Shown here one piece after another: positions 1-31,406 of a stretch of 31,406 bases of DNA. A model generated the notes under the pieces. That model saw only the letters and a list, made by a program, of their open reading frames with translations, made no database searches and was not told where the DNA came from. The DNA is taken from positions 1 through 31,406 of IMG/VR virus record IMGVR_UViG_3300035698_007375; one strand, given 5' to 3'. The translations under genes were made by a program, and so were the position numbers. This DNA comes from a virus. Numbering within the stretch: position 1 is the stretch's first letter; every line of letters starts with the position of its first letter.

Positions 1-555
1 AGGGATGTCTTTCATAGTCAGGTAAGGAGTAACCATCCTGAATAGACCCTTCAGAGCTTTTGCTCTACTCATGTCTGCTACTGATTTTTCATTCTTTGCA
101 TCTTCGAGTTCTTTCTTGGATGCGAGGTTACCAATAGAATCAATAACAACAATGACCTTTTCAGATCTGTCTAATTGCTCGAGCTGATTGACCAAATCAA
201 ATTTAAGTTCTTCAACATCAGCAATTGGTGTATGAATTACTCTCGATGGATCAATTCCCATACTTTCAAAGTAACTGCCTGGTGAGCCAAACTCGGAATC
301 ATAAAACAGTAGGGCTGCATCGGGATTTTCTTTGAGATAAAATGATGCCAAATAGAGAGCAAACATTGTCTTAAAGTGCTTAGAAGGTCCGGCAAAAACC
401 TTGAGACCTGAAGTCAGACCGCCTTTGATATTTCCAGACAATGCTACGTTGATCATAGGCACATCAGTAGAAACAGTCATTCGGTTCTTAAAAATCTTAG
501 ATTCGGATAGAACATCTGTATAAGAAGAACGTGAATTCTTCTTGAGTTTATTCAT
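1..555 (-). CDS. uvsX: UvsX RecA-like recombinase (N-terminal part, cut by window edge)
   Basis: Translating the minus strand from the ATG at 555 gives 185 codons running off the left edge. They read like T4 UvsX: an IALSG-type strand (INVALSGNIKGGLTSG), a Walker A loop of the UvsX type (AGPSKHFKT), LFYDSEFG, and the Walker B region with IDSIGNLASKKE and KSVADMSRAKALKGLFR. UvsX coats ssDNA and performs strand exchange in phage recombination and recombination-dependent replication, assisted by UvsY (encoded at 19402-19845). The start is supported by homology and by a 4-base ATGA overlap with the upstream deaminase gene, which suggests translational coupling. The C-terminal half is outside the window. 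Confidence 0.96.
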   Translation of the reverse strand, partial: MNKLKKNSRSSYTDVLSESKIFKNRMTVSTDVPMINVALSGNIKGGLTSGLKVFAGPSKHFKTMFALYLASFYLKENPDAALLFYDSEFGSPGSYFESMGIDPSRVIHTPIADVEELKFDLVNQLEQLDRSEKVIVVIDSIGNLASKKELEDAKNEKSVADMSRAKALKGLFRMVTPYLTMKDIP

Positions 556-1034
556 AATGGACATATAAGTCCTTCCTGAGTTTTGTAGACTCTAACACCT
601 GCCTCTTTAAGAAGACTTAGAGAATCACTTGTGGATTGTAGCCAGCGTGTTGGAATTTCATCGGGAAACCCGTATACAACATTCTTTACACCAGCTTGGA
701 TAATACCCAAACCACAGTTCATGCATGGCGGTAAACCAGAGACATAGATAGTAGAACCATGTAAAGAGATTCCTGAATAAGAGGCGTTGTAAATTACATT
801 CATTTCCGCTTGGACTATGTATTTATACTTTGTCTCACGTAGATAGAGTCTTTCTGTAGAGTCTTCTATATTTCTCGGAAAGCCGTTGTAGCCTGTGGAA
901 AGAATTCTACGATCAGAGTCAACAGCAACAGCTCCAATCTTGGTTGAAGGATCTTTAGACCAAGTTGAGACTAAATTTGCCATCTCAATAAATCTAAAAT
1001 CCCACTTCACTCCGTGGACTGCATTATTAATCAT
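552..1034 (-). CDS. cd: dCMP deaminase-family protein with an altered zinc ligand
   Basis: A 160-residue protein of the cytidine/deoxycytidylate deaminase fold. Visible signatures are an N-terminal DPSTKIGAVAVD strand, NGFPR, the catalytic segment QAEMN around residue 76 and the second zinc motif PPCMNC around residue 101, then IIQAGVKNVVYG. In phages the enzyme converts dCMP to dUMP for dTMP synthesis. The first zinc ligand, normally His (or Cys) in HAE, is Gln here (codon CAA), while the proton-shuttling Glu and the two PCxxC cysteines are kept. Activity is therefore uncertain. It overlaps uvsX by ATGA downstream and the 65-residue gene by 4 bases upstream, so it is part of one transcription unit. 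Confidence 0.88.
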   Translation of the reverse strand: MINNAVHGVKWDFRFIEMANLVSTWSKDPSTKIGAVAVDSDRRILSTGYNGFPRNIEDSTERLYLRETKYKYIVQAEMNVIYNASYSGISLHGSTIYVSGLPPCMNCGLGIIQAGVKNVVYGFPDEIPTRWLQSTSDSLSLLKEAGVRVYKTQEGLICPL

Positions 1035-1228
1035 TTAATTAAACCTACCTTTTCTAATTTAGAATACATTTCATGGCCCATCAATGTCACGTTATCTGAA
1101 ATGTTTCTGTAAAGTGATTGATCACAAATAAGAAAATAATTTCCACTGTATATGTGTAAGCAAAAAGAAGGCTCAAGAATCACTACCTCAAGCTCCTTAT
1201 AGAATTTACCCGTCCTTGTTTGCTTCAT
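1031..1228 (-). CDS. Hypothetical 65-residue protein
   Basis: A small ORF whose stop overlaps the deaminase start by 4 bases (ATGA), as its neighbours do. A modest ribosome-binding sequence (AAGGGTAC) precedes the ATG. No motif is recognised and there is no signal peptide or clear membrane helix. The central part is hydrophobic with two cysteines (FCLHIYSGNYFLICD), as in a small beta-rich domain. Its place between the 56-residue gene and the deaminase, with coupled overlaps, is the main argument that it is translated. Confidence 0.6.
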   Translation of the reverse strand: MKQTRTGKFYKELEVVILEPSFCLHIYSGNYFLICDQSLYRNISDNVTLMGHEMYSKLEKVGLIK

Positions 1229-1237
1229 CTTGTACCC

Positions 1238-1408
1238 TTAATGGAGAGCCGGCCGGAGAGCATCCCAGCCAGCCTGGCATGTGAAAATATTGCCTTCTTG
1301 GTCAATGTGGAATTCTTTTGAGCCCATATAGTGGAAATCATTATCGAAGACAAAGTAGCCGCCGGGTTCCACAACCGTAACAGTTCCGTCGAGAAAATCA
1401 TAAGTCAT
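1238..1408 (-). CDS. Hypothetical 56-residue protein
   Basis: A short ORF read directly from the minus strand. Its ATG (1408-1406) overlaps the stop of the upstream primase-like gene as TAATG and follows a good ribosome-binding sequence (AAAGGTG). The product begins MTYDFLDGTVTVVEPGGYFV and contains HIDQEGNIFTCQAGWDALRPALH; it looks like a small all-beta domain. No family is recognised. It fills what would otherwise be a 180-base gap, and its base composition matches that of coding neighbours. Confidence 0.6.
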   Translation of the reverse strand: MTYDFLDGTVTVVEPGGYFVFDNDFHYMGSKEFHIDQEGNIFTCQAGWDALRPALH

Positions 1409-2340
1409 TATATCACCTTTGTTCTGTAAACATATTCTAGAGCACGATCAGCCTCTGTTTCCAGAGGTCTTTTGGAATACCACCCGCCTGTGCTTCTGTC
1501 AAACTCTCGGACAAGAGAAGCAATTTCAATGTGAGTGATGGGATATTTATCAGCAAGAGCAGAGCCTGCTATGGCAACCATTATCTGGTAAAGTTTATAG
1601 TACCATCCGCTTTCGCTTATAGTCATATATTCTTTAGCCAATTGCTTGGGCCAGTAAGGACATTCTCGGTAGGTTAACCAGACCGGAGAAACATTAGTCA
1701 TTTGAGCTTTACGATGCTCGAGAATCTGTTTCTGCATTTCTGGGGAAAGTCTATCCATGAATGTAGAACCAGTTCGCTCGGTATACTCATACTTATTCAT
1801 AAGCTCCTGGGCATCAATAAAGGTTCCCTCGGTCTGCTTATAAAAGAAGTTACAAGCTCCAGCATAAGTGCCTGGAGTATAATACATTCTAGAATAGTCT
1901 TTGCATTGCTTATCAGCAAATTCACCCAAGCTGTTGAGAGCAAACCAGAAGTGTCTGATCTTGTCAGCAGGAATGTATTCTTTAAGAGGAAATACAACTC
2001 GAAACTTTGCTTTTTCCTTAGTAGAGCTGGCAGTATTATAGATCACATACTGCCAGCCGGGGTATTTTGCATCAATTAAGGCTGTTACACCATCTGGGCT
2101 ACATTTAACATCATCAACATCAAGAGCTGCCCAACCTGCCCAAGATATAACAGATTTGTTGGATCTGGTTTGATTAGGTTGATAGACCGCTGGAGAAATG
2201 AGTTTTGCATCTTTTTTACCCTTTAGTTTGATTTTTGATAATTTTTGCAGAAATTCAGTATAGCTTTCCCAAGAAGGAAATTGGTACTTCTTTCCCGTCT
2301 TGTTATCATAGATATTATTGAAAGCCGTAAGCTCAATCAT
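1408..2340 (-). CDS. Probable primase-polymerase-like (AEP/RepA-type) protein
   Basis: A 310-residue protein. The start at 2340 is preferred over longer readings because those overlap the upstream gene in another frame, and because TGA and ATG are separated by only 4 bases. Residues 66-170 look like the archaeo-eukaryotic primase fold of plasmid/phage replication proteins: ALDVDD (72-77) as the acidic metal motif, then YNTASSTKEKAKFRVVFPL (101-119), and DYSRMYYTPG (148-157) in the usual position of the 'SR-x-YxPG' motif. Residues 245-305 (GWYYKLYQIMVAIAG, EFDRSTGGWYSKRP) resemble the helical PriCT-type tail found after such domains. Expected role is priming or initiation of DNA synthesis. The assignment rests on motif pattern only; a non-catalytic replication protein is the alternative. 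Confidence 0.6.
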   Translation of the reverse strand: MIELTAFNNIYDNKTGKKYQFPSWESYTEFLQKLSKIKLKGKKDAKLISPAVYQPNQTRSNKSVISWAGWAALDVDDVKCSPDGVTALIDAKYPGWQYVIYNTASSTKEKAKFRVVFPLKEYIPADKIRHFWFALNSLGEFADKQCKDYSRMYYTPGTYAGACNFFYKQTEGTFIDAQELMNKYEYTERTGSTFMDRLSPEMQKQILEHRKAQMTNVSPVWLTYRECPYWPKQLAKEYMTISESGWYYKLYQIMVAIAGSALADKYPITHIEIASLVREFDRSTGGWYSKRPLETEADRALEYVYRTKVI

Positions 2341-2344
2341 GATA

Positions 2345-2698
2345 TCAGCCGAAGACACGGCCGTAAGCATTACATTCTGTATTAAATACTGCCATGATTT
2401 CTTCAGCAACACTTTCAGCTTCATCCATTTCAGCTTCAGTGATAAATGCCAAATTGTAGAAATCATCTGCAGAGATTTTGCACCGGGCCGTGCCGCCGAA
2501 TATTGTATCATAGCGGCCGTAGAGACCAAAGTCACCGGCGAATTCAACCTGGATAAAAGAGCCCATGGGAATTATAGGGCCGGTGCCGTCAGAATTATAG
2601 ATGTTCATGATATCAGCACCTGTGATAAGAAAGGTCTTTTCAGCATCATTTGATTTGATGGCTGTGATTTTATTAAAGTGTGCAAAAGCATTCAACAT
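2345..2698 (-). CDS. Hypothetical 117-residue protein
   Basis: The ORF can be opened at 2713, but the predicted promoter -10 at 2733-2728 would leave that ATG about 8 bases from the transcript start with no ribosome-binding site. The ATG at 2698 follows AAAGAGAA and is preferred (product begins MLNAFAHFNKITAIK). The protein has a beta-rich first half (FLITGADIMNIYNSDGTGP) and an acidic helical stretch EAEMDEAESVAEEIMAVF. No family is recognised. It is the first gene of a unit leading into the primase-like gene, separated from it by 4 bases. Confidence 0.6.
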   Translation of the reverse strand: MLNAFAHFNKITAIKSNDAEKTFLITGADIMNIYNSDGTGPIIPMGSFIQVEFAGDFGLYGRYDTIFGGTARCKISADDFYNLAFITEAEMDEAESVAEEIMAVFNTECNAYGRVFG

Positions 2699-2727
2699 AA
2701 TATTCTCTTTCATTTCATGTGAGTTGG

Positions 2728-2756
2728 ACTATACCATAAAACAGGCCCGATGTAAA
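2728..2756 (-). promoter_or_regulatory. Sigma70-like promoter (TTTACA-17-TATAGT)
   Basis: On the minus strand a TTTACA box at 2756-2751 and TATAGT at 2733-2728 are 17 bases apart, in the short gap between two genes. The -35 is embedded in AGGGTTTACAT, shared almost exactly with the site at 3212-3240. Expected transcription start is near 2721. Confidence 0.7.
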
Positions 2757-2758
2757 CC

Positions 2759-3136
2759 CTAAGCATCGGCCGTGGCAGAATGCTTAAGAAGATCAAATAC
2801 ATGTATGCGCTGTGTATTAGTCAGACCGTGAATTGCCTTTTTAGCAATGTCTCTATCATTCGGCACTCTCTTTAAGCTGTAAGCAACAACTTTTTGATAT
2901 CTGGGCGAGTGAGTAAAACACCCAGCAATTCCGCGCGAAGAATAAGACAGACCGACTAAGTTGTCCAACAAGATTACTCTGGATTCTTCAGCATCAGGCG
3001 GCCCGCTATCTTTCCACCAAGAGGGTTCATTCATAACCCAAGGGTCATAAAGAATATCTTCTTTTGCTGATTCTGCATCAGCCTGATCAATCAGGAACAG
3101 CATATAAGCAAGACCTGAGTTTGGTGTCTGGCTCAT
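2759..3136 (-). CDS. Hypothetical 125-residue protein
   Basis: The product begins MSQTPNSGLAYMLFLIDQ. Its ATG overlaps the stop of a 17-residue leader ORF as ATGA. The N-terminal half is acidic (DQADAESAKEDILYD), the middle reads ILLDNLVGLSYSSRGIAGCF, and the C-terminal 45 residues are basic and helical (KRVPNDRDIAKKAIHGL). No family is recognised. It sits between two near-identical promoters, so it probably forms a small early unit of its own. Translation is likely coupled to the leader ORF, which has the better ribosome-binding site. Confidence 0.6.
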   Translation of the reverse strand: MSQTPNSGLAYMLFLIDQADAESAKEDILYDPWVMNEPSWWKDSGPPDAEESRVILLDNLVGLSYSSRGIAGCFTHSPRYQKVVAYSLKRVPNDRDIAKKAIHGLTNTQRIHVFDLLKHSATADA

Positions 3137-3186
3137 GTTTTTGCCTGTTCTGTGATCACAGACTCAGATGTTTTACTATTTTTCAT
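3133..3186 (-). CDS. 17-residue leader ORF ahead of the 125-residue gene
   Basis: An ATG at 3186 follows a strong ribosome-binding sequence GGAGAA and opens an 18-codon ORF (MKNSKTSESVITEQAKT). Its TGA overlaps the next ATG as ATGA. It is the first ORF downstream of the promoter at 3212-3240. It may be a coupling leader or a small early protein; the sequence does not decide. Confidence 0.45.
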   Translation of the reverse strand: MKNSKTSESVITEQAKT

Positions 3187-3397
3187 TATGTTCTCCATAT
3201 TTCATGTGCCTACTATACACTATGCCAGGGCTTATGTAAACCCTAGTTGCGTCATTATCTGTGTTAGCCTTGCTCCGGTAAAAGTCAGAATGATTTAGAA
3301 AAGGCTTATGCATATGCTCAGTTCTAAAGTGCGGCCTGATACTTTCTAGCTGATCCTGAGCTCTTTGGATATCTTCATCGTCTGACCAAATGTCCAT
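3176..3397 (-). CDS. Hypothetical 73-residue protein
   Basis: The ATG at 3397 overlaps the upstream stop as TAATG, consistent with coupled translation. The N-terminus is acidic and helical (MDIWSDDEDIQRAQDQLESI) and the rest is His- and Lys-containing without a recognised motif. Its last 20 codons contain the promoter at 3212-3240 and overlap the first bases of the leader ORF. The C-terminal part may therefore be under regulatory rather than protein constraint. A real but unassigned gene is the most likely reading. Confidence 0.5.
   Translation of the reverse strand: MDIWSDDEDIQRAQDQLESIRPHFRTEHMHKPFLNHSDFYRSKANTDNDATRVYISPGIVYSRHMKYGEHNEK
3212..3240 (-). promoter_or_regulatory. Sigma70-like promoter (TTTACA-17-TATAGT)
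   Basis: TTTACA at 3240-3235 and TATAGT at 3217-3212 with a 17-base spacer, inside AGGGTTTACAT. It lies within the 3' end of the 73-residue ORF, about 20 bases upstream of the leader ORF's ribosome-binding site. Same architecture as the site at 2728-2756. Confidence 0.72.
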
Positions 3398-3720
3398 TAA
3401 CTAATTGCCTTTATCATTTGTTTCAGTCTTTGCTTGCTAATTCTAACATCCATGAAAGTTCCATCAGCTTGTTTGATTTCAAGTCTTAAAGTATGATATT
3501 CTTTAGGGATTACCATAATGCTAAACTCAGAACCTGAGAGGTCGGAAGAACCATCTTCAGCAATAGAATTCGTAGTTGTTTTACTAGACCATTCCTTTTT
3601 ACACTTTCTTATGCCGGGGCCTGCAGACATAACTGCAGCTGGATAATAATCTCCAGCTGAACAGTCACACTCTTTTCTAATGCCACAAGCACAGCCTCCA
3701 CCTTGATCATATTGTGCCAT
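3397..3720 (-). CDS. Hypothetical 107-residue protein with Cys-rich N-terminus
   Basis: The first 20 residues carry a tight cysteine cluster (CACGIRKECDC), followed by a Ser/Thr-rich linker and a C-terminal beta/helix segment (FSIMVIPKEYHTLRLEIK, MDVRISKQRLKQMIKAIS). The cluster could bind a metal, but it matches no zinc-finger family I recognise. The gene follows the nucleotide-sugar dehydrogenase with a one-base stop/start overlap, so it is the last member of the sugar-modification operon. Confidence 0.6.
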   Translation of the reverse strand: MAQYDQGGGCACGIRKECDCSAGDYYPAAVMSAGPGIRKCKKEWSSKTTTNSIAEDGSSDLSGSEFSIMVIPKEYHTLRLEIKQADGTFMDVRISKQRLKQMIKAIS

Positions 3721-4556
3721 TATTTAAACATCACATTTTGTTCCATCTCTCGGGCATCGAGATCCAGATCTTTTCTATAATTTACATTGATTCTATGCAC
3801 TTCATCAAGTAGGGAGAAGTCACCTGTTGCTTTAATTGCTGACACATCCTTTGGAAAGCATGCCCCACCATACCCAGGCTTACCATCAAATCCAGGGACT
3901 CTGGTATGACTTGGACCAATTCTTGTGTCTGCAGAAATAGCATTCAGAACAGCATTAGGTTTAAAACCGTTCTTGGAAATTTCGGCTGCGAGTTGGTTAA
4001 AGAAGATAATCTTTGTGGCAAGAAAAGAATTAATGCCATACTTTACCCAGGCAGCTTCCATCATACTCATAGGATAAACTATACAGTCATTACAGATTGA
4101 ATATATTGTATACAGCTCAACAGTCCAATCAAAAAGATCCATACTGTTAGTACCAATGATATGAAAAGGCGGATTAACAAAATCATCCTTTGCAGCTCGT
4201 TCAGTTAGGAATTCAGGGTTATAGCAGAGATTGAGACTACTGAATTCATTTTCAAGTTTACCTAATACTTCAGGAGTAACTGTTGACTTAATGATAACCA
4301 GAGGAGAGGAGCCAGATCTAGTCCAATGTTCCCAAACTTGATCTAAAGCACTTCTGATATGCGTAGAATCTACCTCGCCATCTTCGGACATTGGTGTCGG
4401 AACACAGATAAAGACTGCCTCAGGAATCTCACAGTCTTTGTAATTTATCTCACCATATTTTGGATCAATAATAATGTTGTCTGAGTATTGGAAGGCATAA
4501 TCAACTGCCTGTCCAACAAACCCATGACCGATAATAGCAATAGTACCTTTTTTCAT
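3720..4556 (-). CDS. Nucleotide-sugar (UDP-glucose/GDP-mannose) dehydrogenase, short form
   Basis: A 278-residue member of the UDP-glucose 6-dehydrogenase family, which oxidises the C6 hydroxyl of a UDP- or GDP-sugar to a carboxylate with NAD. Seen: Rossmann nucleotide-binding start IAIIGHGFVGQ (7-17), VFICVPTPM (48-56), KSTVTPE (90-96), YNPEFLTERAAKDDF (112-126), the central dimer helix around 168-192 and the catalytic cysteine motif GYGGACFPKD with Cys233. Usual family members are about 390-450 residues; this one stops about 45 residues after the catalytic motif, so the C-terminal sugar-binding domain is missing. The start overlaps the SDR gene by ATGA. With the adjacent epimerase it suggests UDP-glucuronate/galacturonate chemistry, if the short form is active. 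Confidence 0.88.
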   Translation of the reverse strand: MKKGTIAIIGHGFVGQAVDYAFQYSDNIIIDPKYGEINYKDCEIPEAVFICVPTPMSEDGEVDSTHIRSALDQVWEHWTRSGSSPLVIIKSTVTPEVLGKLENEFSSLNLCYNPEFLTERAAKDDFVNPPFHIIGTNSMDLFDWTVELYTIYSICNDCIVYPMSMMEAAWVKYGINSFLATKIIFFNQLAAEISKNGFKPNAVLNAISADTRIGPSHTRVPGFDGKPGYGGACFPKDVSAIKATGDFSLLDEVHRINVNYRKDLDLDAREMEQNVMFK

Positions 4557-5518
4557 GTTTTAACCTCATAATAATATTTGTACCAATCAATGAAATGACC
4601 CACGCCTACATCAATTGGAGTTGTCGGTTTATAACCTAGTTTCTGTAGCTTCGAAGTATCAGACCAAGTCTCAATTGTATCCGCTGGGTGCTTCGGAACA
4701 AATTTCTTCTTGGCTTTAATTCCGAGGTGACCTTCAATACTTTTCACAAAGTCCATCAGCTGAACCTGTTTACCGTATCCGATATTGTAGATCTCTTTTG
4801 TGGTATCATTCTCAGGAGTTTCAACTGTATTCAGAACTAATTTAATACCTTGCACAATGTCAGCAACATAAGTAAAGTCACGAACCATATTTCCAAAGTT
4901 GAATAGCTCGATTTCTTCACCAGCAATGATTTTCTTAGTAAAGTCAAAGAGAGCCATGTCCGGACGGCCCCAAGGACCATAAACTGTAAAGAACCTAAGA
5001 CCTACGGTATGCTTAATAGCACTTGCCAGGAACTGAGACTCATTACAAGCCTTGGTATACCCATAAGGATTTAGCTGATGACCTGTTGGGTCTCTTTCAT
5101 GCCAAGGAAGGGAATTGCCAGCCATTACACAGGAGGTTGATGCAAAGATAACTTTATCAACTCCAACTTTATTACATGCTTCAATCAGATTATGGGTTCC
5201 TACTACATTATTTTCTACATATTCGCCTGGAGCATCCATAGAATGTCGGACACCAGCATATGCAGCAAGGTGGATAACCACATCAGGGTCAATAGATCTG
5301 ACATGATAATGAGTTCCAAAGACATCACGAAGATCTACTTTATGAATAACAATACCTTCATTCTCAAGAAGTCTCTTTTCTCTTTCTCGCTTCAAGGCTG
5401 GGTCATAGTAATCATTAAAATTATCCAAGCCTACCACACTATAGCCGGCATGGTGAAGCTGAGTAGCTAGATGTGAGCCGATGAAGCCAGCACATCCGGT
5501 TATTAATACTTTTGTCAT
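4553..5518 (-). CDS. NAD-dependent epimerase/dehydratase, UDP-glucuronate 4-epimerase-like
   Basis: A 321-residue extended SDR. The start at 5518 is chosen because the preceding stop overlaps it as ATGA; the in-frame ATG four codons upstream lies inside the previous gene. Seen: VLITGCAGFIGSHLA (4-18, NAD-binding), LDNFNDYYDP, HLAAYAGVRHS (a hallmark of UDP-glucuronate epimerases), STSC, catalytic Tyr152-x-x-x-Lys156 in NPYGYTK, then RFFTVYGPWGRPDMA. The reaction expected from the family is interconversion of UDP-GlcA and UDP-GalA in the cytoplasm. Its partner dehydrogenase, which would make the substrate, is next in the operon. dTDP- or other UDP-hexose specificity cannot be excluded. Confidence 0.9.
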   Translation of the reverse strand: MTKVLITGCAGFIGSHLATQLHHAGYSVVGLDNFNDYYDPALKREREKRLLENEGIVIHKVDLRDVFGTHYHVRSIDPDVVIHLAAYAGVRHSMDAPGEYVENNVVGTHNLIEACNKVGVDKVIFASTSCVMAGNSLPWHERDPTGHQLNPYGYTKACNESQFLASAIKHTVGLRFFTVYGPWGRPDMALFDFTKKIIAGEEIELFNFGNMVRDFTYVADIVQGIKLVLNTVETPENDTTKEIYNIGYGKQVQLMDFVKSIEGHLGIKAKKKFVPKHPADTIETWSDTSKLQKLGYKPTTPIDVGVGHFIDWYKYYYEVKT

Positions 5519-5796
5519 TGATCCATCCATCTTAATAGAGTGTTACGGAAGCGGTCTCTGGAGGGAAACCAAATTGACTTAGTTTTCTCACTAAGATTTT
5601 GCTCAATCAGTTTGGCAAACTCAAGATAATGCTCTTCTTTATCGAATCTGATTGTCAACACCTTAAATGGATGCTCGTCTTCTTGTATAAACTCAGGCAT
5701 TCCGTCCCAATCATAAGGTGTTTTCTGTTCTTCAATACCAGCGCGCATAAAAAGATTGCCTGATACATCATCAATATTATTCTTGTTCGTCGCCAT
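5515..5796 (-). CDS. Conserved phage small protein, 93 residues
   Basis: Acidic-to-neutral small protein with the run DWDGMPEFIQ, then FKVLTIRFDKEEHYLEFAKL and KTKSIWFPSRDRF. From memory, the 'WxGMPEFxQED ... KTxSIWFP' pattern occurs in phage proteins next to ParB-like or DNA-modification genes, but I cannot name a family with certainty. A ribosome-binding sequence AAGGAG precedes the ATG. It overlaps the glycosyltransferase gene upstream and the epimerase gene downstream, which points to a partner role in the same pathway. Confidence 0.7.
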   Translation of the reverse strand: MATNKNNIDDVSGNLFMRAGIEEQKTPYDWDGMPEFIQEDEHPFKVLTIRFDKEEHYLEFAKLIEQNLSEKTKSIWFPSRDRFRNTLLRWMDQ

Positions 5797-6661
5797 CCTC
5801 GTCGGCTCCTTCTTCTAATTCTATTTTCTTCATAACCATTCCATATTCATCAAGTTTCCTTGGAATATTTAGTCCTTTTTTCATGACAGGCTTCTGCAGA
5901 AAGACAGAATAATCAACATTGTGGTGCCACCGTCCCCATTTCTGAGTAATCTCTACCACATCAGGATGTTGAGCTTTTAATGACTCTGCAAATTCTCTTC
6001 GGTTATCAAATGCATCATCATTCTTAGCATAGACTTCCTCAGTATTTCCGCCCTTCATTTGCATTGTGGCAGATTTACCACACAGAAATGCATTGAATAG
6101 AAATGTGCAGTGATTATCTTTCAGGATACGAATACTCAGATCAGTATCCTCATTGTAGCGGCCGCGCCATCTGTGCGTAACTGAGTTATCAAGAAGAATA
6201 CAACTGTAAACTCGAGTATTAGTATAGTAGGGAGGTCGTTTAATTGTAGAAGGACAGAAGAAAAAGTAATTCATTCCAGACATTTTGACATTTTCATATC
6301 GGTCTGTAAAGTCCTCACAGCAACGGAATATAGATGGCGTGATTGCTCGAATTTTCATATTTCGGTTGAGGCGATAGAAGTGCCTGATGTTATCATCGAG
6401 AATCCAGTGCTTCTCATGACCTTCTGAAATAGAGTGTTCCCATACCCAATTCCGAGCAGGAATAGAACCTTGGCCGAGATTGGAGAAAGGTAGAGTTAGG
6501 ATCTTTTTGGGATCAATGACTGCAGCATAATCGTCATATTCTTGCGGCTCAATAACAATTCGATATGGACAGTTCATAGTCTCCAAGGCACGGGCTGTCA
6601 AACGAGACTCTGCTCTGCCCTTGGAGATAATATAGATTGGGTATTTTGGTAGCATTTTCAT
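5777..6661 (-). CDS. TAGT-like glycosyltransferase (GT-A fold)
   Basis: A 294-residue protein. It opens with PIYIISKGRAESRLTARAL (8-26), matching the 'YIPSKGR' start of TET/JBP-associated glycosyltransferases and related phage enzymes. WILDDNIRHFY (86-96) holds a DxD-like nucleotide-sugar/metal site, and RYNEDTDLSIRIL (168-180) is the second conserved acidic motif. The last 15 residues are very acidic. Known relatives are proposed to transfer sugars onto hydroxymethylated DNA bases. Here it sits beside genes for a nucleotide-sugar dehydrogenase and epimerase. A promoter directly precedes it, with the ATG only about 6 bases after the -10; MLPKYP at codon 3 is an alternative start. Acceptor (DNA base or other) is inference. 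Confidence 0.78.
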   Translation of the reverse strand: MKMLPKYPIYIISKGRAESRLTARALETMNCPYRIVIEPQEYDDYAAVIDPKKILTLPFSNLGQGSIPARNWVWEHSISEGHEKHWILDDNIRHFYRLNRNMKIRAITPSIFRCCEDFTDRYENVKMSGMNYFFFCPSTIKRPPYYTNTRVYSCILLDNSVTHRWRGRYNEDTDLSIRILKDNHCTFLFNAFLCGKSATMQMKGGNTEEVYAKNDDAFDNRREFAESLKAQHPDVVEITQKWGRWHHNVDYSVFLQKPVMKKGLNIPRKLDEYGMVMKKIELEEGADEDGDEQE

Positions 6662-6667
6662 CTAACC

Positions 6668-6696
6668 TTTATATCATGGATTAGTACCATTGTAAA
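6668..6696 (-). promoter_or_regulatory. Sigma70-like promoter (TTTACA-17-TATAAA) for the glycosyltransferase unit
   Basis: TTTACA at 6696-6691 and TATAAA at 6673-6668, 17-base spacer, in the 59-base gap between the methyltransferase and glycosyltransferase genes. The start codon lies 6 bases past the -10, so transcript from this site would be leaderless or nearly so. Confidence 0.65.
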
Positions 6697-6720
6697 CTTA
6701 TTTAGTGTGCTAAGATCAAT

Positions 6721-7371
6721 TTATTTTGACCATACGCCATGAAAGTCCCAACCGTTGGCAAAGCCTGGTACAGCAACAGCAGTGTAGCCTGCATCAGATA
6801 GATCAGACATAATCTTATTAGCTTTACCTTTCCAATCTTCTCCAACAAGAGGATGAAACTCAAGAATAATAGCTCGCAGATTAGGCTGAATGATATTGTA
6901 ACCGTATTCAGCTCCTTCTACATCAATCTTTGCAACTGTGCAACCCTTTACAGCATCCTCATATCGGATAGTCGGAACTGTAATGCTACCAGCTTTTGAT
7001 CCAGATTTAGCAATGCTGTTAGTGACACCAATTCCTTTTGAAAGATAAAGAGTAATCTCCTTGGAATCATCACCTACTACGGCTCTATTATGGACTTCCA
7101 TCGGGTCCATTCTATTCTTGCTTAATAACTCGAAAGTACGAGGGGTTGCTTCATAGCTTCGGACAGCCTTAACACCTTGGAGAGATGCATAACGGCTATA
7201 TTCTCCTACATAAGCTCCAATATCAGCCACAACATCATCGGGGTTGAGCTTAATCATTTTCGGGTGTTGCATAGGATTAGTGAAAGCCTTTCCTGACCTT
7301 GCGGCTAGGAAAGCATAATGTCCACCAGTTGTCTTTGATTTAATAAATGCATATTCAGTTTCTTCAATCAT
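6721..7371 (-). CDS. FkbM-type SAM-dependent methyltransferase
   Basis: A 216-residue Rossmann methyltransferase. SAM-binding motif I is VVADIGAYVGEYSRYA (47-62), the acidic motif II region is VRSYEATPRTFELL (70-83), and the FkbM signature is AKIDVEGAEYG (147-157) followed by ILEFHP. FkbM enzymes O-methylate sugars or other small groups. It starts with an ATGA overlap on the DNA polymerase stop, so it can be co-transcribed with gp43, and lies immediately before the glycosyltransferase unit. Probable role: methylating the sugar added by that system; the substrate is not shown by the sequence. Confidence 0.85.
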   Translation of the reverse strand: MIEETEYAFIKSKTTGGHYAFLAARSGKAFTNPMQHPKMIKLNPDDVVADIGAYVGEYSRYASLQGVKAVRSYEATPRTFELLSKNRMDPMEVHNRAVVGDDSKEITLYLSKGIGVTNSIAKSGSKAGSITVPTIRYEDAVKGCTVAKIDVEGAEYGYNIIQPNLRAIILEFHPLVGEDWKGKANKIMSDLSDAGYTAVAVPGFANGWDFHGVWSK

Positions 7372-9884
7372 GTGAAAAAGTCCTCTAGAGTATTTACTTC
7401 AGTTAGTGTCCATCCCACAGCCTGTAGAATAGGCTCAAGGGGTTTTAGAAATGTCTTTTGAAATTGTGTCTCATAGTCCACATATTGTTTTAAACCAAAC
7501 TCGTCAGGAAGGAAACCCTTAAATCCGATAATTTCATGTCTAAGAGGGTTAGGACTCTTCAGATATGTAAATTTGATCTTATCGCCATTCTTGATCCGTT
7601 CAACCTTCTTCGATAGACCCTTCTTTTCCATCCAATAGTTATGCAGGACAGCAGCCTTGCAGTGCCCAGGTGTACCTTTGATATAAGGCTTAGCAGGATT
7701 ATTGCTGACCCATTTATCTACCAGAGAAACTCCGCGGGGGCATGCAACTTCATGAGCAGGCATCGCATCAAATTCAGTCTGGAAGTCAGCAATGAACTTA
7801 CGAGTCTTTGTCTCAGACCCAGTAATGATAATCGGAAAGATATTTCGGAAAGCTTCGCGGACCTTTTCAGGTGTTGAAGACTTAATCGCCTCAATACCCT
7901 TCATAACCATCTTGGGCTTCTCGTACCGAACACCTTCTTTATCGAGAACATTTAGAATGTATCTCTTCTTGGCAGTCCAGATTACCTTATCAGCAATGAT
8001 TTCTCTATCCATTTCCATTCGAGGCTTGAACGAATTCATGTGGACAGCAAACTCATCATAAGTTTCCTTGAACATCGGCTTAAAATGTTCTTCGGCAATC
8101 TTGTTGAGAAACTCCACGGGATTCTTAGGATTGTATTTTTTAATAAGATCTGCGAAGTCTACATACAGAGAGTCTGTATCAATAGCAATGACATAATCTT
8201 TGGCAACCTTATTACCCATAAGCTTATTCATTTCAGCATTCATTCTTCGCTCAGACCAAAGAATTACAAGCTGTCCGGTCCATGTCACGGCCTCAGCAAC
8301 GCGGATATCAAAGTAACGGAAGAACCTATTACCAATAGCACCATATAGAGAGTTAAGTAGAATCTTAACCGCCATCTGTTTGTTATTGAACTGAATAATT
8401 AGATCAGCATCAGCTTTAGATTTGGTCTTTTCATATCGGACCTCAGCCTCAATCATCGAGGCCTTATCCTTTTTTCTCATAGCATATAGCTTTTCAACAA
8501 CATGAGGGATAATGCCTGACGAGTCGTTGGAGAAGGAGTGCCCGTTGGCTGATACCGAAACATTAAGCTCACGTGCCTTATCATCAGCAGGATTATCCAT
8601 ATAGTATTCTACACCAGAACCTGTCAGCCTCTCAGTATAATGGTGTAGCTTTTCAGGTGACATATTGTTCTGAACAATGATATTTGGATACAGAGATGCA
8701 AGGTCAAATGATACAACCCAGTCATGAATTCCGATCTTCGGAGCTTTAACATGGCCGCCTTCAAAATCTGATTTAAACTTAGGAACAGATAACGGAACCA
8801 CAATGTCTGCTTTGCATAACTCTCGATGGATAATGCTATCCCAAATTGCGGTAGTACCAAAGGTTGTGGTGAAATTCACACCTCCAATATAAGCAATTTC
8901 CATCACCAGTTCAATGAGTCTTTCCTGAAGATCCATAAGCTCAACAAGCTGAACATCAACAATATTATAGTCGATGTAGAGTTGATGGTTCTGTTCATAC
9001 AGATTGTCGAGGTTTCCATATTCTTCGTATGATAGTTTTTTCTTGCCTAGAACTACGTGAGCAATATGATCAAGTTTATAGCTTTCTTGGTTTCCATATT
9101 TAAATGCAAACTTCTGAAACAGATCGATGTAATCCAGAATCTGAACGCCCATGATATCATAAACTGTATTCTGTTTCTCATTGATGGTTACTTGATGCTC
9201 TGAAACCTGTTTCCAAGGAGATAGTTTCTTTACTGCCTCCTCACCAAAGAGTCTGCGGATTCTGTTGATAAGGTAGGGAATGTCAAAGAACCAGATATAC
9301 CAACCAGACACAATATCAGGAACATCAGATGCCCAATGATGACCCCAAGCCATGAGAAGGTCTTCCTCAGAATCAAACTTGTGATACTGAATGATTGCAT
9401 CTTCTACAATAGTTTTTGAGACATCATAGTCTTTAAGGCCCCAGACATGAAACACATTGCTCTTGCTTGATTTCATGGTGATAGCAGTAACTGGTGCCAT
9501 TGCTAAGGCTGGGTCAGGAAACCCATCATTGGACATAACTTCAATATCAATAAAGGCTGTGTTGACATAAGAGTAATCAAACTCGATAGACTCTGGATAT
9601 TCTTTTTGAATAAACTGGCAGACGTAATTTGTATTACCGTAGACTTTCATCTCATCTACGCCCTTATATCTCTCAAGATAATCTCGGGCGTCTGACATTT
9701 TTGTAAACTCAATTGGCGATACTGAAATACCATCAAGTGTTTTGTGAGTATTTTTGCCTGGTTTGTTTACGTATAGAGTTGGGGAAAATTTGATTCGACT
9801 TTGGATAGGATAACCATTTTCGTTATATCCACGGTATAGCATCGAATTGCCGTATTTATTTACGTTTGTGTAAAATCCACGCAA
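7368..9884 (-). CDS. 43: DNA polymerase, B family (gp43), TTG start
   Basis: Replicative polymerase with proofreading exonuclease, 838 residues (T4: 898). Exonuclease motifs: AFIDIEVM (110-117), GWYIWFFDIPYL (194-205) and YNIVDVQLVE (306-315). Polymerase motifs: A SFDLASLYPN (392-401), B KILLNSLYG (507-515), C IDTDSLYVD (568-576). The C-terminal LEDFF resembles the clamp-binding peptide of phage polymerases. The longest reading opens at a TTG at 9929 inside a terminator hairpin; I prefer the TTG at 9884, six bases after GAGGAG, because the product then begins RGFYTNVN, aligning with T4's MKEFYISI. In exonuclease motif II the usual Asn of 'GWN' is Tyr. Confidence 0.97.
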   Translation of the reverse strand: MRGFYTNVNKYGNSMLYRGYNENGYPIQSRIKFSPTLYVNKPGKNTHKTLDGISVSPIEFTKMSDARDYLERYKGVDEMKVYGNTNYVCQFIQKEYPESIEFDYSYVNTAFIDIEVMSNDGFPDPALAMAPVTAITMKSSKSNVFHVWGLKDYDVSKTIVEDAIIQYHKFDSEEDLLMAWGHHWASDVPDIVSGWYIWFFDIPYLINRIRRLFGEEAVKKLSPWKQVSEHQVTINEKQNTVYDIMGVQILDYIDLFQKFAFKYGNQESYKLDHIAHVVLGKKKLSYEEYGNLDNLYEQNHQLYIDYNIVDVQLVELMDLQERLIELVMEIAYIGGVNFTTTFGTTAIWDSIIHRELCKADIVVPLSVPKFKSDFEGGHVKAPKIGIHDWVVSFDLASLYPNIIVQNNMSPEKLHHYTERLTGSGVEYYMDNPADDKARELNVSVSANGHSFSNDSSGIIPHVVEKLYAMRKKDKASMIEAEVRYEKTKSKADADLIIQFNNKQMAVKILLNSLYGAIGNRFFRYFDIRVAEAVTWTGQLVILWSERRMNAEMNKLMGNKVAKDYVIAIDTDSLYVDFADLIKKYNPKNPVEFLNKIAEEHFKPMFKETYDEFAVHMNSFKPRMEMDREIIADKVIWTAKKRYILNVLDKEGVRYEKPKMVMKGIEAIKSSTPEKVREAFRNIFPIIITGSETKTRKFIADFQTEFDAMPAHEVACPRGVSLVDKWVSNNPAKPYIKGTPGHCKAAVLHNYWMEKKGLSKKVERIKNGDKIKFTYLKSPNPLRHEIIGFKGFLPDEFGLKQYVDYETQFQKTFLKPLEPILQAVGWTLTEVNTLEDFFT

Positions 9885-9907
9885 GTGTAGCTCCTCATAA
9901 TGTATGG

Positions 9908-9915
9908 TATTTATA
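9908..9915 (-). promoter_or_regulatory. Late promoter TATAAATA before gp43
   Basis: An exact T4-type late promoter element on the minus strand, 24 bases before the TTG start and directly after the terminator hairpin. It is intergenic, which sets it apart from chance copies inside coding sequence. It implies some gp55-dependent expression of the polymerase. Confidence 0.6.
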
Positions 9916-9936
9916 AAGAAGGGGCTCAAAAGCCCC
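9912..9936 (-). terminator. Rho-independent terminator after the regA unit
   Basis: On the minus strand GGGGCT-TTTG-AGCCCC (9936-9921) is a perfect 6-bp GC-rich stem with a 4-base loop, followed by TTCTTTATA. It lies after the stop of the 43-residue gene at 9942, so it ends the 44/62/regA transcript before gp43. The U-run is imperfect. Confidence 0.75.
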
Positions 9937-9941
9937 GTCTC

Positions 9942-10073
9942 TTAGATTTTATTTGCCATCAAAAGTGCATTGACATATGCTTGGCTTTCGCCTCTAAATT
10001 CTAATCTTCGAATTTCTCTTGCTGCCATCTCATAGGCTCTTTTATTGAACCAAGCTTCAAACTTCTTAAGCAT
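9942..10073 (-). CDS. Hypothetical 43-residue basic protein
   Basis: Too short for routine ORF calling but well marked: AGGAG lies 5 bases before the ATG, and the stop falls just ahead of the terminator hairpin. The product (MLKKFEAWFNKRAYEMAARE and 23 more residues) is a predicted amphipathic helix rich in Arg/Lys/Glu. Small helical proteins of this kind occur beside regA/43 in other T4-like phages, but I recognise no family. A weak late-like element (AATAAATA, one mismatch) lies about 30 bases upstream. Confidence 0.6.
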   Translation of the reverse strand: MLKKFEAWFNKRAYEMAAREIRRLEFRGESQAYVNALLMANKI

Positions 10074-10149
10074 TGTATCTCCTGTTGTTTATATAGTATT
10101 TATTTCACTGAACAGTAGATAAGGTATTACATTATTGAATACCCGCTAT

Positions 10150-10521
10150 TCACTTATGACCAATTGAGTACTTTTGAACGAGATCCCAACTGGGCTTTTC
10201 TTTATAAGGAATAATCTTAATCTGATTCATACCAGCAAACTCATATCCTGTGGTGTCTGTCAAAAGATCAAGTAGACCCCAATCAGATAAAAGAGTAGCA
10301 ATTGTATTACGTCTTGAAATATCATTCTGTTCTAAGTTTGATTTTTTACCGTCAAGCATGAAAAGTTCTTTAAAGTGGACAATATAATATCTGCCCTGCT
10401 TATGAAGAATATGGCATGATTGGAATAGCTTATTCTCAGTCTTAGATGAGATTCCAATTCGTGTTAATGTTTCCTTTACTTTAAGAAAATCATCTGGTTC
10501 ATTCAGTGAGATCTCCAACAT
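10150..10521 (-). CDS. regA: RegA translational repressor
   Basis: A 123-residue homologue of T4 RegA (122 residues), which binds early mRNAs at their start codons and blocks ribosome loading. Nearly the whole sequence matches the family pattern: MLEISLNEPDDFLKVKETLT at the start, SCHILHKQGRYYIVHFKELF in the middle, and WDLVQKYSIGH at the end, which corresponds to T4's WKLVPKYTIG. The reading frame also opens at a GTG at 10566, but the ATG at 10521 matches the family start and removes an overlap with gp62. It follows gp62 as in T4. Confidence 0.95.
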   Translation of the reverse strand: MLEISLNEPDDFLKVKETLTRIGISSKTENKLFQSCHILHKQGRYYIVHFKELFMLDGKKSNLEQNDISRRNTIATLLSDWGLLDLLTDTTGYEFAGMNQIKIIPYKEKPSWDLVQKYSIGHK

Positions 10522-10549
10522 ATCAGTTGGCTTCCATCCCACAATAGCT

Positions 10550-10921
10550 TCACTTAGTTGTTCCACCTTGCGTTACCTTTTCTTTCATTTCTTTTAATTG
10601 TTCTTTAGTGAAAAGATCAAGCACATTACGAGCTTTATCATCAGAGTAATCAAACACTTGTTTAATTAACTCAATATCAGATTCTACCTCCGGCTTAAAC
10701 CATTTAGAAAAGCGTTTTCTTTTCCTAATAGTATTTAGGTAAAAATCATACTGTAATCTTTGAGATAAATGACCATTTTGGTTCATCAAATTAGCATACA
10801 AAATTGTATCTTTGAAATAAGATAAACCTCTATTCACCATATAGGCATTATAAGATTTTTCATCTTCCATAATATCAGCTTTAGTCTGATTAATAGAATT
10901 CAAGTATGCAAAGGGGTTCAT
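10550..10921 (-). CDS. 62: Clamp loader small subunit (gp62)
   Basis: A 123-residue protein with the pattern of gp62 in aquatic T4-like phages: MNPFAYLNSINQTKADIM at the N-terminus, VNRGLSYF(K/Q)DT, LQYDFYLNTIRKRKRFSKWF and a C-terminal acidic/basic helix. With gp44 it forms the complex that loads the gp45 sliding clamp. It is shorter than T4 gp62 (187). Position immediately before regA supports the call. Three to five small genes separate it from gp44, unlike the T4 order where 44 and 62 are adjacent. The start overlaps the upstream stop as ATGA. Confidence 0.9.
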   Translation of the reverse strand: MNPFAYLNSINQTKADIMEDEKSYNAYMVNRGLSYFKDTILYANLMNQNGHLSQRLQYDFYLNTIRKRKRFSKWFKPEVESDIELIKQVFDYSDDKARNVLDLFTKEQLKEMKEKVTQGGTTK

Positions 10922-11139
10922 TTGTTTCTCTTAAATAAGGAAAATACAATGAGAATTGGCCAGGACATCGGCGCGCCGATTCTTAACTGGAGAATAGTAG
11001 GTCTCCAAGCATCAGCAGGGAGGCCTCTATATGATGAATCAATAGCCTCTTGGATAGTGTCATCATCAACACCCAACTGTATACAAAATGATATGAAAAG
11101 TAAACCTACTACATACACAACAAGTAAAAATTCAAACAT
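10918..11139 (-). CDS. Small membrane protein (73 residues)
   Basis: The product starts MFEFLLVVYVVGLLFISFCI, a single predicted membrane helix (residues 3-21), then an acidic stretch and a second hydrophobic segment near the C-terminus (MSWPILIVFSLFKRNK). The ATG at 11139 overlaps the glutaredoxin stop by 8 bases; an upstream TTG at 11160 is a less likely start. Its first 15 bases are identical to those of the 51-residue membrane gene at 11440-11595, suggesting duplication. Function unknown; inner-membrane location inferred. Confidence 0.6.
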   Translation of the reverse strand: MFEFLLVVYVVGLLFISFCIQLGVDDDTIQEAIDSSYRGLPADAWRPTILQLRIGAPMSWPILIVFSLFKRNK

Positions 11140-11443
11140 AATATTTTCTAATGTCTTCAATAGTTAAATTAGACACATCTATACCAGCATTGATGTTCTG
11201 GGCTTTAAAATATAGCTGAGGTACTGTCTTATGTCCATTGACTTTCAGAAAATACTTTGCTACATTATATTCTTCAATGTTGTATTCAGTAAAGGCGAAA
11301 CCCCAAAGTCTCAGTTTTTTCTTCAGTTCAAGGCAAGGCTGACATCCGGGCTTAGTAAAGACAGTAAGGATTAGTTCCTGAGAGAGATCTAAGATCTCAT
11401 CTTCTTTAAAACTACCGTCTCCTTCAAATCTTGAATTATTCAT
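11132..11443 (-). CDS. nrdC: Glutaredoxin / thioredoxin-like protein
   Basis: A 103-residue thioredoxin-fold protein: LTVFTKPGCQPCLELKKKL places the redox pair at Cys34 and Cys37 in a CQPC motif, and KTVPQLYF contains the cis-proline. Such phage proteins reduce ribonucleotide reductase or other thiols (T4 NrdC role). The unrelated first 20 residues are acidic. The start at 11443 overlaps the 51-residue gene as ATGA. No ribonucleotide reductase gene is in the window. The gene symbol is by functional analogy, not certain orthology. Confidence 0.85.
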   Translation of the reverse strand: MNNSRFEGDGSFKEDEILDLSQELILTVFTKPGCQPCLELKKKLRLWGFAFTEYNIEEYNVAKYFLKVNGHKTVPQLYFKAQNINAGIDVSNLTIEDIRKYYV

Positions 11444-11595
11444 TTGATTACCCAACCAATATTGCCGTATTCATCTGGTTCTGCATCACCATCATAAATG
11501 GCAATAAGTACAGCTCTATGTTCTTTATCCTTCTTACGAGAAATATAAACAGCTACTCCAAAGGTAATAAGAAAGCCTATTAAAAATTCAAACAT
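11440..11595 (-). CDS. Small membrane protein (51 residues)
   Basis: Read directly from the sequence: the ATG (11595-11593) overlaps the DexA stop as TGATG, and the TGA overlaps the glutaredoxin start as ATGA. So it sits perfectly coupled between two real genes. The product starts MFEFLIGFLITFGVAVYISR, one membrane helix followed by a positive KK-KDKEHR cluster and an acidic tail, implying an N-out/C-in or simple anchor topology. The first five codons are identical to the membrane gene at 10918-11139. Confidence 0.65.
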   Translation of the reverse strand: MFEFLIGFLITFGVAVYISRKKDKEHRAVLIAIYDGDAEPDEYGNIGWVIK

Positions 11596-12188
11596 CAAAT
11601 AATCTCCCGAATTAAGGTTTGCATACGCATCACATCCAAAGCAATGTCATGTGCCGGGTCGTGATGGATGAAGTCTCTTTCACATTCAGGTGGCATAAAT
11701 GTGTTCTTCAGATCAGAACCAAAGGACAGTCCTTCAATATATGATCTAGTATCTCTAATCTTCCACCAAGAAAAAGGGTCAGTCTGTTTTACATCAGCCA
11801 ATACAGACTCAAGAAAGATTGGATCAAAGGTATTACCTCGAGTAAACACCTTGCCTATTTCTGTATTAGTTGCAGTATCAATAAGAAATTGGTAGAGCTT
11901 ATCAATGGACTGATCATCTTTACTCGGGGCCAGTTGCTTTTGTGCTGCAGCACCCTGTTTCTCCCACCAAGCTAGTGTATCCTTGCTAATGGTTCTCTTA
12001 TACTTTTTAACTTGTTCTTCTACATTGAACTTAATAGTTCTACACATTCCGACAAGCTCAAGGAATGTGTAGGGCTGATCAGATGGAAATTTATCTGGAT
12101 CATATTTCATAATAGCCAGAGAAACTACTGCCCCTTTATTTCTATTTTGAGAAAGGGTCTCAAAGTCATAAATTAATTCAGATTTCAT
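11595..12188 (-). CDS. dexA: DexA-like 3'-5' exonuclease
   Basis: A 197-residue DnaQ-fold exonuclease resembling T4 DexA (227). Exo I is IYDFETLSQ (6-14, acidic DFE pair), followed by MKYDPD, IKFN and TISKDTLAWWEKQG, which parallels T4's STIEWWKNQ. The Exo II region contains RGNTFDPIFLESVL (Asp near 122), then WKIRDTRSYIEGL. Exo III is HHDPAHDIALDVMRMQ (HxAxxDD-like). It degrades ssDNA 3' to 5' and is dispensable in T4. It follows gp44 with a 41-base gap and begins a run of coupled small genes. Confidence 0.92.
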   Translation of the reverse strand: MKSELIYDFETLSQNRNKGAVVSLAIMKYDPDKFPSDQPYTFLELVGMCRTIKFNVEEQVKKYKRTISKDTLAWWEKQGAAAQKQLAPSKDDQSIDKLYQFLIDTATNTEIGKVFTRGNTFDPIFLESVLADVKQTDPFSWWKIRDTRSYIEGLSFGSDLKNTFMPPECERDFIHHDPAHDIALDVMRMQTLIREII

Positions 12189-12229
12189 TATATTCTACTT
12201 TCACAAATGAATTTCTCATATAATCCATT

Positions 12230-13174
12230 TTATTTCCAATCCGCTTCTGACATAATCTCAGTAAGAGCTGCCACAATATTGATTTCATGATCTGCCACAA
12301 AAGCCTGCTTGTACTGATATTCAGCCAAGAGAAGAATGACAGGAGGAATGCTATGAGGCTTGAGGTTTTCCCCAATCTGGTCATAGATACCACGGTAGAT
12401 TGCTGCAGACTCGATGTCCAGATTGTCCACAACCCATTTCCGCATCTTACGGAAGTCCTTATCCTTTAAAAAGCCCATCAGACTTTTCATAGACTCATCA
12501 GTTAGGTTGGTGAGAACACCCTCATCAATTGTACCAGACTTAGAATATCTCTGAGCCTCATTCAGAATACGACGGTAATCTGGAGCATGCTTTTTAATCA
12601 GTTCAGCCAAAGCCTTCTGAGTATATGAGATATTTTCCTCATTCAGAATAAACTCCAGACGTTTTAGGAATGAACCGTAAAGCTGGGGCTTTTCTTTTGT
12701 CTTAATAGAGAAGTCATATACAGAACAACGAGACTGGAGAGGCGGAAGGATCTTGTTCCGATAGTTTGCAGTAAGAATAAATCTGCAATTACCAGAGAAT
12801 TCCTCAATGAAACCACGCAGAGCTGGTTGAGTAGACTGAGCATTAAGATAATCTGCCTCGTCTAGAATAATAACCTTGATTCCGCCTTCAAGAGAGATTG
12901 TTGAGGCAAACTGTTGAATTTTGCCGCGCAGTGTATCAATATTGCCGTCCTTCGAGCCGTTGATTACAATATAATCAAGGTTCAGTTCCTTACAGATTGC
13001 TTTTGCAACCGTTGTTTTACCCATGCCAGGACCACCACAGAAAAGCATGTTTTGGATGTCTTTGGTCTTTACCATTTCAGTAAAGACCTTTTTCATATGA
13101 GCCGGGAGGATCACGTCACTTACGGTCTGGGGGCGATATTTTTCTGTCCAGAGAGCTGCCATCATATCATTCAT
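12230..13174 (-). CDS. 44: Clamp loader large subunit (gp44), AAA+ ATPase
   Basis: A 314-residue AAA+ protein (T4: 319). Seen: WTEKYRPQT near the N-terminus, Walker A CGGPGMGKTT (46-55), VNGS-like INGSKDGNIDTLRG, Walker B VIILDEAD (101-108), sensor-1 ILTANYRNKI, the SRC arginine finger (PPLQSRC) and a C-terminal EADWK ending like T4's EMQWK. Together with gp62 it loads the gp45 clamp on primer-template DNA. Unlike T4, gp44 is separated from gp62 by dexA, glutaredoxin and two membrane-protein genes. AAGGAT precedes the start at a rather long distance, so an internal Met4/Met5 start is possible. Confidence 0.96.
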   Translation of the reverse strand: MNDMMAALWTEKYRPQTVSDVILPAHMKKVFTEMVKTKDIQNMLFCGGPGMGKTTVAKAICKELNLDYIVINGSKDGNIDTLRGKIQQFASTISLEGGIKVIILDEADYLNAQSTQPALRGFIEEFSGNCRFILTANYRNKILPPLQSRCSVYDFSIKTKEKPQLYGSFLKRLEFILNEENISYTQKALAELIKKHAPDYRRILNEAQRYSKSGTIDEGVLTNLTDESMKSLMGFLKDKDFRKMRKWVVDNLDIESAAIYRGIYDQIGENLKPHSIPPVILLLAEYQYKQAFVADHEINIVAALTEIMSEADWK

Positions 13175-13188
13175 AGTATAGTTTATCC

Positions 13189-13383
13189 TTACTCGGTTTC
13201 AGATACTTGCAGTGTTTCTTCGTACTCTTCTAGAACTGCCAACTGTGCAGCACAATCATCACGGAGTTTGCCAATTGTGGTCAATTCCTCGCCGCGAATA
13301 GCTCCTCTTTGAGTCATTGCATCAATGACTGCCTGTGTCGAACGCAAAACATTCTTTAATGTGTTTACCGAATTCTGATCCAT
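13189..13383 (-). CDS. Hypothetical 64-residue helical protein between 45 and 44
   Basis: The ATG at 13383 is preferred: it lies one base after the gp45 stop and 6 bases after GGAG; longer readings overlap gp45. The product (MDQNSVNTLKNVLRSTQAVI and following) is predicted all-helical, with a heptad-like leucine/alanine pattern near the C-terminus (CAAQLAVLEEYEETL) suggesting a coiled coil. No family is recognised. Its position inside the clamp/clamp-loader operon suggests a replication or transcription accessory role, which is inference. Confidence 0.6.
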   Translation of the reverse strand: MDQNSVNTLKNVLRSTQAVIDAMTQRGAIRGEELTTIGKLRDDCAAQLAVLEEYEETLQVSETE

Positions 13384-13384
13384 C

Positions 13385-14068
13385 TTATTCTCCATACTTG
13401 CTTTCTTGATCAAGAGCATTCCAATACTCAATTTCTTCTTTTGTATTTTTCCACCATGAGATTAGCTTATTTGAAACCGAAACTTCATATGAACCAGGAA
13501 TGAATCTCATATCATCAATATTAAACACCAACTCAAAATCAGCACCCTGTTCATATTCACCAGGAATATCAACCGAATATTTGTTGGATGTTTTGTTCTT
13601 ACGGTCTTCAGCTGAAAGAGTAACATTCCCAGCAGCAGGACGGACAACAATTTGTGTATGGCCCAGTGTTCTTGCAGCCATTTTGATCTTATCAAAGACT
13701 GCTTGTTCAAGAGTAAACTTGACTTCAGTTGAGGGAAGCACAAGATCTTTCTTGGGGTATGTCAAGATATCAGAATCAACTGGAGTGAAGTGATACTTGA
13801 GCTTAGAGAGGCCTGCCTCATCAGAGATAAGAGCAAACTTATTCTGAATTTCAATTGTGCACTTATCAAATAGTGCTACAGCTCCGAGAAATTCCCTCAG
13901 ATCATAGATACCAAGAGTCTTATCAAAGTTTTCTACAATCTTCGCCTGACCTACAATTGTTTTAGAATCAGACATAGTCTTAATTATGTTACCCGGTTGG
14001 ATAACGAAATTGGTGTTGATGTTTGAAAAATTATTCAACAGTCCAATTGTCTTTTCAGATAGATGCAT
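13385..14068 (-). CDS. 45: Sliding clamp (gp45)
   Basis: A 227-residue protein, the same length as T4 gp45 (228), starting MHLSEKTIGLLNNFSNINTN, matching T4's MKLSKDTTALLKNFATINS. Other shared parts are IYDLREFLGAVALF and the C-terminal FELVFNIDDMRFIPGSYEV, which matches T4's FNFIINMANMKMQPGNYKL. The trimeric ring tethers polymerase and also activates late transcription with gp55. The upstream ATG at 14083 is only about 5 bases from the predicted transcript start, whereas the ATG at 14068 has GGAG upstream. Confidence 0.95.
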   Translation of the reverse strand: MHLSEKTIGLLNNFSNINTNFVIQPGNIIKTMSDSKTIVGQAKIVENFDKTLGIYDLREFLGAVALFDKCTIEIQNKFALISDEAGLSKLKYHFTPVDSDILTYPKKDLVLPSTEVKFTLEQAVFDKIKMAARTLGHTQIVVRPAAGNVTLSAEDRKNKTSNKYSVDIPGEYEQGADFELVFNIDDMRFIPGSYEVSVSNKLISWWKNTKEEIEYWNALDQESKYGE

Positions 14069-14094
14069 TATGTTAGGCTCCATGTTAAGTTCAT

Positions 14095-14123
14095 ATTATA
14101 TACCAATTAGTCAACAATGTAAC
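14095..14123 (-). promoter_or_regulatory. Sigma70-like promoter (GTTACA-17-TATAAT) before gp45
   Basis: GTTACA at 14123-14118 and a perfect TATAAT at 14100-14095 with a 17-base spacer. The -35 lies in the last codons of gp46. It would start the clamp/clamp-loader transcript near 14088. The -35 differs at one base from the TTTACA sites elsewhere. Confidence 0.55.
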
Positions 14124-15825
14124 TAAAGTTTTTGGTTTTCTCAAAGGTTAATTTACGGTCAACCTTGTCTTCTAGTAGTTCACCCTTGTGAGAAATGATG
14201 AATACATTAGTCTCGTTACTTAAAGTATATAGAATCTTATTAAGATTTTCTACGCCTTCTACATCCAAACTAGAATCGAATGTTTCATCAAGAATGAGAA
14301 GGTTTGTTGCAACAGAGTTTTTCATCTTTGCAATCTGCCGCCAAGTGAATAGCAACGCAAGGTCGATTCTTTGTTTTTCTCCTTCTGAAAAGCTTCCATA
14401 AGAGAAAACATCTCTATGTCTAGACCTAATGGACTCATCAAAGGATTCGTTCAATTGGAAGTGGACATAGAAATTCAAGGTATCCAGGTATTTATTAACC
14501 AAGGCGTTCATAACTGGCAAATATTCACGAATTACCTTGGTTTTTATGCCAGAATCTTTAAGCATATATGAGATAGCAGTGAGGTAAGTGTTATCAGCAC
14601 TCATTTTCTTTGTCTTCTGGGTATATGATGCAGATTCAATCTTCAGGTCTTCAATCTCTTGAGCCGCTTTCACAATATCAGCATCAGATTGAGAAATCTT
14701 AACATTCTCTTTCTGTAGACGAGAAATAAGCTCTTGATTCCGAGTGATTATGTTCTGAATACTCAGAATTTTTGACCAAGCTTTAGGCATAAGCTGACGT
14801 GTTTTCTCTTGCTCAGTAATCAGAACAGTAAGAGCTTCATGTGCTTTAGTCAGAACACTCAAGTCAGACTGTAGAGTCTTTGCTTCAATCTTGGCTTTGG
14901 TATGCTGATGAGCTTTAACATCTGGACCAATATCTTGCTCACATGTAGGGCACATGTCATTATTACTAAAGAACTTAGCAGTCTTTACAATTGCTTTAAT
15001 CTTTGATTTAAACTCATATTGATTTAATTCATTACTCTTTTTCTCTGAACCTAGACCTGAAAGTTTATCTGTTACTTTCTTATTACATTTCTCATATTTA
15101 GTACTATACTTTTCAGCATTAGATATCAACACTGCTGTATCTGTTGTAAGCTTAAGAATCTCTTTCTCGTTTTCATCATATTTTTTCTGAGAAATATCTT
15201 TCAGCTTATCCATGCTTTGAGTCTTAAGCTCAACTGATTGTCTGCAGAGTTCTGACTTATGAGAAAGATCTTTAAGCTCATTCTTAATTGAATTAAGTCT
15301 CTCCTTCACAATCATATTCATCTTTGTAAAGACGTTGATATCAAGGAGATCTTCAATCACCATTCTTCTTTGGCCTGAAGGGAGTTGCATAAAGGGAGTA
15401 AAAGATGAGGATCCCAATACAACAATTTGGTGGAAGGATCTATGATTGAGTTTAATGATGTTCTGCTCAAGAATTTTCTGATAATCCTTTGATGTTGAGC
15501 TCTGGTTAAGTAACTCATCATTCTGCCAAATCTCAAATATGACAGGAGCAATACCTCTAACAATTTTGAAATTATTACCGTTGACAGTAAAATATAACTC
15601 AACAACACAGTCTTTCTTATTAACTGAATTCAAGAGTTGAGGCTTATTTATTTTTCTGTGGGGTTTACCAAACAATGCAAAAGATAGAGCATCTAGCATA
15701 GTTGATTTACCTGCGCCATTTTTGCCCACAATCAGGGTGGTTTTAGTTTCGGTAAAGTTGATTTCAGTAAATTTATTACCAGCAGACAGAAAGTTTTTGT
15801 ATTTCATCTTGTGGAAAAATATCAT
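14107..15825 (-). CDS. 46: Recombination endonuclease subunit gp46 (SbcC/Rad50-like ATPase)
   Basis: A 572-residue SMC-like ATPase (T4: 560). Walker A is VGKNGAGKSTMLDAL (33-47), QIVVLGSSSFTPFM parallels T4's QIVVLGTAGYTPFM, the zinc hook is CPTC (292-295) between two coiled-coil arms, and the signature and Walker B are FSEGEKQRIDLALLFTW and LLILDETFD. With gp47 it resects DNA ends for recombination-dependent replication. Its ATG overlaps the gp47 stop as ATGA, so the two are coupled. Met7 (MKYKNF) is a possible alternative start. Confidence 0.96.
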   Translation of the reverse strand: MIFFHKMKYKNFLSAGNKFTEINFTETKTTLIVGKNGAGKSTMLDALSFALFGKPHRKINKPQLLNSVNKKDCVVELYFTVNGNNFKIVRGIAPVIFEIWQNDELLNQSSTSKDYQKILEQNIIKLNHRSFHQIVVLGSSSFTPFMQLPSGQRRMVIEDLLDINVFTKMNMIVKERLNSIKNELKDLSHKSELCRQSVELKTQSMDKLKDISQKKYDENEKEILKLTTDTAVLISNAEKYSTKYEKCNKKVTDKLSGLGSEKKSNELNQYEFKSKIKAIVKTAKFFSNNDMCPTCEQDIGPDVKAHQHTKAKIEAKTLQSDLSVLTKAHEALTVLITEQEKTRQLMPKAWSKILSIQNIITRNQELISRLQKENVKISQSDADIVKAAQEIEDLKIESASYTQKTKKMSADNTYLTAISYMLKDSGIKTKVIREYLPVMNALVNKYLDTLNFYVHFQLNESFDESIRSRHRDVFSYGSFSEGEKQRIDLALLFTWRQIAKMKNSVATNLLILDETFDSSLDVEGVENLNKILYTLSNETNVFIISHKGELLEDKVDRKLTFEKTKNFSYIVD

Positions 15826-16901
15826 TGCAAATCCATAGTCTGAGCTTCAACTAAAATCTGACTGATCTTGGTCTTTAGTTGGTTCTTATTCAATTCGGTA
15901 TCAGTACTATTTATATACTCATGCAGTAGTGCTTGAGTGTCTGCAATTTCTATTGCTTCATTAATGTTCTCTCCGTTGACATTAACTCCAAAGAACTCAT
16001 CAAAGTTCTCTGTAATAGAGACTGAAATTGGCTTTATGTCTTCTATTTTCTCAATGAATTCTTCAAACATGAATAGTTCTTTTTTCTTAAGAACCTGAAC
16101 CTTAACAAACTTACCTGCAAACAACGACACATCAAAGTTCTTATAATCATACCCAGTTGAATCATCATAATACATTTTTTCATATATTGTATGAGGATTT
16201 CTGATTGCTTCCAATTCACCAGTTTCTGTGTCAAGAGTATGAAAGAACTTGGGGTCATGTGCATCAGACCAGAAGAACTCCATCTGAGACCCGAGATAAT
16301 GGATACTACCCTGATTAGATTTAGTGTGATAATGTCCGGAGAGAACTAGATTATATCTATCAAAGGTTTCAGCTGTAAATCCTGCTGTTGACTTTGCACC
16401 TTTGAAAAGATCAAACCCGATGATATCAAAGTGACCACCAAGAATATCAGCCTTGGCATTTTGGATAAACTTTAGAGATGACTCGTGATTCTCTGCGTTG
16501 ATCCAAGGAACTAGAGCAACATCAATATTTCCATATTTCAATACTCGGGGAGTCTCAATAATGTTGATTTCTTGAAGAAAATACCCCAAAAGCTCCTTTG
16601 GAGAAGCAACGGAATTGGTATTCTTATAGAAAACGTCATGGTTACCAAGGATCAAATCCATAGTCATGCCAGAATGTCTCAACGGATCAAGGAAGTTCTT
16701 TCTGTTATGATGGAGTGCTTTAATCGAGATTGATTTTCTGCTGTCATAATAATCACCAAGGTGAATTATATTCTTGATATTGTGCTTCTTACAGTAGGGA
16801 AAGAACACTTCCTTATAGAACTTTGCAGCATTATCAAGAAATATGTCTGAAGAGTTTCTGATACCGCAGTGAGTATCATTTAAAATTGCTACTTTTGCCA
16901 A
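15822..16901 (-). CDS. 47: Recombination nuclease subunit gp47 (SbcD/Mre11-like)
   Basis: A 359-residue calcineurin-like metallophosphoesterase (T4: 339). Metal motifs are seen in order: NDTHCG (8-13), HLGDYYDSRKSI (47-58), GNHDVFYKN, GGHFDI and SGHYHTKS. It is the nuclease partner of gp46, cutting 3'-5' and processing ends. The C-terminal 100 residues would carry the gp46-binding helices. It lies 9 bases after gp55 and overlaps gp46, reproducing the 55-47-46 order of T4-like phages. Confidence 0.95.
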   Translation of the reverse strand: MAKVAILNDTHCGIRNSSDIFLDNAAKFYKEVFFPYCKKHNIKNIIHLGDYYDSRKSISIKALHHNRKNFLDPLRHSGMTMDLILGNHDVFYKNTNSVASPKELLGYFLQEINIIETPRVLKYGNIDVALVPWINAENHESSLKFIQNAKADILGGHFDIIGFDLFKGAKSTAGFTAETFDRYNLVLSGHYHTKSNQGSIHYLGSQMEFFWSDAHDPKFFHTLDTETGELEAIRNPHTIYEKMYYDDSTGYDYKNFDVSLFAGKFVKVQVLKKKELFMFEEFIEKIEDIKPISVSITENFDEFFGVNVNGENINEAIEIADTQALLHEYINSTDTELNKNQLKTKISQILVEAQTMDLQ

Positions 16902-16910
16902 TAATTTGCC

Positions 16911-17372
16911 TCATATGATCTTTGATCTGATAGCTTCAAATATAGTTTGGTCAGTAATGATGTCACCATCCATAAAGTTTTCCAAACCAGTTTCAGCAAG
17001 ATATTTCTTCTTTTTCTCTGCTTCTTTTTTCTCTTTGGCAATTCTTCTCAGGAATGCATAAAAGCAAATCTGGGTGAAATATCCAAAAGTGTTCATTTTT
17101 CCTGAGCGAGTTACAGCTTCTGGTTTAAAGGTTCTTAAGCCTTTTAAACAGTCCTCAATTCCATCAAGAATCATTTCATCCCTGTAAGAATAGAGGGCAA
17201 AGTTACCTGCCGAGGAAAGTTTTTCAGAGATTTTCTTAATTGAGTGACCCAGAGCTTCTGGAGCACGCGGAATTTCTTCACCTGCTTCTATAGCATTTTG
17301 CCTAGCATAGTGGTTTTGCATTACAAGAGTGTTGAGCTCTTCTTTGTCGATGTAGTGTCTAGCTTTGTTCAT
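16911..17372 (-). CDS. 55: Late-transcription sigma factor (gp55)
   Basis: A 153-residue protein (T4: 185) with the gp55 pattern: IPRAPEALGHSIKKISEKLS, then YRDEMILDGIEDCLKGLRTF, the conserved NTFGYFTQICFYAFLRRIAKEKKE and a short C-terminal tail. gp55 replaces sigma70 on host RNA polymerase and directs it to TATAAATA late promoters; exact copies of that element stand before four genes in this window. The C-terminal clamp-binding tail known in T4 is not obvious here beyond IFEAIRSKII. No gp33 co-activator is seen in the window. Confidence 0.93.
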   Translation of the reverse strand: MNKARHYIDKEELNTLVMQNHYARQNAIEAGEEIPRAPEALGHSIKKISEKLSSAGNFALYSYRDEMILDGIEDCLKGLRTFKPEAVTRSGKMNTFGYFTQICFYAFLRRIAKEKKEAEKKKKYLAETGLENFMDGDIITDQTIFEAIRSKII

Positions 17373-17517
17373 GATATATAGTACCTTATTTAGACGGTCT
17401 TGTACAGTGTATTAATTTTGATACACTTTTTAGATTTTGGCATTTTAGGGGTTTACAGATTAGCTAAAGTTGGTATAATAGTATTATATTACGTGGGAGA
17501 AGGAAGGGATACAATGG
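17373..17517. promoter_or_regulatory. 145-base regulatory gap upstream of gp55
   Basis: This gap holds an inverted repeat AGTGTAT-N8-ATACACT (17406-17427). A minus-strand candidate promoter for gp55 is TGTACA (17406-17401) with TACTAT 17 bases on, which is weak. A plus-strand promoter-like pair lies at 17452-17479. No conserved ORF fills it. Confidence 0.45.
17452..17479 (+). promoter_or_regulatory. Plus-strand sigma70-like promoter (TTTACA-16-TATAAT), antisense to uvsW operon end
   Basis: TTTACA at 17452-17457 and a perfect TATAAT at 17474-17479, 16 bases apart, preceded by GGGG as at 20364. It points away from gp55, into the antisense strand of the Sm-like gene and uvsW. A 34-codon plus-strand ORF with a good ribosome-binding site follows. 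Confidence 0.5.
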
Positions 17518-17895
17518 CTAGTGAAGTCTTGTTACGTTGTTCGGGCCGTCATCAACAGATTCCTCATTCAACAATTCTCTTTTCTCCTCAGCTTCAAGCT
17601 CAAGAGTCTGCTCTTTGATTGCTTTTACAGCCTTCTCATAATCTTTCACAACATTATCAGAAGCAAAGATTACAGCCACAACATTTGAATTATTCAGAGT
17701 CATTACTCTTTTGGGTTCATCATACTGTTGAGCAAAGAATGGATTGAAAAAATAGTAGGATTCATCATCCTCTTCTATTCTCATACTTGTAATTGATAGA
17801 ACATTGTCTAAGAGATATTCATTAGAATCTTCTAAATAACTAATCTGCTCTCCGACAATCTCATGACCAGATGCTAATTTAAATTGCTTAATCAA
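17518..17895 (-). CDS. Sm-like-fold conserved phage protein, TTG start
   Basis: A 125-residue protein. Residues 1-70 (FKLASGHEIVGEQI, YLLDNVLSITSM, FFNPFF, VMTLNNSNVVAVI) show the five-strand pattern of small Sm/LSm-like barrels, similar to proteins encoded near uvsW in aquatic T4-like phages. Residues 85-125 are a charged, Glu-rich helical tail. The start codon is TTG (17895), four bases after GAGGTG, overlapping the uvsW stop. RNA binding is a guess from the fold; no catalytic motif is visible. Confidence 0.75.
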   Translation of the reverse strand: MIKQFKLASGHEIVGEQISYLEDSNEYLLDNVLSITSMRIEEDDESYYFFNPFFAQQYDEPKRVMTLNNSNVVAVIFASDNVVKDYEKAVKAIKEQTLELEAEEKRELLNEESVDDGPNNVTRLH

Positions 17896-19402
17896 GTTTC
17901 ACCTCATATTTCTTAATTGGGAATTCTTCATTCTTATAGATTTTCTCTCTTTCAAGAGCATGCCTATAAGAATAATTTACATGACCTTTTGTTCTCAAAT
18001 CATCATAAAGGTCAAACAATCTTGTTCTTGCTCCATTTGATGCTACTCTCAGACCTCTACCAATACTTTGTAAGATTCTGATAATAGACTTTGAAGGAGA
18101 AGTAAAGAATAGGTTATGAAGATTTTTAATATTTATACCTGTTGAGTAAGTACCAAAACTAGCCACAATGATGGCGTCAGTCTCTGATTCAACAATTGCA
18201 CGGATCTGTTCTCTATCTTCGGTAGCAACTCCGCCGTGGATGAAATAAACCTTTCGGTCTGCGCCGGCTTCTGCTTTGATTAAGTCATAGAGAACTCTAC
18301 CATGCTTCTCAACATATTGGAAAAGAACAAGAGAATTACCTTTTTGCTTTATGACAAGATCTTTGATGAAATGATTTCTCTCATCTTTTCTTGTGATCCA
18401 GTCAAGCTCTTGGGGATATGTTGACTTTCCGAAACTATTTATAGTATCTGTAGCATACCTAAGCTTAACCATTTTGATATCAAGCATAGCAAGTCTGCCG
18501 TTTTCTTGTTCTTTTTTCGTAGTGGTTGCTCGTCTGATAGGCCCAAACAGACCTTTCAATTGCATTTCGTTAGTTTCAGTACCGTCTAATGTTCCAGTAG
18601 TACCGATTCGATATGAACAGTTTGACATTTTATTCATCATTGTAGTAAGGGATTGTGCCTTATAAAGATGGCATTCATCACCAAACATGCATCCAAATTT
18701 AACAAACCATGACTGAGGAAGCTTATAGATGCTCTGCCATGTAGAGATAAAGATTCTGTGATGAACATTAATCTTTTCTTTTCCTGAATAGATCATGTGG
18801 CATTCGTGATTCACATCAAAGCTATCATCAAACTCAGAATAATCTTTAAAATCCTTGAACATCTGCTCAACAAGAGAAGTTGTCGGAACAGTCAGTAGAA
18901 TTTTCTCATCAGATTGCTCCATAAACCATCGGCATAAGCAATAGATAATCAGAGATTTACCAGTACCAGTTGGCGAAAGAGTAATGTTTCTCTTATCTTG
19001 AATAGCCTGGCAAATAGCATTAAACTGGTAATCATATGCATCAATCTTATTGCCCTTTGAGTGCAGATTGAGATCATCAAGCAAGGCTTTAATTTCCTTT
19101 GCCCTAACCTGATTCTTCTTGCCTGGAACACCATAATCAGTTTCTTCAATTACAACTTTATAGCCGCTTTTGGTAAGGAATTTTTCCAATTCGGAGAAAA
19201 GACCAGCAGGAAACAGTTGCTTTCTTGCATCAAATAACTTAATCTTTCCATCCCAGAAACCTGATCTAAACTTAGGCATCCACTTATAGCCTGGCACAAA
19301 GAAAGCAAATTCTTCTGCAATCTCTACCAGAGTACCGCCATTAGTGTCTATATGGATAAAAGAGTTATTAAAAAGTCTTAGAGTTACTTCATTATAGTCC
19401 AT
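17888..19402 (-). CDS. uvsW: UvsW DNA/RNA-DNA helicase
   Basis: A 504-residue superfamily 2 helicase (same size as T4 UvsW with its extension). An N-terminal DNA-binding domain contains GYKWMPKFRSGFWDGKIKLF (38-57). Motif I is LSPTGTGKSLI (142-152), motif II GDECH (241-245), motif III IGTTGTLDG and motif VI QSIGRGLRV. UvsW unwinds branched recombination intermediates and R-loops, switching replication from origin- to recombination-dependent mode. The start overlaps uvsY's stop as TAATG. Confidence 0.96.
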   Translation of the reverse strand: MDYNEVTLRLFNNSFIHIDTNGGTLVEIAEEFAFFVPGYKWMPKFRSGFWDGKIKLFDARKQLFPAGLFSELEKFLTKSGYKVVIEETDYGVPGKKNQVRAKEIKALLDDLNLHSKGNKIDAYDYQFNAICQAIQDKRNITLSPTGTGKSLIIYCLCRWFMEQSDEKILLTVPTTSLVEQMFKDFKDYSEFDDSFDVNHECHMIYSGKEKINVHHRIFISTWQSIYKLPQSWFVKFGCMFGDECHLYKAQSLTTMMNKMSNCSYRIGTTGTLDGTETNEMQLKGLFGPIRRATTTKKEQENGRLAMLDIKMVKLRYATDTINSFGKSTYPQELDWITRKDERNHFIKDLVIKQKGNSLVLFQYVEKHGRVLYDLIKAEAGADRKVYFIHGGVATEDREQIRAIVESETDAIIVASFGTYSTGINIKNLHNLFFTSPSKSIIRILQSIGRGLRVASNGARTRLFDLYDDLRTKGHVNYSYRHALEREKIYKNEEFPIKKYEVKLD

Positions 19403-19845
19403 TAGTTTCCTGCTTCAAACTGTTTATAGCTTATAATGTTTCTTATAGTTTGGTGACGCCATTTAATTGTATCGAGAATCTCTTTCAGAGTTTCCACAAC
19501 AATTTTATTGAATTCCAGGTTAGCTTCGCTTTTCTGAATCTCTGGATCAGCATCATAGTAATAGTTCATATCACCCTTGAGAACTTTAAGTCCGTCAAAT
19601 GGATCTTGAACCCAAGATTTTGATGTGATTTCCTCAGGAGAAAGCTTCCCATTATAATAGAGCCACTTTACTTTTAAGAGAGATTTCTGTGAAAGATCTG
19701 AAGCTTTTAGCTTTATCTTTGCTTCTGTGTAGAGCGTAAGATATTTCTCATGCTTCTTAGCAAACTCAATACTCGAATGAGCCAAGTCGTTGCCAATTTT
19801 GGAATCTTCTTTCCATTCTTCTAGTATTCTTTCAAGTCTGTTCAT
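19402..19845 (-). CDS. uvsY: UvsY recombination mediator
   Basis: A 147-residue, mostly helical protein (T4: 137). Like T4 UvsY it has a helical N-terminus (LERILEEWKEDSKI), the SLLKVKWLYYNGKLS segment, IQKSEANLEFNKIV and a C-terminal IISYKQFEAGN matching T4's IQDMRAFEAGK. UvsY loads UvsX onto SSB-covered DNA. The direct coupling to uvsW reproduces the known order. The region upstream has a possible -10 (TATAAT) with a poor -35. Confidence 0.92.
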   Translation of the reverse strand: MNRLERILEEWKEDSKIGNDLAHSSIEFAKKHEKYLTLYTEAKIKLKASDLSQKSLLKVKWLYYNGKLSPEEITSKSWVQDPFDGLKVLKGDMNYYYDADPEIQKSEANLEFNKIVVETLKEILDTIKWRHQTIRNIISYKQFEAGN

Positions 19846-19880
19846 TTTGTATTCACCTTATTCAAACCAATTATTATATA

Positions 19881-20363
19881 CTATATCTGAAACTCATTAA
19901 AGTGAAAAGATACTGCAACAGTTAAATAATCCGGTGTATCAGACTTTGTATCAAGTGTCAGTTCAGATAATGAAGAAGGCCAACAGTTCAGATATTTGAT
20001 GCTTCGAGAAATATTGTTAGTGCTTGTCAGAGGAGTCACAGTAATATCAATTTCAGAATATGTTTCTTCTCGAAGATTGCTACCTGCAATAGTATATTGG
20101 TCTGCCACAAGTCTTTTCATCCAGTCAAAGATCTCAAGATACACAGCCATCTTTTCATCAAGCAGGAAGTCAATAGTAAGCTCACCAAAGTCGAGTGCAT
20201 CACCTGGAAAGGCAACGCTGGCATTACCCGGGATGGGAACAGCTGAGACCGCTAAGCTTACAGAAGGATGCTGCACAGATGTGGCGTTGAACTCAAGAAG
20301 ACCATAGTTTTTCTTATCAAGAATGATCTTAAAATTGTTGGATTGTAATAAATTTGTAGACAT
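19881..20363 (-). CDS. Tail-tube (gp19)-fold virion protein
   Basis: A 160-residue protein resembling the gp19 tail-tube superfamily: NLLQSNNFKIILDK, VPIPGNASVAFPGDALDFGE, FLLDEKMAVYLEIFDWMKRL, a beta hairpin YSEIDITVTPL and LNCWPSSLSELTLD near the end. It is distinct from the tube protein at 27948-28478, so likely a baseplate or tail-end tube-like part. The ORF is open to 20432, but the ATG at 20363 is chosen because the late promoter at 20402-20395 lies inside the extra codons. The ribosome-binding sequence (GAGG, 13 bases away) is poor. Confidence 0.75.
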   Translation of the reverse strand: MSTNLLQSNNFKIILDKKNYGLLEFNATSVQHPSVSLAVSAVPIPGNASVAFPGDALDFGELTIDFLLDEKMAVYLEIFDWMKRLVADQYTIAGSNLREETYSEIDITVTPLTSTNNISRSIKYLNCWPSSLSELTLDTKSDTPDYLTVAVSFHFNEFQI

Positions 20364-20367
20364 GGGG

Positions 20368-20396
20368 TTTACATTGCCTCTTAGTTGGTGTATATA
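20368..20396 (+). promoter_or_regulatory. Sigma70-like promoter (TTTACA-17-TATATA) of the plus-strand cluster
   Basis: TTTACA at 20368-20373, a 17-base spacer and TATATA at 20391-20396, again preceded by GGGG. Expected start near 20403, giving a roughly 22-base leader before the ATG at 20425. Confidence 0.68.
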
Positions 20397-20402
20397 TTTA
20401 TA
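20395..20402 (-). promoter_or_regulatory. Late promoter TATAAATA for the tube-like gene
   Basis: Exact late element on the minus strand, 32 bases before the ATG at 20363. It overlaps the -10 of the divergent plus-strand promoter at 20368-20396. Confidence 0.75.
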
Positions 20403-20424
20403 GGTACATAGAAAGGTTTTTATT

Positions 20425-20757
20425 ATGAACACGCGCCAGACACGTCAAGTTGCACTCCTCGGATCTATTAAGCACTGGATTGAAAATGCAAATGCAGTAT
20501 CCGAGAGTGATATTTCTACTGATCCAGGGAAGTGCGATTGCTGCAAAATTTGGAACACAGAGAACGGAGGTGATTGCGAAGGCTGTCCGATTTATGATTT
20601 CACTGGTGAACAGTATTGTCGTGGAACCCCGTATATGGATGCTTCCATAATGGCTGAACACGCCCATGACACGCCGTCAACAATGGCCCAGTTTCACGCA
20701 GCTGCTCGCAAAGAGGTAAAATTTCTTATGAAAGTACTGATGAAGGAACTAAAATAG
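20425..20757 (+). CDS. Cys-rich small protein, first gene of plus-strand cluster
   Basis: A 110-residue protein with a likely zinc-binding cluster: CDCCKIW near residue 37, CEGCPIYDFTG near 51 and YCRGTPY near 63. This spacing is familiar from small uncharacterised phage proteins but has no assigned function. The N-terminus is basic (NTRQTRQVALLGSIKHW) and the C-terminus ends in a lysine-rich helix. GAAAGG precedes the ATG at about 8 bases. It lies directly behind the plus-strand promoter, so probably an early protein. Confidence 0.75.
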   Translation: MNTRQTRQVALLGSIKHWIENANAVSESDISTDPGKCDCCKIWNTENGGDCEGCPIYDFTGEQYCRGTPYMDASIMAEHAHDTPSTMAQFHAAARKEVKFLMKVLMKELK

Positions 20758-20831
20758 TGACAAAATGGGTAATGAAAGACTCCAAGAATGCACCTGTCAC
20801 AGCACCAAAGGAGCAAACATATGAGAGTTGA
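20757..20831 (+). CDS. Possible 24-residue GTG-start peptide
   Basis: GTG at 20757 overlaps the preceding stop as TAGTG, with AAGGAA eight bases upstream. The ORF ends at a TGA 11 bases inside the next gene. The peptide (MTKWVMKDSKNAPVTAPKEQ and four more) has no motif. It may only couple translation through the 63-base spacer. Confidence 0.35.
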   Translation: MTKWVMKDSKNAPVTAPKEQTYES

Positions 20832-21006
20832 GGTCACATATTATAGCAAGAAGCACAGCCAGATTGCACAAAGTCATATTTTAATAGACTCAACAGACTC
20901 AATCCTTGCTTCGCTTGGTAACAAGACCGAGGAATTTCTCCATGGATACTCAATCAAAGTGGCTGAAGGTAAGCTTCTTTCAATCTTTATGAAAAAGGTA
21001 CATTAA
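20821..21006 (+). CDS. Hypothetical 61-residue protein
   Basis: The ATG at 20821 is preferred to an in-frame one at 20788 because AAGGAG lies 7 bases before it. The product begins MRVEVTYYSKKHSQIAQSHI and reads as a small alpha/beta domain with a C-terminal strand (VAEGKLLSIFMKKVH). No family is recognised. It is followed after one base by the next gene. Confidence 0.6.
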   Translation: MRVEVTYYSKKHSQIAQSHILIDSTDSILASLGNKTEEFLHGYSIKVAEGKLLSIFMKKVH

Positions 21007-21007
21007 A

Positions 21008-21277
21008 ATGGCTTATGGTGATTACGACGGCCCTAATAAGGCTGATAAAGGTAAAGAAGGCGGAAGCTGCAACCGAGAGCGTTGCCAAGATTCTCCTGCT
21101 AATTACTACAATCACTGGTCACACTCGTGGTACTGTAAAAGCTGCAGCCTTGTCATCGGCCGGGATGCATTCAATTATAAGCATTGGATGAAGGATTATT
21201 TTCCAGAATGTCAGCACCCGATGTTTGAGGCACGCGGGGCGATGACAGCCCGAGGAGTACCGATCCATGACAAGTGA
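21008..21277 (+). CDS. Zinc-ribbon-like small protein (89 residues)
   Basis: Two cysteine pairs, CNRERC near residue 21 and CKSC near 43, spaced as in a zinc ribbon, with an extra Cys near residue 68 (PECQHP). The aromatic-rich middle (NYYNHWSHSWYC) is typical of phage zinc-ribbon proteins of unknown function. The C-terminal codons overlap the next gene by 11 bases. Nucleic-acid or protein binding is plausible but unproven. Confidence 0.7.
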   Translation: MAYGDYDGPNKADKGKEGGSCNRERCQDSPANYYNHWSHSWYCKSCSLVIGRDAFNYKHWMKDYFPECQHPMFEARGAMTARGVPIHDK

Positions 21278-21425
21278 AATTCCACAAGAGAAGCTTGATT
21301 ATTTGCTTACAGTTCAACCAAAACAGAAAGATGAGCCCATGGCTTGGGTTGCAAGTCTTATCCGTATGGGATATGAGGAAGGTGTTAAAGATACCATCGC
21401 AGATATGGAGGCGGACAAGGGATGA
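21267..21425 (+). CDS. Hypothetical 52-residue protein
   Basis: Read directly from sequence: the ATG at 21267 overlaps the zinc-ribbon gene by 11 bases, follows GAGGAG at 9 bases, and its TGA overlaps the next ATG as ATGA. The product (MTSEIPQEKLDYLLTVQPKQ and 32 more residues, with MAWVASLIRMGYEEGVKDTI) is acidic and helical. No family is recognised. Coupling at both ends makes it likely to be real. Confidence 0.6.
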   Translation: MTSEIPQEKLDYLLTVQPKQKDEPMAWVASLIRMGYEEGVKDTIADMEADKG

Positions 21426-21874
21426 AATGTGATCTGATTGAGGGGCTTGAAGAGACAGGCGTGGAAGCACGCAAACTTGGCTATGTTTCTATAGCAAATG
21501 AGGCCTTAGAAGCTGCAATTGAAATTAAACAGTTGCGTGATGCTTTAAAGCCATTTGCTGACTATGCAAACAGACCTGGATTTGATAAACTTTCAGATGA
21601 TTCTCCTCTAACTCAAGGCAGTAGTATGGCTGCTAAACAAGTAACAGCTCTAGACTTTAAAAGAGCCCGTGATGCTATAGGACAAAAAATGACACCTGAA
21701 GAAACTCTTGAGACAGTGGCACGGGCCTTATTTATAGCTGACTGTCCGCATAATATGTGCTCGGCTGACTGGGACAGTGGAGCTGTTCTAGGCCAGGGAA
21801 ATAGACATAGATATAAGGTTTATGATATGGCTGCAGCTGCAATCAAAGCTGTGCAGACACAAAATGACACCTGA
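21422..21874 (+). CDS. Hypothetical 150-residue protein
   Basis: Two parts can be seen. Residues 1-85 are helical with the EAAIEIKQLRDALKPFADYA pattern common in small phage proteins. Residues 89-150 begin MTPEETLETVARALF and contain CPHNMCSADWD and a helix MAAAAIKAVQ. The second part starts with the same bases (ATGACACCTGA) as the next gene, so it may have arisen by fusion or have an internal start. Function unknown. Confidence 0.6.
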   Translation: MKCDLIEGLEETGVEARKLGYVSIANEALEAAIEIKQLRDALKPFADYANRPGFDKLSDDSPLTQGSSMAAKQVTALDFKRARDAIGQKMTPEETLETVARALFIADCPHNMCSADWDSGAVLGQGNRHRYKVYDMAAAAIKAVQTQNDT

Positions 21875-22118
21875 GAAGTTAATAGAACGTGCCAAGACCT
21901 ACGTCGTGATTGATAATAATGGAGTAGCAGTGAATTTGGGTTATGAAATTGAACGCCTGAGATCTGCATTAATTGATATCGCAAACCCAATGGCTATGTT
22001 TAAAAGACAAGCTGATACAGCTGGAGCTAAGCTTACGAGCTTAGCATTCTTTATCGGAAACAACCCGGAATTTCTAAAGAAGCTAGCAAAAGAAGCGTTG
22101 GAACCACAAGATGGATGA
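21864..22118 (+). CDS. Hypothetical 84-residue protein
   Basis: The start MTPEKLIERAKTYVVI at 21864 overlaps the previous gene by 11 bases; a longer reading from 21822 would overlap more. Residues 20-45 (GYEIERLRSALIDIANPMAM) and the C-terminal helix PEFLKKLAKEALE are typical of the same small-helical family as its neighbour. No ribosome-binding site is obvious, suggesting coupled translation. Function unknown. Confidence 0.55.
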   Translation: MTPEKLIERAKTYVVIDNNGVAVNLGYEIERLRSALIDIANPMAMFKRQADTAGAKLTSLAFFIGNNPEFLKKLAKEALEPQDG

Positions 22119-22146
22119 TATTTTAAAGAAGCGGTGGAGGGATAAT

Positions 22147-22317
22147 ATGCATAGCGCAGAAGACAGAGCACAAATTGCGGTATCCCATAGGAGGCTAGTG
22201 GAACAAGACTGGCTTTCCACCACAATGACTGAAGCACAGATAAAATCAGCACAGTTTCGTATTGAAAGTCTCAAGAAAGGTATTCCAAAGCGCCCGCAGC
22301 GGGGGCGTCGGCGATGA
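22147..22317 (+). CDS. Hypothetical basic protein (56 residues), last of plus-strand cluster
   Basis: The ATG at 22147 follows GGAGGG at 5 bases, the best ribosome-binding site in the cluster. An in-frame ATG at 22111, overlapping the previous gene by 8 bases, would give 68 residues. The product is helical and ends in a strongly basic tail (KGIPKRPQRGRRR), suggesting nucleic-acid binding. The gene ends 6 bases before the convergent homing-endonuclease gene. Confidence 0.55.
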   Translation: MHSAEDRAQIAVSHRRLVEQDWLSTTMTEAQIKSAQFRIESLKKGIPKRPQRGRRR

Positions 22318-22323
22318 CAAAGC

Positions 22324-22935
22324 TTATGGCTGATCAAACCACAAAGGCCATTTAGAACTATTCACTCTATATGAAATAATGCTATGATACTTAAATCCAT
22401 ATGCTTTCTGACATTCTGTTATAGTGTCATAAGCAACACCATCAGCAAAGATAGCTCTTGATTTGGGGTTATCTTTGCCGCGCATTACATGTCTATAGAC
22501 TTTATAATTTTTGGGCTTACCTTTGTGTGCTTTTCTGGCACCTTCACCAATTGCTTTCTTATGCTCATCAGTAAGAGTTCTTCCATAGAATGGATTTCCT
22601 TCTCCCGTATGAGCTTTAGATCTTTCAGTTTTAGATTCTTCGGTTTGTGTCCAGCCTGATGTATGGATTCCTGTAGGTCTTCCGCCAGTTAAGCCACCTG
22701 GTGACTTGTTCCACCCAATATGTGATTCAGGTCTATATAAAGCTTCCATATTTGATATGATTTCTTCTGTATTCTCATGCAAGACTTGGAGTATACAATT
22801 CTCATCTATTTGATCATGGCGTTTAATATGTTCACCGAGTCTGTCTTCTACATTTCTTTCAGTGATACCAATATAGCCTTCGGTATTAGGATCTTTCATA
22901 TCTTTGGTACGGATCCAATATAATGAGTATGTCAT
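22324..22935 (-). CDS. Free-standing GIY-YIG homing endonuclease
   Basis: A 203-residue protein of the Seg-like family. The GIY-YIG core is YSLYWI (3-8) and EGYIGITE (18-25), with the Arg of RLGEHIKRH and the Glu of NMEALYRPESHIGWNKSPGG. Then come NUMOD3-type DNA-binding repeats (GEGNPFYGRTLTDEHKKAIG and RGKDNPKSRAI) and a C-terminal NUMOD1/HTH-like segment (GVAYDTITECQKAYGF). Such enzymes cut related genomes that lack them and spread by recombination. It sits beyond the gp23 terminator, at the junction with the plus-strand cluster; AGGTAAG precedes the ATG. Confidence 0.9.
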   Translation of the reverse strand: MTYSLYWIRTKDMKDPNTEGYIGITERNVEDRLGEHIKRHDQIDENCILQVLHENTEEIISNMEALYRPESHIGWNKSPGGLTGGRPTGIHTSGWTQTEESKTERSKAHTGEGNPFYGRTLTDEHKKAIGEGARKAHKGKPKNYKVYRHVMRGKDNPKSRAIFADGVAYDTITECQKAYGFKYHSIISYRVNSSKWPLWFDQP

Positions 22936-22971
22936 TTCTTACCTATATTTACGAGTTGATTATTAGTAGTG

Positions 22972-22996
22972 AAGAAAAAGGGCGGCTCTGCCGCCC
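22972..22996 (-). terminator. Rho-independent terminator after gp23
   Basis: On the minus strand GGGCGGC-AGA-GCCGCCC (22996-22980) is a perfect 7-bp stem with a 3-base loop, followed by TTTTTCTTC. It lies 25 bases after the major capsid stop and ends the structural transcript before the homing endonuclease. Confidence 0.93.
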
Positions 22997-23020
22997 TAGT
23001 TTTAGAGGTTAACCCTCTTT

Positions 23021-24355
23021 TTACTGAAGAATGCCATCCACCCTGAAGATTCTGTAGTATTGATTGGTTCTTGCAGTTGCAAGACCGTTAGCAGGAGCAG
23101 TACCAACGAATGGGTTGGAGATCATACCGTAGCGGGTTTTGAAACCGATACGTGGCTGGAATGAGTCTTCTCTTACTGCACGCATCATAGTAAGCGGTAC
23201 GTATGGGCAATAGAAGACACCAGCATCATATGGGTTTGTCCCACGGTAGCCAACGTTGATGTAATCAACAATAGCATATGGATCAATGTAGACCTTGGTT
23301 CTACCGTTAATAAGACCGGCAAAGGTGTTGCCTGTATCATCAACTGTAAGGTTGGTCTGCAGCGCAGGTGCGTAAGAAAGCATGCCAGCTGCAACAAGTG
23401 CAGAAGCAACATCGGAGGAACAGATAATGAAGTTACCCTTACCGCGCCGAGTTTCTTTTGCAATCACGTTAGCTTCTCTTTCAAGCTGCAATACGAGACC
23501 CTTAAACTTTTCAACACTCCAACGGCCGTCAGCATCGGTTGCCAAGTTAAACACACCGTTGATAGCTGTGTTAGCCTGCAAACAACCAGTCTTAGCTTGG
23601 GAGTTGATAGTACGGATAAGTTCTCTGTTCTGCTCTGCAAGAACCTCGGTTACAAGGATGCTAGCAAGTTCATTTTCTGCATCAAGGCCATGGATAGCTT
23701 TAAGGTCTTGAGCCAATTCAATTGAATAGTCAGCCTTAAGTGCACGAGACACAGCAGTTACAGAAGCCTTTTCAATGGTGAAGCCCATGTTAGGGAATGC
23801 ATTATCGGTTGCATCGCCAAGTGCTTCAGCAGAGTCAGTGCTCATACCGGTGCCGAAGATATCTACAACACGGTCGTTGTTCATTGAGCTGTCAGCATTA
23901 GAATCAGTGATTCCGGAGAAGCCAGATGGACCTGCACTACCGTTACCGCCAGTTACACCAGTACCTGTGAAGGCTGTGTTAGCTTCACCAAACAATGCTT
24001 CGGCTGCACCAGTAGTACCTTGAACATAGCGGGACTTCATTGCGAAGACAAGACCAGTTGGGCCTGTCATTGGCTGAACACCGGCGACGTCAAATGCCAT
24101 CAGATTTGGAGCAGTACGTCGCACCAAGGAGATCAATACCGGATCCCAACGAGCTACAGAACTAGTATTAGTGGCTGGTGCAGCTTCATTAAGATCTTGC
24201 ATACCTGATTCTTCACGAAGAGAGTTATGCTCGTTTTCTAGAAGGGCTGCAGTAACCTTTTTCTTATAAGGATCGCTGATAACACCAGCTGATTCCTCGT
24301 TTAGTACGTCACCCCATTTTTGAACAAGGCTGTCGTAATTTAGTTGTGCGTTCAT
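23021..24355 (-). CDS. 23: Major capsid protein (gp23)
   Basis: A 444-residue HK97-fold capsid protein (T4: 521). Shared segments are RRTAPNLMAFDVAGVQPMTGPTG (partial match to T4's RRAIPNLIAFDICGVQPM), LKADYSIELAQDLKAIHG, GRGKGNFIICSSDVASAL, YIDPYA and FKTRYGM. A likely gp21 cleavage site follows Glu57 in QDLNE-AAPA (L-x-E pattern), which would remove the N-terminal propeptide. Residues 120-160 are Gly/Ser/Thr-rich and differ from T4. AAGGAG stands before the ATG. No gene 24 follows. Confidence 0.97.
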   Translation of the reverse strand: MNAQLNYDSLVQKWGDVLNEESAGVISDPYKKKVTAALLENEHNSLREESGMQDLNEAAPATNTSSVARWDPVLISLVRRTAPNLMAFDVAGVQPMTGPTGLVFAMKSRYVQGTTGAAEALFGEANTAFTGTGVTGGNGSAGPSGFSGITDSNADSSMNNDRVVDIFGTGMSTDSAEALGDATDNAFPNMGFTIEKASVTAVSRALKADYSIELAQDLKAIHGLDAENELASILVTEVLAEQNRELIRTINSQAKTGCLQANTAINGVFNLATDADGRWSVEKFKGLVLQLEREANVIAKETRRGKGNFIICSSDVASALVAAGMLSYAPALQTNLTVDDTGNTFAGLINGRTKVYIDPYAIVDYINVGYRGTNPYDAGVFYCPYVPLTMMRAVREDSFQPRIGFKTRYGMISNPFVGTAPANGLATARTNQYYRIFRVDGILQ

Positions 24356-24368
24356 GAGTATTTACTCC

Positions 24369-25280
24369 TTAGAATTTTTTATTTGCTGCGCGAATAGCTT
24401 TCAGATATTGGCCCATCTGTGAATTGTCACAAGTGACAACTTCAGAACCAACTTCTGTCTTCTCTTCGTTCAATGATGTATTAGTCTTTGTAGTAGAGAA
24501 CATAGATTCTTTCAGATCTTCAACCTTTTGTGTAAAGGTATCTGCATCTTCATACTCGATGTTTTCAGCAAGACTACGAAGTTTATCAACCTGAGTATCG
24601 GCAAGACCGTTTGAAGCTTCTCGGATAACCAAGTCCTTCTCAAGTACTTCCTTTTCCTCTTTTAGAGCAATAGCTTCAATAGTAATCTCGTTGATTTGTG
24701 CTTCCATAGATTCAACTTTTTCACTAAGCTGATCAACTAGATCTACCTTGGATTCTGGAACTTCTACGTAGGACTCTTCAAACAAGGTCTTCAAGCCACT
24801 CATGAAGTCTTCTGCAATCTCGGATTTGATACCGGCTTCAATTGCAATTTCATTTTCCTTCATGAATTTTTCTACAACAAACTGAAGATAACCATCAACT
24901 TTTTCTACCAGATCTTCGGCAAACTCGTTCTTTGATTCTTCTAGCTCAAGGTCATATGTTTCTTGCATAGTTCCCATTTGTTCTGTGATAGCATTTTCTA
25001 CCGCAGATTCAAAAATTGTAGCAGCTTTTCTCTTGAAGTCTTCTGTAAGTGACTCATCTTCATCAGTCAGTTCAGAGAAGTCTTCCTTGTAAGTGCCTTT
25101 AGCAGGAGTGCCAGCCGCCGACGTATCTGCTTTATCAACAGTTTTGTCACCACCAGGCTTGTCGCTTTTTCTCTTCTTACCGGTTGGGCCAACGTCATCA
25201 GCTTTCTTCACAGAATTGACAGAATCTTCTTCTGTGCTATCAGCTGCTTCGTTAATTTCACCCTGTGTACGTTTAAACAT
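24369..25280 (-). CDS. 22: Prohead scaffold core protein (gp22)
   Basis: A 303-residue, strongly acidic, mostly helical protein between the protease and capsid genes, as in T4 (gp22, 269). A low-complexity Lys/Gly/Asp linker (25-65) is followed by long heptad-like helices (VDLVDQLSEKVESMEAQINE and onward) and ends with MGQYLKAIRAANKKF. It forms the internal scaffold that the gp21 protease degrades during head maturation. Its first codon overlaps the gp21 stop (TAATG). Confidence 0.9.
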   Translation of the reverse strand: MFKRTQGEINEAADSTEEDSVNSVKKADDVGPTGKKRKSDKPGGDKTVDKADTSAAGTPAKGTYKEDFSELTDEDESLTEDFKRKAATIFESAVENAITEQMGTMQETYDLELEESKNEFAEDLVEKVDGYLQFVVEKFMKENEIAIEAGIKSEIAEDFMSGLKTLFEESYVEVPESKVDLVDQLSEKVESMEAQINEITIEAIALKEEKEVLEKDLVIREASNGLADTQVDKLRSLAENIEYEDADTFTQKVEDLKESMFSTTKTNTSLNEEKTEVGSEVVTCDNSQMGQYLKAIRAANKKF

Positions 25281-25954
25281 TAGTTTTGTTTCCTATAAGT
25301 TTGTTCGACAAGGGAGAGGAAATTCTTAAATTCCCGAGCTTGTGCTTCAATTAAAGCTGGCCCAGATTTACTTCGGATTTCAGTCTCAATTCTTTCAAGT
25401 TCTTGTGACTCAACGGCTCCATTATTCCAGATCCAGTCAACTCCTTCCATAATCCCATTCACAAAAGCTTCAGGGGCGGAAGGATCATGGACAATATCAA
25501 CAGCAGTAAGTATGAAATTATCTTTCACATATTGCTTGCCGTTTGATTCCACAAGATTTCCCATTCCACGAGTAGATACACCAAGCTTAACACCACCTTC
25601 AATAAGACCTCTTACAATCTGACCGTTTGGAGTATTAAGTATAAGTGCTTTACCCACTACACTATTTCCCTCAAGCTTGAGTTCTGTAATGCGGTGTGAT
25701 ACTTTGTCATAATTAACCGAGGGGCTCTTGGGATGATTCAATTCACCCACAGCTCTACCGGTCTCAACTTGTTCTTTCATATACTTAAGAACTGAATTTG
25801 ACATCACGTTCTTAGGATATATTCTTCCATTTCTGTTTTCAACTTCTGCAGCAGCAAATTGACCAGAGATGTAAAGGTCCTTTTTAGAACCAGTACCTTC
25901 CTCAATAACCTCAACTTCTAGAGTCGGCTCAGAATATTCACAGATTAGTTTCAT
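25280..25954 (-). CDS. 21: Prohead protease (gp21)
   Basis: A 224-residue herpes/T4-type serine protease (T4: 212). Seen: LYISGQFAAAEVENRNGRIYP, the catalytic His in GELNHPK near residue 93, and the catalytic Ser in LGVSTRGMG near residue 147, followed by VDIVHDPSAPEAFV. It cleaves capsid and scaffold proteins at (L/I)-x-E sites after assembly. The ATG overlaps the upstream prohead-core stop as ATGA. Confidence 0.95.
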   Translation of the reverse strand: MKLICEYSEPTLEVEVIEEGTGSKKDLYISGQFAAAEVENRNGRIYPKNVMSNSVLKYMKEQVETGRAVGELNHPKSPSVNYDKVSHRITELKLEGNSVVGKALILNTPNGQIVRGLIEGGVKLGVSTRGMGNLVESNGKQYVKDNFILTAVDIVHDPSAPEAFVNGIMEGVDWIWNNGAVESQELERIETEIRSKSGPALIEAQAREFKNFLSLVEQTYRKQN

Positions 25955-26223
25955 TTATCAAGATCTCTTTTTTTCTTATCTTGATGCTTTTTAATGTACT
26001 GCAGATCTGCTTCTTCGGCACTGGCAGATCTCATAGACTTTTTAGCTTTCTTAGCTCTTTCTTCTTCTGTTTCCTCTTGTACTGAAAACATAGAAGCCGA
26101 AACTTCTTTTTTCATACCATCAGTCTCTGTCATGATTCTATCAGTCATCTGTGAAGAAAATTCAGCAGAAGCTTTAACAGTATCTCCATTTCCGATATGT
26201 TTAATGAGATCTAATACTGACAT
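25951..26223 (-). CDS. 67: Prohead core protein (gp67-like)
   Basis: A 90-residue charged protein directly before the protease gene, where T4 has genes 67 and 68. The N-terminus is helical (SVLDLIKHIGNGDTVKASAE) and the C-terminus is lysine-rich (EEERAKKAKKSMRS, KKHQDKKKRDLDK). The call rests on position, size and composition; sequence similarity is weak, and it could equally correspond to gp68. It has its own late promoter. Confidence 0.65.
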   Translation of the reverse strand: MSVLDLIKHIGNGDTVKASAEFSSQMTDRIMTETDGMKKEVSASMFSVQEETEEERAKKAKKSMRSASAEEADLQYIKKHQDKKKRDLDK

Positions 26224-26246
26224 AATTAATCCTTTAATGTTGAATA

Positions 26247-26254
26247 TATTTATA
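26247..26254 (-). promoter_or_regulatory. Late promoter TATAAATA before the prohead core gene
   Basis: Exact late element in the 42-base gap between the portal stop and the prohead-core ATG, 24 bases before that ATG. It would drive the core, protease, scaffold and capsid genes. Confidence 0.85.
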
Positions 26255-26265
26255 AAGCTAAGACT

Positions 26266-27933
26266 TTAAGATTTCTTTTCATCTTTTTTATCTTTAGCAG
26301 CTGGTTTAGGTTCTACCTTAGGTTCTGCTTTAGGAGCAGGTTCAGGAGCAGGTTCAGGAGCAACAGGCTGGATACTAAAGGTCTGAGCTGCAGGCGGAAT
26401 ATCTGCCCCCATCTCATCTTCACCTTCTTCACCTTCTTCACCTTCTTTTTCCTTAAGTTCTCTTTCCTTCTCAACTTCCTTAATTTCTTCTTCAGTCATC
26501 CGAAGGATCTTCTGCATGACATATTCGTCTGTAAAGTATCCACCATTGATTTCAGAGTTACCAATGATATAGTTTTCAATAATACTTAATGTCTGTAATC
26601 TTTCTCTGACAATCTCTACTTCTTTTAATTCAGCAAAGGCATTGTCTCGAGAAAAATCAATTTTAATCTTTGTCTTCCACTGATTCCAATCTTCCTCAGT
26701 GATAATACCCTTCAGCATTAATTGAATCTTAAGAGGGTTGAGTAGAATATAAGAGAATCTAGTTCTGAGTCTATCAATGAACTTCTGAAACTTGATTTCT
26801 TCTCTTGAAACTTCATTAGATCTACCCATTGAAAATGGTGATTCCTGTTCAAGTCTATTCAAAGGCACATTTAATGCCTTATATAGACCCTTCTGAAAAT
26901 AAACAATGTCTTCAATATCACCGAGATTCTGTCCACCTGGCAGAGTACTAATTTCAGTACCTCTTCCGCCTTCTCTTCTTGGAAGCCAGAAGTCCTCAAG
27001 CATAGTCATATGCTTCCGATCATCTTTAATCTGACCAGTTTCAGCATCATAAACAAGTTTGTTTCTATACTTAGCCTGGATGTTCTTCATATACTCCTCA
27101 GCCTTAGCCTTGGGAAGATTACCGACATCAATATAGAACATTCTTCTTTCTGGTGCTCTGGATAGACGATAGATCACCATTGAGTCTTCCATCATTCTCA
27201 ATTGGTTTGCTGGTTTAATAGCTTTATGCAAGTGAGAAATAATGTTCTTTCGGCCTTCATCAAGAAGCCCGCTAGTTACATAATTAATAGAATCCTTGGT
27301 GAATTTCGCACCTTGAACATTATTGCCTGGCTTCTCTTGAAAGATAAAGAACTCGTTAACTTTATCAATTACTTTAATGCCAGTCTTATCATCTGTTGAA
27401 TAGATGATTTCTTTCATCTTTCTCATTTTAGCAGAGTCGATATATCTAAGCTCTTCAATGCCAGCCTTCTCATTATCTGGGTTAACAATAATGTGCTGGT
27501 AGAATCTACCGTCAACATACCACCTTTTAAAGATATCAGAAGCATCCTCGCCAAAATTTGTCAGAGCTAGAATTTCTTCAAACTCTTCTTTAACTCTTTT
27601 TTTAACTGATTCAGAAACCTTATCAAGTTTCTCCAGGTTCAATTCAACCATATTTTTTTCTGATGTATATGTAATAGACTCGTTAACAATCTCTTCAATA
27701 GCAGTATCAACCTCAGGATTCATAGCAATGCCACGATACTTGAGAATTTGTTCTGTATTGTCTTTTGATTGGTCTCCGTGGATATCTACATATTGCCCAT
27801 AATGGCCAGCAGAACCAACTATTGTATAGCCAGAGCCATCCTCATCTCTTTGAGGGACTACTGACTTTTGTTCTTTGGGAGTTTGAGCCTTTTTAAGCTC
27901 AAACCCAAATAATTTAATACCTTGCTCTAGCAT
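26266..27933 (-). CDS. 20: Portal protein (gp20)
   Basis: A 555-residue portal protein (T4: 524) forming the dodecameric vertex through which DNA is packaged and to which the tail joins. Characteristic stretches are YRGIAMNPEVDTAIEEIVNE, EEILALTNF, RWYVDGRFYQHIIV, LRMMEDSMVIYRLSRAPERR-type text (RMFYIDVGNLP), MLEDFWLPRREGGRGTEI and PLNRLEQE. The C-terminal 60 residues are unusual: a Glu/Gly run, then Pro-Ala-Glu repeats (APEPAPEPAP, AEPKVEPKP) and a Lys/Asp tail. The gene starts 14 bases after gp19. Confidence 0.97.
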   Translation of the reverse strand: MLEQGIKLFGFELKKAQTPKEQKSVVPQRDEDGSGYTIVGSAGHYGQYVDIHGDQSKDNTEQILKYRGIAMNPEVDTAIEEIVNESITYTSEKNMVELNLEKLDKVSESVKKRVKEEFEEILALTNFGEDASDIFKRWYVDGRFYQHIIVNPDNEKAGIEELRYIDSAKMRKMKEIIYSTDDKTGIKVIDKVNEFFIFQEKPGNNVQGAKFTKDSINYVTSGLLDEGRKNIISHLHKAIKPANQLRMMEDSMVIYRLSRAPERRMFYIDVGNLPKAKAEEYMKNIQAKYRNKLVYDAETGQIKDDRKHMTMLEDFWLPRREGGRGTEISTLPGGQNLGDIEDIVYFQKGLYKALNVPLNRLEQESPFSMGRSNEVSREEIKFQKFIDRLRTRFSYILLNPLKIQLMLKGIITEEDWNQWKTKIKIDFSRDNAFAELKEVEIVRERLQTLSIIENYIIGNSEINGGYFTDEYVMQKILRMTEEEIKEVEKERELKEKEGEEGEEGEDEMGADIPPAAQTFSIQPVAPEPAPEPAPKAEPKVEPKPAAKDKKDEKKS

Positions 27934-27947
27934 TATTCACTTTCTAA

Positions 27948-28478
27948 TTAAGTAGTAGTAGAGGAAACCCAATAGTCATAGGTAAAGGTGCAACCAAACT
28001 CTTCAATAGCATTAGTATTATCATAAGAAAGATCAATAGCATCAAGCTGTGTAGGATATGCATTATAGAAAGTGTACTTTTTAATTTCAGCACCATTTCT
28101 ATCAAGCTGCTTAACAAACATCTGTCTCTGATAAGCCAACGGCTGAACAGCTCCAACATTTGCTTCATGAGAGTTAATAAGATTCATCCACTCTTCTAAA
28201 GCATTTCTGATACTAAAGTCAGTATCATTAATGAAGGTTGTTGTCCACGGCTCGAATGTTCTATCACCAGCAAAGTTTGCAACTCTGCCTCGGAATGGAA
28301 TCTCAATGCCCCCGACAGTAGATGCCGGGAGTTGAGCTGATTTACATAGAGTTGTTAAGACTCTATCTTCTGGTTTGTTAACACCACCTGGGAAGCTGAT
28401 ATTAATTTCAAACATGTTAGCTCTTGCGCCGCCACCAGTTAGTGCAGCTTTAAGATCGTTTACGCCTAGAATAGCCAT
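27948..28478 (-). CDS. 19: Tail tube protein (gp19)
   Basis: A 176-residue protein (T4: 163) with the gp19 pattern: FEINISFPGG, CKSAQLPASTVGGIEIPFRG, the hallmark FAGDRTFEPWTTTFINDTDF (T4: VAGDRTFDDWTVTVMNDE), LEEWMNLI, and the C-terminal TFYNAYPTQLDAIDLSYD and FTYDYWV. It stacks in hexamers to form the inner tube of the contractile tail. It lies 10 bases after the sheath gene, with AAGGAG before its ATG. Confidence 0.96.
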   Translation of the reverse strand: MAILGVNDLKAALTGGGARANMFEINISFPGGVNKPEDRVLTTLCKSAQLPASTVGGIEIPFRGRVANFAGDRTFEPWTTTFINDTDFSIRNALEEWMNLINSHEANVGAVQPLAYQRQMFVKQLDRNGAEIKKYTFYNAYPTQLDAIDLSYDNTNAIEEFGCTFTYDYWVSSTTT

Positions 28479-28488
28479 TTAATTCTCC

Positions 28489-30225
28489 TTAAACCCCTGA
28501 GACTTCATCAAAGTTGGCACCAGTTCTGGTAGCAACAAAGTTCAGAGTAATATAGTTAATAGAACGAGCAGGCTTAATGAAGAAAGTGGCAATAAACTCA
28601 TTATTGTCAATCACCTGGGGTGTGTTGTTAGTTTCATCACATACAACTCTAAACTCAGTAATTCCTTTTCGTCCCTGCACAGCTCTAAGATATGGCTCAA
28701 TTTTACCAATGAACTCAGCTCGGGTAAACTCATCATTGAATTGGAATAGAACATCTCTTGAAGCAAAGCTGATAGCTCTCTCAATAACCAAGAACAATCT
28801 TCTTACATTAATCCTATCAAAGGCAGACGGTCTACGTAGCAATGTCTTATCACCGTATAGAACAACACCTTGACCAGGAAGATTTACAATTGGATTCACA
28901 TTGGCCTTATATAGAGTATCTCTGTCCGCTTTAAGAGGCGAATAGGCAAGGCCCGTGATTCCGAAGTACTGTCCTCTTCTGATGCCGGCTGGTGAGAACC
29001 AAGGAGCCGAGTTGTCTTCAGTAGCAGCCATAAGACCAGCAGTAGAAGAAGCAGCAGGGATAAAGATATACTTATCATTATATTTATCATACACCTTAAG
29101 GTAGTTATTATCACAAACACCATAAGAGCTAGAAGTAAGACCTGAAGCAAAGGTGACTGTTGAAGCTACTTCCGCGCCAGAATTATTGATAATTGAAGCT
29201 CTGTTGGGTGATGTTACAGCAACACAGTCAGCTCTACTTAGAGCCGCGGTTGAGATAAGATCATTCATAACTGTAACCTGATCAGTAGATGAAGCCATTT
29301 CTGGAGCAATCAAGAAGTCAACAGTAGTTGTTTCAGGATCTTCAAATACATCAAAGCCGCCAAGAACTTCTGAAGTTCCAAGTGGACCTGAGTTTACACC
29401 AGAGCCAAGATTCTTAGTTGCAACATCAAGAGTTGATGCAGCAGAATAGTCCTTAGTTGTGCCGGGTGTAAGTGCATCACCAGCACCAGTAGCTCTGTAG
29501 TCAGAATCAAACTGCACCATCCACGCAAAGCTTGAACGATCATTGAACACATTTACTGCATAGTTGGATGAGCCATCTGTGTTCTTAGCGTCACTAGCCA
29601 TTGAAAGGAATGGATATGTTTCTAGGACAGACCCAGGTGTACCAGTAAAGCCACCACGGATGTCTACAACTGCAATGTGAACTTCATCTCGAACACCTTG
29701 GCGATTGCTTGCGTAAGCTGAGGTACCTGGAGCTGAAGAGAAAGACCCTTTATATGCCCAGTTATCATAGTCTGAATCTGCTGAACCAGCGGGACAGATA
29801 GAGATTCTTAGACCGTTGGCAATATCACCAGGATATTTACCGATGAAAGTATGATCAGAATCATTCAGTGTTTCTAGTTGATTATCAAAGTGTTCTCTAT
29901 TTTTAATGATTGGAGTAGCTGCTGTTGCATCTGAATCGGATGCGTTACGTGCAGCAGACGTGATACCACGAACAAGCTGTAACGTATCTGAGTATCTCAA
30001 AAAGTATGCAGCTGAGTGAAAATCTACTGTGTTTGCGTCGGTTGGCGTGCCAACCTCTTCTACAAGTCCTGCTTCATTTGCAATAAGCATTGGCTCATTT
30101 ACTGGTCCCCAGCTGAAGTTGCCGACAAAGGCACCAACTGAAGTGGTCTTATTTTGAACTGTACCAGTAAGGTCAATTTCTTTTACGACAATGTCAGGAG
30201 ACTTGGATGGTGATCCTAGTGACAT
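28489..30225 (-). CDS. 18: Tail sheath protein (gp18)
   Basis: A 578-residue contractile sheath protein (T4: 659). The N-terminus (SPSKSPDIVVKEIDLTGTVQ, VGAFVGNFSWGPVNEP) matches sheath subunits. The middle is a Ser/Thr/Ala/Asp-rich variable domain. The conserved C-terminal domain has WFSPAGIRRGQYFGI, VNPIVNLPGQGVVLYGDKTL, FDRINVRRLFLVIERAI, FQFNDEFTRAEFIG and FFIKPARSINYITLNFVAT. It has a late promoter and a ribosome-binding site (AGGAGAA) of its own. Confidence 0.97.
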   Translation of the reverse strand: MSLGSPSKSPDIVVKEIDLTGTVQNKTTSVGAFVGNFSWGPVNEPMLIANEAGLVEEVGTPTDANTVDFHSAAYFLRYSDTLQLVRGITSAARNASDSDATAATPIIKNREHFDNQLETLNDSDHTFIGKYPGDIANGLRISICPAGSADSDYDNWAYKGSFSSAPGTSAYASNRQGVRDEVHIAVVDIRGGFTGTPGSVLETYPFLSMASDAKNTDGSSNYAVNVFNDRSSFAWMVQFDSDYRATGAGDALTPGTTKDYSAASTLDVATKNLGSGVNSGPLGTSEVLGGFDVFEDPETTTVDFLIAPEMASSTDQVTVMNDLISTAALSRADCVAVTSPNRASIINNSGAEVASTVTFASGLTSSSYGVCDNNYLKVYDKYNDKYIFIPAASSTAGLMAATEDNSAPWFSPAGIRRGQYFGITGLAYSPLKADRDTLYKANVNPIVNLPGQGVVLYGDKTLLRRPSAFDRINVRRLFLVIERAISFASRDVLFQFNDEFTRAEFIGKIEPYLRAVQGRKGITEFRVVCDETNNTPQVIDNNEFIATFFIKPARSINYITLNFVATRTGANFDEVSGV

Positions 30226-30240
30226 TTATATTCTCCTATG

Positions 30241-30256
30241 TATGATGCGAATCATA
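30241..30256. repeat. Short perfect inverted repeat in the gp18 leader
   Basis: TATGAT-GCGA-ATCATA on the plus strand: a perfect 6-bp stem with a 4-base loop. It lies between the late promoter and the gp18 ribosome-binding site, so the gp18 mRNA leader can fold here. It may stabilise the 5' end; the stem is AT-rich and weak. Confidence 0.4.
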
Positions 30257-30280
30257 ATACGGTAAATCAATTTATGTTTA

Positions 30281-30288
30281 TATTTATA
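30281..30288 (-). promoter_or_regulatory. Late promoter TATAAATA for gp18
   Basis: Exact late element in the 107-base gap between the terminase stop and the sheath ATG, flanked by T-rich sequence upstream as in T4 late promoters. The start site would be near 30275, giving a leader of about 50 bases. Confidence 0.88.
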
Positions 30289-30332
30289 AAAACTCGAAAT
30301 TAGAATATGATGGCTGCTCTTCAAAGTCTCTG

Positions 30333-31406
30333 TCATCTGTCATCTACAATAGACCAAACAGATCTTCTACCTTCTTCTTCCATTATCTCAAACTCATCTA
30401 ATCTACCGTCATCAACAAACCCGAAGGGCGGCAGATCATTCTCGATTTCTAAAAGTTTCTGTTGGAATAAGAAGTCCTTCAGAAAGACTTGAGTAAGTTC
30501 CTGAAAAGTGTTACTGCCTGCAAAGAAGCCAAACATAACCAGATTCATCATCAGGTCATCGTGATTGCCATCAGAAGCTCCATAAGAATTCTTCTTGGCT
30601 ACAAACGTGTTCATTTCAATGATTGTTTCTTCATCACAGATAATAAGTCTTCGAGCATCAATGATGTCTTTAATAGCTGAACAGCCCATACGCTTTGATT
30701 TAACTGTCATAAGAACTCCAAGACCTGCTTCTTTAATTGCAGATTCATTGATCATGTTCTCATATTCGTATTCATAGTGGACACCATTACAGACCACCTG
30801 GCCCGCGTCATTAGATTCAATTACTACTGTAGCCTCATTAAAGATTCTTGCATACTTTACAATAATATCAGGAAATAGTATTGGAGATATAGCATTGTTT
30901 CTGTAAGTAGCAACTTGTTTCCAAGGAACACAAGTAATATCAATGATAGTAAATGTAGAGTAATCTTTATTTCTACCCTTTGCTACGTCAACTGTCATTA
31001 CATAATTATGCTTGTCTTCAGGTCCATAATAGATATTAATACCGTCTCTTCTGAAGATAGGTTCTCTAGCCTTCTGAGACAATAGAATTTCTGCGGAGAT
31101 AAGAGTATCGCCAGTACCGAGAAAGCTGTTATGTGATACTAAATTCTTATCGTGTGAATAGATACTGCCATTTTTGACATTAAGTGGGTCGTAGAAGTAA
31201 TCTCCTTCACTAACTTTAACAATATGCTTTACTACTTTACCAAGATTATCACCAATTCTTACATTCTTAGAAAAAACTTCTTTATGGTTGACAATAAATC
31301 TGTGATCCATAGCAGTTTCTACTATACTGTTATCATCAAAAGTAAATTTAAGATATTCTTCATGCCAATATCTTTGAATACCGTCAAAGGATTGAAACCC
31401 CGTGGG
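30333..31406 (-). CDS. 17: Terminase large subunit gp17 (C-terminal part) with intein, cut by window edge
   Basis: The frame is open across the right edge, 357 codons in the window, so the ATG at 31310 is internal. Codons 1-93 are intein; the extein resumes at Ser94 with SFLGTGDTLISAEILL, the linker that joins the ATPase and nuclease domains in gp17. The nuclease domain follows: MTVDVAKGRNKDYSTFTIID (T4: [20 protein letters not shown]), ILFPDIIVKYA, VVIESNDAGQVV, SKRMGCSAIKDIID and DGNHDDLMMNLVMFG, supplying the acidic residues. gp17 is the packaging motor and headful nuclease. The N-terminal ATPase lies beyond the window. Confidence 0.95.
   Translation of the reverse strand, partial: PTGFQSFDGIQRYWHEEYLKFTFDDNSIVETAMDHRFIVNHKEVFSKNVRIGDNLGKVVKHIVKVSEGDYFYDPLNVKNGSIYSHDKNLVSHNSFLGTGDTLISAEILLSQKAREPIFRRDGINIYYGPEDKHNYVMTVDVAKGRNKDYSTFTIIDITCVPWKQVATYRNNAISPILFPDIIVKYARIFNEATVVIESNDAGQVVCNGVHYEYEYENMINESAIKEAGLGVLMTVKSKRMGCSAIKDIIDARRLIICDEETIIEMNTFVAKKNSYGASDGNHDDLMMNLVMFGFFAGSNTFQELTQVFLKDFLFQQKLLEIENDLPPFGFVDDGRLDEFEIMEEEGRRSVWSIVDDR
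31128..31406 (-). other. Mini-intein in gp17 (C-terminal 93 residues visible)
   Basis: In-frame insertion with intein blocks: GFQSFDGIQRYWHE, then block B VETAMDHRFIV, block N4 NVRIGDNL, block F YDPLNV and block G NLVSHN followed by Ser as +1 residue. The His-Asn/Ser junction is the standard C-terminal splice site. Only about 18 residues separate N4 from F, so no homing endonuclease domain is present at the usual place. The N-terminal splice site is outside the window. Confidence 0.9.

What the first reader, a model, noticed from the sequence alone, without database searches (positions are those of the whole stretch)
3720..7371. Five-gene sugar-modification island joined to the DNA polymerase operon
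Seen: an FkbM methyltransferase overlapping gp43, a TAGT-like glycosyltransferase, a 93-residue partner, a UDP-glucuronate-epimerase-like SDR and a nucleotide-sugar dehydrogenase, mostly with stop/start overlaps. Known: TAGT-type enzymes are predicted to glycosylate oxidised DNA bases, T4-like phages protect DNA with glucosylated bases, and UGD plus GAE make uronic-acid nucleotides. Inference: the phage may decorate its DNA with a uronic-acid-type, possibly methylated, sugar. That would be a distinct anti-restriction chemistry. The alternative is modification of a host glycan or virion protein.
Basis: partly seen in the sequence, partly recalled or inferred. Interest (0 to 1): 0.68.

Follow-up and report, generated by a model that had tools for sequence, protein, structure and literature searches.

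The report
Phage DNA-sugar island with uronate genes
A T4-like phage fragment carries, in the same slot between DNA polymerase and recombinase genes where coliphages T4 and T6 keep their DNA-glucosylation genes, a set of genes that should make a glucuronic/galacturonic-acid sugar and attach it, probably to the phage's own DNA, as a shield against bacterial defences.

Summary
The five genes are real (FkbM methyltransferase, TAGT glycosyltransferase, 93-aa partner, UDP-GlcA-4-epimerase-type SDR, mini-UGD) and tightly packed. They lie in the gp43-uvsX interval, where T6 keeps gp42 and its TAGT gene ggt. Among relatives this interval is a swap-in DNA-modification locus: 38 of 39 lineages hold at least one modification-type gene. 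One recurrent layout is gp42 (dCMP hydroxymethylase) - dCMP deaminase ... DNA alpha-glucosyltransferase - epimerase - UGD - uvsX, so UGD and epimerase sit beside a T4-type DNA glycosyltransferase in sister phages. All five TAGT-bearing intervals carry UGD and epimerase. The 93-aa partner is the C-terminal module of ParB_N proteins and is fused to TAGT elsewhere. Best reading: the phage's DNA-decoration locus, supplying UDP-glucuronate/galacturonate to a DNA-directed TAGT, with methylation by FkbM. Donor use, acceptor and methylation site are inferred. Two awkward facts: UGD lacks its C-terminal UDP-binding domain, and no gp42 or TET was found in the window or in a 177-kb relative with the same island, so the acceptor hydroxyl is unexplained. 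SP-15 (phosphoglucuronate DNA) is a precedent. New variant of a known kind.

The parts
6721..7371 (-). FkbM-family methyltransferase (216 aa), stop/start overlap with gp43; predicted O-methylation of the transferred sugar
   Evidence: PF05050 1.9e-6 and NCBIfam fkbM_fam 5.7e-13; a 43% identical FkbM gene lies directly upstream of a p93-TAGT fusion in unrelated contig L021
5777..6661 (-). TAGT glycosyltransferase (294 aa), GT-A fold, DDN and NEDTD motifs intact
   Evidence: PF20691 3.2e-44; T6 ggt passes the same family cut-off; invariant D89 D90, R166, E171 D172 across 38 homologues; AlphaFold pTM 0.86 and GT-A matches in the PDB
5515..5796 (-). p93, small partner of TAGT; same module as the C-terminal part of ParB_N-domain proteins
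   Evidence: domain found beside or fused to most TAGTs; fused N-terminally in Aeromonas phages and in L025, L031, L021; ParB_N + p93 in L046, L038, L050 (the L050 ParB_N hit is just under cut-off)
4553..5530 (-). SDR of the UDP-glucuronate 4-epimerase type (325 aa)
   Evidence: best PDB matches 5u4q 1e-77, 6zl6 3e-46, MoeE5 6e-39 against UDP-GlcA decarboxylases 3e-21; YGPWGRPDM motif with the Arg185 equivalent (PMC12338863)
3720..4556 (-). mini UDP-glucose dehydrogenase-like protein (278 aa), Rossmann and central domains, catalytic Cys, no C-terminal domain
   Evidence: PF03721, PF00984 but no C-terminal domain family; NPEFLTE, KYxxNSFLA, GGACFPKD motifs largely kept in six phage homologues, catalytic Cys in all six
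7368..9929 (-). gp43 DNA polymerase, left border of the modification interval
   Evidence: phrog_262 2.9e-276
1408..2547 (-). primase-type protein inside the interval (constant in relatives)
   Evidence: phrog_9765 2.9e-44; present in relatives' intervals
552..1034 (-). dCMP deaminase; in gp42-bearing relatives it usually lies directly after gp42
   Evidence: PF00383 5.5e-17, phrog_174, neighbour table
1..564 (-). uvsX (part, runs off the contig), right border of the interval
   Evidence: 72% identical to C48C1 UvsX

Best explanation
The island is the phage's DNA-hypermodification locus, occupying the gp43-uvsX slot used for that purpose in T-even phages. (1) UGD oxidises UDP-glucose to UDP-glucuronate (inferred from homology and an intact active site). 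(2) The SDR interconverts UDP-glucuronate and UDP-galacturonate (inferred; diagnostic arginine present). (3) TAGT, guided by the ParB-associated p93 partner, transfers the uronosyl group to a hydroxyl on phage DNA: either a 5-hydroxy(methyl) pyrimidine or a first sugar already on it, as T6 TAGT does (inferred). (4) FkbM O-methylates the sugar (inferred, weakest step). The result would be a bulky, possibly charged or methyl-capped, sugar on DNA that blocks restriction enzymes and Cas nucleases. Shown by computation: gene identities, motifs, position, recurrence of the set, and the same UGD+epimerase pair next to gp42 and DNA alpha-GT in relatives. Not shown: enzymatic activities, the acceptor base, and the modified nucleoside itself.
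For: Slot: T6 has gp43-imm-gp42-ggt(TAGT)-uvsX; T6 ggt is PF20691 and adds a second glucose to alpha-glucosyl-hmC (PMC13216743). Island context: 38 of 39 distinct pol-uvsX intervals hold at least one sugar, base-modifying or glycosyltransferase-type gene; among the 17 lineages fetched by polymerase alone, UGD is in 10 and a base enzyme (gp42 or TS2) in 11. Sister layout: gp42 - dCMPdeam ... AGT - SDR - UGD - C5-MTase-like gene - uvsX in L155, L158, L162, L172, L174, L177, L205, L221; gp42 matches T4 dCMP hydroxymethylase at 7e-69 against 2e-10 for E. coli TS and keeps the Asp179 motif; AGT passes PF11440 and aligns to T6 alpha-GT at 7e-49; that SDR is again the epimerase type. TAGT coupling: all 5 TAGT-bearing intervals have UGD+GAE; in the two TAGT clades that hold the window and the gp46-gp45 islands, all 15 lineages carry a sugar-nucleotide SDR (GAE, UXS or a third type) and/or UGD, swapped between types. 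DNA targeting: p93 is a ParB_N-associated module and is fused to TAGT.
Against: No gp42/TS (PF00303) in the window. Neither gp42/TS nor TET/JBP in the 177-kb relative G071, which has the same island, nor in 42 TAGT-bearing viral records (fragments). The UGD family lacks the C-terminal UDP-binding domain. Many TAGT+p93 loci outside these two clades have no sugar genes, so TAGT does not need them. FkbM is absent from nearly all relatives. No biochemical data.
Confidence: 0.62

Rival explanations
1. The island does decorate phage DNA, but the attached sugar is not a uronic acid: the mini-UGD and SDR have drifted to another nucleotide sugar, or TAGT uses host UDP-glucose and the UGD/SDR pair serves another glycosyltransferase.
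For: UGD lacks its UDP-binding domain. UGD occurs in many intervals without TAGT or epimerase. Some TAGT loci carry UDP-xylose-synthase-type SDRs, so pentoses are used in relatives. T6 TAGT uses glucose (PMC13216743).
Against: Active-site residues of UGD are conserved in six phage homologues. The window SDR has the epimerase arginine and GAE as nearest structures. TAGT intervals always have both genes.
Confidence: 0.18
2. The genes modify a virion protein or a host surface glycan (for example to block superinfection or alter tail or capsid), not DNA.
For: FkbM, UGD and SDR enzymes are common in surface-glycan pathways (general knowledge). Foldseek's top matches for TAGT are protein O-glycosyltransferases, at low TM scores. 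No base hydroxylase was found with TAGT islands.
Against: The genes sit in the replication operon, in the homologous slot of T6 gp42-ggt, and are exchanged there with gp42 + DNA alpha-GT layouts. TAGT's partner is a ParB-associated module. The tail-linked glycosyltransferase cluster of relative G071 is elsewhere in its genome.
Confidence: 0.13
3. Mini-UGD does not act on UDP-glucose at all but oxidises the C6 of a sugar already attached to DNA; TAGT and SDR act before it.
For: The C-terminal UDP-binding domain is absent in all six homologues aligned (about 268-334 aa across relatives), yet the active site is conserved.
Against: The adjacent epimerase type works on UDP-GlcA; no precedent known to me.
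Confidence: 0.05

Closest known systems
T6/T2 gp42 + alpha-GT + TAGT (ggt) cytosine gentiobiosylation
   Same: TAGT family enzyme; same gp43-uvsX slot
   Different: T6 uses host UDP-glucose and phage gp42; the window encodes its own UDP-sugar pathway, a separate p93 partner and FkbM, and shows no gp42 or alpha-GT in the fragment
Bacillus phage SP-15 hypermodified DNA (phosphoglucuronolactone + glucose on dihydroxypentyluracil)
   Same: phage-encoded UGD (27% identical) and a glucuronate moiety on DNA (PMC5977210)
   Different: glucuronate is attached as a 1-phosphate on a thymine analogue; no TAGT and no 4-epimerase reported there
RB69/Mosigvirus and Shewanella phage Thanatos cytosine pentosylation
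   Same: T4-like phages that make their own unusual nucleotide sugar for DNA (PMC6024577, PMC12838424, PMC13390438)
   Different: arabinose or deoxypentose, kinase/pyrophosphorylase-type genes, TS-family 5-hydroxy-dCMP synthase; the passages I read do not report the UGD+GAE route
Phage C48C1 (OQ984149), nearest complete genome by polymerase
   Same: pol-...-primase-SDR(51%)-UGD(42%)-uvsX
   Different: no TAGT; has TET/JBP followed by an unknown protein and a UDP-galactopyranose-mutase-like gene elsewhere

Membership tests
TAGT glycosyltransferase (PF20691) | passes family profile cut-off over the full domain | tested here: met
   151.8 bits vs 27.5, profile 1-205/205
TAGT glycosyltransferase (PF20691) | GT-A fold with conserved acidic motifs | tested here: met
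   pTM 0.86 model; GT-A matches incl. SpsA 1h7l; invariant DD, WR, ED
TAGT glycosyltransferase (PF20691) | genomic association with TET/JBP oxygenase | tested here: inconclusive
   no TET found with TAGT loci in fragments or in G071; the window's own genome is incomplete
TAGT glycosyltransferase (PF20691) | transfers a sugar to modified bases in DNA | not testable with these tools
   needs enzyme assay or nucleoside MS
UDP-glucuronate 4-epimerase (GAE) | closest to GAE structures rather than decarboxylases | tested here: met
   5u4q 1e-77, 6zl6 3e-46 vs UXS 3e-21; contrast L011 SDR, UXS 1e-109
UDP-glucuronate 4-epimerase (GAE) | Arg185-equivalent that holds the product carboxylate; YxxxK | tested here: met
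   YGPWGRPDM and YGYTK in sequence; role of Arg185 from PMC12338863
UDP-glucose 6-dehydrogenase | N-terminal NAD domain, central domain and catalytic Cys/Lys | tested here: met
UDP-glucose 6-dehydrogenase | C-terminal UDP-binding domain | tested here: not met
   protein ends after the central domain, as in C48C1; so named UGD-like, not filed as a typical UGD
FkbM methyltransferase | passes PF05050 cut-off | tested here: met
   28.5 vs 22.7 bits
T-even hmC glycosylation system | modification genes between gp43 and uvsX | tested here: met
   window order pol ... uvsX, T6 order
T-even hmC glycosylation system | gp42 dCMP hydroxymethylase | tested here: inconclusive
   none in the 31-kb window nor in the 177-kb relative G071; present in other sister phages
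T-even hmC glycosylation system | alpha- or beta-glucosyltransferase for the first sugar | tested here: inconclusive
   no AGT homologue in the window or G071; AGT present in sister layouts

The most novel reading that the evidence does not exclude
TAGT-type phages of this group put UDP-glucuronate-derived (uronic) sugars on DNA through an acceptor that is made by neither gp42/thymidylate-synthase-type hydroxymethylases nor TET oxygenases, i.e. by an unrecognised base-activation route or by direct glycosylation of a canonical base.
Probability: 0.25. Interest if true: 0.9.

Novelty: new variant of a known kind. Interest (0 to 1): 0.7.

Why it matters
It points to a large, little-described set of T4-like phages (548 mini-UGD loci confirmed in one capped scan) in which the classic T-even DNA-modification slot has become a cassette site exchanging base enzymes (gp42, a second TS-like type, TET), glycosyltransferases (AGT, TAGT, unknown ones) and sugar-supply modules (UGD+4-epimerase, UXS). 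If uronic acids are the cargo, these genomes would carry extra negative charge, or a methylated or amidated cap, on DNA, which would affect restriction, Cas nucleases and DNA glycosylase defences. It also gives a concrete donor hypothesis for some of the 'solitary TAGTs' that PMC13216743 lists as of unknown function.

Tried and rejected
UDP-xylose synthase reading of the window SDR: rejected by structure ranking and the RPDM arginine motif. Island as a private oddity of one contig: rejected, it recurs. ThyX as a special hydroxymethylase of TAGT phages: no support, ThyX occurs equally in gp42-bearing relatives. TET or gp42 hidden by profile insensitivity in G071: local HMMs built from the relatives' own gp42/TS2 and TET proteins found nothing. 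FkbM relatives in the phage collection: none at 1e-5. Profile-profile of TAGT with T6 ggt was weak (hhalign probability 8%); the family link rests on Pfam cut-offs and PMC13216743. Paper search for FkbM + TET + phage: nothing held; Iyer et al. 2013 not in the library. Mutual exclusion of TAGT and base enzymes in intervals (0/5 vs 15/34): not significant (hypergeometric about 0.07, hand calculation).
Full report
What is in the sequence. The window is a 31,406-base IMG/VR virus record with no other contig. It is T4-like: gp23, gp20, gp21, gp18, terminase, gp44-47, UvsW and UvsY were found. On the minus strand, gp43 is followed by FkbM (6721-7371), TAGT (5777-6661), a 93-aa ORF (5515-5796), an SDR (4553-5530) and a UGD-like protein (3720-4556). 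Then come three small ORFs, a primase-type gene, a dCMP deaminase and the end of uvsX. The junctions are almost all overlaps.

What the enzymes are. TAGT scores 151.8 bits against PF20691 and its model has a GT-A fold. The GT signatures (DDN, WR, NEDTD) are invariant or nearly so in 38 homologues. The SDR is nearest to UDP-glucuronate 4-epimerases (5u4q, 6zl6, MoeE5; that 5u4q is itself such an epimerase is my recollection, its deposited name is different). It keeps the arginine that, in the Bacillus cereus enzyme, holds the product carboxylate (PMC12338863). SDRs next to other TAGTs (L001, L011, L016, L035) instead carry the decarboxylase motif, and L011's matches UDP-glucuronate decarboxylase at 1e-109. 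The UGD keeps NPEFLTE, KYGINSFLA and GGACFPKD but lacks the C-terminal UDP-binding domain; five aligned relatives are equally short. I therefore call it UGD-like. FkbM passes PF05050; its only close relative in the loci fetched is the gene immediately upstream of the p93-TAGT fusion in L021.

The 93-aa partner. Its domain (GMPEF ... FAKL ... KTKSIWFP) occurs beside or inside most TAGT genes. It is fused to the N-terminus of TAGT in Aeromonas phages and in L021, L025 and L031. In longer partners it follows a ParB_N domain (L038, L046; L050 just below cut-off). So it is a ParB-associated module that travels with TAGT. In L021 the fusion also has a weak uracil-DNA-glycosylase-like tail (E=0.009, below cut-off).

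The position. In T6 the order is gp43-imm-gp42-ggt-uvsX, and ggt is itself PF20691. It adds the second glucose to alpha-glucosyl-hmC (PMC13216743). The window's island sits in that same interval.

The interval in relatives. I fetched 80 polymerase relatives and 80 UGD relatives from viral contigs and read the pol-uvsX interval wherever both ends were present: 66 loci, 39 lineages at 95% polymerase identity. 38 of 39 hold at least one modification-type gene. Recurrent layouts: (A) pol-..-TAGT-p93-primase-..-(second GT)-GAE-UGD-uvsX (L183, L184, L192, L196, L202, L212, and with dCMP deaminase L080, L084), plus the window. (B) gp42-dCMP deaminase-..-AGT-GAE-UGD-C5-MTase-like gene-uvsX (L155, L158, L162, L172, L174, L177, L205, L221; most of these contigs do not reach pol). 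(C) gp42-dCMP deaminase-unknown protein-UGM-short SDR-C5 methyltransferase-uvsX (L114, L125, L129, L131, L140, L142). (D) a second TS-like enzyme-asparagine-synthase-like enzyme-(dCMP deaminase)-UGD-uvsX (L071, L073, L074, L075, L159, L165, L171), which could amidate a uronate. (E) SDR-UGD only (C48C1, L081, L086, L089, L093, L094, L104). One interval holds a TET/JBP gene (L255). The gp42 of these intervals is a true dCMP hydroxymethylase type: T4 enzyme at 7e-69 against 2e-10 for E. coli TS, with the Asp179 motif in every gp42-type row that covers it. AGT is PF11440 and 29% identical to T6 alpha-GT.

Why this bears on the window. The UGD+GAE pair is found in one layout next to gp42 and a known type of DNA glycosyltransferase, and in another next to TAGT, in the same slot of related phages. 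All five TAGT intervals carry UGD+GAE; GAE is in 10 of 39 lineages overall, hypergeometric about 4e-4 by hand, though these lineages are related. A second kind of island, gp46-p93-TAGT-SDR-UGD-gp45 (L022, L166, L169, L215, with other SDRs in L163, L191), has the same set in another place. In the TAGT tree the window falls in a supported clade of six (100/97) in which every member neighbours a GAE or a UXS. The nine members of the gp46-gp45 clade all neighbour a sugar SDR and/or UGD too, with type changes inside both clades. The simplest account is that TAGT stays and the sugar-supply module is exchanged.

Limits. The loci were fetched by TAGT, polymerase or UGD similarity, so frequencies are not population estimates; only the 17 polymerase-fetched lineages are free of UGD bias (UGD 10 of 17, base enzyme 11 of 17). 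ORFs in contigs come from a simple greedy caller of my own. The window is incomplete, so absence of gp42/TET there means little. Absence in G071 (177,535 bases, nearly all T4 core genes found, gp7 not matched, two TAGTs, ThyX) means more. No TS-family or TET hit was found in 42 TAGT-bearing viral records. Where the acceptor hydroxyl comes from in TAGT phages is therefore open; if TAGT adds a second sugar, as in T6, the first glycosyltransferase of the window phage is also missing from the fragment.

Mechanism and verdict. Most likely (0.62) the island makes UDP-glucuronate/galacturonate and TAGT+p93 places it on phage DNA, with FkbM capping it. Rivals: same locus, other sugar (0.18); virion or host glycan (0.13); oxidation of a DNA-linked sugar by mini-UGD (0.05). 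Precedents keep it from being categorically new: T6 TAGT (PMC13216743), SP-15 phosphoglucuronate (PMC5977210), and RB69/Thanatos pentoses (PMC6024577, PMC12838424, PMC13390438). I found no held paper describing UGD+GAE with DNA glycosyltransferases in T4-like phages, but most subscription papers are not in the library.

Noticed in passing
L165:996-3036 (also L071, L073, L074, L075, L159, L171): A second thymidylate-synthase-like family (RSCDVVRHLHNDLYFA) directly followed by an asparagine-synthase/GATase-like enzyme, close to UGD: looks like a route to uronamide-type DNA sugars.
   Followed up: partly
OQ984149 49583-53030 (L062:84-3531): Phage C48C1 has TET/JBP followed by an unknown 344-aa protein and a UDP-galactopyranose-mutase-like gene; the latter two also follow gp42 and dCMP deaminase in the pol-uvsX interval of other phages (L113, L116, L125 and others).
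   Followed up: partly
L248, L251, L252, L254: TET/JBP gene inserted right after gp46 in T4-like contigs up to 154 kb; another (L255) between pol and uvsX.
   Followed up: no
L021:8654-11022: FkbM gene overlapping a p93-TAGT fusion that ends in a uracil-DNA-glycosylase-like tail (weak hit).
   Followed up: partly
window 22324-22935: NUMOD3/I-TevI-type homing endonuclease next to gp23, beside a short run of plus-strand ORFs (20788-22317).
   Followed up: no
window 19881-20432 and 27948-28478: Two tail-tube gp19-like paralogues, one next to UvsY and one in the usual sheath/portal order (the first hit is below cut-off); the same arrangement is in C48C1.
   Followed up: no
L001:14015-14947, L022, L024-L027, L031: A second GT-A-like glycosyltransferase-type family (c3, DSDIGF motif) accompanies TAGT in gp46-gp45 islands; not found in the window.
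   Followed up: partly
L092:16202-19077, L078:9276-12073: Gene trio (318-aa phrog_13881, PLP-dependent-enzyme-like, 331-373-aa unknown) between gp42 and UGD/SDR: probably another modification module.
   Followed up: no
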